Source of the DNA: Desulfosoma sp.
GTDB taxonomy: Bacteria > Desulfobacterota > Syntrophobacteria > Syntrophobacterales > DSM-9756
Reading direction: 5' to 3'
Assembly: GCA_037481875.1 (NCBI GenBank)
Contig: JBBFKY010000001.1
Span: 124,001-188,000, forward strand
Length of the DNA: 64,000 nt
Shown here: positions 1-64,000 of the stretch, piece by piece
Position numbering within the stretch: the first letter of the stretch is position 1
Layout of the letters: each line of letters begins with the position of its first letter
The notes under the pieces: generated by a model
Seen by the model: only the letters and a program-made list of their open reading frames with translations
Told to the model about the DNA's origin: nothing
Databases searched by the model: none
Made by a program: the position numbers and the translations under genes

Positions 1-347
1 GCCATGCCGGTTCCTGTGCGGGTAGGGCCGATAAGCGCAATGACCTGATCCTTTTCCACGAGACGTTTGGCTACTAAAAGAGCTTTGGTAGGATCGCCTT
101 CGGTATCACCGATGATCAGTTCCAAAGGTCGCCCGTTGATGCCTCCTTCCTGGTTGATTTTGTGGACAACCATTTCAGCCACCAGCTTCGTGGGTGTCCC
201 GATGGAAGACGCCGGACCGGATAGGTCGAAAAAGGCGCCGATCTTGATGGAATCCGCGCTCCAGCCGGGATAAACGCCGAAAAGGGCGATAACGCCGACG
301 AGGACCGTTGCCATAGTTGTCTTGAAAATGTTGGGATGCGTCTTCAT
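1..347 (-). CDS. livK: Branched-chain amino acid ABC transporter, periplasmic substrate-binding protein (5' part only)
   Basis: Partial gene; the 3' end lies beyond base 1. About 115 residues are visible. They begin with a basic N-terminus and a hydrophobic stretch (TVLVGVIALFGVYPGWSA) that reads as a Sec signal peptide. The mature start, DSIKIGAFFDLSGPASSIG, is typical of LivK/type-1 periplasmic binding proteins, and INGRPLELIIGDTEGDP follows as in that family. An AGGAGG Shine-Dalgarno sits just upstream of the ATG. It is the last visible gene of a minus-strand run with livF, livMG and livH, so it should deliver a branched-chain or aromatic amino acid, or a related acid, to that permease. 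The exact ligand cannot be read from sequence. Confidence 0.9.
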   Translation of the reverse strand, partial: MKTHPNIFKTTMATVLVGVIALFGVYPGWSADSIKIGAFFDLSGPASSIGTPTKLVAEMVVHKINQEGGINGRPLELIIGDTEGDPTKALLVAKRLVEKDQVIALIGPTRTGTGM

Positions 348-442
348 GGGCTGCCTCCTTTGGGGTTCCAAGTCAAAACATTCAACCTTTCCTGAGCCGG
401 CCTGTTTTGAGGCTGGCTCAGGGGTTTCCAGGCAGGCTCCGT

Positions 443-1741
443 TCAGTCTTCCCGAACACGGTGGTCAAAGACTCGCTTGCTTTTCCGATCCGTTCTTGGA
501 AGCGTTCCGTAATCCACCAGGTCCACGGTGCACCGCACGAGGATCTTTTTTCTGATTTCGGAAGAGATTTTTTCTTTGAGTGCCTCGTCTTCATGGGAAG
601 ACGTTCCCATAGCCCGTTCCACTTTAAGAATCATCATGTCCCGGCCGTCTTCTCGATGATACAGATGCACCTGGTATTCGCTGCCGGCTCCGGGGATCTG
701 GGAAAGCACATGGTCGATCTGTCCAGGATAAATGTTGACGGCTCGATAGATGAACATATCGTCCGATCGGCCCAGGAGATGATCGTGGCGAGGTAAAGGA
801 TTGCCGCACGGGCAGGGTTCCGGAATCAGGCGGGTCAGGTCACGGGTTCGATAGCGAATCAAAGGAGCGGCTTCCTTGCGCAGCGTCGTTACCACCATTT
901 CTCCAAGCTCACCTGGAGGCACAGGTTCCAATGTTTCCGGATGAAGGAGTTCCAAAATGTAATAATCCGCCCAGTAATGAATGCCTTGATGCGCCATGCA
1001 TTCCAAGCCGGTGCCCGGGCCGTAGAGTTCTGTCAAGCCTGGAATGTCAAACATGTGCTCCACACCCGTGCTGGCCTGAATACGGCGGCGCATGCTGCGG
1101 CTGTGGCGTTCCGCGCCGAAGATGATCTTTTTCAGGGCGATTTGGTTACGAAGACCGCGTCTTTCAATTTCTTCGGCCATAAGCAAGGCCATGGAAGCCG
1201 TGGCACAAAAAACCGTGGATTGAAGATCTACAAGCATCTGGCAATGGATTTCCGTGTTGGCCGGCCCTACCGGCACGGCCATGGCTCCGAAACGTTCGCA
1301 TCCCAGCTGAAAACCGACGCCTGCGGTCCACAGTCCATAACCTACCGCAATCTGGACTCGATCTTGGCGCGTCAAACCGGCCATTTCGAAACACCGAGCG
1401 AACATGTCAGCCCAGTCGTCAATGTCTTTTTGGGTGTAGCACAAAACCTTGCGTTTGCCTGTGGTCCCCGAGGAAGCATGAATACGAACGATTTTTTCAA
1501 AAGGAACGGATCGAAGCGGAAAAGGGTAGCCAGCCTGAAGATCATCGGCCGTGGTGAAAGGAAGACGTCGCAAATCATCCAAGGATCGAATCTGATCCGG
1601 TGTCACCCCTGCAGCGTCCAGCCGTTGCCGATAAAACGATGAATTGTGATAAGCGTGCTGCACCGTCCAGCGAAGCCCTTGAAGTTGTAGTTCTTGAAGA
1701 TCCTCTCGGCTGGAACGTACCGGCATGAAACTCAAGGTCAT
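443..1741 (-). CDS. paaK: Phenylacetate-CoA ligase family protein with intact catalytic motifs
   Basis: AMP-forming aryl-CoA ligase of the PaaK family (about 432 aa, normal length). It activates phenylacetate or a related aromatic acid with ATP and CoA in the cytoplasm. The P-loop-like motif SSGTTGKRKV and the C-terminal signatures RYRTRDLTRL and GRSDDMFIYRAVNIYP are all present. I chose the ATG at 1741 because AAAGGAG lies 8 bases upstream. An in-frame ATG at 1759 would instead give an ATGA overlap with the upstream gene. It follows a second, degenerate PaaK-like gene and sits with iorAB, whose aryl-CoA products or aryl-acid by-products it could process. The substrate is inferred. Confidence 0.9.
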   Translation of the reverse strand: MTLSFMPVRSSREDLQELQLQGLRWTVQHAYHNSSFYRQRLDAAGVTPDQIRSLDDLRRLPFTTADDLQAGYPFPLRSVPFEKIVRIHASSGTTGKRKVLCYTQKDIDDWADMFARCFEMAGLTRQDRVQIAVGYGLWTAGVGFQLGCERFGAMAVPVGPANTEIHCQMLVDLQSTVFCATASMALLMAEEIERRGLRNQIALKKIIFGAERHSRSMRRRIQASTGVEHMFDIPGLTELYGPGTGLECMAHQGIHYWADYYILELLHPETLEPVPPGELGEMVVTTLRKEAAPLIRYRTRDLTRLIPEPCPCGNPLPRHDHLLGRSDDMFIYRAVNIYPGQIDHVLSQIPGAGSEYQVHLYHREDGRDMMILKVERAMGTSSHEDEALKEKISSEIRKKILVRCTVDLVDYGTLPRTDRKSKRVFDHRVRED

Positions 1742-1755
1742 GGAACAAACTCCTT

Positions 1756-3081
1756 TCATGATTCTTCTCTTTCTCTAAAAACCGTCTTGTATGTCAACCC
1801 TTCTTGAGGCAGCCTTTCCGCCGGAACATCCACGACGCGCACTCCAAGGCCCAACTCCCGTCGAAGGCGGCTGCGGATTTTTTCAAGGCGTGCGGTTTTG
1901 CTTCCATTGGGCAAGGCCTTGAAGGCCACCCACACTTCCAGGCTGTCTCCAAGACCATAGCGGGTCCAGACCATCAACCGAAAATCTTCGATATTCGGGT
2001 CTGTTTCTAGAAGAAGCCGTTCCACCCTTTGTGGATTGACAGGAATGCCTCGCACACTCACTCGATGATCCGTGCGCCGAAGCACGGAGGAAATCCTTAC
2101 GGTGTGCAACCCGCAGGGACACGGAGAAGCGTCTAAAGTGACAACGTCTCCGGTACGGTATCGAATAAGCGGGTAAGCTTCCGCAGACAGAGTGGTGACC
2201 ACCAGCTCTCCCTCAGCACCTTGTCCTACAGGCACTCCCGTGACAGGATGCACCACTTCCACCAGGAAATGGTCTTCCGCCACATGCAAGCCCCTTTGCA
2301 TGCGGCATTCTCCTGCTAAGCCAGGTTCCACCATTTCCGAAACACCGTAAAGGTTGTAGACGGGAAGATCAAGTTCTTGTCTAAGGCGCATGCGCAGAGC
2401 TTCAGGAATGGCATCCGGACCCAGCACCATAAGTTTCAGGGAAAGATTGTGGTTTTCAAAGCCCTGGAGTCTTTCTTCATCCAAGGTGTCTATGAGATGC
2501 AAGGCAAAGGAAGGGGTTGCAGCCAGCACCGTGGATCGAAAATCGCGCATGATCTGCAGCTGTAACTTGGCGGACACTGTGGCCGAAGGCGCCACGGTCG
2601 CCCCCAAAGCTTCAGCGGCCTGATTGAAGGTCATGGCCCCTGGAAACAGGCTGTAATTAAAAGCTATTTGCACGATATCCCGGTCGTGGATGCCGAGACC
2701 TTGAAAAAGCCGAACCATCAGCGATTGCCAAAGAGCCACATCGCGTCGCGTGAAACCTACCACGATAGGACGACCGTCCCGGCTTGAGGCGATTTTCAAA
2801 CGCACCACGTCTTTCAAGGGCACGGCAAAAAGGCCGTAAGGGTAGTGGTCCGCCAAATCTTCAGTGGTGGTGAATGGAAGACTTTGAAAGTCCTGGTCGG
2901 TTTTCACATCTTCCGGTGCAAGCCCCAGAGCATCCAGGCGATGACGATAAAAATCCACGTGAAAATAGGCACGGTTCAAGGTCATCTGCAATCTTTCCAT
3001 TTGGACCTGGCGCAGTTTTTCTCTGTCCGGAACCACGTGATCCTTGATGCCTCCGTACCCTGTCAAGATCACCTCTCCCAC
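1756..3081 (-). CDS. Divergent phenylacetate-CoA ligase-like protein, possible pseudoenzyme
   Basis: A 441-aa protein clearly homologous to PaaK along its length: RYRTGDVVTL is conserved, and CPCG precedes the C-terminal domain as in the neighbouring ligase. The ATP-binding motif, SSGTTGK in the neighbour, is here SSRDGRP, and the C-terminal GRSDD motif is RRTDH. Loss of both suggests weak or no adenylate formation, or a different chemistry. The start overlaps the end of livF by 13 bases, and the stop overlaps or abuts the next paaK gene, so the pair is probably co-translated. It might be a regulatory or structural partner of the intact ligase. That is inference. Confidence 0.8.
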   Translation of the reverse strand: MGEVILTGYGGIKDHVVPDREKLRQVQMERLQMTLNRAYFHVDFYRHRLDALGLAPEDVKTDQDFQSLPFTTTEDLADHYPYGLFAVPLKDVVRLKIASSRDGRPIVVGFTRRDVALWQSLMVRLFQGLGIHDRDIVQIAFNYSLFPGAMTFNQAAEALGATVAPSATVSAKLQLQIMRDFRSTVLAATPSFALHLIDTLDEERLQGFENHNLSLKLMVLGPDAIPEALRMRLRQELDLPVYNLYGVSEMVEPGLAGECRMQRGLHVAEDHFLVEVVHPVTGVPVGQGAEGELVVTTLSAEAYPLIRYRTGDVVTLDASPCPCGLHTVRISSVLRRTDHRVSVRGIPVNPQRVERLLLETDPNIEDFRLMVWTRYGLGDSLEVWVAFKALPNGSKTARLEKIRSRLRRELGLGVRVVDVPAERLPQEGLTYKTVFREREES

Positions 3082-3794
3082 TTATACTGGTAGTCCCGTC
3101 CCAGGTAAGCCCGCTGGACTTCTTCATGTTCCCGAAGCTCTTCGGCCGCACCTTCCAGAATAATCCGTCCCGTTTCCATCACATAGCCACGCTGGCAGAG
3201 ATCCAGGGCTTGCACGGCGTTTTGTTCCACCAGAAGGATTGTGGTGCCGGCCTCATGGAGTTTTTGCAATGTGGCATAAATTTCATCGACGATCAAAGGG
3301 GCAAGCCCCAGGGATGGTTCGTCCAGCATCAAAAGTTTGGGCCTGGCCATAAGAGCGCGAGCCATGGAAAGCATTTGTTGCTCCCCGCCACTCAAGGTGC
3401 CGGCCTTTTGAAACCTCCGTTCCCTCAAAATGGGGAAAAGGTCGAACATCTTCGGGACATCTTGCCGAATGGCTTTTGGGCCGTGAATGTAAGCTCCCAG
3501 TTCCAGGTTTTCCAGAACCGTGAGGTTAGGAAAAAGTTGTCGAGCTTCCGGAACTTGCACCAAACCTCGACGCACAATGCGCTCGGGGGCTTCTCCATGA
3601 ATCGGCTTTTCGTTGAAGAACACCTCTCCTTCACTGGGTGGTAGCACACCGCTGATGACTTTCAGCAACGTACTCTTTCCCGCCCCGTTAGCTCCAAGCA
3701 GGCACACCATTTCCCCTTCATCCACGTGAAGAGAAACACGCCGAAGCACCGGCAAGGGACCGTAATGGGCGGAAACATGGACCACCTTCAGCAT
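3069..3794 (-). CDS. livF: Branched-chain amino acid ABC transporter ATPase LivF
   Basis: A 241-aa cytoplasmic ATPase of the high-affinity LIV transporter. Walker A is GANGAGKS, the ABC signature is LSGGEQQ and Walker B is LLMLDEPS followed by LGLAP. The length and the LFPNLTVLENL segment are typical of LivF rather than LivG. Its ATG overlaps the stop of the livMG fusion by 7 bases, which suggests translational coupling. It pairs with the LivG half of that fusion to power LivH/LivM. Confidence 0.96.
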   Translation of the reverse strand: MLKVVHVSAHYGPLPVLRRVSLHVDEGEMVCLLGANGAGKSTLLKVISGVLPPSEGEVFFNEKPIHGEAPERIVRRGLVQVPEARQLFPNLTVLENLELGAYIHGPKAIRQDVPKMFDLFPILRERRFQKAGTLSGGEQQMLSMARALMARPKLLMLDEPSLGLAPLIVDEIYATLQKLHEAGTTILLVEQNAVQALDLCQRGYVMETGRIILEGAAEELREHEEVQRAYLGRDYQYKWER

Positions 3795-5977
3795 GGAATG
3801 GTTTTTCCTTTTCGGCGCTGTCCCAGGTAAGCTTCCACCACTTTGGGGTCTTTTTGGATGTCTCTTGGTGTCCCTTCGGCCAGGATTCGGCCATGGTGGA
3901 GCACCACGATTCGGGTGGCATAAGCCATGACAATGTTCATGTCATGTTCCACCAAGACCATGCCCATCCGGGGACGCCGACGAACGGTGATCCAGTCCAT
4001 AAGAGCTCGGCTTTCGTTGGGGGTGCACCCTCCCACAGGTTCATCCAAGAGCAAAACAGCCGGTTCCATGGCCAAAGCACGAAGAATTTCTAAGAGCTTT
4101 TTTTCGTAAAGGGAAAGAATGGATGCCGGTTCATGGGCCTTGGGAGCCAATGGAGTTTCTTTCAGAAGCGCCAAAGCGTCTTGTTCCAGGCTATGTTCTT
4201 CGTATCGTTCGTGCCGGGTATGCCCCATGGCTTGCAGGAACCCGGCCCGGCCGAAACGATGTCGCCCTACCATGATGTTTTCCAGAACTGTCAGACGATC
4301 AAAGATCTGGACGGCTTGAAAGGTACGCCCCACCCCGGCGGCCGCCACTTCATAGGCCGGCTTTCGACTCACGTCCCCTTCTCGAACCACAACCTTTCCT
4401 TCCGAAAAGCGCACCAAACCGGATACAGCGTTTAAAAGCGTCGTTTTTCCGGCTCCGTTGGGACCGATTACGGCGACAATTTCGTTGGAATGCACGGTAA
4501 AAGAAACATGAGCCAGAGCCTGAAGCCCCCCGAAGTGGACAGAAAGGTTTTCCACGCGAAGCACCGGATCAGAAGTCTGTTCCACCGCGGGGACACGCGA
4601 TGGTTTTTCTGGGAGCTCAGAACTTCGGCCTACTCTTTCTGGGAGTATGATGCTCGCGTTCCCGGGGTGGAATGCTTTCTCACACATGTTCGCGCGGAAC
4701 TTGCCTGGCAATGGAAAAAGGCGATCGTTTTCAGGGGAGTGCAGATCCTGGGGTCGCTTATCCTCGGGGCGAGACGCCTGCGCTCCCAGAAAAAAAGCCC
4801 GTTTTAGGTTGGTAGGGGAAAAGCGCTGGCTCGCACCTTTTCTAAAATCGTATTCTATGCAACGGCCTTTGCCATTCTCGAACACGCTCCCACGGCTGTC
4901 GCTTTCAGAAGAGCTTGTCCGCCGTTCCCGGCCTGAAGAAGAACCAGCCGCTATCGGTCGGTCCGGTGCTGTTTTTGCAATGTTTTTTAGACGAAACGGA
5001 GCTAGGTGAGGACGCCGAGGCTTTCGGCTCGTTTTGCGTTGAAAGACGTTCAAAAGGGCGGGAAGCAGGCCTTGAGGAAAAAAGACAAGGGAAAGGGTCA
5101 GTAAAAGACCATAGGCAAGAACCTGAAAATCTTCCATGGCATGAAGCAATTCCCGTAGCCCGGTGAGCAGCACCGTTCCGGCCAATCCTCCCCATAAGCT
5201 TCCTGGACCTCCCACCACCACCATGGTGATCACTTGAACAGAATAAAAAATATCAAAGGTGCTCGGACTGATGAATGTCATGTAGTGGGCATAGGCAAAA
5301 CCTGCCAAGCCCGCCAGCACCGCGCTCAGAGTAAACACCTGAATCTTGTAACGGGGTGTGGGCACAGCAAGGGTTCGAGCTGTCAGTTCCTTGTCGTGAA
5401 TGGTTTTTAGGGCTCGACCGATACGGGAATCTTCCAGATTCAGCACCCAGGAGAAGCACACGAGAAAAACCGACCAAACAAAGAAAAAGAAACGTCGGTC
5501 CGTGTTCACCGCCCAGCGACCCCATTGCATGGCGGGAATGGCGGCCAAACCGGAAGGGCCGCCGGTCCATGGTTCCATTTGGTTAAGGCAGATGCTGACA
5601 ATCACATTAAAGCCCAGGGTGGCCATGACCAAGTAATGACCTTCGAGCCGAAGGGTGGGGAATGCCAGGGCGAGACCAAAAAGAGCTGTGACCAACAAGG
5701 CTACGAGGAGACCTGCCCATAAGGGCCAGCTTAACTGAGTGGTCACAATGGCGCTGCTATAAGCGCCCAGCCCGAAGAAAGCTCCGTGGCCGAGAGAGAT
5801 CTGTCCGGCGCAGCCTATGAGGAGATTGAGGCCCAGAACCACCAGAGCGTTCAAGGCCATCATGTTGAATAGCACCAGGAAATAATCGTTAGGGACAAGG
5901 GAAGCTGTCAGGCCGAGTATGGCGGCCAAGAGGATCAGAGGTTTCCAGGCTTTGGGAAGGAAAGGAATGGTGCGCAT
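3788..5977 (-). CDS. livMG: LivM permease-LivG ATPase fusion of a branched-chain amino acid ABC transporter
   Basis: One 729-codon frame. Residues 1 to about 315 form a LivM-type inner-membrane permease with many hydrophobic helices and conserved LNLLIGCAGQISLGHGAFFG. Residues about 475-729 form a LivG ATPase with Walker A GPNGAGKTT and Walker B VLLLDEPVGG. LivG usually shows LAAGLN near its ABC signature, and here it reads EPAVLLLDEPVGGCTPNES. Between them lies a polar linker of about 150 residues without family resemblance. The linker DNA (about 4640-4670 and 4765-4795) resembles dispersed repeats found elsewhere in the window, so repeat insertion may have removed the livM stop. I found no Shine-Dalgarno for a separate LivG start. 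A natural fusion is likely, but a sequencing error cannot be excluded. Confidence 0.88.
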   Translation of the reverse strand: MRTIPFLPKAWKPLILLAAILGLTASLVPNDYFLVLFNMMALNALVVLGLNLLIGCAGQISLGHGAFFGLGAYSSAIVTTQLSWPLWAGLLVALLVTALFGLALAFPTLRLEGHYLVMATLGFNVIVSICLNQMEPWTGGPSGLAAIPAMQWGRWAVNTDRRFFFFVWSVFLVCFSWVLNLEDSRIGRALKTIHDKELTARTLAVPTPRYKIQVFTLSAVLAGLAGFAYAHYMTFISPSTFDIFYSVQVITMVVVGGPGSLWGGLAGTVLLTGLRELLHAMEDFQVLAYGLLLTLSLVFFPQGLLPALLNVFQRKTSRKPRRPHLAPFRLKNIAKTAPDRPIAAGSSSGRERRTSSSESDSRGSVFENGKGRCIEYDFRKGASQRFSPTNLKRAFFLGAQASRPEDKRPQDLHSPENDRLFPLPGKFRANMCEKAFHPGNASIILPERVGRSSELPEKPSRVPAVEQTSDPVLRVENLSVHFGGLQALAHVSFTVHSNEIVAVIGPNGAGKTTLLNAVSGLVRFSEGKVVVREGDVSRKPAYEVAAAGVGRTFQAVQIFDRLTVLENIMVGRHRFGRAGFLQAMGHTRHERYEEHSLEQDALALLKETPLAPKAHEPASILSLYEKKLLEILRALAMEPAVLLLDEPVGGCTPNESRALMDWITVRRRPRMGMVLVEHDMNIVMAYATRIVVLHHGRILAEGTPRDIQKDPKVVEAYLGQRRKGKTIPC
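4638..4795. repeat. Dispersed-repeat-like segments within the livM-livG linker
   Basis: Two short segments, around 4640-4670 (GGGAGTATGATGCTCGCG followed by TTCCC) and around 4765-4795 (GGCGAGACGCCTGCGCTCCC), match the intergenic element at 28807-28853 and the insertion at 14980-15032. They are translated as part of the linker between LivM and LivG. Similarity was judged by eye. Confidence 0.5.
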
Positions 5978-5983
5978 AAAAGG

Positions 5984-6874
5984 CTACAGCCTTCGAACCC
6001 GTTCACTGCCGAACAATCCCGTCGGCCGAACGAATAAGACGCCTAGCAAAATGATAAAGGCAAAGGCATCCTTGTAAGCTGAAGACAAAAATCCGGCGCC
6101 GAAGGCTTCCAAGAGCCCTAACACGTAGCCCCCAAGCACGACACCCATGGTATTGCCGTATCCTCCCAGAATAGCCGCGGAAAACCCTTTAAGCCCAAGC
6201 ATGAGGCCTCCACTGTAACTCATGCTGGTGAGAGGGGTGATCAGGATGCCGGCTAGGGCGCCCATGGATCCGGCCATGGCAAAGGCAAGGGCTGTAACTT
6301 TGCGAACGGAGATGCCAATCAGAACGGCTCCATACGGATTATCGGCTGCCGCTCGCATGGCCTTGCCGAGAAGGGTGAACCGATAGAAGAGAAAGAGCAA
6401 GATCAAAACGAGGATTGAAAGGCCTATAATCCAGAGCACTTGGGGAACAATGGCGGCGGATCCTATAAGGATGGGGGTTTCACTTCCCAGGGAAGGCAGA
6501 GTGTGGACGTTTTTTCCCCACACCACCATGCTTGTCCCTCGAAGACTTATAGAAACGCCGACGGTGATCATGACAAGCACCAGAACATCGCGGTGGCGGG
6601 CATGCCGAAGAGGACCCCATTCCAGAGCCAACCCGCATAAGGCCCCGAAGAGCACGGCTCCTGCCAGGGCCGGAACCATGGGGACAGCCAGTTTGTTCAA
6701 AAGGGTCACGGCCATGAGAGCCCCTAGCATGACAAAATCGCCTTGAGCAAAATTAACGATGCCGGTGGCGTTTTGAATCATGCAAAAGCCTAGCGCGATC
6801 AAGGCGTAGACACTCCCGTTGGTGAGTCCCGAGACCACAAACTGGGGTATTTGTTGAAAGATGGTCACATCCAT
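5984..6874 (-). CDS. livH: Branched-chain amino acid ABC transporter permease LivH
   Basis: A 296-aa inner-membrane permease. It opens with FVVSGLTNGSVYALIALGFC and NATGIVNFAQGDFVMLGA, both signatures of LivH, and has about eight hydrophobic segments. GGYGNTMGVVLGGYVLGLLE near residue 245 is the conserved cytoplasmic loop region. The gene ends 6 bases before the livMG start and lies 64 bases after iorB on the same strand, so it belongs to the ior-liv operon. It should form the membrane channel with the LivM half of the fusion. Confidence 0.95.
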   Translation of the reverse strand: MDVTIFQQIPQFVVSGLTNGSVYALIALGFCMIQNATGIVNFAQGDFVMLGALMAVTLLNKLAVPMVPALAGAVLFGALCGLALEWGPLRHARHRDVLVLVMITVGVSISLRGTSMVVWGKNVHTLPSLGSETPILIGSAAIVPQVLWIIGLSILVLILLFLFYRFTLLGKAMRAAADNPYGAVLIGISVRKVTALAFAMAGSMGALAGILITPLTSMSYSGGLMLGLKGFSAAILGGYGNTMGVVLGGYVLGLLEAFGAGFLSSAYKDAFAFIILLGVLFVRPTGLFGSERVRRL

Positions 6875-6938
6875 ACTTTGGGGCGGCGCTAGCCATTCAG
6901 ACTTCTAGCTTTTTCATGGCTGAAGATTGTCAATAGGA

Positions 6939-7499
6939 TCAGCCGGTCAAGGCCGCTTGGGCTCCGGCTTCCAGGGCCTTGAGGCTTAATTCCACCCGTT
7001 TCCCCTCCAATTGATTAAGAACGGCTTTCACATCGTCTAGGGTACAAAAAAGATTCCCGCTGGCTACCGCATAGCCTAAAAGGACCATATTGGCGGCGAC
7101 TGCATGGCCTATGTTTTTGGCCAGACGAACAGCATCGATTTCCCCGGGAGCTTTGGGGTCGAACCGATGGCAAAAGAGAATGCCTCCCGGTCGAAGGAGG
7201 TACCCATGAGCGGCTACGCCTTCTTCATGGAGGGCTAAGAGGATATCGGCACAACCCGGTCGAATGAGGGGACTTGTCAGAGGCGAGGAAGCCAAAAAGT
7301 CTGTGGAGGAAGAGGCCGGAGAAGGTTTTCGGGAAAAGACTTTGAGGTGGCTGATGACGTTGCCTCCCCTTTGGGCCATGCCATGAGTTTCGGACACCAA
7401 AACAGAGAAATGCTTGAGCAGGGCCGCTTCCGCCAAGATTTTGGTAACGAAAAGCACCCCTTGCCCTCCTAGACCGCTTACGGCGATTTGCTGCTGCAT
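6939..7499 (-). CDS. iorB: Indolepyruvate:ferredoxin oxidoreductase, beta subunit
   Basis: A 186-aa subunit of the POR gamma-type fold. The N-terminus IAVSGLGGQGVLFVTKILAE and SETHGMAQRGGNVISHLK are hallmark IorB segments. With IorA it oxidatively decarboxylates aryl pyruvates (from tryptophan, phenylalanine and tyrosine) to aryl-acetyl-CoA and reduces ferredoxin. The gene lies 21 bases after iorA, and an AAAGGA ribosome-binding site precedes the ATG. A serine-rich patch (SPASSSTDF) around residue 60 is an unusual local expansion. Substrate range is inferred from the family. Confidence 0.95.
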   Translation of the reverse strand: MQQQIAVSGLGGQGVLFVTKILAEAALLKHFSVLVSETHGMAQRGGNVISHLKVFSRKPSPASSSTDFLASSPLTSPLIRPGCADILLALHEEGVAAHGYLLRPGGILFCHRFDPKAPGEIDAVRLAKNIGHAVAANMVLLGYAVASGNLFCTLDDVKAVLNQLEGKRVELSLKALEAGAQAALTG

Positions 7500-7520
7500 G
7501 GGATTTGTCCTTTCAAACCT

Positions 7521-9392
7521 TTAGAAAGCTTCGGCAGACGCCCAAACGATGGCTTCATGGGGGCAAACATGGACACAGACGCCGCATCCGGCGCACACAT
7601 TTTCATCAATGGAAACGGATTCCTTTTCTCCATGAAAGATTAAGGCCGGGCATTCAAAGTACTTGATACAAAAACCGCACCCTTCGCATTTATCCGTGAC
7701 GACAGGGCGATGCCCTAAAGGTTTTCGGCTTTCACGCCGTGCATAGTCCATAAGACATGGACGTCGAGCGATCACCACGGCCATGCCGCCATTTTCGGCA
7801 TCCTCGCAGTGGGTTTTGGCTTCCTTGAGTCGTTCCACAAAGCCGGGAACGTCATAGGGATCGCCCACACTGACATACTTGACGCCACAGGCCGTGGCCA
7901 AGGATTCCAAAGTTACCGGTGGCACCTTTTTCCCCTCCGAGTTCATGCCGGCAGCCGGTGTGGGCTGATGGCCTGTCATGGCGGTGGTGCCATTGTCCAG
8001 AATGACGACCGGAAATCGACAACCTTGGGAGACCGCATTGATTAAAGCGGGAATGCCTGCATGATAGAAGGTGGAATCTCCGATGGTCGCCACCACATGG
8101 CGAGTGTTTTGACCTGCTTCTCGATACGCTTGGTAAAAGCCGGCGGCTTGGCTGATGGAAGCGCCCATACAAAGGACCGTATCCACGGCTCCGAGGTTGA
8201 GCCCCAGAGTGTAACAGCCGATATCGCTGGCATAAATACCTTTGGGAAACACTTTGCGAATAGCGAAAAAGGCGGCGCGGTGGCCGCATCCGGCACAAAG
8301 TGTCGGACGTCGTCCCGAAACCGGTGGCGAACTTGTCTGAGGTGAAGATCGGTTCACAAAGCGGCTCAAAATGTTTTCCACAATTTCCGGAAGCAGTTCC
8401 CCTTCTTCAGGGACATGGCCGCTCAGGCGCCCTCGAACCTTCTCCCTGTCTCTGAGTTGCCTTTCGATCACGGGCTGGGATTCTTCCAGAATCAGAATTT
8501 CCTTAGCAGTTTTAAGGATTTCAAGACAGAAGTCTTCCGAAAGCGGATATGGCATGGGAACCTGAAAAAGGGGGAGCTGGTCCCAAAGATTCCATCCTTT
8601 GAGTATTTCCGCCGCGTGAGCACAAGCGGTGCCGGAAGCCACAATGATTTTGTCAAAGGTGCTTTCGCCTCGAAAGCCTGTGGCGACGTCCAAGGTTGCC
8701 GCGTTTAAAAGCCGAGGCTGCCATCGGAAATCCTGAGAGATTTTTCTTAGCTTTTCGTTGAGTTTTTTGTGCAGAAGATAACGGAACTTGGGGGTTGCGG
8801 CCCATCGTGCGGGATCTTTCTCAAAAACCGGTTGTGGCGCCTCCTTGAAAAAGCTTCGCAGTTCCATATCCTGCCGAGCGTGGCAGACTCGGGTCGTGGG
8901 GCGAAGAATCACGGGGATTTCATAATGTTCGGAAAGCTCGTACGCTGGAGTGATCCAGTCACGCGCTTGAGCTGGAAAAGCTGGATCCAGCACCGGCAAT
9001 TTAGCGAACATGGCAAATTGGCGCGTATCCTGTTCCGTTTGGGAACTGTGAGGCCCAGGGTCGTCTGCGACGATCAGAAGAAAACCTCCTTTCACCCCGG
9101 TGTAGGCGGCGCTCATTACTGGATCGGCGGCCACGTTGAGCCCTACCTGCTTCATGGCGGCGGCGGAACGCCTTCCCGCGTAACTATTGGCCAAAGCCGT
9201 TTCCACAGCCACCTTTTCGTTCACGGACCACTCTGCATGACACGGCACGCCGTGGTTCTTCTTGAGGTGTAAAAGGGTGGTCATGATCTCCGAAGCAGGT
9301 GTTCCGGGATAGGATGTGGCCATGGTGCATCCTGCTTCTAAAAGTCCATGGGCTATGGCTTCATTGCCCAAGAGTATTTTTCTGTCGACCAC
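7521..9392 (-). CDS. iorA: Indolepyruvate:ferredoxin oxidoreductase, alpha subunit
   Basis: A 623-aa protein of normal length. It carries the pyrimidine-binding domain first (ATSYPGTPASEIMTTL), then a TPP-binding domain (CAGCGHRAAFFAI, IGDSTFYHAGIPAL) and a C-terminal ferredoxin domain. That domain has CEGCGFCIKYFECP and CAGCGVCVHVCP, so two 4Fe-4S clusters are expected. The start is GTG at 9392 with AGGAG upstream. It is the first gene of the minus-strand ior-liv-paaK run and makes ferredoxin-reducing power from aryl pyruvates in the cytoplasm. The long repeat-rich spacer upstream probably holds the operon promoter, which I could not pinpoint. Confidence 0.96.
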   Translation of the reverse strand: MVDRKILLGNEAIAHGLLEAGCTMATSYPGTPASEIMTTLLHLKKNHGVPCHAEWSVNEKVAVETALANSYAGRRSAAAMKQVGLNVAADPVMSAAYTGVKGGFLLIVADDPGPHSSQTEQDTRQFAMFAKLPVLDPAFPAQARDWITPAYELSEHYEIPVILRPTTRVCHARQDMELRSFFKEAPQPVFEKDPARWAATPKFRYLLHKKLNEKLRKISQDFRWQPRLLNAATLDVATGFRGESTFDKIIVASGTACAHAAEILKGWNLWDQLPLFQVPMPYPLSEDFCLEILKTAKEILILEESQPVIERQLRDREKVRGRLSGHVPEEGELLPEIVENILSRFVNRSSPQTSSPPVSGRRPTLCAGCGHRAAFFAIRKVFPKGIYASDIGCYTLGLNLGAVDTVLCMGASISQAAGFYQAYREAGQNTRHVVATIGDSTFYHAGIPALINAVSQGCRFPVVILDNGTTAMTGHQPTPAAGMNSEGKKVPPVTLESLATACGVKYVSVGDPYDVPGFVERLKEAKTHCEDAENGGMAVVIARRPCLMDYARRESRKPLGHRPVVTDKCEGCGFCIKYFECPALIFHGEKESVSIDENVCAGCGVCVHVCPHEAIVWASAEAF

Positions 9393-9551
9393 GAAAAACT
9401 CCTGTTACCTGTCTATGAGGACATAAAACCGAAAGCCGTGGACAGGCACGCCGTCCACGACTATAAAAACCTGATGGCTCTCGATCAATGTGGTGCGGCT
9501 CCATTGGTTCAGCCCAATAGATGCCGAACCTGTGGGATCGGCCCCACAGGA

Positions 9552-9604
9552 GGGCGGACACATCGGTCCGCCCCTACAGTCGGGTGGATACGGCGGTCCA
9601 GCCC
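9552..9604. repeat. Dispersed repeat, copy 1 (GGCGGACACATCGGTCCGCC type)
   Basis: The core GGCGGACACATCGGTCCGCC is an imperfect inverted repeat, followed by CCTACAGTCGGGTGGATACG and GGTCCAGCCC. A near-identical copy lies about 123 bases downstream, and a related copy is at 38747-38779. Confidence 0.8.
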
Positions 9605-9674
9605 TAGGATTTCGTGGACGGGTGTTCCGCCACGACCTAGAATGAGGCGGGCCCCTTCGTCGGCCGTCGCAATC

Positions 9675-9728
9675 AGGCGGGACACATCGATCCGCCCCTA
9701 CAGTCGGGTGGATACGGTGGTCCAGCCC
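9675..9728. repeat. Dispersed repeat, copy 2 (GGCGGACACATCGGTCCGCC type)
   Basis: A direct repeat of 9552-9604 with a few substitutions (CATCGATCCG instead of CATCGGTCCG, ACGGTGG instead of ACGGCGG). The pair with its spacer resembles a local duplication of a mobile palindromic element. Confidence 0.8.
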
Positions 9729-10014
9729 CATGATGAGGCGCACTCCGAAGCCCGTCTCACAAAAGGGCGAAGACTCTGATATTCCTCAATAAGGAGGCTG
9801 ATCCTCCTGCATGTCAATCCCGCCGAAGGCTCAGGCTCCTAGACCGTCGTTTATTTTTCCCGTCTACCAAGTTCCTAGGCTTTTCAAAGCGGTCCGTTTG
9901 TAGCAAAAGAGTTCGTGAAGGGTCAAGAGATCCTCTTTGCGCATGTATTGTAAGCCTTGGCGGGGAGCTTGTCCGAGAAACCATAAGGGTGATTTCGGGT
10001 AGGTCCATAAAGGT

Positions 10015-10043
10015 GTAGGGGCGAGGCACCGCCTCGTCCTCAC
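10015..10043. repeat. GTAGGGGCGAGGC-type palindromic repeat, degenerate copy
   Basis: GTAGGGGCGAGGC, ACC and then GCCTCGTCCTCAC can fold into a hairpin with one or two mismatches. It is a diverged relative of the perfect palindrome at 36456-36481. Confidence 0.7.
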
Positions 10044-10275
10044 GGCCCTGAACTTGTCTTTGCCCGTAACCACGGCCCTTCCGGTTCCCCATGTGAGCTG
10101 ACGGAGCTCCCACGTTTCCCTGGGAAATCGTCACGAGTTTTCGTTTTCGGATAGCCTCGTAGGCCAAGCTTTCCATATTTTAACGGCTTCCTGCGTGGAT
10201 GACGGCTTGAGGTTCGATGTTTTCCGGCTGGTTTCGTCCTGAAAGTGTCAGGACACAAACGGGAGGTGCCTAATC

Positions 10276-10752
10276 ATGGATGAGAAGGTCAGGGCTTTTT
10301 TGATGGAAAAGGTGGCTGTTGAACCTTACGCTCGTCATTTAGGGTTGCGGCTTGTGGCCATGAACACGGGCTACGCTCTTGTGGAAATGGATTTCGATGA
10401 AACAAAACAAAACATCTTTGGTTTGGCCCACGGCGGAGCCGTCTTTTCCCTCATCGATGAGGCTTTCGAGATCGCTTCCAATTCCCACGGCATCATGGCG
10501 GTGGCTCTCAATATGAACATCACCTACATGGCTTCCCCTCGCCTTGGCGCCACGTTGCGAGCGGAAGCGACAGAAGTGCATCGCACCATGCGTACGGCCA
10601 GTTATCAAATTCGTGTCACCGATGGCGAGGGGACTCTTGTCGCCGTGTGCCAAGCCTTGGTTTACCGTAAGAAAGACAAGGCTTTTGCAGCCACTTCTTC
10701 GCCGATGGCCAAGGAGGAAGTGGCTGCAGGAGAAGGGGCGTTAAGAACATGA
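10276..10752 (+). CDS. PaaI-family hotdog-fold acyl-CoA thioesterase
   Basis: A 158-aa single hotdog-fold protein predicted to hydrolyse aryl- or acyl-CoA thioesters in the cytoplasm. FGLAHGGAVFSLIDEAFEIASN matches the HGG...D active-site segment of the PaaI family, followed by MNITYMASP as in that group. GGGAGGTG lies 8 bases before the ATG. The last 26 residues extend past the usual end and are read from DNA that is antisense to the end of the lhgO gene, a convergent overlap of 91 bases. Its position near an aryl-CoA operon fits recycling of CoA, but it is on the other strand and need not be co-regulated. Confidence 0.88.
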   Translation: MDEKVRAFLMEKVAVEPYARHLGLRLVAMNTGYALVEMDFDETKQNIFGLAHGGAVFSLIDEAFEIASNSHGIMAVALNMNITYMASPRLGATLRAEATEVHRTMRTASYQIRVTDGEGTLVAVCQALVYRKKDKAFAATSSPMAKEEVAAGEGALRT

Positions 10753-11864
10753 ACCTGCCCGGGTTCCGCCAAGATGACAAAATCATCTAAAAGTCCGCCG
10801 TCACGGCTCAGAGCCTGGGCTCGAACCCCGGCACCTCCCGGGGCCAGATCCTTCGGGGTGACTTCCGGCACCAGTTTCTGCAAGGCCTTGGCAAAGAGTG
10901 TTTTGGACTGGGATCGAATCATTTCCTGAAGGCCTGTTTTCCAGTATTTGCGGACGAGCTTTCCAAAGCCGGGGTAGGTCAAGGTCTCCAGGGTGTCTTT
11001 CACGTTGACGATCGTTCTCGTGTAGCCTTCTCGAGCCCATGCCAAGACGGCGTTGGGACCGGCTTCCACGGAACCGTCGATACGTCTGGTGAAATGGACA
11101 CCCAGGAACGGAAACCTAGAATCCGGCACAGGGTAGATAAGGGAGCGAACCAGATGCCGACGATGCTTTTTGAGGCTGTAATATTCTCCGCGGAATGGAA
11201 CGATTTGGCACGGTGGATTGAACCCCGCGAGGCGAGCGATGCGGTCGGCATATAAGCCCGAGCAATTAATGACAAGGCGGGTGGCATACTTCGCGGTGGG
11301 AGTCTCCACCACCGTGGAGCCTCGTTCTTGATGGATCGCCACAACCGGCTGGGAAAACAGAACGCGACCGCCCCGATCTAGAACCACCTGAGCCAGCTTT
11401 TGACTGACCTGACGAAAATCCACGATGCCGGTGGTTGGTACCCACAGAGCCTGGACGCAGCGAACATGAGGTTCCACGGCTTGTGCTTCTTCAGGGGAAA
11501 GCAGAGCCAGGCCTTGTACGCCGTTGGCGGTGCCGCGTCGTTGGAGTTCCAAGAGTCTTTCGACTTCAACGGCATTTGTTGCAGCCACGATTTTTCCGCA
11601 GATCTCAAAGGGAATAGCGTGGTTGCGGCAAAAATTCAGGAGAGCGGCAGCCCCTGAGAGGCACAGGGCTGCTTTTAAGGATCCAGGTCGATAGTAAATA
11701 CCCGAATGAATGACCCCGCTGTTATGCCCTGTTTGGTGGGCTCCAGGCCTGTTTTCCTTTTCCAGAATGACCAGATCCAAGGACGGCATGCGTTCCAAAA
11801 GCCTATAGGCTGTGGCCAGACCCACAATACCCGCACCGATGACGACCCCATCACATTTCTTCAT
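10662..11864 (-). CDS. lhgO: L-2-hydroxyglutarate oxidase (FAD-dependent)
   Basis: A FAD-dependent oxidoreductase of the DAO superfamily that oxidises L-2-hydroxyglutarate to 2-oxoglutarate and feeds electrons to the respiratory chain. It begins with GVVIGAGIVGLATAYRLLE (dinucleotide-binding GxGxxG). HQTGHNSGVIHSGIYYRPGS is diagnostic for LhgO, and HVLNAPSPAATSSLAIGEE ends the protein. I chose the ATG at 11864, which follows GGAGGTG; an upstream ATG at 11876 lies within that site. About 400 aa is the normal length. The 3' end overlaps the convergent thioesterase gene by 91 bases. The two could also act separately in lysine or glutarate turnover. Confidence 0.92.
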   Translation of the reverse strand: MKKCDGVVIGAGIVGLATAYRLLERMPSLDLVILEKENRPGAHQTGHNSGVIHSGIYYRPGSLKAALCLSGAAALLNFCRNHAIPFEICGKIVAATNAVEVERLLELQRRGTANGVQGLALLSPEEAQAVEPHVRCVQALWVPTTGIVDFRQVSQKLAQVVLDRGGRVLFSQPVVAIHQERGSTVVETPTAKYATRLVINCSGLYADRIARLAGFNPPCQIVPFRGEYYSLKKHRRHLVRSLIYPVPDSRFPFLGVHFTRRIDGSVEAGPNAVLAWAREGYTRTIVNVKDTLETLTYPGFGKLVRKYWKTGLQEMIRSQSKTLFAKALQKLVPEVTPKDLAPGGAGVRAQALSRDGGLLDDFVILAEPGQVHVLNAPSPAATSSLAIGEEVAAKALSFLR

Positions 11865-11916
11865 CGACACCTCCATTCCACTCGATGACGCCCCTAGGAA
11901 GTTTCACCATGAACTC

Positions 11917-13203
11917 TCATGCGTCGGAGTCCAAGCACGGATTGAAGTAACCGAATCGAAGGTCGGGGAAACGTTCTTGCAAGATTTTCATAGTGCGCCG
12001 AATCCCCAAGGGTTTTCTAGTCGCTTTGAATCCAATGGATTGCAGAATCCATTCGGGATCTACGTTAAAGTTACGCATCTGAATCAAATCTACGGAAGCC
12101 TTCTCCAAAAGCTCACACAAAGCCTGCACTTCTTCAGGATCGTCGGTAAATCCCGGCAAAACGAAATAGTTCAGAGAAACAAATCGTCCTCGAGATTTCA
12201 TGGCTTGAATGGAACGCACAACGTCATCGAAACCGTATCCCTTGGGTCGATAATAGGCGTGGTAAAATTGAGGCCGAGCAGAATTCAGGCTCACTCGCAA
12301 GCTATCCAGACCCACATCGGCCAAACGGGCGATCACCTGAGGAAGACTCGCATTGCTGTTACAATGAATTGTGCCTCGTGATGTCTCCTGACGCATGATT
12401 CGAATGGAAGCTTCCAGTGTTTTAGCCTGAAGGAGGGGTTCGCCTTCACAGCCTTGACCGAAACTGACCACGGCTCGGGGCGCCTTTAAAAGATGTGGGA
12501 CGGCTGTTTCGGCGATTTCCTCGGGGGTGGGCACAAAACGTATCCTTTCCTGCGTGGCGCAGAGGCCCGATTCTTCCTGAAGACTGATACAGCCAAGACA
12601 CCGAGCGTTGCATGCAGGGGACGTGGGAAGAGGGGCCTCCCATCGGTTCATGAAAAGGTTTCTGGCTGCAGGGCACCCGTAAGTTAGAGCGCATCGGCCC
12701 AGGTGCTGGATCAGACGGTTGGACGAAGCTTGCCGCATACGTCGTCGCGCGTTTCGAGCGATGGTGTTTGGGTCGAAGTTCTTGAAATCCTGGCGCGGAT
12801 CGGGATCGATGCGTATAGCCGTAGCGACAAAGCCCCCTTGAAACCACCCGACGGCCGTATACGCGAAAAGGGGCAAAATGGGCGCATGGCCACATGTCTT
12901 GTAAGCCGCGGAATAAAGCTGGGTGTATGCCGGAGCGATAAAGGCGGCGACGGCCTCTACAGAATGATGGGGGTTGTAAGGGTCGCGGCTGAGGACCTGG
13001 AACCTTTTCTTGTCCCGATCGTAGCCTATGGGGTATCGACCTGGAAGTCGAAAGAGTTCGCTGCCTTCGGGCAAAGGTATGATTTCTGTCGGTGAAGGCC
13101 TCGTCAGGTGTCCGGCACTGGATCCGACCATTTCCAAATAGGGATGTTCCAAAATGCGGCCGGAATGATCGGCGTAAAGCAGTAAGGGACGGTGGGCGGA
13201 CAT
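11917..13203 (-). CDS. Radical SAM protein with an unrecognised N-terminal domain
   Basis: A 428-aa protein. The motif CNARCLGC (CX3CX2C) near residue 205 is the radical SAM 4Fe-4S site. VSFGQGCEGEPLL and LRVSLNSARPQFYHAYYRP follow, as in the SAM-binding barrel. The first 190 residues, beginning RPLLLYADHSGRILEHPYLEM, resemble nothing I recognise and include a second cysteine pair (CALTYGCPAARN) that may bind metal. It lies 20 bases after the deacetylase gene on the same strand, so the two are probably co-transcribed. The reaction is unknown. Confidence 0.85.
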   Translation of the reverse strand: MSAHRPLLLYADHSGRILEHPYLEMVGSSAGHLTRPSPTEIIPLPEGSELFRLPGRYPIGYDRDKKRFQVLSRDPYNPHHSVEAVAAFIAPAYTQLYSAAYKTCGHAPILPLFAYTAVGWFQGGFVATAIRIDPDPRQDFKNFDPNTIARNARRRMRQASSNRLIQHLGRCALTYGCPAARNLFMNRWEAPLPTSPACNARCLGCISLQEESGLCATQERIRFVPTPEEIAETAVPHLLKAPRAVVSFGQGCEGEPLLQAKTLEASIRIMRQETSRGTIHCNSNASLPQVIARLADVGLDSLRVSLNSARPQFYHAYYRPKGYGFDDVVRSIQAMKSRGRFVSLNYFVLPGFTDDPEEVQALCELLEKASVDLIQMRNFNVDPEWILQSIGFKATRKPLGIRRTMKILQERFPDLRFGYFNPCLDSDA

Positions 13204-13223
13204 GACGCGCTGAAAGAGACTCT

Positions 13224-14183
13224 CTAATCTTGGGGGTTTCTTAAAAGATCCTGAAAGGAGACAAACTCAACTTTGCCTAAAAGATGCAGTTGCTGAATAA
13301 GCTCCTCAAGGAAGTCAAAGGCGAAGGAGGTCATCCTTTGGTGATGGATCATGACACCTACCGGCGTCTCCTTGCTCAATGTGCTCCCCAGTTCTTGCAA
13401 CAACAAGGTGTAATCCGCCAGACCATCGCTGTTCTTTCGTGTGTGCAGGTCCACGGCCACACGCAGGTTTTTCAGCCGGCTGGAGTTTTTCCCCGCTTTC
13501 GGCAGGGGATCGCTGGTGGAAACCGCCTTGAACCCGAGCTGAGCAAGAACCTCCAAGGTCATGGCACTACAGCGATTCCACGGTGGAGTGAACACGGGCA
13601 GAAGCCGATCTTGAAAAATATCCAAAAGCTTCATATGGCCATGCCAAATGTCTTTCCATTGTTTCTCCAAAGGCCTTTGATCGCCGAATTCCGACTTTTT
13701 CCCTGTCTTTTGCCAGTTCACGTGGCGCCATCCGTGCTGATGCCATCCCCAAAGGGGTTCCTGAATTGGAGCGGATGCCACAAGACGTTCTACGCGTATT
13801 TCGCTGAGCCAGGCCGGCACCACGGCCAGAGCCAGTGGCACCCCATGGTTGCGAAACAATCCGCAAAGAGCGTCAAAGCTGCGCCCGCCCACACCTATGT
13901 CGTCGGCACGAAAAAACACCCGTGCCTTGTTCCTGACAGAAAGCCTTTCCATCATTTCGATCAGGCGTTCCCGCCAGCCGGGGATAGGTGTCCGCCATAC
14001 AGAGGAAAACACACGAGGTTTTTGAAGTCTCAACCCGGGCCGTGAAGTCGTCAAGTCGTGAAGTTGTGAATCGTGAATCGTAAGCTCGTGAGGTTGTGTT
14101 ATTGTGATGCTGTTGGGTGAGATGCAGTGAAAGGACGTGCAGCCGTGCGGTTTGTGTCTAAGTTCGAATTTTTTGTTTTTCAT
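13224..14183 (-). CDS. Polysaccharide deacetylase-like protein (start uncertain)
   Basis: The conserved part (roughly 13224-13960) has VFFRADDIGVGGRSFDAL near its start, WGWHQHGWRHVNW (metal-binding HxxH-like region), FTPPWNRCSAMTLEVLAQLG and GVMIHHQRM. This is the pattern of the NodB/deacetylase-like fold found in sugar deacetylases. The region upstream is poor: the frame runs on to a TTG at 14279 but passes through TTCACGA-type repeats. The ATG at 14183, with a weak AAGG upstream, is a compromise; the true start may be further in. It precedes the radical SAM gene. Secretion is not apparent, so a cytoplasmic or sugar-nucleotide substrate is possible. Confidence 0.72.
   Translation of the reverse strand: MKNKKFELRHKPHGCTSFHCISPNSITITQPHELTIHDSQLHDLTTSRPGLRLQKPRVFSSVWRTPIPGWRERLIEMMERLSVRNKARVFFRADDIGVGGRSFDALCGLFRNHGVPLALAVVPAWLSEIRVERLVASAPIQEPLWGWHQHGWRHVNWQKTGKKSEFGDQRPLEKQWKDIWHGHMKLLDIFQDRLLPVFTPPWNRCSAMTLEVLAQLGFKAVSTSDPLPKAGKNSSRLKNLRVAVDLHTRKNSDGLADYTLLLQELGSTLSKETPVGVMIHHQRMTSFAFDFLEELIQQLHLLGKVEFVSFQDLLRNPQD
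14040..14110. repeat. TTCACGA-type short degenerate repeats
   Basis: On the minus strand the tract reads as several variants of CACGATTCACGA and CAACTTCACGACTTGACG. A related patch (CACGACTTCACGATTTACG) lies at about 14325-14347. The tract falls inside the extended deacetylase frame and supports a later start for that gene. Confidence 0.55.
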
Positions 14184-14415
14184 GAGACCTTGCCTATAGG
14201 CAAAAGAGTCGAGTGGTGCAATCGTGAAAGGTGTGGCACTCGCTTCATTCAATCCCGGAACCGTAACCTCATGGCTCAAGGAGGTGCTCAGTTTACGCCT
14301 TCATATTTTTCGATCCCAGTCCCACATTCACGACTTCACGATTTACGTACAGGATGAAGCGTGCGAACGCAATGGTTGGCTCAAATTCCTCAAACTTTCT
14401 AAAGGTTAGGCAAGA

Positions 14416-15777
14416 TTGGCAAGTATAAGGAATTCCAGCCGAGAAATCTCGTCTTTGGAAAGGCGCCTTCGAGTGCAAGTCAGGGCCAGGGAACACCGGT
14501 TTGCCGCGCTGGTCCCTCAAGAGTTGGTTTCGGTGTGCCGCCGTGAGATGGAGTCCCTTGGCTTGAATATTTTGGAGGAATCAGAGGCGGGCATTGAATT
14601 TCAAGGCAAGTTGGAGGCATGTTACCGGGCGAACCTCTGGTTACGCACAGCCGGCCGAATCCTGTGTCGCTTGCCGGCCATCAAGGTTGGAGCCCGCGAA
14701 GAGCTTTTTACCAAAACAGTGCGCTTTCCCTGGGAATTGTGGTTAAATGCCCAGGTGCCTGTTCGCGTAGAAGTGCATCTCAAGGCTTCTCGACTGACGC
14801 ACAGCGGGCTAGTCCAAAAGGCCTTTCAAGATGCTTTGCGGCAACGCTTTGAAAAGCTGGGGCAAAAAGTGAGCTTTCTTGGAGAGGAGCCATCCGCTAA
14901 GGAAAGAAACGAGAAGACCTTTCTTCAGGGCGAGGCGCTAGAAGCTTGTCAGAGAACGAGAAAAAGTAATCATTTTCCTGGAAGCGCGGGCCTCCGGCCT
15001 GCCGTTTGTGCGGGTGGGACGCCCGCGCTCCCCGAGAGAAGCCCCTTCTCAGACAGACTCTTCGAGCAGCGCATCCTTGTCCGCGTGGAAAACAAGAACT
15101 GTGTGATCAGCTTAGACACGACGGGAGCGCATTTACATCTAAGGGGGTACCGAATCCACCATGGGGGAGCGCCGCTACGAGAAACCCTGGCGGCCGCTTT
15201 GATCCTTCAATCCGGCTGGACACCCGATGTGCCTTTTCTGGACGGCATGTGCGGAGCCGGTACGGCTGTTATTGAAGCGGCTCTCATAGCTGCAAATATG
15301 GCTCCAGGCCGACATCGACGGTTTCTTTTTGAAAAATGGCCTTCATTCCAGGAAAAAACCTGGGCTTACCTTTTGAAAAAAGCCGATGCCGGAATAAAAG
15401 ACTTGAAGCCTGGAAGTTTGATCGGTGTGGACATCGATCCCAAAGCTGTGGCCATTGCTCAAGAGAATGCCCGTCGGGCCGGGGTCGCTTCTTGGGTGAT
15501 GTGGCATGAGATGCCCTTTGAATCCGTAAACCCTTTAAAGTGGTCCTTGAACCCCGGCGTCGTGTTTCTGAATCCTCCCTATGGTATCAGGCTGGAGGCC
15601 GATCACACGCTTTACAAGCGCCTTTTACTCCATCTTGGACATCGTTTTCAGGGGTGGAAGGCCATTGTTTTGGCACCTCGACGGGAACTCTTGATGTCGG
15701 GTGCCGTACGCCCTCGAAAGATTCGGCATTTGCGTCATGGCGGGCTTCCCATCGTCGCGGGTTATTATGATTTGTGA
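14416..15777 (+). CDS. RlmL/THUMP-type RNA guanine-N2 methyltransferase
   Basis: A 453-aa class I rRNA methyltransferase. The N-terminal part is THUMP-like (RFAALVPQELVSVCRREMES, then FPWELWLNAQVPVRVEVHLK). The catalytic part shows FLDGMCGAGTAVIEAALIAA (SAM site), GVDIDPKAVAIAQENARRAG and FLNPPYGIRLE (the NPPY catalytic motif). It should methylate a guanine in rRNA in the cytoplasm. The start is TTG at 14416. Residues about 165-212 form an insertion relative to the family and include the translated dispersed repeat at 14980-15032, raising the length from about 390-400 to 453. The frame stays open through it. Confidence 0.88.
   Translation: MASIRNSSREISSLERRLRVQVRAREHRFAALVPQELVSVCRREMESLGLNILEESEAGIEFQGKLEACYRANLWLRTAGRILCRLPAIKVGAREELFTKTVRFPWELWLNAQVPVRVEVHLKASRLTHSGLVQKAFQDALRQRFEKLGQKVSFLGEEPSAKERNEKTFLQGEALEACQRTRKSNHFPGSAGLRPAVCAGGTPALPERSPFSDRLFEQRILVRVENKNCVISLDTTGAHLHLRGYRIHHGGAPLRETLAAALILQSGWTPDVPFLDGMCGAGTAVIEAALIAANMAPGRHRRFLFEKWPSFQEKTWAYLLKKADAGIKDLKPGSLIGVDIDPKAVAIAQENARRAGVASWVMWHEMPFESVNPLKWSLNPGVVFLNPPYGIRLEADHTLYKRLLLHLGHRFQGWKAIVLAPRRELLMSGAVRPRKIRHLRHGGLPIVAGYYDL
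14980..15032. repeat. Palindromic repeat inserted in frame in the rRNA methyltransferase gene
   Basis: GGAAGCGCGGGC is paired 29 bases later with GCCCGCGCTCCC, giving an 11 of 12 base-pair stem. The element encodes a short extra peptide (AGLRPAVCAGGTPALPER) and matches other copies at about 4768-4792, 16019-16064 and 28807-28853. Confidence 0.75.
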
Positions 15778-15908
15778 AGACAAGAACGCGCGGACTGTAT
15801 CTGGATAAAGGGGACACAGAATGTTTTTTCCGGGAGCACGAAAGTTCCGTCCGCACGATCCACAAGCGGGAAGCGTGGAGTCTCGGGACACAAAAAATTG
15901 CAGATGCA

Positions 15909-15930
15909 GGGGCACAGCGTCCTGTGCCCC
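15909..15930. repeat. GGGGCACAG hairpin repeat
   Basis: GGGGCACAG, loop CGTC, CTGTGCCCC form a perfect 9-bp stem. No T-run follows, so it is not a typical intrinsic terminator. It resembles the GGGGCGAGGC family in stem layout and in its position between genes. Confidence 0.75.
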
Positions 15931-16018
15931 ACGTGCGGAACGGTATCGCCTTGTAGGGCATAATTTGTAGTCTCGGTTACGCTCCTTGGACCATGCCTGA
16001 GAACCCACTTTGGCATAA

Positions 16019-16064
16019 AAACGCGGGCGTCCCTCACGCAGAAATGGCGGGCCGAAAGCCGGCC
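16019..16064. repeat. GCGGGCGTCCC-type dispersed repeat
   Basis: AACGCGGGCGTCCCTCACGC is followed by GGCGGGCCGAAAGCCGGCC. The left part matches the element inserted in the upstream methyltransferase gene. Confidence 0.55.
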
Positions 16065-16125
16065 TTTCCAGGAAAAAACACAGTAGTAGCAAGGCGGCGC
16101 CCGGCCGTTACCTCGAAATCACATT

Positions 16126-16177
16126 GGATGTTTTGGTCTTGAGAGGTCTCAGGTCCACTTCTAGAGACGAAACATCC
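16126..16177. repeat. Long imperfect hairpin upstream of mvaB
   Basis: GGATGTTTTGGTCTTGAGA pairs with TCTAGAGACGAAACATCC across a roughly 15-base loop, giving about 16 pairs with a few mismatches. It lies 42 bases upstream of the mvaB start, where it could be a leader structure or a stem-type repeat. Confidence 0.55.
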
Positions 16178-16218
16178 TGGCAAAGATCGGCTTCCATCTG
16201 TCACGGAAGGAGTCGGCT

Positions 16219-17103
16219 GTGACTGTGCTGATAGAAGAAACCGCGCCTCGAGACGGTCTGCAAAACGAAGCTGCTGTGTGGAGTGTCGAAGAAAGGATTC
16301 AACTTATTGAGGAATTGGTAGATTGCGGTGTTCCCAGCGTTCAGGTGGGTTCCTTCGTGAATCCTCGAGCGGTTCCTCAAATGGCCGATACAGAACAAGT
16401 GTTTCGAGGTCTCAAAAAAAGACCAGGAGTGGTTTACCGCACGTTGGTGTTTAACGAAAAAGGCCTGGAACGGGCCGGCGATTGTGGTGTGGAACATGTC
16501 GCCGTTTTTGTTTCAGCATCGGAGACCCACAGTCTGCGCAATAGCGGCTGCGATATAAAAGAAGCCCTTCGTCGGGCCGTACTCGTGGTCCGTCAGGCTA
16601 AGGCGAACGGCCTTGCAGTGCAAGCGGGTGTGATGAACGCTTTTGGATGCCGTTTTGACGGTGTTATTCCTGAAAGCCGCGTCTTTCAGTTGGCATCGGT
16701 CCTTGTCGAAGCCGGCGCGGACGAATTGTGTCTTGCCGACACCTCAGGCTGCGCCAACCCTCGACAGATGGAATACCTTGTGGAAACCTTTCTGCGCACC
16801 TTTTCCGTTCCTCTGGCCCTGCATCTTCATGACACCTATGGTTTTGGGCTGGCCAACGTGTTTGCCGCCTGGAAGCTGGGAGTCATTCGTTTTGATGGCG
16901 CCTGCGGCGGCCTTGGGGGCTGCCCTTTTATTCCAGGTGCGGCGGGAAACATTCCTACGGAAGATCTCGCCCACTTTTTTCATGCCATGGGCGAGGATAC
17001 CGGCATCGACCTGGAAAGACTCATGGTGGTTAGAGCTTTTCTGGAATCCAGGTTTCAGAGAAAGCTTTTAGGCCGCTACGGTCGCATAACCTGCCCTATA
17101 TAA
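16219..17103 (+). CDS. mvaB: Hydroxymethylglutaryl-CoA lyase
   Basis: A 294-aa TIM-barrel lyase that splits HMG-CoA into acetyl-CoA and acetoacetate, the last step of leucine breakdown. The start is GTG at 16219 with GGAAGGAG upstream. ETAPRDGLQNE (catalytic Arg-Asp), LHLHDTYGFGLAN (metal-binding histidines) and GGLGGCPFIPGAAGN (active-site cysteine loop) are all present, and the length is normal. HMG-CoA lyase and isopropylmalate-type enzymes share the fold, but the cysteine loop favours the lyase. It stands alone between two long spacers. Confidence 0.93.
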   Translation: MTVLIEETAPRDGLQNEAAVWSVEERIQLIEELVDCGVPSVQVGSFVNPRAVPQMADTEQVFRGLKKRPGVVYRTLVFNEKGLERAGDCGVEHVAVFVSASETHSLRNSGCDIKEALRRAVLVVRQAKANGLAVQAGVMNAFGCRFDGVIPESRVFQLASVLVEAGADELCLADTSGCANPRQMEYLVETFLRTFSVPLALHLHDTYGFGLANVFAAWKLGVIRFDGACGGLGGCPFIPGAAGNIPTEDLAHFFHAMGEDTGIDLERLMVVRAFLESRFQRKLLGRYGRITCPI

Positions 17104-17138
17104 AAGTGTCTTTCGGTGACTATGTGAAAAAATTTTTC

Positions 17139-17167
17139 TTGACCACTGAAGCCAATCTTTATTTATT
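17139..17167 (+). promoter_or_regulatory. Candidate sigma-70-type promoter for the giant oxidoreductase operon
   Basis: TTGACC, 17 bases and TTTATT lie about 230 bases before the operon's first start codon, in the only A+T-rich patch of the spacer. The -10 is weak. Confidence 0.3.
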
Positions 17168-17396
17168 GAATCTACCGCTAAGCGACGGTCCCCCATTGAC
17201 TACCCCCGATGGAAGGCCCGCCGCATTTTTTCCCAAGTATTCCATTGAATCGAGCCGCTGAGGGCTTTCCCAATCCTGTGCAGTGACACGAGCGTTGCCG
17301 ACGCTCGAATGCGGAATTCTTTTTCCTGCGAGTTTTCTTCATTTTCATTCCTCGATCTCTTTCCATCAGCGGCCGTAACACCATGAAGGAGAAGCC

Positions 17397-20300
17397 ATGC
17401 AGGATGCTTATTTGTCTTTGATGTCGTCTTTTCCACTCACTTTCGGTCTCGAAGAATGTTTGGCTCGCTCTGAAGCCGTCTTATGGCCTATTCGACCGGA
17501 AGGCGACGGCCTGGGTGTGTGTCTAGAAACACCGCAGGGCCGGTATCGAATCCTTTCGGAGGAATGGCTTGCGCCGGGAGTGCGGCTCGGTTTGCTTGGA
17601 GCCCGCTATGCCCGTGATCGGCTTCGCTTAGCGGAGTCCACATCGATGCCGCTGTCTTTATGCCGAACCCATCTTGTCGATGGCCGGTTTTATGTTCTTT
17701 TGGTCCATTCGGCTAAGGAAAAGTCTGAAGCTTTCGGCGCCGCCGTTTTTCTCGAGGACCCTAGAGGTGACTACACCCTTCTGGAAACTCCCCTGGACCA
17801 TGCAACCTTGGGACCCTTTCTATTTGCCTTTGCTCAGTTGATGTGCTCTCGCTCTCAGGATCCTGCACGCTATGATGATTTCGGTGATTTTCTAGTTTTG
17901 GGCAGTCATAACCTGGTGGAACGGCATAGTACGGACAAGCGTGTGCGGTATTTGTCCCGCAAGGTGCGTGTGGATACAACGCAGTGTACGGAATGTCTGC
18001 ATTGTGTGGGCTTGTGTCATGAAATGCGCATTCATGTGACTGGTGCAGGGATCAAACTTTTAGGGCCTGTGGAAGATCATTGCACGCACTGCGGCTTGTG
18101 CCGCCTGCGCTGTTCCTGTCTTGTTTCCGTGCCATACACGGAAGAGCGGGGATCTCGTTTGGGGCGTCGTGCCCTCTTGGAGAAGGGCATCGGAATTCGG
18201 CTTTACGCGGAACACGCCACAGCATGGGATCATTGGCTCACGGCTCTTGAAAAGGATCCCCCCCGTGCTTTTCCCTTCAAGGTGCGGTCTATTTCTTTTG
18301 ATGGCGCGCCAGATGGCTTTGTGTCGCTAGGAGTGCTTCGGCAGAAAGTGCTGGAGCCTGTGCCGCAGGAGGGGGTTCAAAGGCTTGTTCCGGAAAGGGG
18401 ATTGACCGTCACGGTTTTTCCCAACACCCCCCCTGCTTGCCTCATTCGGCCACGTTATGTAGCCGGCCTTTTGTGTGCCAGTAAAGACGGCCGCCTAGAA
18501 CAAGACCTCATGACGGCGGCTCTTCATGCAGGGCTTCAAGTTAGAGCCACGGGGCTTTTTGAGGTCCCTTCCCAGGATTTTAACTTGCCTCATTTTAGAG
18601 CTTCTTCGGTTCTTCAGGTCCAAGTGCCGGCCAATGATATGACCCGCTTTTTGAAAAAACAGGGGTTGTGGGACGGTCGATCCATCGCCCGCCTGTGGCG
18701 GGATAGAGAGATTGATCTCATTCTTGCTCCCCGAGAAGAAGACGTGCCCCCACGGGTGCATGCGGAAGCTCTGCGGGAAGTGGCAAGAGAAGGGCTCATT
18801 CTAAGCCCTCACCTTCCCCAAAAACACCCGGTCACCAAAAGCCCTTTGCTAAATGACTTAACGAGAAGATTGCAGGACGTCTTTTCCCGACATCCTGAGC
18901 TCTTGCAGGCGGAAGCTGCCGTTGCCCGCAAGCTTCTGGACGATCTTCCTCGGTCCTCCGCACAGCTTCACGCTCGATACGGCCCTATGGCTTTTGCCGG
19001 CGGACATTCCGCATGTCCTTCCTGTGCCGAAGCACAGGTTTTATCGGTTCCTGTTGCCATGGCCATGGCCATGAGTTTGGCTCGTGGCGAGGCCCCTCAT
19101 GTGACTTTTACCTGTGAAACGGGTTGCATGAGCGAAACCCTAAATAAGATGAACGAAACGGCTCAGAAAGTCCCGGGGGGACGAACCGTGTTCGGCGGAG
19201 GCTTTGCCTTCGGTGAAGCCATGGCTCAGGTTTTCGATCGTGCCGTGCGCATGGGACTGCTCAAAAAAGGGCGCCGTTATGTGGTGAGCCAAGGAGGTGA
19301 CGGAGGCGCCGTGATCGGGCTTCCCGCGTGGCTCAATGCCTTACGTCAGCAGGCTTTTCTCATTCGACAGCGTTGGGCCAATGCTTTGCATTTTATCACC
19401 ATTACCGACACGCAGGTTTATTCCAACACGGGGGGTGAAAGTTCAGCAAGTTCTCTGCTCGGCATGGGAACCCTCACCACACCCATCGGGAAATTCCTCA
19501 TGGGCAACCAGAAAATCCAGTGGACTCTCATCAATCTCGCGGCGGAATTTCCGGGCATCTTGGTGGGGATGGGGCACAGCGGGAATCGAGCGTCCAACCA
19601 AGAGTTTTGGCTCTTGGCTGACCGCCTGGGGCAGTCGGCCATCCGTTGGGATGTGACACCATGTCCGGAAACCGGCAAATTTTTCGGGCAGGATCCCGAT
19701 GATTATGCCCGAATCATGGCCCATGCAGGCATGCTGCCCGAAGTGGTGTTTTACGGAAGATATCGAAAACGGGTCGCTCCTTTTCATCCCGAAGATCGAG
19801 GAAAACCCTACGAAGAATGGCGCCTGGATCCTAAGCCCGTGCTGTATTGGGTCTCCAGGGATCCTCGCTACAAGGCCTTGTTGGTTCGAGATCCCGAAAC
19901 CGGTCGTTGGATGCCCAGGAACGCTTTGGCCCGTTTCCTTATCATGCAGCTGGAAACCTATCGAGATCAGATGAATTGGCAGATTGATATGGAAACTCGG
20001 CTGATTCTGCAGGCGGAGAGGCGTGTTCGTGCCTTTCTGGATGAACTTCGATCCCGCTGGGCTTCATCACGGCATGATGGAAGTGTTTTTCCTTATGCTG
20101 TCCTTTTTGATGAGGAAGGTCGGCTCAAGCCGCATTTTGCTGCTGGCTTGGAACGGGAGATGGTGCTTCGGCTTTTGGGGCAGGAATCAGGGGCTCGCTA
20201 TACAGAACTGCGGAACGGCTTTCAGGAGGAGGAAGAAAAGCAATGGCAAGCTGTGCTTCGAGCTTTGGAAAGCTTGGAAGCCTTTGAAGAAGGGTTGGAG

Positions 20301-23300
20301 ACATTTGGGGAGGAAGAACACCTGAGTCGGTTACGTCAGGAAGCTCGGGAGGCTTTGGAACAGCTGCGGAAAGCCTATGGCAGACTTCGAGAGGCGGCCG
20401 TTGCCCTGTGGGAATCGGATCCCATCGGTAAAGAGCTCCTTCGATCGCAAGACAGTGCCACTTCTCCGACTTCTGGCGAAGATAGCCTTACTCAACTTTT
20501 ATTTCAAATTTTGGATCGCATCCTGGAAGAACGGACTCTAGCGGCTTGGAGCGAACTCCAGCAGTATCGTTTATCCCAGCAATTAAAGAGAGAATTTTTG
20601 CTCACTGGAGGGCTCATACGAGCCCAGCATCTTCAGGCTTCCGTTCATGAACGAGAAGCTCTTCGAGAAGTGATTTCCCGATTTGGACCGTTTACCATCG
20701 CCGTAGCCAGCCTGGCCGGGGACCGAGGCATTGCGATAAACCGTGTGTTCGCCCAGTTCCTTACAGCCAAAGGCTGCTGGGCGGGCATGGCCTGGCAGTT
20801 TGGTTCGTCCAAAAGAGGAACACCTGTCCTTTCGGCGACCTTTGTCAACAGCCGTCCTCTGGAAAGAAAAGACGCCATGTTTTCTTTCGAGGCTCTTGTG
20901 GTAGCGGTGACCAATTTTGAGGAAATGAAAAGAGATCCTGAGATGCTTTTTGGATCTTTGCGCCTTGGAGGGACGGTGATCGTCAACCATTGGGAGGCTC
21001 CAGAAAAGCTCTGGCAGGACGTGGTTCGATTTTGTCCGGAAAGCCTTCAACCTGTGATTTCCACCCTGCGGCAACAAGCTTTCCAAGAAGGCGGATGGAC
21101 CTATGAGCGGTTGGAATCGGAACTGGACCGCGTTTTGGGTTCCATGGGGATTACGGCTACCTCGAAAGAGGGGAAAAGGTTGCGAGCTTTGTGCCGCGCC
21201 CTGATTTCATGCCGCATGGTGACTCTGGACATGGACGGAATCATGGAGCGTCTGTCCGGACAGACGGGCATGGTGTCCAACTTGGTGGCGGTGTCCGCCA
21301 TTTTTGATTCTCTGGTTCATGCCGGCCTTCCATTCAACTGGGACCAGGATAAGTCTCTGCTTATTCAAGGATTCCCCGATGCTGTTCTTAAGAACCCGAA
21401 ACTCCTCGACCTTTACAGCAAGGCCATGGACAAAGCTCGAAGTGAACGACACGAATGGTCATCCCCCATTCTCATGAACGGTGCCGGCAAACGCGATATT
21501 TCCTTTGAAGACATGGCTTCGCTCGAAACTTTTTCTGCAGGAGATTCCCGTCGTTGTGCTGAAGATCCTGGAGACGCCTTCATGATCATGGGCGGGACTC
21601 TTGCAGGCATGGTTTTATCCCAGATCGCGCTGCCTGAACATCCCCTTTTCTATGTAGGTTTTCCTATTACGCCGGCTGGAAATCCTTTCTATGCCATGGC
21701 GGAAGCCTTTGCCAACGGCCATCCCTATATCGTGGTGGATGAACTCAACCCGTCGGAAAAAGTGGCAGCGGAAAAACTTCTGGGTGTGGCTCGCACCGGC
21801 TTATTCCTTCCCGTCACTTTTACGGCTTCCCAAGGCTGGAGGCTCTTTACGGAAATAATTCCTCAGTTTGTAGGGGCGCGCTTGGAAGGTCTCTTTCTTT
21901 TAACCAAGCGGGCCTTAGCGGCACCTAATCTGAATATCGAAGAAAGTCACACGGATTTCATGAGTTTTCGAGATGATGGCGGCATCATGCTGGCTCCCAA
22001 AAGCATTCAAGAATACGTGCCTTGTTTGTATCTGGCTCGGCTCTTGACCCACTTTGCCAAGTTGCCCGTGATCCTTTCCATCGGCGGCATTACCGACACA
22101 CACAAAATCGGGCTGACCCGGGTGCCGCCCGATACGGTGGTGCGTCGATGGCTTACGGAAACCTTGCAAGACTTTGATTTTCTGGAAGGGCGCATCGTCA
22201 ATAAGGCCGGGCAAAGGGTGGTCCATGGTCCAAGTTGTACGGCGGCCACATATCAGGAAACCCAAAGTGAGGTGGAAAAGGCTCATGAGATGGTGCGCCA
22301 TGTGTGGCCCACAGCAGTGGAGGCCGTACGAAGACTGACCGGTGTCTCCTTGCATCCCTTGGAAGTGCGAACGGCCGGATCAGCCTGGAAAGAAGCTTCG
22401 TTGAAGGACAAGGAGGGACTGGAAACCCTTCTCATCCTTCAAGGGTCTTTATTCCCCAACGCGGTGGAAGCCCTTCAGGAACTGGAAGAGGAAGGCTGGC
22501 GAGGGATGGGATGTGTGTCTGTGCGACTCATGAATCCATTCCCTGAGGAGGATCTTCAAGGCTGGATACAAGGTCTTCGGGCGGTGGCCGTCCTCGATCG
22601 ATCCAACAGTTTCGGTTCCGTTCCTCCGTTGGCTTCTCGAGTTTTCAATGCGTGCGCCCGCATGCATCAAGGATCGAATCATGAAAGCTCCGTCCTTTTG
22701 CGCAGCCTGGTTGGTGGCTTAGGTGGTCGTGAAATCACGGTCCCGGAAATGAAAGACCTCCTGCTTTCGACCCATCTTCTCTTCAGCCCTTTACAACCGT
22801 GGGAACAGGAAGCCTTGCAACGATGGGTCGAGGAAGATGAAACCCTTAAAGATTGGATCCAGGAATTGACCGCGCTGCATGTGCGGGCTTTGGCACGACA
22901 CACTCGAGTTCCCAAGCACCTCGAGGGCCGAAATGATCCTGAAGAAGCCTTTGTTCAAGAGCTGCATCGTCTGATCATCACTCGAAATTATGGGCGGCTT
23001 CTTGCCCATTATCACCAGGTGGAATTTGTAGGACCTCGGGAGCTCTATGGAGAAACAGTCCTTCGGCAGCGTTTGGTCCTGGAGCTGGAAAAGCGCCTGG
23101 CACGAGTGGCTGCGGATTTGGGGCACAAGGACTGGCGACGCGCCCTGGTTTTGCTCTACTACGGTGGATCGGACCCGGACCGCGAAAAAGCACGGCTTCT
23201 CCTTTCTGGATCACCGCCTCCTTTCGTTTCCAACATCCTTCTGAATCGATTCAGGCTGGATATTTCGGAGCCGAAGGAAACGTTTCGAGTGGAAACATCT

Positions 23301-23921
23301 GAAGGGCCGGCGAGGGAAATCCTTTCCGTACGGTCGGAACAGCTCGCAGAAGAAGCCGGGGCACAGCCCGCTATGCCCTGGGCATGTGTTCTGGAAGACG
23401 ATGAGAAAGAAGCGGCTACGTTCTTTTTTGTTCCTTTCGAGCCGGAAGAAAAGGATCGTATCGAAAGAATTGTGAAAAGTCTTGTGGGCCTGTCCATGTC
23501 TAGGCCCCTGTTTCTCAATCCTGAAGATTACGATCGCCTGCTTTTGGAATCTTTAGCTCAGGACGAGGAATCCCAGTGGAGCCGTTTGATGGCCGAAGCT
23601 TCTGCAGAGGCTGTGGGACGGTTGGAATCGGGCTACCTGTGGACCTATCGTGAAAACATCGACCGATGTGTGCAGCGTGAAGTTTTGGTGAAACTCTACG
23701 CTCCGGAAATCGAGGACTTCTTTGAAGGGCCGTCACGGCAAAAACTTCAATCATTTGTCAACGAGCTGGAAGATTCCATGAGTCCTGAAGAAAAAAGGAA
23801 AACCGTTGAAGACCATGTGCGGCGCCACGTCTTGGCCGGCTGCACAAAATCCCAGGAGTTTTACCTGGAATATTTCCGCACATGGGTGTGGCCTGAAATC
23901 AGCGGCCAAAGAGCCATCTGA
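17397..23921 (+). CDS. Giant 2-oxoacid:ferredoxin oxidoreductase with permuted domain order
   Basis: A 2174-aa single-chain enzyme; NifJ-type PFOR is about 1170-1200 aa. Residues about 196-240 hold two 4Fe-4S motifs (CTECLHCVGLC, CTHCGLCRLRC). Residues about 530-720 are the TPP domain, with CPSC as the likely proximal-cluster ligands, GGDGGAVIG, and TDTQVYSNTGGESS. Residues about 1100-1235 are the gamma domain (GDRGIAINRVFAQF, FGSSKRGTPVLSATF). Residues about 1395-1790 are the alpha domains (FPITPAGNPFYAMAEAFANG, DELNPSEKVAAEKLLGVART). About 190 residues before the ferredoxin part and about 380 at the C-terminus are unrecognised. The order ferredoxin-beta-gamma-alpha differs from NifJ. AAGGAG precedes the ATG, and the next gene starts 14 bases after the stop. 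The substrate (pyruvate or another 2-oxoacid) is not readable. Confidence 0.9.
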   Translation: MQDAYLSLMSSFPLTFGLEECLARSEAVLWPIRPEGDGLGVCLETPQGRYRILSEEWLAPGVRLGLLGARYARDRLRLAESTSMPLSLCRTHLVDGRFYVLLVHSAKEKSEAFGAAVFLEDPRGDYTLLETPLDHATLGPFLFAFAQLMCSRSQDPARYDDFGDFLVLGSHNLVERHSTDKRVRYLSRKVRVDTTQCTECLHCVGLCHEMRIHVTGAGIKLLGPVEDHCTHCGLCRLRCSCLVSVPYTEERGSRLGRRALLEKGIGIRLYAEHATAWDHWLTALEKDPPRAFPFKVRSISFDGAPDGFVSLGVLRQKVLEPVPQEGVQRLVPERGLTVTVFPNTPPACLIRPRYVAGLLCASKDGRLEQDLMTAALHAGLQVRATGLFEVPSQDFNLPHFRASSVLQVQVPANDMTRFLKKQGLWDGRSIARLWRDREIDLILAPREEDVPPRVHAEALREVAREGLILSPHLPQKHPVTKSPLLNDLTRRLQDVFSRHPELLQAEAAVARKLLDDLPRSSAQLHARYGPMAFAGGHSACPSCAEAQVLSVPVAMAMAMSLARGEAPHVTFTCETGCMSETLNKMNETAQKVPGGRTVFGGGFAFGEAMAQVFDRAVRMGLLKKGRRYVVSQGGDGGAVIGLPAWLNALRQQAFLIRQRWANALHFITITDTQVYSNTGGESSASSLLGMGTLTTPIGKFLMGNQKIQWTLINLAAEFPGILVGMGHSGNRASNQEFWLLADRLGQSAIRWDVTPCPETGKFFGQDPDDYARIMAHAGMLPEVVFYGRYRKRVAPFHPEDRGKPYEEWRLDPKPVLYWVSRDPRYKALLVRDPETGRWMPRNALARFLIMQLETYRDQMNWQIDMETRLILQAERRVRAFLDELRSRWASSRHDGSVFPYAVLFDEEGRLKPHFAAGLEREMVLRLLGQESGARYTELRNGFQEEEEKQWQAVLRALESLEAFEEGLETFGEEEHLSRLRQEAREALEQLRKAYGRLREAAVALWESDPIGKELLRSQDSATSPTSGEDSLTQLLFQILDRILEERTLAAWSELQQYRLSQQLKREFLLTGGLIRAQHLQASVHEREALREVISRFGPFTIAVASLAGDRGIAINRVFAQFLTAKGCWAGMAWQFGSSKRGTPVLSATFVNSRPLERKDAMFSFEALVVAVTNFEEMKRDPEMLFGSLRLGGTVIVNHWEAPEKLWQDVVRFCPESLQPVISTLRQQAFQEGGWTYERLESELDRVLGSMGITATSKEGKRLRALCRALISCRMVTLDMDGIMERLSGQTGMVSNLVAVSAIFDSLVHAGLPFNWDQDKSLLIQGFPDAVLKNPKLLDLYSKAMDKARSERHEWSSPILMNGAGKRDISFEDMASLETFSAGDSRRCAEDPGDAFMIMGGTLAGMVLSQIALPEHPLFYVGFPITPAGNPFYAMAEAFANGHPYIVVDELNPSEKVAAEKLLGVARTGLFLPVTFTASQGWRLFTEIIPQFVGARLEGLFLLTKRALAAPNLNIEESHTDFMSFRDDGGIMLAPKSIQEYVPCLYLARLLTHFAKLPVILSIGGITDTHKIGLTRVPPDTVVRRWLTETLQDFDFLEGRIVNKAGQRVVHGPSCTAATYQETQSEVEKAHEMVRHVWPTAVEAVRRLTGVSLHPLEVRTAGSAWKEASLKDKEGLETLLILQGSLFPNAVEALQELEEEGWRGMGCVSVRLMNPFPEEDLQGWIQGLRAVAVLDRSNSFGSVPPLASRVFNACARMHQGSNHESSVLLRSLVGGLGGREITVPEMKDLLLSTHLLFSPLQPWEQEALQRWVEEDETLKDWIQELTALHVRALARHTRVPKHLEGRNDPEEAFVQELHRLIITRNYGRLLAHYHQVEFVGPRELYGETVLRQRLVLELEKRLARVAADLGHKDWRRALVLLYYGGSDPDREKARLLLSGSPPPFVSNILLNRFRLDISEPKETFRVETSEGPAREILSVRSEQLAEEAGAQPAMPWACVLEDDEKEAATFFFVPFEPEEKDRIERIVKSLVGLSMSRPLFLNPEDYDRLLLESLAQDEESQWSRLMAEASAEAVGRLESGYLWTYRENIDRCVQREVLVKLYAPEIEDFFEGPSRQKLQSFVNELEDSMSPEEKRKTVEDHVRRHVLAGCTKSQEFYLEYFRTWVWPEISGQRAI

Positions 23922-23935
23922 GTTCAAGACGGGGG

Positions 23936-26900
23936 ATGACCATGGGCATCGAAGGAATCATCTTGCAATCTTCTTTGGAACAATTTTACGCAGGTCTGTC
24001 CGCCGATCTGGAAAGCGCTCTTCGCAGAGCGGCGGGAGAAGTTACAGGAACACTTGGGGAATGTTTTCTGTTTCAAGAAACCACTTTCAACGTCCATAGA
24101 AGGGTGGAGCAGGCTCTTGAGGAGCTCCAAAGAATCGATCAGGCATGGAGCACGGAAGCCGAGGATTTGGATCCGGAAAAGGTCTTTCTCGGAGCAGTCC
24201 GCCACGTGTGGTTTGCTTCGAGAGATTCGCGAGAACATGCACGGAAGGTGGGTTTTTTTTCGACACAGCCTTGTGATCTTTTACCATGGGTTCGATGGTT
24301 TCTTCTGGTGGAAAACTATCACCGAACGGATCCATCCTTTCATGATCGAAGGCTGGATCGGTTACGTTATTTAAAGTCCGAAAATCCTGAAGCCCCCTGC
24401 GTCACTCACGAAGATGTGCTTCTCTGGCTTGAACACCAGCTACTGACCCATGAAAACGAACCGCTTTCCTTCATTGCTCAAAAATGCGCCGACCAGTTAC
24501 GTCATCGCCTGGATCCAACGCTGAAACCTGAAATTTCCTTGGAAGCTTTCTGTTACCTGTTGCTTCGTTGTCACCAGTTTTGTTTGGCAGAGACCATGAC
24601 CGAAGAGCACGCGGCGCGACTGCAAGCCGTTTTGGGATGGCGCCGTTTTCTGTCTTTGACGGATCTTATGCTTGTTGTGATTCAGCGGGTGATCGAAAGA
24701 GAGCCTTTGCCCAATGCCGTCTCGGTTTTGGAAGGGTTGATGGCCGATGGTTTTCACATACGGCATGCCAGTTTTAAGGATCCCTACGAAGCGGATGTGG
24801 TGTCTCCTGAAGAAACGGCCCAATTTGATGAAGCGGCCATACGTATCTTGACCCCCATCCATGAACTGCAAGGCCATTTGGAAGAGGATTGCCGATCCGT
24901 TTCTCGCCGCTGGCATCAGCAGCGGGCCAAGGTGCTGGACGAATTGTTGAGCGAAATACGAGAGCTCCAGGACATGATTCTTCAGCCTTTGCCTCGAAAA
25001 CACCTGATTGCGCAAAGCTTACGCCTTTTCACCTCATGGAGCCTGGCGGGATGGAAAAACAGGGAAGACGGTCCAAGGGCTTTGATGGATCGTGTGCGGG
25101 CCATGTTCCCGGAACGCATCCTCAAGGCTCTGGTACGGCAACGTCGTGGATACGAACTGGCCACACGAAAAGAATGGACCCAACTACTGGAAAGAGAATG
25201 TCGATTACAGTGGGAAAGCTATTGGAAAGAACCGGGATCTCGAACTTTTGGAGAAGCCGATTTTCGAGTGTGGACACGTACCCAGGCCCTTGCTTTGGGG
25301 TCGACTCCGCCCGTCGACATCAACACGGATGCAGAAGAAATGCACCGTATTTTGAACACTCTGGCCGACCATGTGGTCCGGTTTAAAGCATCGTTGGAGA
25401 CTGAGACTGTATCGGCTTGCTTGGGAGTTCCGGTCAGTTTCCCCACGGCGGGAACCCCTCTGGAATTTTTAGAACATCTACGAGACATGATGCCGTTGGA
25501 AAAGGTAAGCCTTCAGGCACCGAGGCTTCAACAACTTTCTCCTGAAGAAGCCTCCATACTCCACACGCGAACCTTGGTCCAATTCGCCGAGGCTTTTTAT
25601 CTATGGGTCGTTGCGCAGCGTAAAAAAGTTCAAGGAGAACCTCTGAGCCTTTCTGTGGACCAGATTCCATCCTTGGCCTCGGTCATGGTTCCTCCATGGG
25701 AAAAGCTAGCCCATGATTTGGCACGCAAGGCTGTGCAAAAATTTCAGGACCGGGCTGCACCCATTTATCGACGTCAAAAACATCCCATCTGCGTGGATGA
25801 AGACGAATGTGGAGTGCATCTGGCCCATTTTATGGTTCGAGAATTGAAAACGGATGTCATGGCGGCTGCGGAAACCGGCGACCTGGAACCTGTGCGTCAA
25901 GCTCTTTTGGATGAATCCACGCGGATCATGGCTCCCCGACTGGTTCAATGGCATATGGTTCCAGAAAAATTCCTACTTCAGTGGGCTGGGCTTTTGAATG
26001 GCCGTTCGGGCAGCGATGAGCTTGTGAAAGCCCTGGTGTCGATTCTTCCTGGCATGAACTGTGGAGCGTGCGGAGAAAGTCGCTGTACCGGTTTTGCTCT
26101 GGGGCTGGCCCAAGGCCGACACCATGCCGCCGAATGCGTGCATCTTTCGCCGGTTCACCGCGAAAGGCTCACACAACTTTTGCGAACGGCATCGGCTCAG
26201 GCTTTTTCTGAGAACGGTTTCAGTTCAGCTTACGATCTTTTTAAAAATCCTGCGGCATGGCGGCGCTTGCCTAAAGGGCACCCTTTAAAGCTTCGCATCA
26301 CCAGGGTGCTGGACGTCAAAGAGCAAGATGTGCGCCGAAGGGTCATGGACAAGGCTATGACTCAGTGGCAAAGCCTTGCATCTAAGCCCGATGTGTGTAA
26401 GCGGCCGGATATGGAAGCTTTCTATCAAGGCCTAGTGGCGACCATCGGTTATGAAGCCACGGAAAAGATTCAGCCGGAAGAAAGACAATGGCTGATTCGA
26501 AACGGTGAGATGCGTTTGAATAAGGAGTGGGAACGCCTCAAAAACCGAGCGGACTGGCTCACGATGGAACGACGTTTGGTGGCCGGCGCTCCATCGGCCC
26601 AACGTGAAGATCCCGAAGTTCAAGCGGAACGATTCTATGCAACCGTTCCGTATCTTCATCTGCTCGGGAAGCAAGATCGTCGTCGTCTTTTGGCCTATCG
26701 ACTGGAACGTTTCGAAGAAGGCTTTTTCCAGTGGTGGAATCAGGATCTTCTGGCCATGAACCACCCTCAGTATCGCATCGATAACTGGGAAGAATTTTCG
26801 AAAGTAATCAAAAACGCTTACTGGCATCAGGAAAATTTTCCGGCACCTCGAACCGTGGCCGAAGAGCTTCTTCGAGAGATGGAGCATCGGGGCGACAAGG

Positions 26901-28717
26901 AGGTCTTTTTTCGGGATGTTTTGACTGCATGGATTCAACCGTTAGGAGAAGTTCCAACAGGAAAGCAATCTCGGGGCTTCCTTGAGGATTCAGGGGATTC
27001 GGGGGAGGTTCAGAGCATCTCTCAATTGAAAGCCCACTTGGAAAGACTGTGTCGGGACATGATGGCTCACGAAGAAGAAACGGGCTTCGGAAAAACGAGC
27101 CCGGACATGGATCGGCGTCTGGAGCTAGCGTGGAAAGCTTTTCAGACATCGAACATCTCCTTTGGCGAAAATTTCACAGTTTCGAAGGCTGAAGGCAGGG
27201 AGCCTCAATGGATTCGGGATATGATTCGCGAGTTACTGGAAGAGCAGGAACGGGAGCGGCTCCTGGCCGAGATTGTGGAAAATGCTGTTGCATCGAACCG
27301 GGCTCAATGGCTTCCTGCGGAAAGCCTTCGAGCCTGGATCTCGAACGCTTTGCGCCGTGGAATTCAACCTTCCGAAATTTTGGAAAAAATATTCGGCTGG
27401 TTTCAAAGTTTTCCTCAGTGGAAAGAGACCCTTCTTTTGGATGCGCTTCAGAAGATGGTCAGTTTGGCACGATGGCGGTTCCTTGTGGAAGCCTTTTCAG
27501 GGGTTGTTTTGGAGGGCATACCGAGCACGGAGGTGGATTGGTACGAGAGAAGGTTTCCGCGGTGGATGAAAGAAGTGGAATCGGCCGTACGGCGTCGTGG
27601 TGATTTCGATAGAGAGCGGCTTTTGCACTACCTTTTCGTCCTGGCCAAAAGGGAAGGGGACCTGGATGTCATCACGGCTCTGTTGCGAGAAATCCGTGAA
27701 ACCTCGGATGTTATTGAAGCCGCCTGGCTTCAGTTTACCAATGATCGAGTCACGGAACCCTTACCGGCTCCTTTATCAAAGGGATTTGGGGCTCGTTACA
27801 GTTTGTTGGTGAACCGCATGAAAGATCTGGAACCCATTCGACGATGTCTCCAGGAAGGGGTTCCTCGAGGTGAAAAACCCGATGTGGTGGCCGCCGTGCG
27901 CGAATTGCAGCTCTTTATGCGATTCCACATAGTACGCGATGATGCCGAATCCAAGGGTGCCGATGCATGCTTTGAGGCTTTCTGGGAGGAGGGTTACAAC
28001 CTGGAAGGCTTGAACAAGGATGATCTACGCCTCGCCTTCAACCGTGAATGGCAAAACCGAGCCCGATGGCGTCAAGATCGAATCTGGATCATGACCATGG
28101 CCGTCGCTCGAAGGTTGGCGTCCCAAAGCCATGAACTCTACGAAGCCGACAAAGCCTTTTCCAAAGTTCGCCAGGGGCTGCTTCGGGAGGAAGGGATGGA
28201 AGAGGCTCGAGACGTGATTCAACGCCGCGGCATTGCCCTGGGCACCATCAAGGAGGCCATGTACCGAGAACTTTCGGAATTGTTGGAAAAAGAGCGCATG
28301 GAATCCTTTAGGACTCGAATCCGCCAAATCGTGCACGAGCTGGACCGAAAAAGGCTTCGCATCGTCCAGGCGTGGTACACGGGCACCGTCAATCGATACA
28401 GTGTTTTTCATCTTCTTCGCCAATACCAAAAACAGACCCATTCTCCAAGCGGCGAGGATTTTCGAGACTTTTTCATGGAACAATGGTTCCAGCGCATCGA
28501 ACGTCTGAGAGCCTCGGATCGAGAAGACCGTCGGCATCGCATTCGAGAAGTGGATGAGGGATTTCAAGCCGTTCTCGGTGTCTCTCCTTTGGTTTTGGAA
28601 AAGGAGGCTGAAAGAGAATCGGCCGAGGCTTGGAACACCTGGCTTCGGGGATCCCAGGAGGAAATTTACCGTCGTCTAGGCGGGCTTTCCGAGAACTCGC
28701 AATGTCAAGCTCTCTAG
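23936..28717 (+). CDS. 1593-residue helical protein with one RnfB-like Fe-S motif, function unknown
   Basis: I do not recognise this protein as a whole. It is rich in charged helical sequence, has no clear membrane segment or signal peptide, and is presumably cytoplasmic. Near residue 705 it carries GMNCGACGESRCTGFALG, then AQG and a fourth cysteine (HHAAEC). The CX2CX4CX16C spacing is that of the 4Fe-4S domain seen in RnfB and in corrinoid iron-sulfur proteins. It lies 14 bases after the giant oxidoreductase gene and upstream of the NuoEF fusion, so a structural or electron-relay role between the two is the natural inference. The ATG at 23936 is followed by another in-frame ATG at 23942, and GGGGG precedes both. 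No repeat structure was evident by eye. Confidence 0.85.
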   Translation: MTMGIEGIILQSSLEQFYAGLSADLESALRRAAGEVTGTLGECFLFQETTFNVHRRVEQALEELQRIDQAWSTEAEDLDPEKVFLGAVRHVWFASRDSREHARKVGFFSTQPCDLLPWVRWFLLVENYHRTDPSFHDRRLDRLRYLKSENPEAPCVTHEDVLLWLEHQLLTHENEPLSFIAQKCADQLRHRLDPTLKPEISLEAFCYLLLRCHQFCLAETMTEEHAARLQAVLGWRRFLSLTDLMLVVIQRVIEREPLPNAVSVLEGLMADGFHIRHASFKDPYEADVVSPEETAQFDEAAIRILTPIHELQGHLEEDCRSVSRRWHQQRAKVLDELLSEIRELQDMILQPLPRKHLIAQSLRLFTSWSLAGWKNREDGPRALMDRVRAMFPERILKALVRQRRGYELATRKEWTQLLERECRLQWESYWKEPGSRTFGEADFRVWTRTQALALGSTPPVDINTDAEEMHRILNTLADHVVRFKASLETETVSACLGVPVSFPTAGTPLEFLEHLRDMMPLEKVSLQAPRLQQLSPEEASILHTRTLVQFAEAFYLWVVAQRKKVQGEPLSLSVDQIPSLASVMVPPWEKLAHDLARKAVQKFQDRAAPIYRRQKHPICVDEDECGVHLAHFMVRELKTDVMAAAETGDLEPVRQALLDESTRIMAPRLVQWHMVPEKFLLQWAGLLNGRSGSDELVKALVSILPGMNCGACGESRCTGFALGLAQGRHHAAECVHLSPVHRERLTQLLRTASAQAFSENGFSSAYDLFKNPAAWRRLPKGHPLKLRITRVLDVKEQDVRRRVMDKAMTQWQSLASKPDVCKRPDMEAFYQGLVATIGYEATEKIQPEERQWLIRNGEMRLNKEWERLKNRADWLTMERRLVAGAPSAQREDPEVQAERFYATVPYLHLLGKQDRRRLLAYRLERFEEGFFQWWNQDLLAMNHPQYRIDNWEEFSKVIKNAYWHQENFPAPRTVAEELLREMEHRGDKEVFFRDVLTAWIQPLGEVPTGKQSRGFLEDSGDSGEVQSISQLKAHLERLCRDMMAHEEETGFGKTSPDMDRRLELAWKAFQTSNISFGENFTVSKAEGREPQWIRDMIRELLEEQERERLLAEIVENAVASNRAQWLPAESLRAWISNALRRGIQPSEILEKIFGWFQSFPQWKETLLLDALQKMVSLARWRFLVEAFSGVVLEGIPSTEVDWYERRFPRWMKEVESAVRRRGDFDRERLLHYLFVLAKREGDLDVITALLREIRETSDVIEAAWLQFTNDRVTEPLPAPLSKGFGARYSLLVNRMKDLEPIRRCLQEGVPRGEKPDVVAAVRELQLFMRFHIVRDDAESKGADACFEAFWEEGYNLEGLNKDDLRLAFNREWQNRARWRQDRIWIMTMAVARRLASQSHELYEADKAFSKVRQGLLREEGMEEARDVIQRRGIALGTIKEAMYRELSELLEKERMESFRTRIRQIVHELDRKRLRIVQAWYTGTVNRYSVFHLLRQYQKQTHSPSGEDFRDFFMEQWFQRIERLRASDREDRRHRIREVDEGFQAVLGVSPLVLEKEAERESAEAWNTWLRGSQEEIYRRLGGLSENSQCQAL

Positions 28718-28732
28718 CGCCGTATCAAGGGA

Positions 28733-28756
28733 GGGGCGAGGTGTCGCCTCGTCCCC
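28733..28756. repeat. GGGGCGAGG-type hairpin repeat
   Basis: GGGGCGAGG, TGTCG, CCTCGTCCCC form a stem with one bulge. It is the same family as 10015-10043 and 36456-36481. Confidence 0.7.
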
Positions 28757-28806
28757 GGGAAGCCTTAAGCCGTGTTTTTCCTAGGAGAGCTGGTTTTGGG
28801 CCTACC

Positions 28807-28853
28807 GATGATGCGGGCGAAATGCCTGCGCTCTCTGGGAAGATGCGTTCCCG
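28807..28853. repeat. GCGGGCGAAATGCCTGCGCTC-type dispersed repeat
   Basis: ATGCGGGCGAAATGCCTGCG is followed by CTCTCTGGGAAGATGCG and TTCCC. The same two modules occur in the DNA that encodes the livM-livG linker. Confidence 0.65.
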
Positions 28854-28982
28854 ACAGGCTTTACGGTTCCAAGCCGGGTGAGAATTTCATGAAAACTTCC
28901 CATGGCGCCTTGGAGGGCTCGATGAGAACGGGCGCTGAATCATGGGCGAAGATCGAAAAACTTTTTTGACGGAGAAGAAATC

Positions 28983-31900
28983 ATGAGCGTCTATCAGCCT
29001 TTGCACCCCCGGATGAGCTGTGATCCCTTTTCATGGGTCGAGCGTCTTAAAACCAGTTTGGCCCATGCGGGAAGGATTCGAGATACGCGCCTTCCAAAGG
29101 AACTTTGGCCTCTAGCAACCGTGGTGAGTGTGCTTCGTGCGGGACTCGATGAGTTGCGGTTGCTTCTAGAAGATGTGCCGGAGGTCTTGACGAACTTTGC
29201 CTCACAGCTTCAGGAAAAAGCTTTAGGTCCATGGGGGCCTGATTCTGGAAAGCCTCTTGCTCTCCTGGTTCAGCAAAGCCTCGAACGAAGAGACTGGCGT
29301 GAAAAAGACATCATCGACATGATTCTTGAATTCCTCAGAAATTGCCGCACCGAGCTTCCCGAAGATCTAGCCGCGGCCTTGAAGCATTTTCATGAAGCGA
29401 CCATGGAGAGCAGCGATCGAGCCCAAGCTTTGATGGAGGGAATGATCAGCGAAGCTCGAGGTCGATTGGGAGGTCTTCAATGGGTTCGATCGTTGCCGTC
29501 CGACCAGAAAAGGTCTTGTGCCGGGCCCTTGGGACCTGAATCGCTGGTATGGCTTCAGGAAATCATGGCGGTTATGACGGGGTGCGCTGAAGCCTTTAAG
29601 GCGCGTTCAGCCGAAGCCTTGGAATCCTCGAACGGTTCGGATCTGTGGAAGGAGTTCAATAAAGCCTTGACCGAGGTGTGGGGAAGTTCAGGGCGAAGTT
29701 TTCCTGTCAAGGATTTGGAAAAGGCCTCCCTGTACCTCATGGAAGACATGGAGGCGAGCGATGCCAATCATGGGTTTTTTATCCGGTTCTTGATCGAAAA
29801 CGAGGCCGCTTATCGCCGCCTTCTCAGAACCTGCTATGCCGACGAAACGGTGCAGATGGCGTGTCTCGAGCAGGAATGTGATCGTTTTAACCGACTTCCC
29901 GAACATGCTGCTCATCGCGTCGCCTACACGTCAAAAGAAAAAAAATGGTGGCTGAAAGCGTTCTTTTTTAGACCCGACGTGGTCCAATGTTTTGTGGAAC
30001 GTGAAAAAGTCAAAGAACTCTACCATGTGCTGAAAGGCTTGGATGCCAAAGCCTATCTGCCTCGAGTTCTTCATGAGGTTCAGGGCTTGTTTGGGTATGT
30101 GACTCCAGAGGCGTGCCAAAACATCGTCGAACAGCTCGCCTTGGATCCTGACGATGTTCTTCGTGTCATTGCGTCGTACAAACAGTACAGTGCCGATCCA
30201 TCGGGAGACATCATCATCTACGTTTGCAAAGGCACCGCCTGTTTTCTGAGAGATCAACCTGAGTTATCCCGGCGTTTGACCCTTGAGATCGGGGCGGAAG
30301 TGGAAGCCGTGGGTCGTTATGGCGTCCAATATGTGGAAATGGACTGCTTTGGTGTGTGTCATTTGGCACCCGTGGTGAGAGCGGGTGACCGATTTTACGG
30401 CCGACAGCAGCCTGAAGATATTCCTCGGCTTGTCAGTCGATTAATTCAAGGTCCCGACTACGAAAATCGACAAGTGTTCGTGGCGCGTCTTGTAGAAAAG
30501 CTGATGTCTACAAGGATCAGTGAGCCTGTCGAGACCTTGACAGTCCATGGCGTCGAGGTGTTTCCCAAAGCGCGGCGCGAAGCGACACTGCGGCAATCTT
30601 TCCGGGACGAATCTTTAGCCGGCGGGGCCTTGATTCTTGATGCCGACGGGATGGTCTTCGTGGAAAGACCCGATGGCGATAGGGTCCAGTTGGGTCGTCT
30701 GATTCCTCGCGTTTTTCCCTTCAAGATTCAGCATGTCGATGGATCGGATCGATACGGTGCTGTGATCTATACCAAAAATCGGCGGCTGGTTCGAGGTCTC
30801 GGCCTTCCCGACCTGACGGACGAAACAATTCTGAATGCGGCACTTCCCCCGACGGTTTGCGTAATCGACGGACGAGTGGTTTTATCGTCTTTGGAAAACA
30901 CGCTGTTCTTGGGGCCCTACACAGATCGGGTGTTTGTGGTGGAATCTTCGAGGGAATACCTCTGCGTGGTTTTGAAGGATGAAGGTTCAAATGTGCCTCC
31001 CGTGGTCGAGGAAGCAACCGAAGAGGAAAGCTCTAAGGATTCTGATGAACTTTCGTTTCGATCCGCTCAGGATCGAGTGGTTCTAGGCTTTGCCGCTGCG
31101 GCGGGAGACCCTGCACGCTTGGCCTCTTATCGAGAGGCAGGGGGATATGAGTCCGTGTTTCGTGTCCTGGGTTTTCGAGGAGAACCTGCCTGGAGTGCCG
31201 AGCGGATTATCTTTGAGGTGCGTGAAGCACGACTTCGAGGGCGTGGTGGAGCCGGTTTTCCCACGGGTCGTAAATGGGAAGCCATGCAACGGGCTGTGTG
31301 CCGCATCGAAGCCGAAGACGGCAACCGGGATTGCCTCAAGCTCATTGTGGCCAATGGGGATGAGGGCGATCCAGGGGCCTTCATGGATCGAACGCTCATT
31401 GAGGAAAAACCACATCAGGTTTTGGAAGGAATGATCCTGGCGGCCATTGCCGTAGGAGCCCGCTATGGGGTGATTTATGTGCGCAAGGAATACGAAGATG
31501 CCGTGAGAAGCCTTGAGGACGCTTTGTTTGAAGCTCGAAGGAGCGGGTTTTTAGGGCGCAATATTTTCGGGGTTCCCGGTTTGGATTTTGACATTGAGAT
31601 TCGGCTGGGGGCCGGGGCTTTTGTGGCTGGGGAAAAACGAGCCATCATGAGGGCCATTGAAGGAAAGCCTGCCGAACCCACCATCAAGGCACCGTCCAAC
31701 ACCGTGCGCGGCCTGTGGGGTAAACCCACGTTGCTCAATAACGTGGAAACCTTTGCCAATGTGCCTGTGATCATTCATCGAGGCAGTTCCTGGTATGCCG
31801 GTTTGGGCACATCGAGAAGCGGAGGGACCAAGATCTTTTCCGTCGCCGGTATTGTGAAGAAGACGGGCTTGGTGGAAGTGCGTTTTGGGAAAACCCTTGG

Positions 31901-32657
31901 GGACATCATCGAAATGTGCGGAGGAATTCAGGAGGGAAAAAAGCTTTCCGGTGTGCAAATCGGAGGTCCTTCCGGAGCCATTCTGTCCTTGACGGGAGCT
32001 CGAGCCTATCTGCTGCAGACACCCCTGGACTTTGACACGTTCAATGATGCCGGGGCCATGCTGGGATCTGGGGGATTGGTCTTTATCGGCGAAGATGATG
32101 ATGTGGTGCGTTTGGCCAGGCATTTTACGGACTGGCTTTCCGAGGAGTCCTGTGGCCAGTGCCCATCCTGTTTTCGAGGGACCAGGGCCTTGGGAAGGGT
32201 TTTGGACCGCGTGCTGGCAGGGCAAGGGACCGCAGGCGACATTCACGAACTCTGGGCCTTAAGTGATGTGGTGCGAGCCGGCAGTCAATGTGGTCTTGGG
32301 ACCACAGCGGCCAATCCCGTAACCAGTGCCCTGCGTTTCTTTCCGGCAGCCTTCTTTCACTACCTCCTTCAGAATCCCCAAATGGGACTCCATGAACTTT
32401 TTGAAGCTCTGGAAGCTCTTCGACTGCTCACAAGGCAGGACATGGTGCGGGTAACCGGTGGACTACGCCATGTGGAAGGCACAAATTTTACGCTAAAGCG
32501 ACATTTGGTACGCTTTCTTGTCGAGGAGGTGGAAAAAATCGACCAATACCGTCCGACGTCATGCCGCATGACCGAACGGTTGCTTCGCCTTTTGGGATTA
32601 CCTCGGTACGAAGTGGGCCAAAGGGAAGTGGTCATGGAATGGCGCCATGTGGCCTGA
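28983..32657 (+). CDS. NuoE-NuoF fusion protein with a large unknown N-terminus (NADH module)
   Basis: A 1224-aa protein. Residues 1 to about 350 are unrecognised and helical. Residues about 355-480 are a NuoE/thioredoxin-fold 2Fe-2S domain with all four cysteines (CKGTAC and CFGVC). Residues about 735-1120 are NuoF-like, with RGRGGAGFPTGRKWEAM, NGDEGDPGAFMDR and KPTLLNNVETFANVP, which form the FMN/NAD(H) site. The N3-type cluster ligands CGQCPSC and GSQCGLG follow. One deviation is GAGAFVAGEKRAIM where NuoF proteins usually read GAGAYICGEETAL. GGAGAAG precedes the ATG. There is no complex I membrane gene nearby, so it most likely moves electrons between NAD(P) and the upstream oxidoreductase in the cytoplasm. 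Confidence 0.9.
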   Translation: MSVYQPLHPRMSCDPFSWVERLKTSLAHAGRIRDTRLPKELWPLATVVSVLRAGLDELRLLLEDVPEVLTNFASQLQEKALGPWGPDSGKPLALLVQQSLERRDWREKDIIDMILEFLRNCRTELPEDLAAALKHFHEATMESSDRAQALMEGMISEARGRLGGLQWVRSLPSDQKRSCAGPLGPESLVWLQEIMAVMTGCAEAFKARSAEALESSNGSDLWKEFNKALTEVWGSSGRSFPVKDLEKASLYLMEDMEASDANHGFFIRFLIENEAAYRRLLRTCYADETVQMACLEQECDRFNRLPEHAAHRVAYTSKEKKWWLKAFFFRPDVVQCFVEREKVKELYHVLKGLDAKAYLPRVLHEVQGLFGYVTPEACQNIVEQLALDPDDVLRVIASYKQYSADPSGDIIIYVCKGTACFLRDQPELSRRLTLEIGAEVEAVGRYGVQYVEMDCFGVCHLAPVVRAGDRFYGRQQPEDIPRLVSRLIQGPDYENRQVFVARLVEKLMSTRISEPVETLTVHGVEVFPKARREATLRQSFRDESLAGGALILDADGMVFVERPDGDRVQLGRLIPRVFPFKIQHVDGSDRYGAVIYTKNRRLVRGLGLPDLTDETILNAALPPTVCVIDGRVVLSSLENTLFLGPYTDRVFVVESSREYLCVVLKDEGSNVPPVVEEATEEESSKDSDELSFRSAQDRVVLGFAAAAGDPARLASYREAGGYESVFRVLGFRGEPAWSAERIIFEVREARLRGRGGAGFPTGRKWEAMQRAVCRIEAEDGNRDCLKLIVANGDEGDPGAFMDRTLIEEKPHQVLEGMILAAIAVGARYGVIYVRKEYEDAVRSLEDALFEARRSGFLGRNIFGVPGLDFDIEIRLGAGAFVAGEKRAIMRAIEGKPAEPTIKAPSNTVRGLWGKPTLLNNVETFANVPVIIHRGSSWYAGLGTSRSGGTKIFSVAGIVKKTGLVEVRFGKTLGDIIEMCGGIQEGKKLSGVQIGGPSGAILSLTGARAYLLQTPLDFDTFNDAGAMLGSGGLVFIGEDDDVVRLARHFTDWLSEESCGQCPSCFRGTRALGRVLDRVLAGQGTAGDIHELWALSDVVRAGSQCGLGTTAANPVTSALRFFPAAFFHYLLQNPQMGLHELFEALEALRLLTRQDMVRVTGGLRHVEGTNFTLKRHLVRFLVEEVEKIDQYRPTSCRMTERLLRLLGLPRYEVGQREVVMEWRHVA

Positions 32658-32866
32658 AAAGCCAGGCAACTGCAGCAAATGAGGTGCAAGAAACCTCTTG
32701 CTTTAGCGGGATCCTGCGACCGCCCACGAATTTCAAGAACACGGTGCGGTCAAAAGAGTTCGAGCGTGCCATGTTTGGTCAGAGTTCTTAAAGATGGTGA
32801 AGTAAGTGAGACTAGGAAGGGGGAGGGCAGAAGGCGGTGGTTTTGACCACAACTAGGGAGGTGACG

Positions 32867-33433
32867 ATGACAAAGGAAAGATCGTACTTTGAAGCCTTTC
32901 GAGAAATGGTGCAAGTGGTGAGCGGTTCCCTGGACGTTCACAATGTGCTTCAGGCCATGGTGCAAACCATTCCAAGGGTGCTGGGGGTGAAGGCCTGTGC
33001 CGTTCGCCTTCTGGATCCCAAAGGCAGAACCCTGGAGCTGGCAGCCAGTTTCGGTTTGAGCGACGCCTACATTCATAAAGGGCCGGTGGATGCCGACCAA
33101 AGCCTGGCGGAATCTCTTCAAGGACGAACCGTGGTCATTGATGATGCGGCCACAGACCCTCGGGCCCAATACGGGGAGGCGGCCAAAAGAGAGGGGATTG
33201 TCAGCATCTGCTCAGTGCCGCTCAAAGTCAAGGGTCGTGTCATCGGTGTTCTTCGCCTTTACACGGATGCACCGAAAAGCTTCCAAAAGGATGACCTGGC
33301 CTTCGTGGAGGCTCTCGGAGAATTGGGAGGGATCGCCATTGAGAACGCACGCCTCTATGAACGTCTCAAGAAAGACTACGAAGAAGTGATGAGCGACGTT
33401 TTTCGTTTTGTCGGCTATCGTCGCAGTCTGTAA
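32867..33433 (+). CDS. GAF domain protein
   Basis: A 189-aa single-domain sensor. The GAF core runs from about residue 20 to 170 (LGVKACAVRLLDPKGRTLEL, SICSVPLKVKGRVIGVLRLY, LGGIAIENARLYERL). There is no output domain, so it may bind a small ligand and act on a partner. I chose the ATG at 32867, which follows GGGAGGTG; an upstream GTG at 32837 is possible. It precedes an HD-GYP gene by about 220 bases, which hints at a signalling link, but that gene has its own likely promoter. The ligand is unknown. Confidence 0.85.
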   Translation: MTKERSYFEAFREMVQVVSGSLDVHNVLQAMVQTIPRVLGVKACAVRLLDPKGRTLELAASFGLSDAYIHKGPVDADQSLAESLQGRTVVIDDAATDPRAQYGEAAKREGIVSICSVPLKVKGRVIGVLRLYTDAPKSFQKDDLAFVEALGELGGIAIENARLYERLKKDYEEVMSDVFRFVGYRRSL

Positions 33434-33511
33434 CCCGTGAGGGCGGAAAGCTCTTTTCCGTAAAGTCTACCGCCATGGTCGAGTAACAACTGAATATGGC
33501 TAAGAAAAGTT

Positions 33512-33538
33512 TAAGATTTTTTGGAAAGCTGCCGATAA
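33512..33538 (+). promoter_or_regulatory. Candidate sigma-28 (FliA) promoter for the HD-GYP gene
   Basis: TAAG, exactly 15 bases and GCCGATAA match the FliA consensus TAAA-N15-GCCGATAA, with one mismatch in the -35 and none in the -10. It lies in the intergenic region about 115-125 bases before the HD-GYP start. Confidence 0.6.
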
Positions 33539-33660
33539 CAAGAAAGCAGGATGTTGTGCCAAGAACATGGGCAACAGGCGGCGAGATCAAATGCACCTTT
33601 CTGAATGAGCTGGATTCGTGAGGGGCACGGGGAGAAGGGATTGTAGCGAGGGTGGTGGAT

Positions 33661-34710
33661 ATGACGGGATCGGCTGCGGTGGCGGAAAGCAGGTTTGAGG
33701 CACTGGATTTTCGAAAAGCCAGGAAACAATCCCTGTCTGGATCGATCACCTTTGAAGAGCTAGGTTACGTGGTCTTTCCAATCAAATACCTGATCCCGGA
33801 CTTCATGGTCCCGTGCAACCTTTATGTTCCGGTCTTGGCTAAGGGAGAAGAGCTGCCTACCTTCGTGAAGGTTTTGGATCGAGGTCAGTTTTACTCGGAT
33901 GCTTGGAGAGTGACTCTCAAAGAGCAGCGTATTGAGGAGCTCTATGCCGAAGCCCATGAGACGGAAGGGCTTGACGAATACTTTCAAGAAATTATGGAAG
34001 TCCTGGCCGAAGACGAGGTCACTCCCAATTGGCAAAAGGCCTTGGTCTTTTATAATTATGGAGAATTTATCGCACGTCATATCTTTCATGATGTATACGA
34101 TGGGCAATTTGTGGAAAAGGCGTCTCAATGGGCTGACGCCCTTCTTGGGTTTCTTCATGCAAAAAAGGTGAGTATTTCGGTCATTTATCGTGTCTTTATG
34201 AATCATTACGAGACGTTCAATCATAGTCTTCAGGTATCCATGATGGCCATGGCTTTTTGCGGTCATTTGGGTTGGCGCCGGGAGGATGTGGTTCGACTCG
34301 GCGTGGCCGGCTTGTTTCATGACATCGGCAAGGTATGGGTGGATAGTCGAATTCTCTTGAAACCTTCGTCCCTGACTCGGGAAGAATTTGCCTATATTTT
34401 ACGGCATCCTCAAACCGCTTACGAGCATTTGGAGACCATGGGATGGATGAACACAGACCAGTTGGCTGCCGTGCGTGAGCATCACGAGTCTATGGACGGA
34501 ACAGGATATCCGCAGGGTCTCAAGGGATCCGAAATCCACCCCTTTGCTCGAGTGCTCCACATTTGCGACTGCTTTGACGCTCTCACCACCCATCGTCCCT
34601 ATAAGAAAGCCGTGACTCCTTTTAAAGCCCTCAAGCTTATGCAAAGTGAGATGAGGCTTTCTTTTGACCGCCATCTTCTGTATAAGTTCATTCAATTCCT
34701 CGGCTCCTGA
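33661..34710 (+). CDS. HD-GYP domain protein, probable cyclic di-GMP phosphodiesterase
   Basis: A protein of about 350 aa. The N-terminal 160 residues contain a conserved-looking domain (FPIKYLIPDFMVPCNLYVPV) of the kind found before HD-GYP domains. The C-terminal half has the HD-GYP signatures NHYETFNHSLQVSMMAMAF, GLFHDIGKVWVDSRIL, LRHPQTAYEHLE, REHHESMDGTGYPQGLKG and DCFDALTTHRPYKKA. These are the metal ligands and catalytic residues for degradation of cyclic di-GMP. The ATG at 33661 follows GAGGGTGGTG; a GTG at 33652 is an alternative. A sigma-28-like promoter upstream points to regulation with motility genes. Confidence 0.92.
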   Translation: MTGSAAVAESRFEALDFRKARKQSLSGSITFEELGYVVFPIKYLIPDFMVPCNLYVPVLAKGEELPTFVKVLDRGQFYSDAWRVTLKEQRIEELYAEAHETEGLDEYFQEIMEVLAEDEVTPNWQKALVFYNYGEFIARHIFHDVYDGQFVEKASQWADALLGFLHAKKVSISVIYRVFMNHYETFNHSLQVSMMAMAFCGHLGWRREDVVRLGVAGLFHDIGKVWVDSRILLKPSSLTREEFAYILRHPQTAYEHLETMGWMNTDQLAAVREHHESMDGTGYPQGLKGSEIHPFARVLHICDCFDALTTHRPYKKAVTPFKALKLMQSEMRLSFDRHLLYKFIQFLGS

Positions 34711-34772
34711 ACGGAGCTGAATCAAACTTATTAACAGGACATGTTTTTTAACCCTAGGCATTGAGGTGCCCA

Positions 34773-36371
34773 ATGCTGCCGAGTCAAGTGTTTCTTTACG
34801 ACACCACTCTGAGGGACGGAACCCAGGCGGAAGATTTCAACTTGTCTTTGACGGACAAGATTCGTGTAGCCCTGAAATTGGACGATTTGGGTATTCACTA
34901 CATCGAGGGAGGATGGCCTGGGTCCAATCCCAAGGACGAGGAATTTTTTTCTGAGATTCGAAATTATGAGTTGAAACGGGCGAAAATTGCCGCCTTTGGG
35001 TCCACGCATCACCCTTCGAAGCGTCCTGAGCACGATGCCAACCTACAGGCTTTGGTCCAAGCCAAAACGCCTGTGGTGACCATTTTCGGAAAGAGCTGGA
35101 CGGTGCATGTCAAGGAGGCCCTGAGGACCACGCTTCAAAAGAACCTAGAGATTATTCGAGACAGTTTGGCTTTTTTGAGGCCTCAGGTGCCCACATTGTT
35201 TTACGATGCCGAGCATTTCTTTGACGGGTTTCGAGACAATGCGGAGTATGCGTTGGCCACTTTGGAAAAAGCCGTGGAGGGTGGGGCTGAGTGCTTGGTT
35301 TTATGTGACACCAATGGAGGGAACCTGCCGTCTTTCATTCAACAAGCGATAAGGGCGGTTAAAGAGCGTCTACCCAACATACCTCTTGGGATTCATGCCC
35401 ATAACGATTCCGAACTGGCCGTGGCCAATTCGCTGGCGGCGGTGGAGATGGGCGTGACCCAAGTTCAGGGAACGTTCAACGGTGTCGGGGAACGCTGCGG
35501 CAATGCGAACCTCTGTTCCATCATTCCAGCCTTATGCCTGAAGATGAACATTCCATGCTTGGGTGCCGAAGATTTACGAAAGCTTCGACAAGTCAGCCGG
35601 TTTATTTTAGAGATCGCCAACGTGCCGCCTAATCGGTACCAGCCTTATGTGGGGCGCAGCGCCTTCGCCCATAAGGGAGGGGTTCATATCAGCGCGGTGG
35701 AACGTCATCCGGCCACCTATGAACACATCGATCCGGCTCTGGTAGGGAACAAAAGGCGATTTCTCATTTCCGACCTGTCCGGACGTGCGGCGGTGCAGCG
35801 TAAATCCATGGAATACGGCATTCCCATTTCTTCCAAGGATCCCGTGGCCTTGGAAGTGCTCAATCAGATCAAGGAATTGGAACACCAAGGCTACCAGTTT
35901 GAAGCCGCGGAAGCCAGCTTTGAGCTCCTTATCAACCGGGCCATGGGCCGTTTCAAGAAGTACTTTGAACTGATCGGCTATCGAGTGGTGGATCAAAAAT
36001 TGAGTGAAGATGGAGATCCTGTCTCCGAAGCTACCATTCGAGTGCGTGTGGGGGGACAAGAAGAACACACGGCGGCTTTGGGCAACGGACCTGTGAACGC
36101 TTTGGACAACGCGTTGCGCAAGGCTCTGGAAAAGTTTTACCCGGAACTCAAGGGCATGGAACTAACCGACTACAGGGTTCGAGTGCTTCCCGGAAAGGAG
36201 GGAACAGCTTCCAAGGTACGGGTATTGATCGAATCCCACGACGGCAAGGAACATTGGGGAACCGTGGGAGTGTCCCACGATATTTTGGAAGCCAGCTGGC
36301 AGGCTTTGGTGGACAGCATCAATTACAAAATGTACTTGGAAGAAAAACTCCAGGAGAAGAAGGGGGCTTGA
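34773..36371 (+). CDS. cimA: Citramalate synthase
   Basis: A homologue of 2-isopropylmalate synthase (533 aa) that condenses pyruvate and acetyl-CoA to citramalate, giving the threonine-independent route to isoleucine. [21 protein letters not shown] is the CimA version of the DTTLRDGEQ motif. [54 protein letters not shown] and a C-terminal LeuA-type regulatory domain (about residues 395-525) follow. I chose the ATG at 34773 with GAGGTG upstream; a TTG at 34761 is less likely. End-product feedback by isoleucine is expected from the family. Confidence 0.94.
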
Positions 36372-36455
36372 AAATCGAGCCTCGGCGTTTCTAAAGTCGA
36401 TCATCTTTTTGTCCGGGGGGCACCCGCAGTCCTAGCAGAACCCACCTTTTGGCTT

Positions 36456-36481
36456 GTAGGGGCGAGGCGCCTCGCCCCTAC
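36456..36481. repeat. Perfect 26-bp palindrome (GTAGGGGCGAGGC half-site)
   Basis: The half-site GTAGGGGCGAGGC and its exact complement are joined without a spacer between the convergent cimA and UPF0210 genes. It is the clearest copy of the GGGGCGAGGC family. No T-run follows, so it is not a canonical terminator, though a stem at this spot could protect both 3' ends. Confidence 0.85.
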
Positions 36482-36530
36482 CTTGAAATGGTATTAAAGA
36501 ACTCGGTATTGCCAGTTCTCGAACATGCCC

Positions 36531-37904
36531 CTAATTATTAAGGCTTTGCACGGGTGCGGGGATTCGACCACCTAACCGAATGAATTCCGAGGAAAGTTCC
36601 CCGTTGGGTACGGGAATGATGGTGGCTTCTCCCAGAAGCCCCCCAAAGAAGGCTTTTTCTCCCGCTTTTTTCCCAGGCACAGGGATAAGACGTGTTGCCG
36701 TGGTCTTTCGATTGATGACCCCGATGGCCATTTCGTCGGCGATAATGGCGGCCAGGGTTTCCGCGGACGTGTCCCCAGGAAGGGCCACCATGTCCAAGCC
36801 CACAGAACAGACGCTGGTCATGGCTTCCAATTTTTCCAAACTGAGGTGCCCCTTCCGAGCCGCTTCTGAAATGTTGAGATCTTCGCTGACGGGAATGAAA
36901 GCGCCGCTTAGGCCTCCCACATAGCTACTGGCGAAGGCCCCACCCTTTTTTACGGCATCGTTGAGCATGGCCAAAACGGCGGTGGATCCCGGAACACCGA
37001 TGCTTTTCAGACCCAAGCTTTGAAATATTTCTCCCACACTGTCTCCGACATTTGGGGTTGGTGCAAGGCTCAGATCCACCACACCAAAGGGAATTCCAAG
37101 TTTTCGGGCCACCTCCCGGCCGATAAGTTCACCCACGCTGGTCACTTTGAAAGCCGTGCGTTTGATGACTTCGGCCAGTTGTCCCAGATCCAGCCCTGGA
37201 TTGGCTCTTCTGGCGCGATCAATGGCTTTTCGTACCACCCCAGGACCGCTTACCCCCACATTGATCACACACTCTGGTTCGCCGATACCCAAGTAAGCTC
37301 CGGCCATGAAAGGAATATCTGGAGGAATGTTGGCAAAAACGCACAGCTTGGCACACCCGATGCCGTCAGCGTGCGCTGTAGCTTCGGCCGTGCGCTTGAT
37401 AACGTGACCCATCATATAAACGGCGTCCATGTTGATTCCGGCTTTGGTGGCGGCCACATTGACCGAGGCGCACACGCGTTCGGTCTGAGCGAGAGCCTCC
37501 GGAATGGCGTCTATCAGGCTTACATCTCCGTTTGTAAATCCTTTCTCCACTAGAGCGCTGAAACCGCCGATGAAATCCACTCGAACCGTTCGAGCTGCTT
37601 CATCAAGGGTTTGAGCCACCTTCACCAGGTCTTCACGCCCAAGGGAAGCGCCCACAACGGCAATGGGACTGACAGCGACACGTTTGTTGACCACCGGAAT
37701 CCCGTATTTGTCCCCGACATCATCGCAAACCGACACCAAATTTTGGGCGAGGCGAACAATTTTCTGCCGGACTTTATCACAGAAAGCATGAACATCAGGA
37801 TCGGCACAATCAAAGAGGCTCACGCCCAGGGTCACCGTACGCACATCCAAATGCTCACTTCGAAGCATTTCCAGAGTTGAGAGAATTTCACGGTCCGAAA
37901 GCAT
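36531..37904 (-). CDS. UPF0210 / PFL family (DUF711) protein
   Basis: A 457-aa conserved protein of unknown biochemical role. The family is related in fold to pyruvate formate-lyase-like barrels but lacks the glycyl radical site. VRTVTLGVSLFDCADPDVH, FIGGFSALVEKGFTNGD and CVINVGVSGPGVVRKAI are characteristic. The double-ACT gene lies 48 bases upstream on the same strand. This ACT-UPF0210 pair recurs in many genomes and suggests an amino-acid-responsive function. The function is otherwise unknown. Confidence 0.92.
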   Translation of the reverse strand: MLSDREILSTLEMLRSEHLDVRTVTLGVSLFDCADPDVHAFCDKVRQKIVRLAQNLVSVCDDVGDKYGIPVVNKRVAVSPIAVVGASLGREDLVKVAQTLDEAARTVRVDFIGGFSALVEKGFTNGDVSLIDAIPEALAQTERVCASVNVAATKAGINMDAVYMMGHVIKRTAEATAHADGIGCAKLCVFANIPPDIPFMAGAYLGIGEPECVINVGVSGPGVVRKAIDRARRANPGLDLGQLAEVIKRTAFKVTSVGELIGREVARKLGIPFGVVDLSLAPTPNVGDSVGEIFQSLGLKSIGVPGSTAVLAMLNDAVKKGGAFASSYVGGLSGAFIPVSEDLNISEAARKGHLSLEKLEAMTSVCSVGLDMVALPGDTSAETLAAIIADEMAIGVINRKTTATRLIPVPGKKAGEKAFFGGLLGEATIIPVPNGELSSEFIRLGGRIPAPVQSLNN

Positions 37905-37952
37905 ACCTAAGATAAACTCCTGACGCGAATTTTTGGGTGTTGTTCATCAAAA

Positions 37953-38510
37953 TCAAATTCGATGAATAGCCTCAAAAATGTCCCGATGCTGAAGGCTCAG
38001 ATCCAGCCCCAAATCCTCCGCCCTTTGGCGAAGGGCTTTGCGAAAGGCCTGCTGGTCGATATGCACAGGGATGTCCACCTCGTAAATCATCACGTTGCGT
38101 CGAGGATCGCTCCCGCCTCGAAAAGCGGCACGCAGGTTCGTGATGTTGACGCCAAACCGAGCCATAACCTCCGTGATGCCGGCCACAAGGCCCAAACGAT
38201 CAGGTCCGATGGTGGTGACAACGAAAGGTTGGCTTGGCGGTGCCTGGTAACGCTCTGATTCCTGAACGGGTTTGAGTAGGACGGCAAGTCCCAGAGGCGT
38301 AAGGTTTTCCGCGAGCTTTTCCTCGAGAGACTTCATGGACAGTTCTTCGGGTAACGACGCGATAAAAACCCCCGCAAACTCGGATTGAAGAATGGTCTGA
38401 CTGACATCTTCGATATTACATCTATTTTCAGAAAGGACTCGAGAAACGGCGGCGACGATTCCCGGTCTGTCCGATCCGAGAACGGAAATGACCACCTTTG
38501 TCACAGCCAT
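37953..38510 (-). CDS. Double ACT domain protein (GcvR/UPF0237-like)
   Basis: A 185-aa cytoplasmic regulator. The first ACT domain begins VVISVLGSDRPGIVAAVSRVL and the second FVVTTIGPDRLGLVAGITEVM, as in GcvR-like proteins. It would bind an amino acid such as glycine or serine and modulate a partner. I chose the ATG at 38510 because GGAGG lies 10 bases upstream; the longer frame to 38585 lacks conservation and a ribosome-binding site. It is the first gene of a two-gene unit with UPF0210. Confidence 0.9.
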   Translation of the reverse strand: MAVTKVVISVLGSDRPGIVAAVSRVLSENRCNIEDVSQTILQSEFAGVFIASLPEELSMKSLEEKLAENLTPLGLAVLLKPVQESERYQAPPSQPFVVTTIGPDRLGLVAGITEVMARFGVNITNLRAAFRGGSDPRRNVMIYEVDIPVHIDQQAFRKALRQRAEDLGLDLSLQHRDIFEAIHRI

Positions 38511-39033
38511 GGCCAAAACCTCCACATCACATGAAATCGATCTTCTAAGAGCCCGCACGCTAACGTGAAGGGTCGTAGAAGTCAATGACTCAGGATTCCA
38601 TCTGGCCGCCCAACGTACAAGCCGAATCAGAAATCAAAAAAATGCAGTTTACGTCTGGAGTGGCGCACCGGTGTGTCGCCCTTAAAGATATAACTTCATT
38701 CTTTTTTTGGCAAACAAGCCGATCCGCCTCCACAGGGGTTGGGGTAGGGGGGCGGACACATCGGTCCGCTCCTGAGGAACCGGCTTAGGGGCGAACAATC
38801 TTCGTGGAACTCATTGTTTTCGAAGAAATTTTTTGGTCCTGCAGGAAACAGCGAGGTTGGACCTTGCTACAGGATCCGGCACAAAGGTCGTCTTTGGCTT
38901 TTGTTACGAAAAAGACACTCGACTTTCTTCGAACCTTCTTGTTAAAAGTTTCTACAATGAGTTTCGTAATGTCCCCCCTTTAGGGCTTGGGATTTTCCAC
39001 GTGTCACAGAGAGCATACTGAAGGAGAGTACTC
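38511..39033. other. Divergent intergenic region with a repeat
   Basis: A 523-base region between the minus-strand ACT gene and the plus-strand radical SAM gene. It holds one repeat copy and no gene. Promoters for both units should lie here, but I could not assign them. Confidence 0.55.
38747..38779. repeat. GGCGGACACATCGGTCCGC-type dispersed repeat
   Basis: GGCGGACACATCGGTCCGCT matches the two copies at 9552-9604 and 9675-9728. It ends before the conserved downstream part. Confidence 0.7.
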
Positions 39034-40551
39034 ATGAAGGTCCTTTTGGTTTACCCGGAGGTTGCCGAAACGTTTTGGAGTTTTAGGCATGCTTTGCGCA
39101 TCGTGCGCCGCAAAGCGGCTTTTCCTCCCTTGGGGCTTTTGACGGTGGCTGCTCTCTTGCCCGAGCATTGGGAAAAAAGGGTGGTGGACATGAACACACG
39201 GCGCTTGAACGACCAAGATATTCTGTGGGCGGATTATGTTTTTGTGAGCGCCATGATCGCGCAGCGCCGATCCACCAAAGAGGTGGTGCGGCGATGTTCG
39301 GCGCTCGGGGTACCCGTGGCGGGAGGCGGGCCCTTGTTTTACGGCTATGCCGACGAGTTTACGGATGTGGCCCACGTGGTCATCGGGGAAGGGGAAAAGA
39401 TTGTTCCCGAGCTCGTCGCCGACTTGGAAGCAGGGCGTGCACGGCGTTTGTATCGAACCGATGAACATCCGGATCTGGACCAGACGCCTTTGCCTTCATG
39501 GGACCTCATTCGTCTCAAAGATTACGCCAGCATGTGTGTGCAGTATTCTCGAGGATGTCCGTTTAACTGTGAATTTTGCGATATTATCGTCCTCAACGGC
39601 AGGAAGCCGCGCACCAAATCCCCGGAGCAGATGATCGACGAGTTGGAAGCTCTTTACTCCAGGAAATGGCGCGGGTCCGTCTTCATTGTGGATGACAATT
39701 TCATCGGAAACAAGCATCGAGTCAAAAATGTATTGGAGCACATCATTCGGTGGCAGGAGCGTCGAGGCTGGAAGTTCAGCTTTTATACGGAAGCCTCCGT
39801 GGACTTGGCGGAAGACATGGAACTCATGGAGCTTATGGTTCGGGCCGGTTTCAACAAGGTCTTCCTGGGACTGGAGACGCCTGCTACCGAAAGCTTAAAG
39901 GAATGCGGCAAAGGTCAAAATCTTCGTCGACCGTTAGATGAATCGGTTCGCATCATTCAAGAAAACGGCTTAGCCGTCATGGGTGGCTTCATCATTGGTT
40001 TCGATAATGATCCTCCGGACATTTTCCAAAAGCAGGTTCATTTTGTCCAATCCACCGGGGTGGTCACAGCTATGATCGGATTATTAACAGCGGTTCCCGA
40101 AACACGGCTTTATAAGAGGCTTGAACGGGAAGGGCGCCTTCTGTTCAGACCCAACGGGGACAACACCAGCATTGAGGGCACCTTGAATTTTATTCCGAAA
40201 ATGGATCGACAGAAGATCGTCGAAGGTTACCGTTGGGTCATGGACACCATTTATTCTCCCCACATGTACTATGAGCGCATCAAAGCGTTCCTGGAATCTT
40301 ATCGACCTCAGGCCAAGGCGGCTTTGGAAAAAAATGACTTTGTCACCTTCTTGCGTTCCCTGTGGTACCTAGGTATTCGAGACTCCAAGGACGCTCGAGC
40401 CTGCTTTTGGAAGATTCTCAAGGAAACGTTCCTCCACTATCGTTCAAGCCTCACCGATGTGGTGACCGTCCTGGTTTACGGTTATCATTTTCGAAAGCTT
40501 TTTCATTCCGGCATGTTTAGGAACATGGAGGCCCAAGACAGCCAATCTTAA
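39034..40551 (+). CDS. B12-binding-domain radical SAM protein (DUF4070-like)
   Basis: A 505-aa protein. The N-terminal 150 residues form a cobalamin-binding-like domain (KVLLVYPEVAETFWSFRHAL, FPPLGLLTVAALLPEHWEKR). The radical SAM motif CPFNCEFC lies at about residue 173, followed by VFLGLETPATESL and a C-terminal DUF4070-like region. The family includes the hopanoid C-2 methylase HpnP but also many proteins of unknown role. Sequence alone does not distinguish them, and no hopanoid gene is nearby. AAGGAGAG precedes the ATG. The adjacent tsaE gene is convergent. Confidence 0.9.
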   Translation: MKVLLVYPEVAETFWSFRHALRIVRRKAAFPPLGLLTVAALLPEHWEKRVVDMNTRRLNDQDILWADYVFVSAMIAQRRSTKEVVRRCSALGVPVAGGGPLFYGYADEFTDVAHVVIGEGEKIVPELVADLEAGRARRLYRTDEHPDLDQTPLPSWDLIRLKDYASMCVQYSRGCPFNCEFCDIIVLNGRKPRTKSPEQMIDELEALYSRKWRGSVFIVDDNFIGNKHRVKNVLEHIIRWQERRGWKFSFYTEASVDLAEDMELMELMVRAGFNKVFLGLETPATESLKECGKGQNLRRPLDESVRIIQENGLAVMGGFIIGFDNDPPDIFQKQVHFVQSTGVVTAMIGLLTAVPETRLYKRLEREGRLLFRPNGDNTSIEGTLNFIPKMDRQKIVEGYRWVMDTIYSPHMYYERIKAFLESYRPQAKAALEKNDFVTFLRSLWYLGIRDSKDARACFWKILKETFLHYRSSLTDVVTVLVYGYHFRKLFHSGMFRNMEAQDSQS

Positions 40552-40557
40552 TCGGCC

Positions 40558-41034
40558 TTAGACGAAGTTTAGAAGATCGGCGAAACGGCCCTTTAAATTA
40601 TCGGTGCGAAAAACGAGGCGTAGTCGGCGGGAGGTGGGTCCAAGGATTTCCAAAAAAATATCGATGCGTGTCTCAGGTAGCAAAGTTCCTAATCTTTCCG
40701 GCCATTCCACGACAGCTACACTAGGACCGAAGAGCGCTTCCCTCCAGGGAAGTGTTTCCATTTCTTCGGGATCCCCGATGCGGTAACAGTCTATGTGGTA
40801 CAGGTGCAGCCGACCTTCGTATTCATTGATGATGGTAAAGGTGGGACTTGTAATGGGAGTTTCTTCGGGAATGCCGAGCCCGATGGCGATACCTCGCGTG
40901 AGCAAAGTTTTTCCCGCGCCCAGCTCTCCCCACAAAGCCACCACGTCCCCGGCTTCCAGCCTCTTTCCAATGGCCTTGCCCAAAGCCAGAGAAAATTCTG
41001 GATCATGGGAGTCCAAGCAAAGAACAAGGTTCAT
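40558..41034 (-). CDS. tsaE: tRNA threonylcarbamoyladenosine biosynthesis ATPase TsaE
   Basis: A 158-aa P-loop ATPase that works with TsaB and TsaD to form t6A at position 37 of ANN-decoding tRNAs. Walker A is GELGAGKT, and the family motif SPTFTIINEYEG and YHIDCYRIGDPEEME follow. Its ATG overlaps the stop of nnrDE by 4 bases (ATGA). It is the last gene of the phoH-to-tsaE cluster. Confidence 0.95.
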   Translation of the reverse strand: MNLVLCLDSHDPEFSLALGKAIGKRLEAGDVVALWGELGAGKTLLTRGIAIGLGIPEETPITSPTFTIINEYEGRLHLYHIDCYRIGDPEEMETLPWREALFGPSVAVVEWPERLGTLLPETRIDIFLEILGPTSRRLRLVFRTDNLKGRFADLLNFV

Positions 41035-42584
41035 GGAGTTTCCAGATCCCCGATAACAAAAGGGATTTCTTCGAGCAAGTCAGAAGCCAGAAGCCCTCGA
41101 GTTGTCTGATTCCGACACGCCTTTTCCGCCGCCTTGCCATGAATGAAGGCCGCCAGGCAGGTTGCTTGAAAAGGCTCAAAACCTTGGGCAAGAAAACCGG
41201 CGATCATGCCCGTAAGGACATCCCCCATGCCCCCCGAAGCCATCGCAGGGGTGCCGGACCCGTTGATCGCCATTTTGCCATCAGGAGCTGCAATGACAGT
41301 GCGATGTCCTTTGAGAAGGACGATGACCCCGTATTTCTGACTGAATTCCTGGCTCACTTCAAGGCGGTTCGCCTGAATCTCGGGGACAGGGCATGCCATG
41401 AGCCGAGCCATTTCTCCGGGGTGAGGGGTGAGGATCACAGGCATTGGTGCCGACCGAAGACTTTCCGGAGCCTCGGCCACAAGGGTGAGGGCATCCGCAT
41501 CCAGCACCAGAGGACATGGGGCTCGGGAGATGAGGTTGAACAGCAATTGTTTGGTTTCTTGGTGCAACGAAATGCCAGGGCCGACGGCAAGAGCTTGCTT
41601 TCCCTGAAGAAAGCTTAGGATCTCGGATTCGGCCGTCGCGGCCGCGCTCTGTTCCGAAGTTTCGGCGATAGGGAAAGTCATGGCCTCGGTGAGTTTAACT
41701 TCGAGGATCGGGTTCAGGGAGCGGGGAACAAATAAAGTCACAAGTCCCGCTCCAACGCGTGCGGCCCCAAGAGATGCCAAGGTTGCCGCTCCGGTTTTTC
41801 CCGGAGATCCGGAAAGAAGACAAACGTGGCCTGCTCGACCTTTGTGGGTTTCTGGAGGGCGAGGTTCAAGCCACCGGCGGCAGAGATTTTCATCCAGCCA
41901 CCAGCGTTGGATTCCTGCAGAGGCCACCACACAATCTGGAATGCCGATGTCCACCACATGAAGCGCGCCTACCAGGGCGTCTCCCTGACCGATTCTTTGG
42001 CCCACTTTGGGCAGCCCGAAAGTGGCCGTTGCTGTGGCACGAAGAGCCGCGCCCAACACTTTTCCCGTGGAAGCGTCCAGACCGGAGGGGACATCCACGG
42101 CCAGAACGGGTTTTTGCAAGGCGTTCACGGCTTCGATAATATCGCGGTAAAGACCTTGGACAGGATTAGAGAGCCCCGTTCCCAAAAGCGCGTCAATAAT
42201 CACATCGGCTTCGCGGATTAAAGAAAACTGAGACGAAAAGTCCGCGCTTTCGTCCCAATGTGAAGGGCGCACACCGATGTTTTCCAGAATCCTGTAATTG
42301 AGCAGAGCGTCCCCGCGAAGCCGGTCCGCCGGTCGTAGGCACACCACCCGCACCCAGGCTCCTTTGCCGTGTAACAGACGGGCAATGACGAATCCGTCCC
42401 CGGCATTATTGCCGGTTCCGGCAAGGACCACCACCCGACGATGTGTCAAGTCAGGAATGACCCGTTCAAAAAAGGCCAAGGCTCCTCGAGCGGCGTTTTC
42501 CATAAGGACCGCACCGGGAATGCCAACCTCTTCAATGGTTCGCCGGTCCAATTCTGCCATCTCTTGAGCGGTCACAAGAATCAT
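41031..42584 (-). CDS. nnr: Bifunctional NAD(P)H-hydrate epimerase and dehydratase (NnrE-NnrD)
   Basis: A 517-aa enzyme that repairs hydrated NAD(P)H. The N-terminal half is the YjeF_N epimerase (MENAARGALAFFERV, AGTGNNAGDGFVIARLLHG). The C-terminal half is the ribokinase-fold dehydratase (HKGRAGHVCLLSGSPGKTGA, LTPHPGEMARL, GTPAMASGGMGDVLTGMIAG). I chose the ATG at 42584, which makes an ATGA overlap with the stop of acpS and follows GGAG; an earlier ATG at 42602 is less favoured. It is co-transcribed with acpS and tsaE, a common arrangement. Confidence 0.95.
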   Translation of the reverse strand: MILVTAQEMAELDRRTIEEVGIPGAVLMENAARGALAFFERVIPDLTHRRVVVLAGTGNNAGDGFVIARLLHGKGAWVRVVCLRPADRLRGDALLNYRILENIGVRPSHWDESADFSSQFSLIREADVIIDALLGTGLSNPVQGLYRDIIEAVNALQKPVLAVDVPSGLDASTGKVLGAALRATATATFGLPKVGQRIGQGDALVGALHVVDIGIPDCVVASAGIQRWWLDENLCRRWLEPRPPETHKGRAGHVCLLSGSPGKTGAATLASLGAARVGAGLVTLFVPRSLNPILEVKLTEAMTFPIAETSEQSAAATAESEILSFLQGKQALAVGPGISLHQETKQLLFNLISRAPCPLVLDADALTLVAEAPESLRSAPMPVILTPHPGEMARLMACPVPEIQANRLEVSQEFSQKYGVIVLLKGHRTVIAAPDGKMAINGSGTPAMASGGMGDVLTGMIAGFLAQGFEPFQATCLAAFIHGKAAEKACRNQTTRGLLASDLLEEIPFVIGDLETP

Positions 42585-43006
42585 GGCTGATGTCTCCGAC
42601 ATAGTCCATCTTGAGGACTGGAATCCACAGTTTCTAAAACCACGATAGCTGCGCCGTACAATCCATCGTCGGTGAGACTTACATGCCAGGCGTGAATGCC
42701 GAGTTCATCAACGAATGCGCGAGCTCTTTGAGAAAGATTGATAACGGGTCTGCCTGAGCCAAGATGAAGCACTTCCATGTCTTTCCAAAGAAATGGGGAA
42801 CGGATACCGGTTCCCAAGGCCTTGGCGAAGGCTTCTTTGGCGGCGAAGCGCATGGCAAAACAAGCTGCTTTATTTTTCCTGGCCTGACAGGATTGCTGCT
42901 CGCTTTGGGTGAAAACCCTTTCAAGAAATCGGTTACCCCAGCGAACAAGCCCAGCCTCGATGCGATCGATGCGGACGAGGTCAATACCGATGCCGTAGAT
43001 CTTCAT
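42581..43006 (-). CDS. acpS: Holo-[acyl-carrier-protein] synthase
   Basis: A 141-aa enzyme that transfers phosphopantetheine from CoA to the acyl carrier protein. [17 protein letters not shown] (first metal-binding Asp), [15 protein letters not shown] (the WxxKEA-type motif), and [18 protein letters not shown] near the end are as expected. Its ATG overlaps the pdxJ stop by 4 bases and its stop overlaps the nnrDE start by 4 bases, so translation is tightly coupled. Confidence 0.95.
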
Positions 43007-43722
43007 GAACCTTGCACCAAGGAGACCATTTCCCGCACGGCCCGTTCCATGCCGACCAGAACGGCTCGAGCAATAATGGCGTGGCCGATACTGAATTCTT
43101 CAATTTCCTTGATCGCTCGAAGCCACAGGATGTTTCGATAATCCACCCCGTGCCCTGCATGAACAATCAACCCGATCTTTGCGGCAAGTTTGGCGGCATC
43201 CAAAAGGCGTTCAAACTCTTCTTGCCTCTGCGCATAAGTTTTGGCTTCGGCAAAGGAGCCTGTATGGATTTCGACACAGTCGGCATCGATTTTTGCCGCT
43301 GTTTTAACGTGTTTAGGGTCCGGATTCACAAACAAACTCACCGAAATGCCGCCCTGATGCAGGCGCGTGATGGTTTCGGCCAGAGAATCTTCATAAAGGA
43401 CCACGTCCAGGCCGCCCTCCGTTGTCAATTCCTGACGCCTTTCAGGAACAAGCGTCACGAGATCGGGCTTGATACGTAGAGCTGTTTCGATCATCTCCGG
43501 GGTGGCGGCCATTTCCAGATTGAGTCGTGTCTTTACGGTTTGACGTAAAATTTCCACATCCCGGTCCTGAATGTGGCGTCGGTCTTCCCGAAGATGGACC
43601 ACGATTCCCTGGGCACCGGCCAACTCCGCCAAAGCGGCTGCAAGGACCGGGTCGGGTTCTGTTGCCAAGCGGGCCTGACGGACCGTCGCCACATGATCCA
43701 CATTGACGGCCAACCTCGCCAC
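43003..43722 (-). CDS. pdxJ: Pyridoxine 5'-phosphate synthase
   Basis: A 239-aa TIM-barrel enzyme that joins 1-deoxyxylulose 5-phosphate and 3-amino-2-oxopropyl phosphate to form pyridoxine phosphate. [44 protein letters not shown] and [20 protein letters not shown] are characteristic. The gene lies 3 bases after ybeY and overlaps acpS by 4. Placement beside acpS is a classic bacterial arrangement. Confidence 0.96.
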
Positions 43723-43725
43723 GTC

Positions 43726-44220
43726 CTATCCCTCCTTTGCTTCTTCGGCAAAATCCGTTCGATACCAAGCAAAACGTGCCGGTTCGTGCCCGAGAGCCCC
43801 CAAAATCTGCCATGTCAGGGCTTCCATGGTGCGCGCTTCCTGAACGGTACCGTGATCGTAGCCCATCAGATGCAGGATACCGTGAATGAGAAGGAGATCC
43901 AGGATTTCTTCCAGGCTGCATTGAGCTTTCTGCGCCATTATCTGGGCCGTTTCCACACCGAGGACCACGTCTCCCAACATTTGGGGTTCGATATCTCCAA
44001 ATTCCCCTTCTCTCATCGGGAAAGACAACACGTCGGTGGGTTCGCAAATTCCTCGAAACCTTTCGTTCAGATCGGCCATCTCCTCATCATCGGCCAGAAC
44101 AAGACTCAGTTCTCCATCCTTATAATCCAAGGCGTTTAAGATCCGTTCGGCTGTTTGGTGCAGTCGATCCAGATCGATCTTTATCCGATCGCAATTCACG
44201 CTGATTTGAATCTGTGCCAT
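43726..44220 (-). CDS. ybeY: Endoribonuclease YbeY
   Basis: A 164-aa metal-dependent RNase needed for 16S rRNA 3'-end maturation and ribosome quality control. The HGILHLMGYDH motif provides the three zinc histidines, and DVLSFPMREGE is the usual family segment. I chose the ATG at 44220, with AAAGGTC upstream. The frame extends further upstream, but that part is not conserved. The 5' end overlaps the 3' end of pgpH by 101 bases, more than usual. It lies in the standard phoH-pgpH-ybeY order. Confidence 0.93.
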   Translation of the reverse strand: MAQIQISVNCDRIKIDLDRLHQTAERILNALDYKDGELSLVLADDEEMADLNERFRGICEPTDVLSFPMREGEFGDIEPQMLGDVVLGVETAQIMAQKAQCSLEEILDLLLIHGILHLMGYDHGTVQEARTMEALTWQILGALGHEPARFAWYRTDFAEEAKEG

Positions 44221-46609
44221 GGGGTTTGACCTTTGCTGGAGCCAGTTGTCCGGGATATTCGATGCGTTTATGATGAACGGTGGCCAAAATCTGATGGAAA
44301 TGCTTGGCGATCTGGTGCAGATCCTTAAGCGTAAGTTCACATTCATCCAGCTGGCCGTCGGTAAAGGCATTGTTTATGAGGCGGCTGACCATGCCTTGAA
44401 TGCGGGCAGGAGTCGGTTCACTCAAGGAACGGCACGCGGCTTCGACCATATCCGCGAGCATGACCAGACCGGCTTCCTTAGTCTGGGGTTTGGGGCCGGG
44501 ATAGCGATAATCGTCGATATTGATGGGAGGCAGTTCTGCTCCCTTGGACGTCTTGGTTTTCTCCCGAGCTTCGAGAGCCTTTTGGTAGAAATATGAAATG
44601 AGACTTTTTCCGTGATGCTGACGAATAATATCGATAATGGGTTTTCCCAAACGGTGTTTTCGTGCCAGCTCCACCCCATCCTTGACATGGGAAATGAGAA
44701 TAAGGCTGCTCATCGACGGAGCCAGCTTTTCGTGACGATTTTCCCCGTCAAACTGGTTTTCTATAAAATAAAGAGGTTTTTTGATCTTTCCTATGTCGTG
44801 ATAGTAGCTTGCCACTTTGGCCAGAAGGGAATTGGCCCCAATGGATTTGGCAGCGGCTTCCGTCATATTGCCCACAATAAGGCTATGATGGTAGGTTCCA
44901 GGGGCTTGAATCATGAGTTCCTGAAGAAGCGGTTGGTCCATGCTGGCCAGTTCCAAAAGCCGAATATCCGTCGTGTAACCAAACAGAAGTTCCGCAAGCG
45001 GTGTAAAGCCTGTGGCGAGAACACCGGAAACGATGCCCCCCATGAATCCGAGAAAGGCATCGGTTAAAACGGCGACAGAAGTAGTTTGTTCCTGAAAAAA
45101 GGCGAAAAGCGCGAGACAGGCGGCGTTGGTAGCCCCGGTAAGCAGCCCGGCACGAATGGGAACCAAGCGATTTCGGCACGGGTTGACGCCGTAGCTTCCC
45201 ACAAGGGATCCCAAAAGGGCAAAGACAAGCACCTGAAAATCATTACCACACACGAGGGCTGCAAAAACGCTCACGGCGACCGAAAAGAAAACAGCCACGG
45301 TAAGGCCGAAAAAAATGCTTGCCAACATGGCCCCTGCTGCAATGGGAACGGCATAAAGGAAGCTTCGATGGTCGAAATAACCGGGGTTCGATCCCACAGA
45401 GGCGCTGATCCAGTCGGCGGTACGGCACAAAAGCAAAATAACAATCAGGACGCTGGCTAGAAACACGTAGTCGTTAGTATCCAGGCGCACCGAAGGAATA
45501 CGAAGGGAAAGCACATGCCAGAGAACGGCTAGAAAAAGGCACGAAAACAGCCAGATGGCCAAAAACGCGGACAGGGCGTGCTTTTTGGGCAAACTGAAGG
45601 CATAGGCTTCAAGCTTCTGTAAATCTTCTTGGGTGAGCCTTTGCCCGTCCCGAATAATCATCTCGTTTTTCTTAATCTGCACATAAACCGGCTTGACGGT
45701 TTCTGCGGCTGCCCTTTCGGCTTCTTGGGTTTCCAACCGGTTAAAATAAAGATTGGGTTCCAAAAGCTGGGCACAGAGGTAAGCAATGGCTCTTGAGGCA
45801 TGCGCGTCTCCATCGTTTTGAAGAATTCTCGTCGCCGCTTTTTCTCGAGCTCGATAAATGTCCAGGAATTCATTGACAGACGTCACCCTGCGCTCTCGAA
45901 GCGATGGAATCATGCGCACTTGAACGGTTCTGCCGGTGGTTTGAATCTGTTGAAGGGCCTTCATGTCCGGATCTTCAGGACCGGGCAAGATACCATCCTC
46001 AAAGCACATGCGAAGCCAATTTCGAACTTTTTCTTCCAAGTCCTGAGAAAAGTTCTGCAAGCTAAGAATAAGGTAAATGTTTTCAGGGACAGGAAAGCCT
46101 AAAGCCTCTTCAAAGATGTGCCGGTAGGAGTCCATGCGGGTTTCCCGGCCTTCCTTTTTCTTGGCCAAGGATTCTTTTGAGCGTTGAAGCCAATGGTCCG
46201 GCATGAGGCCTTCCGTTTCCTGAAGAAGGACTTCATGGACGGCACCTCTCATGGTTTTAAAAGCCATGGAAAGTCGAAGCGCGGCAGTTTGGGCTGCTTT
46301 TTCATGCAGATCAAAGATAAGGGGAGCTTCCTGACGAGCGGCTTCTCGTTTTTGGTTCGTGGCTTCCCGGTCCAAAACCAGAAAATCTCGATCCGCCCTA
46401 ATGTTTTGGGTGGCCACGTCTCCCACATGATAAACCGGGGCCCGTTTCAGAAACGACGGAGTGATCAGCAAAGCGGCCGCCAAAGAAAACACCGCCACCA
46501 GGACCACCTTGGCGTGTTCGGGATGCCTCCACCACTGAAGCAGGATGGATCCCCCGCCTAACGTCTCTGAGCTCAGGCGACGAGTTTCGACGATCTTGTC
46601 TTTTTCCAT
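44120..46609 (-). CDS. pgpH: 7TM-HD family membrane protein, PgpH-like cyclic di-AMP phosphodiesterase
   Basis: An 829-aa inner-membrane protein. A short basic N-terminus and one membrane helix (VVLVAVFSLAAALLI) precede an extracytoplasmic domain (about residues 60-345). Then come about seven helices (roughly 345-560) and a cytoplasmic HD domain with HHSLIVGNMTEAA, ASYYHDIGKIKKP and DIIRQHHGKSLISYF. In firmicutes the family hydrolyses cyclic di-AMP; activity here is inferred. The last 35 residues run over the start of ybeY. It starts 8 bases after phoH. Confidence 0.93.
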   Translation of the reverse strand: MEKDKIVETRRLSSETLGGGSILLQWWRHPEHAKVVLVAVFSLAAALLITPSFLKRAPVYHVGDVATQNIRADRDFLVLDREATNQKREAARQEAPLIFDLHEKAAQTAALRLSMAFKTMRGAVHEVLLQETEGLMPDHWLQRSKESLAKKKEGRETRMDSYRHIFEEALGFPVPENIYLILSLQNFSQDLEEKVRNWLRMCFEDGILPGPEDPDMKALQQIQTTGRTVQVRMIPSLRERRVTSVNEFLDIYRAREKAATRILQNDGDAHASRAIAYLCAQLLEPNLYFNRLETQEAERAAAETVKPVYVQIKKNEMIIRDGQRLTQEDLQKLEAYAFSLPKKHALSAFLAIWLFSCLFLAVLWHVLSLRIPSVRLDTNDYVFLASVLIVILLLCRTADWISASVGSNPGYFDHRSFLYAVPIAAGAMLASIFFGLTVAVFFSVAVSVFAALVCGNDFQVLVFALLGSLVGSYGVNPCRNRLVPIRAGLLTGATNAACLALFAFFQEQTTSVAVLTDAFLGFMGGIVSGVLATGFTPLAELLFGYTTDIRLLELASMDQPLLQELMIQAPGTYHHSLIVGNMTEAAAKSIGANSLLAKVASYYHDIGKIKKPLYFIENQFDGENRHEKLAPSMSSLILISHVKDGVELARKHRLGKPIIDIIRQHHGKSLISYFYQKALEAREKTKTSKGAELPPINIDDYRYPGPKPQTKEAGLVMLADMVEAACRSLSEPTPARIQGMVSRLINNAFTDGQLDECELTLKDLHQIAKHFHQILATVHHKRIEYPGQLAPAKVKPHGTDSNQRELRSDKDRSGSTAPNSRTDLKRLGL

Positions 46610-46617
46610 ATGGCCGC

Positions 46618-47631
46618 CTACCGATGATCGTTGGTTTTTCTCGACGGAGTTCTGGGCTCGGCATTTTCGTAGGCTTCGATGATGTCCTGGACGAGCCGGT
46701 GGCGGACCACATCCACGTGGGAGAAGAAAATGAAGCGAAGGCCTCGAATGCCCTGCAGAATCTCCATGGCTTCGATGAGGCCGGACGGTTTGTTTTCAGG
46801 TAGATCGATTTGGGTGACATCCCCGGTGATCACCGCTTTGGAACCCAAGCCGAGGCGTGTCAAAAACATCTTCATCTGTTCACTGGTGGTGTTCTGAGCT
46901 TCATCCAAAATGACGAAAGCCTCGTTCAAAGTACGACCCCGCATAAAGGCCAACGGCGCCACTTCGATCGCACCACGAGACAGGAGTTTGGAAGCCTTTT
47001 CGAAGTCCATCATGTCGTGCAGCGCATCGTAGAGGGGTCGCAAGTAAGGGTTGACCTTTTCGGCCAAATCCCCGGGAAGAAACCCTAATTTTTCACCGGC
47101 TTCCACGGCGGGTCTCACCAAAATGATGCGGCGCACCTGGTCTGCCATAAGGGCCGAGACCGCCATAGCCATAGCCAGATAAGTCTTACCTGTCCCGGCA
47201 GGTCCAATGCCAAAGACAATGTCGTGGGTGCGAATCGCCTCGATGTATTCTTTCTGTTTCAGGCTTTTGGGCGTGATAACCCGCTTGCTGGAGGTGACGA
47301 ACACTTTGTCCAGAAAGATGTCTTCCAGGCGACTGTGGGGGTTGTCGCTTAGAATTCTGACGGCGTAGAGCACGTCGGAGGCATAAAGAGGGTACCCTTT
47401 GCGGAGCAGGGCTTCCAGTTCGTCGAGCACTCGTTGCGCCAGGGCTACATGAGACTTTTCCCCGGAAATGGTCACGTGGGTTCCTCGCACATGGAGCCGC
47501 ACGTCCAACTGTTTTTCGATGATTTTCAGATGGCTGTTGCGTTCCCCCGCAAGGTCCTGAAGCAGAGACGGATCGCCGAAAATTTTGGTTTCTGAGCTGC
47601 CGACGGAGTTTTGAATTCGGGAAGTCAACAA
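46618..47631 (-). CDS. phoH: PhoH family ATPase
   Basis: A 337-aa P-loop ATPase of the PhoH/PhoL type, predicted to act with YbeY in RNA metabolism. A small N-terminal domain (HLKIIEKQLDVRLHVRGTHV) is followed by Walker A GPAGTGKT, VRPAVEAGEKLGFLPGDLAEK, Walker B VILDEAQN and SGLIEAMEIL. The annotated start at 47631 is a TTG preceded by AAAGGAAC; a different start nearby is possible. It leads a long minus-strand cluster of housekeeping genes. Confidence 0.93.
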   Translation of the reverse strand: MLTSRIQNSVGSSETKIFGDPSLLQDLAGERNSHLKIIEKQLDVRLHVRGTHVTISGEKSHVALAQRVLDELEALLRKGYPLYASDVLYAVRILSDNPHSRLEDIFLDKVFVTSSKRVITPKSLKQKEYIEAIRTHDIVFGIGPAGTGKTYLAMAMAVSALMADQVRRIILVRPAVEAGEKLGFLPGDLAEKVNPYLRPLYDALHDMMDFEKASKLLSRGAIEVAPLAFMRGRTLNEAFVILDEAQNTTSEQMKMFLTRLGLGSKAVITGDVTQIDLPENKPSGLIEAMEILQGIRGLRFIFFSHVDVVRHRLVQDIIEAYENAEPRTPSRKTNDHR

Positions 47632-47830
47632 AGAATGTTCCTTTCCTCAAAACGTGATGCGTGGAGATTCCATCGCACTTGTGAGATAGCATTCACGGAA
47701 GGATCTGACAATGACTTCTTGAAGTCTACGCCTTCGGAAAACCCATTGAAGCCTCTATGCGAAATCGACTATGGTTCTGGCGATGGCGGCATGATTGTCC
47801 GTCAGGCGTGGAGAAAAAGTGTGGTGGGAT

Positions 47831-48436
47831 ATGGAAACCATGGCTTTGCTGGATTGGATTCTCATTCTTGTCCTCGGTTTGTCTTTACTGCGAGGGTTGT
47901 GGCGCGGCGCGATTTCCCAAATCTTTGGCATTATGGGCTTTGTTGCAGGCTTTTTCTTGGCCCAACGTTTCGGGCCCGGTTTGGGAGCGCGGCTGGCGGC
48001 TGTTTTTCCGTCACTTCCTCACCCTGCCTTCATAGCAGCCGCCCTTTTGTTCGTGCTCACATGGTTTCTTGTGGCTCTTACCGGAGCCTGGATATCCCGA
48101 GGGCTTCGCGGCGGAGGTGTGGGAGGAACCGATCGACTGCTTGGAGGTGCTCTGGGCTTGGTCAAGGGAGGCTTAGGTGTGCTGGTGCTGGTATGGGCTA
48201 TGGCTTTTCTGTTCCCTCCGGACCATCACCTTTTGAAAGACTCTCGACTTCTCCCCTATGCTCAGGCAGCTAGCCGGTTCTTGATTGAAGCGGCACCCAA
48301 GAGCTTTCGAGAGCGGATGAATGACATGTCCGGGAAGGTGCCAAAACTGTCCCCTGAAAAGGATGCTAAGACGCCGGAATCAAAGATGGAGTTAAAAAAC
48401 CGTGGAGAAAACCGGGATAACCCAAGCAAACTGTGA
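47831..48436 (+). CDS. CvpA family membrane protein
   Basis: A 201-aa inner-membrane protein with four hydrophobic segments (LLDWILILVLGLSLLRGLWR, FGIMGFVAGFFLAQRF, and two later). The family, named for colicin V production, affects cell-envelope functions, and its exact role is unclear. The start at 47831 (ATG) fits the first helix; a second ATG is 9 bases downstream. The 3' end overlaps mazG by 35 bases. The C-terminal tail is polar and lysine-rich. Confidence 0.88.
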   Translation: METMALLDWILILVLGLSLLRGLWRGAISQIFGIMGFVAGFFLAQRFGPGLGARLAAVFPSLPHPAFIAAALLFVLTWFLVALTGAWISRGLRGGGVGGTDRLLGGALGLVKGGLGVLVLVWAMAFLFPPDHHLLKDSRLLPYAQAASRFLIEAAPKSFRERMNDMSGKVPKLSPEKDAKTPESKMELKNRGENRDNPSKL

Positions 48437-49193
48437 CCCCAATAACCGTTGGGATAAAGTAAGACACCTTTGGAAGATCATCGATCGCCTTCGAGGTGAA
48501 AACGGCTGCCCATGGGATCGGCAGCAAACCCCGGAGACGGTGCAAACGTACTTGATTGAAGAAGCCCATGAGGCGGCTGCAGCCATTCGAGCCGGGGCTG
48601 TGGACGAAGCTGCCGACGAGCTTGGAGACCTTCTCTTCATGGTCCTTTTCATGATCCATCTCTATGAGGAAGCCGGACAATGCACCCTCGAAACCGTCTG
48701 TGACCGAATTGCAGAAAAGATGATTCGAAGGCATCCTCATGTTTTCGGAAACACGTCTGTAAGGACCGCTGAAGATGTTCGATCCAACTGGGAAAAAATC
48801 AAGGAAAAGGAAAAAAAGGAACGTCCCGCCTTAGGGCTTGGTGTCCCTGATACTTTACCGGCACTTGTTCGAGCTTCACGGCTGCTTTCCAGAGTTGAGA
48901 GCCCGAAACTTTTCGGCTTGCCTGAGAGCCGCCAGGAATCCCTTCTTTCCGAAGCCGTCGCTCACCTGACCGAAAGTCAGGGAGCTGACAAGGCTCAGGT
49001 TTCCCTATGGGTAGCCCGCAGCTTTCTTGCGCTCGTGGCTCTGGCCAGAAGGCACGGCGTTCGCCCTGAAGACTGCCTGCACGCCTACCTGAATCAGGTG
49101 GAACGCGAGGCTTTCAGGCAAGATTCATGCGGAACGGAAACCTCTTTGAATTCAAAGGGACCTTCCCATAGCAAGGCATCAATCACCGCATGA
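48402..49193 (+). CDS. mazG: Nucleoside triphosphate pyrophosphohydrolase MazG
   Basis: A 263-aa enzyme that hydrolyses NTPs and dNTPs to monophosphates. It has two MazG halves; NGCPWDRQQTPETVQTYLIE, EEAHEAA, DELGDLLFMVLFMIHLYEE and KMIRRHPHVFG are typical of the first half. The start is GTG at 48402 within the end of cvpA. The last 100 bases overlap the convergent Rossmann-protein gene, and the C-terminal tail read there is not conserved. Confidence 0.94.
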   Translation: MEKTGITQANCDPNNRWDKVRHLWKIIDRLRGENGCPWDRQQTPETVQTYLIEEAHEAAAAIRAGAVDEAADELGDLLFMVLFMIHLYEEAGQCTLETVCDRIAEKMIRRHPHVFGNTSVRTAEDVRSNWEKIKEKEKKERPALGLGVPDTLPALVRASRLLSRVESPKLFGLPESRQESLLSEAVAHLTESQGADKAQVSLWVARSFLALVALARRHGVRPEDCLHAYLNQVEREAFRQDSCGTETSLNSKGPSHSKASITA

Positions 49194-49882
49194 CACGAAC
49201 AACTGGTGGCGACGAGATAGGAACCGGGAGCGGATTCAATGAGCCGAAGGGCTTCCCTGAGGTGGCCGCCTGTGTAACCGCCAACGCCCGGGGCTAATTG
49301 ACGGCTTTGAATGACCACGGTGCGGAGGGAGGGTATGGAAAGATTCTGAAGGGTCTGATAGAGTTTCTTCGGTCGAGGTTTCTTGGTGATGGTGCAGTGG
49401 TCTTCAGGTTCCGGGCAATCATCGGGGCAGCGGAACGTGGCATGGCTGGCGTAAATTGTTCCCGAGGGAGTGCGATGGGGATGAGGCACAAGGGGCTCTA
49501 CAGCTACAGCCGAAGGTACGGGCAGACGATGGGCTACCCCCGTTTTGCCAAGCTCCATCAAAATCCAGCCGTAGGCCACATGAGTCGGAACGGCGGGAAT
49601 GATCCATTGGTCATCGCTCAGGTTCTGGTTGGAAAGAAAAACAAAAACGTCGCCGTAAACTTTCATCACGTGGTTTTGTTCGGGAAGAGACATCAAACGT
49701 TGGCGGTCACCGTCTACGACCACAGCGTGTGTGCTGTCGTCGATAAGCAGGCGTTCTATGGCAAGACGACCGAACCGACCTGCACCCAGAATCCACAACC
49801 ACGGTTTCCCTTTGTGATTTTCAGGGAAAGGTTCTTCTGCAGGCCATATGTGTTCCGATCGCCAATGAACCATTTTAGTCAC
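49094..49882 (-). CDS. Protein with Rossmann motif and cysteine-rich segment, function unknown
   Basis: A 262-aa protein. WLWILGAGRFGRLAIERL near residue 29 is a GxGxxG dinucleotide-binding motif, as in TrkA-N or dehydrogenase domains, followed by VVVDGDRQRLM. Around residue 155 it has CPDDCPEPEDHC, a possible metal site not found in TrkA-N domains I know. The gene is convergent with mazG and overlaps it by 100 bases; the last 30 or so residues come from that overlap. No operon partner is apparent, so the ligand and role are unknown. Confidence 0.7.
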   Translation of the reverse strand: MTKMVHWRSEHIWPAEEPFPENHKGKPWLWILGAGRFGRLAIERLLIDDSTHAVVVDGDRQRLMSLPEQNHVMKVYGDVFVFLSNQNLSDDQWIIPAVPTHVAYGWILMELGKTGVAHRLPVPSAVAVEPLVPHPHRTPSGTIYASHATFRCPDDCPEPEDHCTITKKPRPKKLYQTLQNLSIPSLRTVVIQSRQLAPGVGGYTGGHLREALRLIESAPGSYLVATSCSCHAVIDALLWEGPFEFKEVSVPHESCLKASRST

Positions 49883-49925
49883 CTCCAGGTATCAAGCCCA
49901 AAATGCCGCCGCAAAGGGGCACACC

Positions 49926-50327
49926 ATGAGCAACCTTTTTAGCATCTTTGAAAAGATCGCGGAACAAAGGATTCAGGAGGCTATGGAACGCGGGGAATTT
50001 GACAATCTTCCCGGTGCCGGAAAACCTTTGTCCCTGGAAGATGACAGTCATCTACCAGCGGACTTGCGTATCGCTTATAAGATCCTCAAAAACGCCGACT
50101 GCCTTCCTCCCGAACTGGAATTGCGGAAAGAAATCCGGACCACAGAAGAGTTACTGGCGGGGATTCAAGACACTCAGGAAAAATACCGTCAGATGAAGAA
50201 ACTCAATTATCTGATCTTGAAGCTCAATACCATGCGTCGCGTCTCGCCCATGCTGGAAGAACACCAGGTCTATTACCCCAAAGTTCTGGAGCGCTTGGCC
50301 CGAGACAAGGACAAAAAAGACACATGA
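49926..50327 (+). CDS. DUF1992 (DnaJ-homologue subfamily C28-like) protein
   Basis: A 133-aa small conserved cytoplasmic protein of unknown role. It begins FEKIAEQRIQEAMERGEFDN and LPGAGKPLSLEDD, the signature of DUF1992, and continues as a helical tail. AAAGGGG precedes the ATG. Its stop overlaps the ATG of the NamZ-like gene (ATGA), so both are translated together. Confidence 0.92.
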   Translation: MSNLFSIFEKIAEQRIQEAMERGEFDNLPGAGKPLSLEDDSHLPADLRIAYKILKNADCLPPELELRKEIRTTEELLAGIQDTQEKYRQMKKLNYLILKLNTMRRVSPMLEEHQVYYPKVLERLARDKDKKDT

Positions 50328-51559
50328 AGGCGTTGGGACCGAAGACTGTATCGTGCCGATTCGGCTGTGACGTCCTTTTGGAAAATCCTCCTCGTTGGGT
50401 TTTTGAAAAACGGCTTGGGATCTTGAGTAACCAGGCGTCGGTGACGGCCGATTTCGTCCATGTGGTGGATGCTCTGGCATCCCGAGGCGCCCGCTTAAGC
50501 GCTTTGTTTTCTCCACAGCATGGATTTTTTGCGGAAAAGCAAGCCAATATGGTGGAATCCCATCATAGCAGCCACAAACTCTACGAGGTGCCCATCTTTA
50601 GTCTGTACGGGGAGACTCGACAGCCCACCGAGGCCATGCTGGATGCCATTGACGTTCTGATCGTGGACCTGCAGGACGTGGGCACTCGCGTTTACACTTA
50701 CGGCACGACGGTGGGGCTCTGTGTGGAAGCGCTTTGCCATCGTTCCATACCCATGGTGGTGCTGGATCGGCCTAATCCGATCGGGGGGACTCGCGTGGAG
50801 GGCAACCTGGTGCATTCCGATTATCGATCTTTTGTAGGCCGCTATCCTTTTCCCATGCGTCATGGGCTGACGATGGGAGAACTGGCCTTGTGGGTAGCTC
50901 AAAGCCAAGGTTGTACCGATATGGTGAAAGTCGTTCCGGTGCAGAATTGGGCACGAGAGGACCTTTGGCCCGCGACAGGGCGACCCTGGATTTTTCCATC
51001 TCCCAACATGCCTTCGTGGGAAACGGCCTTGCTCTATCCCGGCATGGTTTTGTTGGAAGGCACCAATCTCAGCGAAGGACGGGGAACCACCCTGCCGTTT
51101 CAACTGGTGGGCGCGCCCTACCTGGATCCGGATAGAGTGAGAGAACAAATGGATCCTCTGGCGCTGGAGGGCCTCGTGCTTCGTTACGTAGAGTTTGAGC
51201 CGACTTTTGACAAGTGGAAGGGGGAGAAATGTCGGGGCTTTCATCTGCACATCACGGACCCCCAGGTTTTTTGCCCCTATCGGTTCGGCCTGGCTTTTCT
51301 GCAAGCCGTTTTTCGAGTTCACCGAAAATCCTTTCAATGGTTGCCGCCTCCCTATGAATACGAGACGCGGCATCTGCCCATCGACATCCTTACAGGAGAT
51401 TCCAAAATTCGTAAGCTACTGGAAGATGGAATACCGATTTTATCTTTGGAACAGACATGGATCGAGGAATTGCGTGACTACGAAGCCAAGAGGCGGAAAG
51501 TTCTGCTTTATGGAAAGGGACCTAACGGCCACCCATGTTTAGATTGGTCAACTTTCTAA
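50324..51559 (+). CDS. DUF1343 / NamZ-like exo-beta-N-acetylmuramidase
   Basis: A 411-aa protein of the DUF1343 family, whose characterised member NamZ cleaves terminal N-acetylmuramic acid from peptidoglycan fragments. LSALFSPQHGFFAEKQANMV, DVLIVDLQDVGTRVYTYGTT, MVVLDRPNPIGGTRVEGNLV and LLEGTNLSEGRGTTLPFQLV are family hallmarks. No signal peptide is evident, so it is probably cytoplasmic here. It fits a cell-wall recycling role with mpl further on. Its 3' end overlaps the convergent nadE fusion by 12 bases. Confidence 0.92.
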   Translation: MKALGPKTVSCRFGCDVLLENPPRWVFEKRLGILSNQASVTADFVHVVDALASRGARLSALFSPQHGFFAEKQANMVESHHSSHKLYEVPIFSLYGETRQPTEAMLDAIDVLIVDLQDVGTRVYTYGTTVGLCVEALCHRSIPMVVLDRPNPIGGTRVEGNLVHSDYRSFVGRYPFPMRHGLTMGELALWVAQSQGCTDMVKVVPVQNWAREDLWPATGRPWIFPSPNMPSWETALLYPGMVLLEGTNLSEGRGTTLPFQLVGAPYLDPDRVREQMDPLALEGLVLRYVEFEPTFDKWKGEKCRGFHLHITDPQVFCPYRFGLAFLQAVFRVHRKSFQWLPPPYEYETRHLPIDILTGDSKIRKLLEDGIPILSLEQTWIEELRDYEAKRRKVLLYGKGPNGHPCLDWSTF

Positions 51560-53011
51560 AGTAAGCAGAACCGCTTCGGCCACTTCCCTCATGGATTTTC
51601 GCGTATCCATGCTCTTTTTCTGAAGCCAGCGATAAGCTTCTTCGCCGCTTAAATGTAAGCGTGATATGAGAATGTCCTTTGCCTTTTCGATGATTTTGCG
51701 TTTTTCCAATTCTTCTTGAATGATTTTGGTTTTGACCATCAGCTCCGTGTTTTCGATGGCTACCGCGGCCTGATTCGCCACAGCGGTGAGAAGGTTTGTC
51801 TCCAATGCGGTGAAACGATGCGGGTGAGAGGTATAACAGTTGATGACCCCAATAACGCGGTCTTTCACACGCATGGGAATGCTGATCATGGATACCAGAC
51901 CGAGACGCCTTGCCAGTTCCTTTTCTTTGAAGTAGGGATCTTCTAGAACATTGAGGGCCACGTGGGGTTTGTTTTCAACCACCACCTTGCCCACCACTCC
52001 TTCACCCACCTTAAGCACGCGGTCTTTGACATACTCAGGGTTGATGGCCTGCGTGGCGCGAAGCCTTAACACACGTTCGTGCTCATCCAAAAGCCACAGC
52101 GAACAAACACTGGAATTCATGACCTCAGCGGTGACCATGACGATCAGCCGAAGAATGTCTTCAAGGTACTGATCCGAAGTGATCGCCCTGCTTATGACTG
52201 TCAAGGCCTCGACACTCTTATCCACTGGACTAGGCTCCCCCGCCCCCGTAGGGGATTCCGTTTCAGGGGAGATTGTCCAATCTTGCTGAAGAAATCGCAG
52301 TGGGGGGCGTCTTTTGTGCGCTGTTTGCGCACGAAGCTCTTCAATGCGTTTTCGAACGCTCTGCGGCACCGAACGTTCCCGCCCGCTTAGAAAGCTATCA
52401 AGCTGCTTATAAGTGAAGCCCAATTCGCCTTCGTCCGTTTGTCCGGGCCACAACCCGGCAGAAGGCGGTTTGGAAAGAATGGACCTGGGAAGTTTCAGTT
52501 CACGAGCCAGTTTTTGGACGTCTTTTTTTAGCAGATGAACGATGGGCAGAATATCTGCGGCTCCATCGCCGTACTTGGTGAAATAACCTACCTCCCACTC
52601 ACTGCGATTACTGGTGCCCATGACCAAATAGTTCCGTTCGGCAGCCTTATGATAAAGCACCGCCATGCGTAGTCGTGCCTTGAGGTTTCCCAGGAGTTTA
52701 GGATCTTGGGATCCAAGTGTCTGGGCCAGTTGATCGAAGACCTTTGTCAGGTTGATTTCTTCGCAGCACAGGTTCAGATGTCGGCAGACGTTTCGTGCGT
52801 CCTCAAGGTCTTCGGGAAGGGTATGGCAGGGAAGAAGAAGGCCGAGCACTTGGTCTCCCAGGGCTTTTTTCGCCAAGGCCGCACAGACGGCGGAGTCGAT
52901 GCCACCACTTATGCCGAGGACGACGCCTTGCGCCGGCGCGTTTCGAACACTTTCTTCGATCCACGCAACGAGCTGCGCTAAAGTATCGGTCTGATTTTCT
53001 TCCTGCCTCAT
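51548..53011 (-). CDS. nadE: NAD synthetase fused to GAF and ANTAR domains
   Basis: A single 487-aa frame. Residues 1 to about 245 are an ammonia-dependent NAD synthetase (GISGGIDSAVCAALAKKA; GTSNRSEWEVGYFTKYGDGA; KPPSAGLWPGQTDEGELGFT), which converts deamido-NAD to NAD. After a short proline-rich linker, residues about 270-420 are a GAF domain (VSMISIPMRVKDRVIGVINC). The last 60 residues match an ANTAR RNA-binding antiterminator (EKRKIIEKAKDILISRLHLS, then EEAYRWLQKK and REVAEAVLL). I chose the ATG at 53011, with GAGGG upstream; 53026 is possible. lepB ends 27 bases upstream. A fusion of NAD synthesis to an antiterminator is unfamiliar to me. Confidence 0.9.
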   Translation of the reverse strand: MRQEENQTDTLAQLVAWIEESVRNAPAQGVVLGISGGIDSAVCAALAKKALGDQVLGLLLPCHTLPEDLEDARNVCRHLNLCCEEINLTKVFDQLAQTLGSQDPKLLGNLKARLRMAVLYHKAAERNYLVMGTSNRSEWEVGYFTKYGDGAADILPIVHLLKKDVQKLARELKLPRSILSKPPSAGLWPGQTDEGELGFTYKQLDSFLSGRERSVPQSVRKRIEELRAQTAHKRRPPLRFLQQDWTISPETESPTGAGEPSPVDKSVEALTVISRAITSDQYLEDILRLIVMVTAEVMNSSVCSLWLLDEHERVLRLRATQAINPEYVKDRVLKVGEGVVGKVVVENKPHVALNVLEDPYFKEKELARRLGLVSMISIPMRVKDRVIGVINCYTSHPHRFTALETNLLTAVANQAAVAIENTELMVKTKIIQEELEKRKIIEKAKDILISRLHLSGEEAYRWLQKKSMDTRKSMREVAEAVLLTLES

Positions 53012-53038
53012 GGAGAAGACCCTCATTGCAGGGTGATT

Positions 53039-53716
53039 CTAGCGGACAAGATGTCCCAATCGATTCCAACGGACGAAAAATCCCTTTGGATCCAAGGTCC
53101 ACTGCCCATCCTTGTTCCAAGACCAGTAGATCACGAAGGCTTTGCCCTTGACCGCTTCGGCATTCACAAAGCCCCAAAAACGACTGTCATAGCTTTCGTC
53201 TCGATTGTCCCCCAGAACGAAGAAACTACGTTCGGGAACAACAATCGGCCCGAGATTGTCGCGCGGACTTAAAGCCGCCGGGAGCACTCTCGTGTCCGTG
53301 AAGCGAGCGTAAGGCTCATCCAAACGTTTTTCGTTGATAAAAACGGTTTTGTCCTTTATGAGGACAATATCCCCAGGTGATCCGATAACGCGTTTAATGA
53401 AATCTTTACTCGGATCCTGCGGGTACTTGAAAACGATGATATCCCCACGGCGGGGATGATCCCACTCCACGAGGTTTTTGTCCATCAAGGGCAGCTTGAT
53501 GCCGTAACGAAACTTGCTCACGAGGATATGGTCTCCGATGAGCAGAGTGGTCATCATGGAACCCGAAGGAATCTTAAAAGCTTGCACGACGAAAGCCCTA
53601 ATGAAAAGAGCCAGAAGCACCGCGATCAGGATGGCTTCAGTGTATTCACGAAGGGTGCTCTTTTTTTGGGCTCTTGACGATTCTGATTTAGAAAAAAAAC
53701 TCAACCTCGCCTCCAA
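53039..53716 (-). CDS. lepB: Signal peptidase I
   Basis: A 225-aa inner-membrane serine protease that removes Sec and Tat signal peptides in the periplasm. One N-terminal membrane helix (ILIAVLLALFIRAFVVQAF) precedes the catalytic serine region (IPSGSMMTTLLIGDHILVSK) and the lysine region (DFIKRVIGSPGD). GDNRDESYDSRFWGFV is conserved box E. It lies just upstream of the nadE fusion on the same strand, so they may share a transcript. PilM is divergent, and the 115-base spacer should hold both promoters. Confidence 0.96.
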   Translation of the reverse strand: MEARLSFFSKSESSRAQKKSTLREYTEAILIAVLLALFIRAFVVQAFKIPSGSMMTTLLIGDHILVSKFRYGIKLPLMDKNLVEWDHPRRGDIIVFKYPQDPSKDFIKRVIGSPGDIVLIKDKTVFINEKRLDEPYARFTDTRVLPAALSPRDNLGPIVVPERSFFVLGDNRDESYDSRFWGFVNAEAVKGKAFVIYWSWNKDGQWTLDPKGFFVRWNRLGHLVR

Positions 53717-53831
53717 TTGTGCCGATAACCCACATAGAGTTTCTTTCTGTTTGTGTGTTGGAAAGGCTTGATGGTAAATAACAAAAAACGGTGAGTGTCA
53801 ACGCCAAAGTGTACAGGGGGCCGCGAGGCGC

Positions 53832-54887
53832 ATGTTCCGAAAACGAAAAGATCTGGTCGGCGTCGATGTGGGGTCGTATGCGGTCAAGATGGTGCAGATC
53901 AGTGAGGGGAAAACCGGGCATAAACTGGAAAATCTGGGCATGGCCCTGGTGCCCCACGAAGCCGTCCTGGAAGGGCGTATTGAAAGGCCCGAAATTGTTG
54001 CAGACATTCTGCGAAAATTGGCCAAGAATCTGAAAATCAAGCCGGGTCCCATTGCTGCTTCTGTATCGGGCTATGAGGTCATGATCAGGAAGATTGAAAT
54101 GCCTACCATGACAGAACAAGAACTGAGCGCTCGGCTTCGCCAAGAAATCGCCCAGTATGTGCCCTATCAATTGGACGAAGTGAATGTGGATTACGAGATT
54201 CTGGATGTGTCCAAGGGGCGTGCCAAGTTTATGGATGTGCTTCTCGTGGCGGCCAAAAAGGAGGCTGTGGCGTCCTATGCGAGCATGCTACGCACGGCCG
54301 GGTTTGAGCCCGTGATCATTGATGTGGACTATTTTGCCCTAAGTAATGCCTTTGAAGCGACCTACGGGGTTTTTGCGGAAGAAAACATAGCCTTGATGGA
54401 TATTGGGGCTTCCAAGACCACCATGACCATTGTCCAGACGGGACGGCCCCTTTTTACCAGGGACATGACCTTCGGCGGCCACAGTATGACTCACCGAATC
54501 GCCACGGAGCTTGAAATTCCGTTGGAAAACGCCGAGAGAATCAAGTTGGGGCTTGGCGCGGACAGTGTGGATCGAACCCGTCTTGAAAAAGCCTTTGTGG
54601 AAACGTTGACCGAATGGACGACGGATATCAAAAGGGCCCTGGACTTTTTCTTCACACATATTCCCGAAGCCAAATTGCACAAGCTTTTCCTTAGCGGTGG
54701 GTCGGCGAGAATTCCCGGCCTGGAAAAATTCCTGGAAGCCGAACTCGGTATTCCCACCCAGGTATGCAATCCCTTGCAGCATCTTGAGGTGGATGCGGGA
54801 CGTTTTGATCAGGCATATCTGGAACAGATCGGCCCTCAGATGACCATCGGCCTCGGACTCGCACTCAGGAGAGCAGGGGACAAATGA
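53832..54887 (+). CDS. pilM: Type IV pilus assembly protein PilM
   Basis: A 351-aa actin-like cytoplasmic protein that anchors the pilus alignment complex. LVGVDVGSYAVKMVQISE opens the ATPase fold, IALMDIGASKTTMTIVQTGR gives the second phosphate loop, and LFLSGGSARIPGLEKFLEAE gives the adenosine loop. GAGG precedes the ATG. It begins a pilM-N-O-Q run with a 4-base ATGA overlap into pilN. Confidence 0.96.
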   Translation: MFRKRKDLVGVDVGSYAVKMVQISEGKTGHKLENLGMALVPHEAVLEGRIERPEIVADILRKLAKNLKIKPGPIAASVSGYEVMIRKIEMPTMTEQELSARLRQEIAQYVPYQLDEVNVDYEILDVSKGRAKFMDVLLVAAKKEAVASYASMLRTAGFEPVIIDVDYFALSNAFEATYGVFAEENIALMDIGASKTTMTIVQTGRPLFTRDMTFGGHSMTHRIATELEIPLENAERIKLGLGADSVDRTRLEKAFVETLTEWTTDIKRALDFFFTHIPEAKLHKLFLSGGSARIPGLEKFLEAELGIPTQVCNPLQHLEVDAGRFDQAYLEQIGPQMTIGLGLALRRAGDK

Positions 54888-55537
54888 TCCGCATCAACCT
54901 TCTGCCTGCGGAAAAAAAGCCGGTTCGAAGCACCGCACGTCAATACCTTCTCCTTTATGTCTTGTGTGTGGCTGTGACGGGGGCGGCTATCGGTTTCGTG
55001 TGGTACAATCAAGCAGGAAATATTGAAAAGTTGCAACGCCGAGAATCGGAACTCAAGGCGGAAGCCGCCAAGTACGCCAAATACGAAAAAGTTCTTCAAG
55101 ACCTCACAAAACAAAAAGAACTTATTCAGAAGAAAAAGGAAGTCATTCAAGGCCTCGAAAGGGACAGGGACAAGATGGCTCGAGTCCTTGCCCTTTTAAG
55201 CCTGTGGGTCCCCGCGGACAAAGTCTGGTTTGAGACGGTCACCGTCACCGGTGATAAGGTCGATGTGGCTGGGATCGCTCTAAGCGACGAGAGCGTTGCG
55301 GAATTTATGAGAAACCTCGAGCAATCTCCCTTTGTAGTGCGCGGCAGCGTCATTTTGGCCTATTCAAAGCAGACGTCCTTGGGAGACCGAAAGCTCAGGG
55401 ATTATCGGTTGACCTGGTCTCTGGTTCCCTATTCTCGCGTCAAGGAATCCTTGGCGCAAAAAGACCAAGGACAGGGAAGCGCGGAATCCCCAGGGACGTC
55501 TCCTCAGCCGACGCCACAGGAAAAACCTCAAGGCTGA
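54884..55537 (+). CDS. pilN: Type IV pilus assembly protein PilN
   Basis: A 217-aa inner-membrane protein with a short cytoplasmic N-terminus (IRINLLPAEKKPVRSTARQY) that binds PilM. One membrane helix (LLLYVLCVAVTGAAIGFVWY), a coiled coil, and a periplasmic ferredoxin-like domain (ETVTVTGDKVDVAGIALSDE) follow. A proline- and glutamine-rich tail ends the protein. It overlaps pilM by 4 bases and precedes pilO by 15. Confidence 0.94.
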   Translation: MIRINLLPAEKKPVRSTARQYLLLYVLCVAVTGAAIGFVWYNQAGNIEKLQRRESELKAEAAKYAKYEKVLQDLTKQKELIQKKKEVIQGLERDRDKMARVLALLSLWVPADKVWFETVTVTGDKVDVAGIALSDESVAEFMRNLEQSPFVVRGSVILAYSKQTSLGDRKLRDYRLTWSLVPYSRVKESLAQKDQGQGSAESPGTSPQPTPQEKPQG

Positions 55538-55552
55538 CCCTCGGAGGCGGGC

Positions 55553-56164
55553 ATGAAAAAGATCTCTCTTCCCATAGAGGCCATTGAGGCGAAGGTTGAC
55601 GAACTGCCTGTGGTCCAGCGGATCCTGGTGCTCGTTATCACGGTGTTGGTTCTGGCGGCGGCCTTTTATTATTTCAAATACGATCCTCAACAAAAGCAGA
55701 TTCAGCAACTTCGCTCCAGTATTCAAAGCCAGGAGACACGAATCGCCACGTTAAAGAAATACGCTGCAGAAGCCGAAAAATTGACACAAGAAGTGCAAAA
55801 AGCCGAGGAAGAACTCGCCGCCATGCTCAAACTGCTTCCCGACCAGAGAGAGATTCCGGCGCTGCTGGAGACCGTGTCCCAAATCGGGGCCCAGGAGGGA
55901 CTGGAAAATTTACTGTTTCAGCCTCTTCCCGAAGTCCCTCATGAATTTCACGCAACGATACCGGTGCGCTTAGATCTGGTGGGGCGCTACCATCAACTGG
56001 GGTTGTTTCTGGACAGGATCAGTCGTTTGGGGCGCATTATTCAGGTGGACAATTTGGCCTTGAAAAGGCGCAGCGATTCCTCGGTGCAGGTTTCGTGTAA
56101 CTTTGCAACGTACCGCTTCTTAGAGGAACATGAAAGAAAGAAGCCGGAACCCAAGAAGAAATGA
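55553..56164 (+). CDS. pilO: Type IV pilus assembly protein PilO
   Basis: A 203-aa inner-membrane protein with one helix (ILVLVITVLVLAAAFYYF), a coiled coil and a periplasmic ferredoxin-like domain (FLDRISRLGRIIQVDNLALK). It forms a heterodimer with PilN. CGGAGG lies shortly before the ATG. No pilP-like lipoprotein gene follows: pilQ begins about 90 bases later, and that gap holds no frame of that size. Confidence 0.94.
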   Translation: MKKISLPIEAIEAKVDELPVVQRILVLVITVLVLAAAFYYFKYDPQQKQIQQLRSSIQSQETRIATLKKYAAEAEKLTQEVQKAEEELAAMLKLLPDQREIPALLETVSQIGAQEGLENLLFQPLPEVPHEFHATIPVRLDLVGRYHQLGLFLDRISRLGRIIQVDNLALKRRSDSSVQVSCNFATYRFLEEHERKKPEPKKK

Positions 56165-56254
56165 TTGCGAGGAAGGCGAAGCGATTCCAGGTCAACTTAA
56201 ATCAAAGAGCGCAGAACAGATCGGGTGGAGACACAAAAAACAGGACGGGAGATC

Positions 56255-58051
56255 ATGAAGCTTTGGAATTGGCCCAAAATTCTCATCGCGAGCGCCACGG
56301 CGTCGATGGCGGTCACCGTGCTCCTGATGTCCTGGGCGGTGGCACAAGCTCCGCCGGCCGAGGGCCGTGTGAAGGTCTTCGGGGTTCAAGCCAAAGATTT
56401 TCCTGACCGCACAGAGGTCATGGTGATCACGGACAGGCCTCCTTTTCAGTACCGAGCCTTGCGGCAGGGGGACAGAAGTTTTCAAATTATTATGCAGGGA
56501 GTGGTCACCTCGCTGGGATCAGGCTCCGTGCCCACAGCGTCTAAGCGCGTCGGTTCCATGAGAGTGACAATGGACGATTTGGGGAGTTTTACGATTTTCG
56601 GCCGGATGGCTTCGGAAATCGAAAGGCTGGAAAGTTCCGCCGAAGAAGGCCGTTTGGTGGTCCGCGTGTATCCTCGAGAGGGCCGAGAAACAAGATCGTT
56701 GGAAGCATCTCCCGGTCTGGTTCCTAAAGAACGAGAAACCATCTCCACCAAGGATCTCAAAGAGCCCTCGGATTTCACCCCTAACATGGCTAAACCCGAA
56801 CCAGGTGAAGCGATCGTCGGGAAAAGTTATCAAGGCAAACCTATCAGCCTGGATCTGCAAGATGCGGACTTGACCAATGTGCTCAGGCTTTTGGCCGATG
56901 TAAGCGGCATGAATATTGTCGTGGAGCCCGATGTGAGCGGCAAGGTGACCCTGAAGGTGGAAAACATTCCATGGGACCAGGTTTTGGATATGGTCTTGAT
57001 GATGAACCGACTGGGTCGTGAAGAAGTAGGCGGCGTCATACGCATCGCCAAGGAGGACAAGCTCAAGCAGGAGATGAGAGAGCGGGAGGAACGCATCAAG
57101 GCGGAACAGCAATTGTTGAAAGCGAAAAAGGATTTGGGGGACTTGGACACGGCTTACCTCCAGATCAACTATTCCGATCCAAGTGAGATTGCTGCCAAGA
57201 TTTCCGAAATCAAGAGTGCGGACGGGAAGATCAGTGTCGATCAGCGCACGGGAACGATCTTGTACACCGATTATCCAGCCCGCATTGCTGCAGCTAAGGG
57301 GATTATCAGACGTCTTGACATACCTACGAAACAAGTGCTTATAGAAGCGCGGATCGTGCAGCTGAGCACCAAGGCCTCAAGGGATTTGGGCGTGCAGTGG
57401 GGATTTTCTTTGAACAAAACGACGGATCATCAGATCAATACGAGCTACGCCGTGAACCATCCTGTTTCCGGGTCATCCACAGCGAGCCTCGCGATCGGAA
57501 AACTTGTGGGTACCACCCTGTGGAACTTAGATGTACGTCTTCTCGCGGCAGAACAAGCGGGAAAAGGAAAAATCATTTCGGCTCCTCGCGTTTTGACCAT
57601 GAACCACGTGAAAGCCACCATCTCTCAAGGCACCCAGATTCCTTATCAGGCCCAGAGCGAAGACGGCATTTCAACCGAGTTTAAAGATGCGACCTTGGAA
57701 CTTGCCGTCACGCCTCACGTGACCGCGGATGGGCGAGTTCGGCTGCAGATTCAGGCGAAAAAAGAGGCTCCCAATTACGCTCTGGTGATTCCGGGTCAGC
57801 CCCCGGCCATCGATAGCCGCAAGGTGGACACGGAACTCCTTGTGGATGACGGCGCGACGGTGGTCATTGGAGGCATCATGGAAGAAAGCGAATCCGATTC
57901 GGAGAGCCGAACGCCCGGCGTGCACAAGGTACCAGTGCTGGGTCATTTGTTTAAGTCCAAGTCTGTGAGTACGGAAAAGAACGAACTGTTGATTTTTATC
58001 AACCCGCAGATTGTCGATCTTCCCAGAGGCACGGTTCAAGCCGGATCCTAG
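56255..58051 (+). CDS. pilQ: Type IV pilus secretin PilQ
   Basis: A secretin of about 598 aa that forms the outer-membrane pore. The N-terminal signal peptide (ILIASATASMAVTVLLMSWA) has an AQA cleavage site. Residues about 40-150 are an AMIN-like domain, then an STN/N0 domain (LDLQDADLTNVLRLLADVSG) and N1. The secretin core (RLDIPTKQVLIEARIVQLST, LLVDDGATVVIGGIMEES, VPVLGHLFKSKSVSTEKNEL) follows. I chose the ATG at 56255 (GGACGGGAG upstream); a GTG at 56225 is an alternative. PilQ is somewhat short because it carries one AMIN-like domain. Confidence 0.95.
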   Translation: MKLWNWPKILIASATASMAVTVLLMSWAVAQAPPAEGRVKVFGVQAKDFPDRTEVMVITDRPPFQYRALRQGDRSFQIIMQGVVTSLGSGSVPTASKRVGSMRVTMDDLGSFTIFGRMASEIERLESSAEEGRLVVRVYPREGRETRSLEASPGLVPKERETISTKDLKEPSDFTPNMAKPEPGEAIVGKSYQGKPISLDLQDADLTNVLRLLADVSGMNIVVEPDVSGKVTLKVENIPWDQVLDMVLMMNRLGREEVGGVIRIAKEDKLKQEMREREERIKAEQQLLKAKKDLGDLDTAYLQINYSDPSEIAAKISEIKSADGKISVDQRTGTILYTDYPARIAAAKGIIRRLDIPTKQVLIEARIVQLSTKASRDLGVQWGFSLNKTTDHQINTSYAVNHPVSGSSTASLAIGKLVGTTLWNLDVRLLAAEQAGKGKIISAPRVLTMNHVKATISQGTQIPYQAQSEDGISTEFKDATLELAVTPHVTADGRVRLQIQAKKEAPNYALVIPGQPPAIDSRKVDTELLVDDGATVVIGGIMEESESDSESRTPGVHKVPVLGHLFKSKSVSTEKNELLIFINPQIVDLPRGTVQAGS

Positions 58052-58086
58052 AGAAACACGGGAACGGAAGGAGTAGGCCGGTTACG

Positions 58087-58785
58087 ATGAAACGAGTGGG
58101 TTTGCGGATGCGCTGTGCCATGACGACTCGCCATGGTTTCTGGATGGTTCTGGTATGGATGACTCTGGTGGCGGTTGGATGCACGCTACAAGGTCCGTCA
58201 CCCCAAAGTCAAATGCAGAGCAAGGGCCTTCAAGGACTGGATAAAGCGGCCGAGGAGCGGTATCGGCCTTTTGAGGATCTTAAACCTGTCCGCATTGACT
58301 ACCTTAGACCCGCTGAAGAAGTGGAATTTGCGGAGCTTTTTGTCTACAAGGAAAAAAGGCGTCTGTATGTTATGGACGGCGATGTGCTTGTGCGCAATTA
58401 TCCCATAGGTTTGGGCAAGAACCCAAAAGGGGATAAGAAATGCGAAGGGGACGGAAGAACTCCGGAAGGAAGCTTTTTTATCTGTTTTAAAAACCCTCGA
58501 AGCCGGTTTTTTAAATCACTTGCTTTGTCCTACCCCACGCAGCGGCATGCCGAACAGGCTTTCGCAGCGGGTTTGATTTCGCCTACCCAGTACCGAGACA
58601 TCATTTTGGCTTTGGACCGACTGTTGCAACCGCCGTGGGACACGCCCCTTGGAGGAGCCATTTACATTCACGGCGGAGGAGCCCATGGAGATTGGACAGA
58701 CGGATGCATCGCGCTTTATAATAGTGATGTGGAGGAATTGTATGTCATGGCCGATCGGGGCACACGTGTCCATGTGCGCCCCTAA
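58087..58785 (+). CDS. L,D-transpeptidase (YkuD) lipoprotein
   Basis: A 232-aa exported enzyme that forms 3-3 cross-links in peptidoglycan or attaches proteins to it. The basic N-terminus and hydrophobic segment end in AVGC, a possible lipobox. The YkuD catalytic motif appears as IYIHGGGAHGDWTDGCIAL, with the HGG histidine and the DGC cysteine. LFVYKEKRRLYVMDGD gives the start of the catalytic domain. It lies 36 bases after pilQ. Export to the periplasm and membrane anchoring are inferred. Confidence 0.9.
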   Translation: MKRVGLRMRCAMTTRHGFWMVLVWMTLVAVGCTLQGPSPQSQMQSKGLQGLDKAAEERYRPFEDLKPVRIDYLRPAEEVEFAELFVYKEKRRLYVMDGDVLVRNYPIGLGKNPKGDKKCEGDGRTPEGSFFICFKNPRSRFFKSLALSYPTQRHAEQAFAAGLISPTQYRDIILALDRLLQPPWDTPLGGAIYIHGGGAHGDWTDGCIALYNSDVEELYVMADRGTRVHVRP

Positions 58786-58814
58786 GGCTTCGTTGTTGAG
58801 AAATCGCGCCGCTT

Positions 58815-59210
58815 TCAGCGCCACCAGCGACGGCGTTCTTCCCATTCTCGAAAAGCCTTGGCGACCACCAAGTCAGCAAAACGGGGATTTCCTAAGTAGT
58901 TCCGGTTTGTCTTTAAGAAATCTTCCTTGAGGTCTTGAAAGGCGCGGTCTTTTTCGTTTTCATCGATAAAATGCCGGGCTTTCTGATGCCGATAGAGGAG
59001 CGGATTGCCGTTTTCTCGCACAAATTCTTCCACGAGATCTTTATCAGGGTTGAGTTTTTCCAGAATGTTGGGGGTTAAGGGGATGGGGATTTCCATCATG
59101 GCTTCCACGTACCAACGGTCTCCCGCCAGTTTTCTGGATCGATCGTAGATGCGCAACTCTAGGTTGTTGGGCAAGGTCAATGTTTCCACGGGGTCCTGTT
59201 TCGCGCTCAT
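58815..59210 (-). CDS. Conserved small protein of unknown function
   Basis: A 131-aa protein. It has a beta-rich N-terminus (LTLPNNLELRIYDRSRKLAG, then DRWYVEAMMEIPIPL) followed by a charged helical part that ends EWEERRRWWR. GGAGGCG precedes the ATG at 59210; the longer frame to 59249 is not needed. I do not recognise a family. It is convergent with the L,D-transpeptidase gene and divergent from porG, so it stands alone. Confidence 0.7.
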   Translation of the reverse strand: MSAKQDPVETLTLPNNLELRIYDRSRKLAGDRWYVEAMMEIPIPLTPNILEKLNPDKDLVEEFVRENGNPLLYRHQKARHFIDENEKDRAFQDLKEDFLKTNRNYLGNPRFADLVVAKAFREWEERRRWWR

Positions 59211-59403
59211 TGTTTCGCCTCCTTGTCCATGGCTTGTGCGGGATCTCATTTACAGGAAGCCCCTGCCTTGTGACAAGGACCAAGAGCATCTGGACATTTG
59301 GCAGACATTGACCTGATGCCGGAAAGAGGGTAAGAGAACGCGTCATGCTGGAAAAGGCTTTAAGGGTGGATTTAACTGAAAGAGGGACGTCGAGGGCTCA
59401 AGG

Positions 59404-60000
59404 ATGACGAAAAGGAAATACATTCAGGTGCGCTGGCATGGTCGAGGTGGTCAAGGTGCCGTTACAGCCGCCATGATTCTTGCCGAAGCGGCCTTTGAGG
59501 AAGGCTACCAAGGGGTGACAGCGGCTCCTTTTTTCGGAGCCGAAAGACGAGGGGCGCCTGTCATTGCCACCAATCGTTTTTCCTGGAAACCGATTCGCAC
59601 TTATTCCTTGGTAGTCCAGCCGGACATCGTGGTTGTCTTGGACGAAACCCTGTTAGACGTGGTGGATGTGAGCGCGGGCCTTACATCAGATGGGTTAATT
59701 GTCATCAATACGGCCAGGCCTCCTGAAGAGTTTCATTTCAGAGAAACTTTCACGGTGGCCACAACCAATGCCACGGCCTGTGCCAAGGAAGCGGGACTTG
59801 TTGTTTCAGGCGCGGTCATTTCCAACACGGCCATCTTAGGCGGATTTTCCCGAGCTTCCGGATTGGTGAGCCTACAAAGCTTGGAAAAAGCTCTAGGGTA
59901 TCACTTTCACGGGGACGCCCTGGAACGCAATCGCCAAGGGGCTCGCCTGGCTTACGAAAGAACAAGGATTCTTGGAGAATGTCGCTTGGAGTGCGCCTAG
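59404..60000 (+). CDS. porG: 2-oxoacid:ferredoxin oxidoreductase, gamma subunit
   Basis: A 198-aa subunit of a multi-subunit pyruvate/2-oxoacid:ferredoxin oxidoreductase. VRWHGRGGQGAVTAAMILAE, APFFGAERRGAPVIATNRF and VLDETLLDVVDV are characteristic. It contributes to CoA binding. The delta gene follows 48 bases later, but the alpha and beta genes that normally accompany it are absent: the next gene is a methyltransferase on the other strand. Confidence 0.93.
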   Translation: MTKRKYIQVRWHGRGGQGAVTAAMILAEAAFEEGYQGVTAAPFFGAERRGAPVIATNRFSWKPIRTYSLVVQPDIVVVLDETLLDVVDVSAGLTSDGLIVINTARPPEEFHFRETFTVATTNATACAKEAGLVVSGAVISNTAILGGFSRASGLVSLQSLEKALGYHFHGDALERNRQGARLAYERTRILGECRLECA

Positions 60001-60048
60001 AGCGTTGCCCTTGAAATGTTTCTTTTATTTGAAAGGATGGAAATAGGC

Positions 60049-60336
60049 ATGGTGGAGCCTAGAAAAGACCCGTTTACTTATACCCATTCTTCGGCCTGTG
60101 AGGGCGAAGGAGGACGGACGGGAGATTGGCGATCGGAAAAACCCGTCATCGATCCGGAAAAATGTACACCCACAAAAAACCAAAAGCCTTCGTGCTTTTT
60201 GTGTTGGCTTTATTGTCCTGAAGGGGTCATTTCACGAAGCATTCCCGTAACGATTAACTATGAGTATTGCAAGGGGTGTGGCATTTGTGCGGAGGAATGC
60301 CCGACCCGAGCCATACGCATGGAGCCTGAAGAGTAA
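60049..60336 (+). CDS. porD: 2-oxoacid:ferredoxin oxidoreductase, delta (ferredoxin) subunit
   Basis: A 95-aa ferredoxin-like subunit carrying two 4Fe-4S clusters. The second motif is regular (CKGCGICAEECP). The first reads KCTPTKNQKPSCFLCWLYCP: the first cysteine is 10 residues from the second instead of 3. TGDWRSEKPVIDPEKC precedes it, as in PorD proteins. I chose the ATG at 60049 with GAAAGGATGG upstream; 60016 gives 11 extra residues. Without alpha and beta genes here, it must serve subunits encoded elsewhere. Confidence 0.9.
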   Translation: MVEPRKDPFTYTHSSACEGEGGRTGDWRSEKPVIDPEKCTPTKNQKPSCFLCWLYCPEGVISRSIPVTINYEYCKGCGICAEECPTRAIRMEPEE

Positions 60337-60343
60337 GTGGGAT

Positions 60344-61120
60344 TCATGAAGGCTTGCGAGCCCGAATGATTTCCCTCCACAAAGGTTCCAGCTCACAGTC
60401 TTTGCTAAGAATTTGCACATCTACAAGACCAGCGTTTTGCAGCATCCTAGAGAGCTCTTGTTCGTCAAGAGCTCCATTGACACACCACAGCCAACCTTCC
60501 GGGGTTGATCCCCATTGGGCAGGAAGAGGTCCCGTTCGGACAAGATCCGCCATCAGAAAATTTCCTGACCTTTTCAAAACCCTAAAGACCTCTTGGAGCA
60601 AAACATCCTTTTGCTCAAAAAGGTTGAAAACACCGTTCATAAGCACCACATCGAAGACTTCGTTCCCAAAAGGGACGGCTTCCGCATCGGCTCGAACCCA
60701 AAAGATGGAAGCCTTTCCAGGGCCGTGCAGGGCCTGCTCACAATCCATGAAAGCTTTGCCTTGTACCAGGGCTTCTTCGACCACATCCACATTGACCAGG
60801 AAAGAGCCATCACCGGCCCTTCCAAAAGCCAAGAAAAAGGTATCCATACCCACGCCGGAACCCAGGTTCAGGATTTTTGAACCCTCAAGATGTTTGACGG
60901 AAATCCAAGGCAGAAGATGACCACAGGGAAAAAAACGGGCCCATAAAGCGTATGGAAATCGGTGCACAAGGCGCAGGTCATAACCGAGATGACATGCCAA
61001 GTCCTTGCCTTGCACAATAGGTAGGTCTGGATCGACACCTTCCTGATAGAGCCGACGGTAAGCTTGCTGCACATAACCTTTGGTGTTTCTTGTTGATTGA
61101 GACATGTGTGTTTTGTCCAC
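60344..61120 (-). CDS. Class I SAM-dependent methyltransferase
   Basis: A 258-aa cytoplasmic methyltransferase. ILNLGSGVGMDTFFLAFGRA is motif I, ADAEAVPFGNEVFDVVLMNG is the motif II/III region, and QEVFRVLKRSGNFLMADLVR is the conserved post-motif. The layout resembles ArsM/UbiE-type enzymes, but the cysteines required by ArsM are not clearly present, so the substrate is unknown. Its stop lies 8 bases from the convergent porD stop. Confidence 0.88.
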   Translation of the reverse strand: MDKTHMSQSTRNTKGYVQQAYRRLYQEGVDPDLPIVQGKDLACHLGYDLRLVHRFPYALWARFFPCGHLLPWISVKHLEGSKILNLGSGVGMDTFFLAFGRAGDGSFLVNVDVVEEALVQGKAFMDCEQALHGPGKASIFWVRADAEAVPFGNEVFDVVLMNGVFNLFEQKDVLLQEVFRVLKRSGNFLMADLVRTGPLPAQWGSTPEGWLWCVNGALDEQELSRMLQNAGLVDVQILSKDCELEPLWREIIRARKPS

Positions 61121-61205
61121 CGTTGTCAGTTCAAAGTGGGCATGCTAAATACAACTAAACAGGGTAGCGGCGCAGTGTCTCCAAGAGCATAAGGGGGAAG
61201 AGAAA

Positions 61206-61493
61206 ATGGCTGTGCGAGTGATCATCGAACGGATTGTGGACCCTGACAAGGAACTGGTGTTACAGCACAAGCTGGTGGAACTTCGGGCCAAGGCAATGCA
61301 GAGTGGAGGGTACATCTCCGGAGAGACTCTGCGTGCCGTCAATAATCCACAAAAATTTCTCGTCATCAGCACCTGGGCCAGTTTTGATGACTGGAAAGCC
61401 TGGGAAAAAAACCCTGAACGGGAACGCCTGCAAAAAGAAATCGATGCGCTGCTTCGAGCCCCGGCAAGAGTGGAAGTGTACACTTACGCATGA
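61206..61493 (+). CDS. Antibiotic biosynthesis monooxygenase (ABM) domain protein
   Basis: A 95-aa ferredoxin-like fold protein. VRVIIERIVDPDKE opens the fold, FLVISTWASFDDWKAWEKNP is the classical ABM segment, and EVYTYA ends it. Family members include heme-degrading enzymes and quinol monooxygenases; many have no known activity. GGGGGAAG precedes the ATG. The 3' end overlaps the convergent queH gene by 10 bases. Confidence 0.88.
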   Translation: MAVRVIIERIVDPDKELVLQHKLVELRAKAMQSGGYISGETLRAVNNPQKFLVISTWASFDDWKAWEKNPERERLQKEIDALLRAPARVEVYTYA

Positions 61494-62050
61494 CGCTCTT
61501 TTGTCTTTGGAAGAAATCGATCGCGTTCGCTGTACACGCAGCCGCAGTACTGTTGCCGATAAAGGCCCATGGCGACGGCTTTTTGTTGCCCTTCCGCCCA
61601 GCCTTTTCGAAAATCTTCATAAAGAAAGGGAATCGAAAAGGCTGAGGCGGCCTGCTCACCGATATGACGCACGAGATCGTGATTCTGTCGCTTGCTGTAA
61701 AGAAGTGTCGAGGTAAAGGCATCAAAGCCGCTTTTTTTAGCCAGCCGTGCCGCTGCTTCAAGCCTTCTGCTGTAACAATACAGGCAGCGACGGTTTTCCC
61801 GAAAAGCGGTCTGCCGAAAAAATTCCTCCAGCTCATAATCCTCTCGAACAATTATTGGAACATCAAATGAAGCGCTCACCATGCGAGCCGTTTTCAGGCG
61901 TCTTTGCCACTCCTGGTAGGGCTGAATGTGGGGATTGTAGAAGTAGGCGTGCACCTTCCAGCCTTCTGAAACGAGAAAATCCAGAGGATAGATCAGACAG
62001 GGACCGCAACAGGCGTGAACCAGAATCCTTTTTGTATCTTTAGGCTTCAC
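61484..62050 (-). CDS. queH: Epoxyqueuosine reductase QueH
   Basis: A 188-aa iron-sulfur enzyme that reduces epoxyqueuosine to queuosine in tRNA, the last step of queuosine synthesis. HACCGPCLIYPLDFL, RCLYCYSRRLEAAARLA and YRQQYCGCVYSE supply the conserved cysteines. The start is GTG at 62050, with AAGGAAAG upstream. The gene lies 18 bases after mpl. QueH is the cobalamin-independent counterpart of QueG. Confidence 0.94.
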   Translation of the reverse strand: MKPKDTKRILVHACCGPCLIYPLDFLVSEGWKVHAYFYNPHIQPYQEWQRRLKTARMVSASFDVPIIVREDYELEEFFRQTAFRENRRCLYCYSRRLEAAARLAKKSGFDAFTSTLLYSKRQNHDLVRHIGEQAASAFSIPFLYEDFRKGWAEGQQKAVAMGLYRQQYCGCVYSERDRFLPKTKERHA

Positions 62051-62068
62051 GGCTCTTTCCTTATTTGT

Positions 62069-63547
62069 TCACTGTGAGGCCTTTTCGTTTTCAGCCTTTA
62101 TGTGAGCCTTTTTTCCTTGTTCTTGCAAGGCCTGGCACAGCCCTGTGGGCACTCCGTCCATACTGCCGTTGCTCATGAGAAGCACAAGATCCCCGGAACG
62201 AATGTGTTGGAGCAACCCAGGCACCACGGGTTCCCCTTCGCAAAAGAGGCGTGCAGGGATACCGCGTTCCTGGATTTTTCCAATCAGCTCTGCCGTGTCC
62301 AGCCGCTCTTCCGCTGCAATGGTGTGAAAACCTGAGGGCTCTTTTATCCCCACCCAGGATGCTTCATCAAAAGCTTCAGCATATTCGTGCTGAAAAAAAC
62401 GACGTCGACTGGAATTGGTGCGAGGTTCAAAGACGGCGAGCAGGCGTTGAGGAGCATAAAATGCACGAACAGCCTGAATCGTTTCTCGAACCGCTGTGGG
62501 GTGATGTGCGAAATCATCAAGAACCACGACCCCGTTGGCCTTGTAGATCACCTCCTGACGTCTTTTCATGCCACCAAAGCCCCTGATGGCCTCTCGCACC
62601 TGTTCCATGGGAACGTTCAAAAGCCGGCAGACGGCCATGGCGGCAAGAGTGTTCAGGGCGTTATGGCGCCCTGGTAGGGAAGAGCTGAAATGATGCCGAC
62701 TACCGTCCGGGGAGGTCACGGCGAAGGTAACTGAGCCATTTCGGGCAGAAACTTCTTCCAACCGCCATTGGCATTGCCTGGACGTTCCGTACGTGATCAC
62801 TGTCCCAGGACAGATGGTGGCGAGTTCAGCACAACGGGGATCGTCGGCATGGATCACAAGGAACCCGTCAGGAGGAATGAGGCGGCTCAGAGCCCGAAAC
62901 GTCTCCATGACATGTTCCACGTCGCGATAGATGTCTGCATGGTCAAACTCAATGCTTGTCACCACGGCAATCCATGGCTTGTAGCGAAGGAATTTGGCAT
63001 GCTTGTCGAAAAAGGCGGTGTCGTATTCGTCGCCTTCCAAGATCATAAAGGGCCCTTGGCCTGTTCGGTAACTTCGACGCCAGGCTCCAACGAAACCACC
63101 CACAAAAACGGTCGGATCCAAGCCCACCTGTTCCAGAATCCAACCCAAAAGCCCCGTGGTGGTGGTTTTTCCGTGGGTGCCGCACACCACCAGGTTTTTA
63201 CGGCCCGGAAAGAAAAAGAGGTCCAAAGCTTGAGGCATGGAAAGAAGAGGAAGCCCCAGTTGGGCGGCTCGCTGCACTTCCGGATTGTCTTTGCGAATCA
63301 CGTTGCCAACAATAACGGCGTGCGGCTTTGCCACTTCAAGATTTCGAGGGTCCCATCCCGGCAGTATGGGAATGCTCTTTTCGGCCAAAAAGGTGCTCAT
63401 GGGAGGATAGACATGGGTATCCGAGCCCAGCACGTCATATCCCTCATCTTTGAGCATGGCTGCCAGAGTGCCCATGGCGATGCCGCAGATACCCATGAAA
63501 TAAAGGCTCTTAAACCGGCCTCTGTCGGCCTGCAGACTGCTTTGCAT
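62069..63547 (-). CDS. mpl: UDP-N-acetylmuramate:L-alanyl-gamma-D-glutamyl-meso-DAP ligase
   Basis: A 492-aa cytoplasmic ligase that recycles murein tripeptide onto UDP-MurNAc. YFMGICGIAMGTLAAMLKDE opens the Rossmann domain, VCGTHGKTTTTGLLGWI is the ATP-binding loop, FIGGF-like FVGGFVGAW and EGDEYDTAFFDKHAKFL follow, and FAHHPTAVRETIQAVRAF is the C-terminal domain start. GGAGGAGG precedes the ATG. The length fits Mpl rather than MurC. It follows the serine hydrolase gene by 23 bases on the same strand. Confidence 0.95.
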   Translation of the reverse strand: MQSSLQADRGRFKSLYFMGICGIAMGTLAAMLKDEGYDVLGSDTHVYPPMSTFLAEKSIPILPGWDPRNLEVAKPHAVIVGNVIRKDNPEVQRAAQLGLPLLSMPQALDLFFFPGRKNLVVCGTHGKTTTTGLLGWILEQVGLDPTVFVGGFVGAWRRSYRTGQGPFMILEGDEYDTAFFDKHAKFLRYKPWIAVVTSIEFDHADIYRDVEHVMETFRALSRLIPPDGFLVIHADDPRCAELATICPGTVITYGTSRQCQWRLEEVSARNGSVTFAVTSPDGSRHHFSSSLPGRHNALNTLAAMAVCRLLNVPMEQVREAIRGFGGMKRRQEVIYKANGVVVLDDFAHHPTAVRETIQAVRAFYAPQRLLAVFEPRTNSSRRRFFQHEYAEAFDEASWVGIKEPSGFHTIAAEERLDTAELIGKIQERGIPARLFCEGEPVVPGLLQHIRSGDLVLLMSNGSMDGVPTGLCQALQEQGKKAHIKAENEKASQ

Positions 63548-63570
63548 CTATATCCTCCTCCATTCGAACT

Positions 63571-64000
63571 CTAGAATGGTTCCTTCATGTGTAGCATTAC
63601 CTCCATGACGGTATCGTGGAAAAGAGGCCGAAAGACTCGAATGCGTTCATCATGGCGGTGCGGGTGAACGCGGTTGGTCAAAAGGATGACCATGATCTCT
63701 TGATCCAGATCCATCCAAAAGGATGTTCCCGTAAACCCCAGATGCCCGACAGTGTTTGAAGAAAAGTATCGGCCTGCACTGGAGCCATGGCTGCTGGGGG
63801 TATCAAAGGCAAGGCGCCACTTATCTTGAAAGAGGGAAATTCTCTTTTGAGACCATTCCCAGACATCTCGTGCGGTGCCGAATAACCCGGCATGGCCGCT
63901 GACACCTTGAAGGCAATAGGCGTTTTCATCATGCACTTCCCCTTGAAGCAAGCGGCCACGCCACGGGCAATATTCCGTTGCCACGCACATCTCCTTGGGA
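63571..64000 (-). CDS. Serine hydrolase of the beta-lactamase/class C family, C-terminal part
   Basis: About 143 residues of the C-terminal region; the 5' end lies beyond the window. ATEYCPWRGRLLQGEVHDENA, then GVSGHAGLFGTARDVWEW, and HLGFTGTSFWMDLDQEIMVI followed by LLTNRVHP, are typical of EstB-like beta-lactamase family proteins. The last segment carries the HTGFTG-type box (here HLGFTG). It probably acts on peptidoglycan fragments or esters and lies directly upstream of mpl, which fits a cell-wall recycling operon. Confidence 0.9.
   Translation of the reverse strand, partial: PKEMCVATEYCPWRGRLLQGEVHDENAYCLQGVSGHAGLFGTARDVWEWSQKRISLFQDKWRLAFDTPSSHGSSAGRYFSSNTVGHLGFTGTSFWMDLDQEIMVILLTNRVHPHRHDERIRVFRPLFHDTVMEVMLHMKEPF

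Follow-up and report, generated by a model that had tools for sequence, protein, structure and literature searches.

A giant OFOR whose order of parts is absent from the known enzymes compared, and two adjoining giants that probably pass its electrons to NAD or NADP

Within the window, the whole 64,000-nucleotide stretch of Desulfosoma sp. DNA that was analysed, one giant reading frame, here called OFORX, raises the question of whether the parts of a 2-oxoacid:ferredoxin oxidoreductase (OFOR), an iron-sulfur enzyme acting on pyruvate-like acids, can work in an order of their own and, if so, where their electrons go. OFORs determine the flow of carbon between acetyl-CoA and pyruvate in anaerobes, and ferredoxin is their usual electron outlet. 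A full-text literature search, with most subscription papers lying outside its reach, returned no description of OFORX. The gene and its parts are as follows:

17397..23921, + strand: OFORX (giant OFOR), an uninterrupted single ORF, 2174 aa, 245 kDa
17397..17960, + strand: residues 1-188, the N-terminal extension, modelled as mixed alpha/beta and matching no Pfam family; dN/dS about 0.1
17961..18164, + strand: residues 189-256, a delta-like ferredoxin domain for two [4Fe-4S] clusters, with eight Cys invariant
18165..18968, + strand: region between ferredoxin (Fd) and beta, residues 257-524; no Pfam family
18969..19796, + strand: residues 525-800, beta domain resembling PFOR domain VI; Cys 540, 543, 577 and 756 invariant; TPP motifs GDG and NTGG
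19797..20663, + strand: residues 801-1089, modelled as long helices and matching no family
20664..21476, + strand: residues ~1090-1360, gamma domain resembling PFOR domain III, with an insertion at ~1205-1265
21564..22781, + strand: residues 1390-1795, alpha domain resembling PFOR domains I-II; FPITP, Glu1454 and Arg1505 invariant
22782..23918, + strand: residues 1796-2174, the C-terminal extension, modelled as helical and matching no Pfam family; dN/dS about 0.14

HMM matches, the cluster-binding cysteines and a comparison of folds agree that all the core parts of an OFOR are present, in the order ferredoxin, beta, gamma, alpha, just as the sequence-only reading had claimed. The Fer4_10 match at residues 189-239 falls under the Pfam cut-off; all 13 orthologues keep the ferredoxin cysteines (197, 200, 203, 207 and 229, 232, 235, 239), and a profile built from this segment retrieves PorD and the POR delta subunit in the PDB. 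The beta domain has a PorB match (533-715, 46.8 bits), a fold Z of about 12 against PFOR/OOR beta, the TPP motifs GDG (634-636) and NTGG (677-680), and proximal [4Fe-4S] ligands (Cys 540, 543, 577 and 756) that are invariant in 13 sequences. The gamma domain is weak in Pfam (1112-1289, E 0.03) and matches PorC 2raa by fold with a Z of 17 over 178 residues, and the alpha domain matches POR_N (1418-1634, E 5e-25), PFOR_II (1676-1784) and, with a Z of 17, PorA 9bt4_A; its catalytic Glu1454 is invariant. Exactly 12 cysteines are invariant across 13 aligned OFORX proteins, and they are the ligands of three [4Fe-4S] clusters. With alpha/beta TPP domains, the proximal [4Fe-4S] of beta and a gamma domain, OFORX belongs by sequence and fold to the OFOR superfamily. 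It scores 77.5 bits against the NCBIfam cut-off of 911 for the NifJ-type PFOR family TIGR02176, from which it also differs in order, and falls below the cut-offs of the pyruvate synthase equivalogs (PorA_Arch, 88 of 550 bits; PorB, 47 of 405 bits). The structure was predicted as two halves with low mean pLDDT (64 and 68), so that cluster-to-cluster distances are not readable from these models.

The difference in order is real, since E. coli NifJ treated by the same HMM procedure gives alpha-gamma-Fd-beta, an order that the domain boundaries of OFORX do not yield. As had been proposed, Fd-beta-gamma-alpha is no simple circular permutation of NifJ; nor is it a rotation of the por operon of the same genome (gamma-delta-alpha-beta). 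The description of the order as essentially reversed is imprecise: a true reversal would read beta-Fd-gamma-alpha. What OFORX does is join two known pairs, Fd-beta as in NifJ and gamma-alpha as in archaeal OFORs. An assembly join inside the gene is ruled out by the identical order in every full-length copy from independent assemblies; OFORX is present in 16 other genomes of the same class and two of another class.

Among known systems, the NifJ-type PFORs (D. africanus, Moorella PFOR, E. coli YdbK) likewise carry alpha, gamma, Fd and beta in one chain, with three [4Fe-4S] clusters, Fd directly before beta and an NTGG-type TPP loop, whereas their order is alpha-gamma-Fd-beta and their length about 1170-1230 aa. 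The four-subunit PorGDAB of the same genomes gives the best non-giant match for each core domain of OFORX; unlike OFORX, it is made by separate genes (gamma-delta-alpha-beta) without partner giants. The two-subunit archaeal StOFOR (domains III-I-II fused) has gamma directly before alpha in one chain, but it lacks an Fd domain, keeps beta separate and accepts a broad range of substrates.

The flanks measure 188 and 379 aa, in agreement with the earlier estimate of about 190 N-terminal and 380 C-terminal extra residues, and further extra blocks, which that reading had overlooked, lie at 257-524 and 801-1089 and in the gamma insertion (~1205-1265). Four of these conserved regions, about 1100 aa together, belong to no recognised family: blocks 1-188, 257-524 and 1796-2174 have no Pfam family up to E 1, and nothing matched region 801-1089 in the whole-protein Pfam scan. 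The fold-search lists were dominated by OFOR and TPP-enzyme matches, and the extra blocks were thus barely probed by fold. All regions of OFORX are under purifying selection. The extra blocks would probably serve as docking scaffolds.

As to origin, the best non-giant matches of all four core domains lie in the same 4-subunit POR operons, and the separate alpha and beta phylogenies agree: in both, all 13 giants fall into a single clade, placed on the pyruvate-type side (100/100) and apart from KOR-like enzymes. This is consistent with a single POR-like source and a single assembly event. Different origins for alpha and beta are not supported, since the two trees agree, though the giants sit on very long stems (5.3 changes per site in the alpha tree, 4.6 in the beta tree). 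The giants join NifJ in the two trees (88/83 and 86/53), which may be long-branch attraction. Independent fusion of separate por genes had been suggested; the order evidence supports a fusion or rearrangement independent of NifJ, while with such stems and a possibly artefactual NifJ join the source may have been separate por genes or an enzyme already fused.

OFORX is followed by two further giants, absent from the sequence-only reading, and, in most carriers, by a possible regulator:

23936..28717, + strand: FESX, 1593 aa; one FeS (PF04060) motif, the rest without known family
26045..26143, + strand: FESX [4Fe-4S] motif; Cys 709, 712, 717 and 734, the sole invariant Cys of FESX
28983..32657, + strand: NUOEF, 1224 aa; N-terminal 350 aa without known family, then NuoE domain, NuoF domain
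30051..30443, + strand: NuoE-like [2Fe-2S] domain; invariant Cys 415, 420, 455, 459
31107..32357, + strand: NuoF-like FMN, NAD(P), [4Fe-4S] domain; invariant Cys 1057, 1060, 1063, 1103
31635..31637, + strand: Lys885, invariant, aligned with Glu183 of E. coli NuoF; GEKRA instead of GEETA
32837..33433, + strand: GAF-domain protein (single domain), after the operon in most carriers

Outside its FeS motif, FESX gave no PDB match by profile search; the N-terminus of NUOEF gave no Pfam match above cut-off, and its best PDB match had an E of 0.21. The rest of NUOEF passes the Pfam cut-offs of 2Fe-2S_thioredx, Complex1_51K and NADH_4Fe-4S, which places it among NuoEF/HydBC electron-input modules, and its NuoF part keeps the FMN-site signatures. 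It resembles those input modules in its NuoE [2Fe-2S] and NuoF FMN and [4Fe-4S], and differs from them in the fusion of E and F, the extra 350-aa N-terminus and GEKRA for GEETA. The order OFORX-FESX-NUOEF holds at every locus whose contig extends far enough, across four families in two classes, and some of the genes overlap by a few bases. OFORX occurs in 17 of 56 genomes; FESX is found in 16 of these 17 carriers and in none of the 39 others (Fisher p 4e-13, shared ancestry ignored), and the NUOEF N-terminus in 15 of 17 and again none of 39 (p 8e-12, likewise ignoring shared ancestry). In genome G041, a single ORF encodes both FESX and NUOEF; OFORX was not seen fused to either partner. Full-length relatives were sought within this phylum; a scan of genome contigs with exact peptide patterns found one close relative only, a Desulfosoma MAG, and on plasmids the matches listed were ordinary NifJ or PorA alpha matches only.

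Our preferred reading, which we hold to be fairly probable, is that OFORX is a rearranged and enlarged OFOR of pyruvate-type ancestry, working with FESX and NUOEF in a three-protein complex that passes electrons from a 2-oxoacid to NAD(P). What is observed directly is the order of the domains, the intactness of the cofactor ligands, the conservation of the operon, the co-occurrence and the fusion of the partners; the complex, the electron route, its direction and the NADP preference are what we infer. In such a complex, of about 570 kDa per protomer, a small 2-oxoacid would lose CO2 on the TPP that sits between the alpha and beta domains and the acyl group would be transferred to CoA, while electrons would run from the beta [4Fe-4S] through the two Fd-domain clusters to the single FESX cluster, and on through the NuoF [4Fe-4S] and FMN, with NADP+ a likelier final acceptor than NAD+. 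The hint at NADP comes from the invariant Lys in place of E. coli NuoF Glu183; among NuoF homologues of the same genome in which the motif was found, the others read GEETAL or GESTAL, and GEKRA occurs in the giant NUOEF only. Counting against this reading, FESX ends 265 bp upstream of NUOEF in the window, the tie between OFORX and NUOEF is one of neighbourhood and co-occurrence only, and the substrate pocket departs from the pyruvate type at Glu580:

19134..19136, + strand: Glu580, shared by all 13 giants and aligned with Ile843 in the substrate pocket of D. africanus PFOR

POR (PorGDAB of the same genomes included) and NifJ have Ile at this position and StOFOR1 has Lys; Glu580 is unlike every POR, NifJ and KOR-like enzyme compared. 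The equivalent position governs specificity in Sulfolobus OFOR (PMC5020499), so the substrate of OFORX may not be pyruvate. A specialisation for another 2-oxoacid, for instance one with a hydroxyl, amino or cationic group bound by Glu580, is compatible with the rest of our preferred reading and is a possibility, if a doubtful one: in the alignments the PFOR residues named in the same work, the carboxylate-binding Thr31 and Arg114 together with Leu121 and Asn996 (PMC5020499), are retained, the other pocket residues compared are PFOR-like except Ser1613 (PFOR Ala219), and the gene neighbours point to no substrate consistently. In our preferred reading the substrate would be pyruvate or a close analogue, an assignment that Glu580 makes uncertain.

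It is also conceivable, though unlikely, that the three proteins form a confurcating or bifurcating enzyme, in which the NuoF flavin would be the site of HydABC-like electron exchange among NAD(P)H, ferredoxin and the 2-oxoacid. The NuoF part of NUOEF is indeed closest to the HydB subunits of bifurcating hydrogenases, and low-potential clusters are available from the OFOR side. Bifurcating HydB, however, has additional [2Fe-2S] and C-terminal [4Fe-4S] clusters (PMC7483475), for which NUOEF has no invariant Cys; it keeps only eight, four NuoE and four NuoF, and on this count falls outside the bifurcating HydABC type. An ordinary ferredoxin-linked OFOR, with neighbours acting separately and the NuoEF-like protein serving another enzyme, would suit the complete Fd domain, as in enzymes donating to soluble ferredoxin, but we consider it quite unlikely: none of the 56 genomes has full-length FESX or the NUOEF N-terminus in the absence of OFORX, and the operon is conserved across two classes. 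A relative that has lost catalysis or plays a structural role only, or else an artefact of assembly, might account for the very long stems in both trees, yet it is contradicted by the invariance of every cofactor ligand, purifying selection in all regions and many independent assemblies, and is highly improbable.

NifJ passes its electrons to ferredoxin or flavodoxin, whereas OFORX has NuoEF-like partner genes. The pyruvate:NADP+ oxidoreductase of Euglena and Cryptosporidium has the NifJ order plus a cytochrome P450 reductase-type domain; there an OFOR is wired straight to NADP+, the same outcome as proposed for OFORX, through that domain and not through NuoEF. More speculatively, the locus might encode a dimer of megadalton size, an NADP-linked 2-oxoacid dehydrogenase in which the OFOR parts stand in a new order, with a FeS scaffold protein of no known family and a non-pyruvate substrate held by the pocket Glu; if true, this would give anaerobes an equivalent of the pyruvate dehydrogenase complex assembled from components of OFOR and complex I. 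OFORX is a defined instance of OFOR modules being reshuffled with the cofactor set unchanged, and, if it is wired to NAD(P) in one complex, it would shift the energy balance of its sulfate-reducing carriers.

OFORX, a giant 2-oxoacid:ferredoxin oxidoreductase (OFOR), and the genes that follow it are laid out as below, the domains being those found by domain scan (Fd, ferredoxin).

17397-23921, +: OFORX, a single open reading frame (2174 aa, 245 kDa)
OFORX residues 189-239: Fer4, below the cut-off
OFORX residues 533-715: PorB-like (beta)
OFORX residues 1112-1289: POR gamma, a weak match
OFORX residues 1418-1634: POR_N (alpha)
OFORX residues 1676-1784: PFOR_II
23936-28717, +: FESX, directly downstream (1593 aa), PF04060 FeS motif with four invariant Cys
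28983-32657, +: NUOEF, after FESX (1224 aa), a NuoE and a NuoF domain that hold eight invariant Cys between them
32837-33433, +: GAF-domain protein, found after NUOEF in most carriers

An identical scan of E. coli NifJ gave alpha-gamma-Fd-beta, so the contrast with OFORX is no scanning effect. Each half of the protein was modelled separately (from 14 and 15 sequences, with mean pLDDT values of 64 and 68), and in these models the beta region (residues about 514-780) resembled the beta portions of PFOR and oxalate oxidoreductase (Z about 12), gamma (1094-1359) resembled PorC 2raa (Z 17), and alpha (about 1469-1885) resembled PorA 9bt4_A (Z 17). Model confidence is low in the Fd region, which was assigned from eight cysteines and profile matches to PorD in relatives; its profile match to a delta subunit in the PDB has an E of 4e-4. 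Together, the scans, the fold comparison and the NifJ control bear out the order Fd-beta-gamma-alpha proposed in the sequence-only reading. That reading had also called it essentially reversed relative to NifJ; it is indeed no rotation, but an exact reversal would read beta-Fd-gamma-alpha. Among the searchable full texts, which include few subscription papers, none on the domain order of OFORs, their fusions, links to NuoEF or the genera concerned describes this architecture.

An assembly artefact can be rejected, since OFORX occurs in 17 of 56 genomes of the class (its own included) and also in two from family f12, which belongs to another class. Many copies are complete, and others are split across contigs where assemblies are fragmented; an uncultured Desulfosoma MAG (Syntrophobacteraceae) is a named relative. 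Thirteen full-length proteins share 514 invariant columns and exactly 12 invariant cysteines, eight in Fd and four in beta. When OFORX is compared with an orthologue from its genus, every region, including flanks with no assigned family, has a dN/dS between about 0.03 and 0.24, values that are rough with dS near saturation. In genome G162 (family f56), L078:8055-9507 holds a broken remnant with N-terminal/Fd, mid and alpha pieces in several frames, a large internal gap and no partner genes nearby, which suggests loss in that lineage.

One way to see the order is as a joining of two familiar pairs: NifJ has Fd-beta (its domains V-VI), and archaeal two-subunit enzymes, whose domain order is III-I-II, have gamma-alpha (PMC5020499). 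The best non-giant match of each core domain lies in the 4-subunit POR operons of these genomes, in which the genes run gamma-delta-alpha-beta. Separate alpha and beta trees each place the giants as one clade (100/100) on the pyruvate-type side; their weakly placed sister position to NifJ may be long-branch attraction. One origin from POR-like parts fits best, with rearrangement of either separate genes, whose independent fusion had been proposed, or a fused ancestor. The genome that holds the window has ten POR_N matches, with many ordinary OFORs beside OFORX. On the minus strand at 443-9392, an indolepyruvate-type OFOR (alpha/TPP ORF 7521-9392, gamma ORF 6939-7499) has as neighbours two AMP-binding (CoA ligase-like) genes and genes for an ABC transporter of branched-chain amino acids.

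The order OFORX-FESX-NUOEF is constant in all loci with enough contig, with gene overlaps in several, and in G041 FESX and NUOEF form a single ORF. Of the 17 carriers, 16 have FESX and 15 have the N-terminus of NUOEF, and none of the 39 non-carriers has either (Fisher p 4e-13 and 8e-12, both ignoring shared descent); FESX profile matches in non-carriers are short FeS motifs only. Carriers lacking either have fragmented assemblies, such as G003, whose NuoF part lies on a separate contig. Beyond PF04060, the domain scan and PDB profile search found no family for FESX. NUOEF is nearest to HydB in sequence. The FESX match of the Desulfosoma MAG (L039:16331-20794, same contig as G002) spans two frames with a TGA within, a frameshift in either gene or assembly. 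At L049 the GAF-protein ORF has 355 aa and two GAF matches; at 51548-53026 (-), one ORF joins NAD synthase, GAF and ANTAR (RNA-binding antiterminator) domains.

In D. africanus PFOR, Thr31 and Arg114 are the carboxylate residues and Leu121, Ala219, Ile843, Asn996 and Met1202 line the pocket (PMC5020499). In alignments these correspond to Thr1425, Arg1505, Leu1512, Ser1613, Glu580 and Asn677 of OFORX, all invariant in 13 giants, with Met1202 not placeable. The Glu580 position is Ile in POR and NifJ beta and other residues in KOR-like beta subunits; in StOFOR1 it is Lys49, whose mutation altered specificity (PMC5020499). Taken together, these residues make a small 2-oxoacid the likely substrate, with pyruvate not assured.

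We infer a complex of the three proteins, and likewise its electron route, direction and cofactor. Electrons would pass from TPP to the beta [4Fe-4S] cluster, two Fd [4Fe-4S] clusters, the FESX [4Fe-4S], the NuoF [4Fe-4S], FMN and finally NAD(P), a linear wire that fits the invariant ligands. The extra HydB clusters described in bifurcating enzymes (PMC7483475) are not conserved in NUOEF, so plain electron transfer is preferred over bifurcation. Every aligned NUOEF sequence has GEKRA at the site that is GE(E183)TA in E. coli NuoF, and same-genome NuoF homologues read GEETAL or GESTAL where the motif was found. Since Glu183 is the residue excluding NADPH from E. coli complex I, Lys at this position hints at NADP as the cofactor. 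With potentials close to -500 mV for acyl-CoA plus CO2 / 2-oxoacid couples and close to -320 mV for NAD(P), 2-oxoacid oxidation should be the favoured direction.
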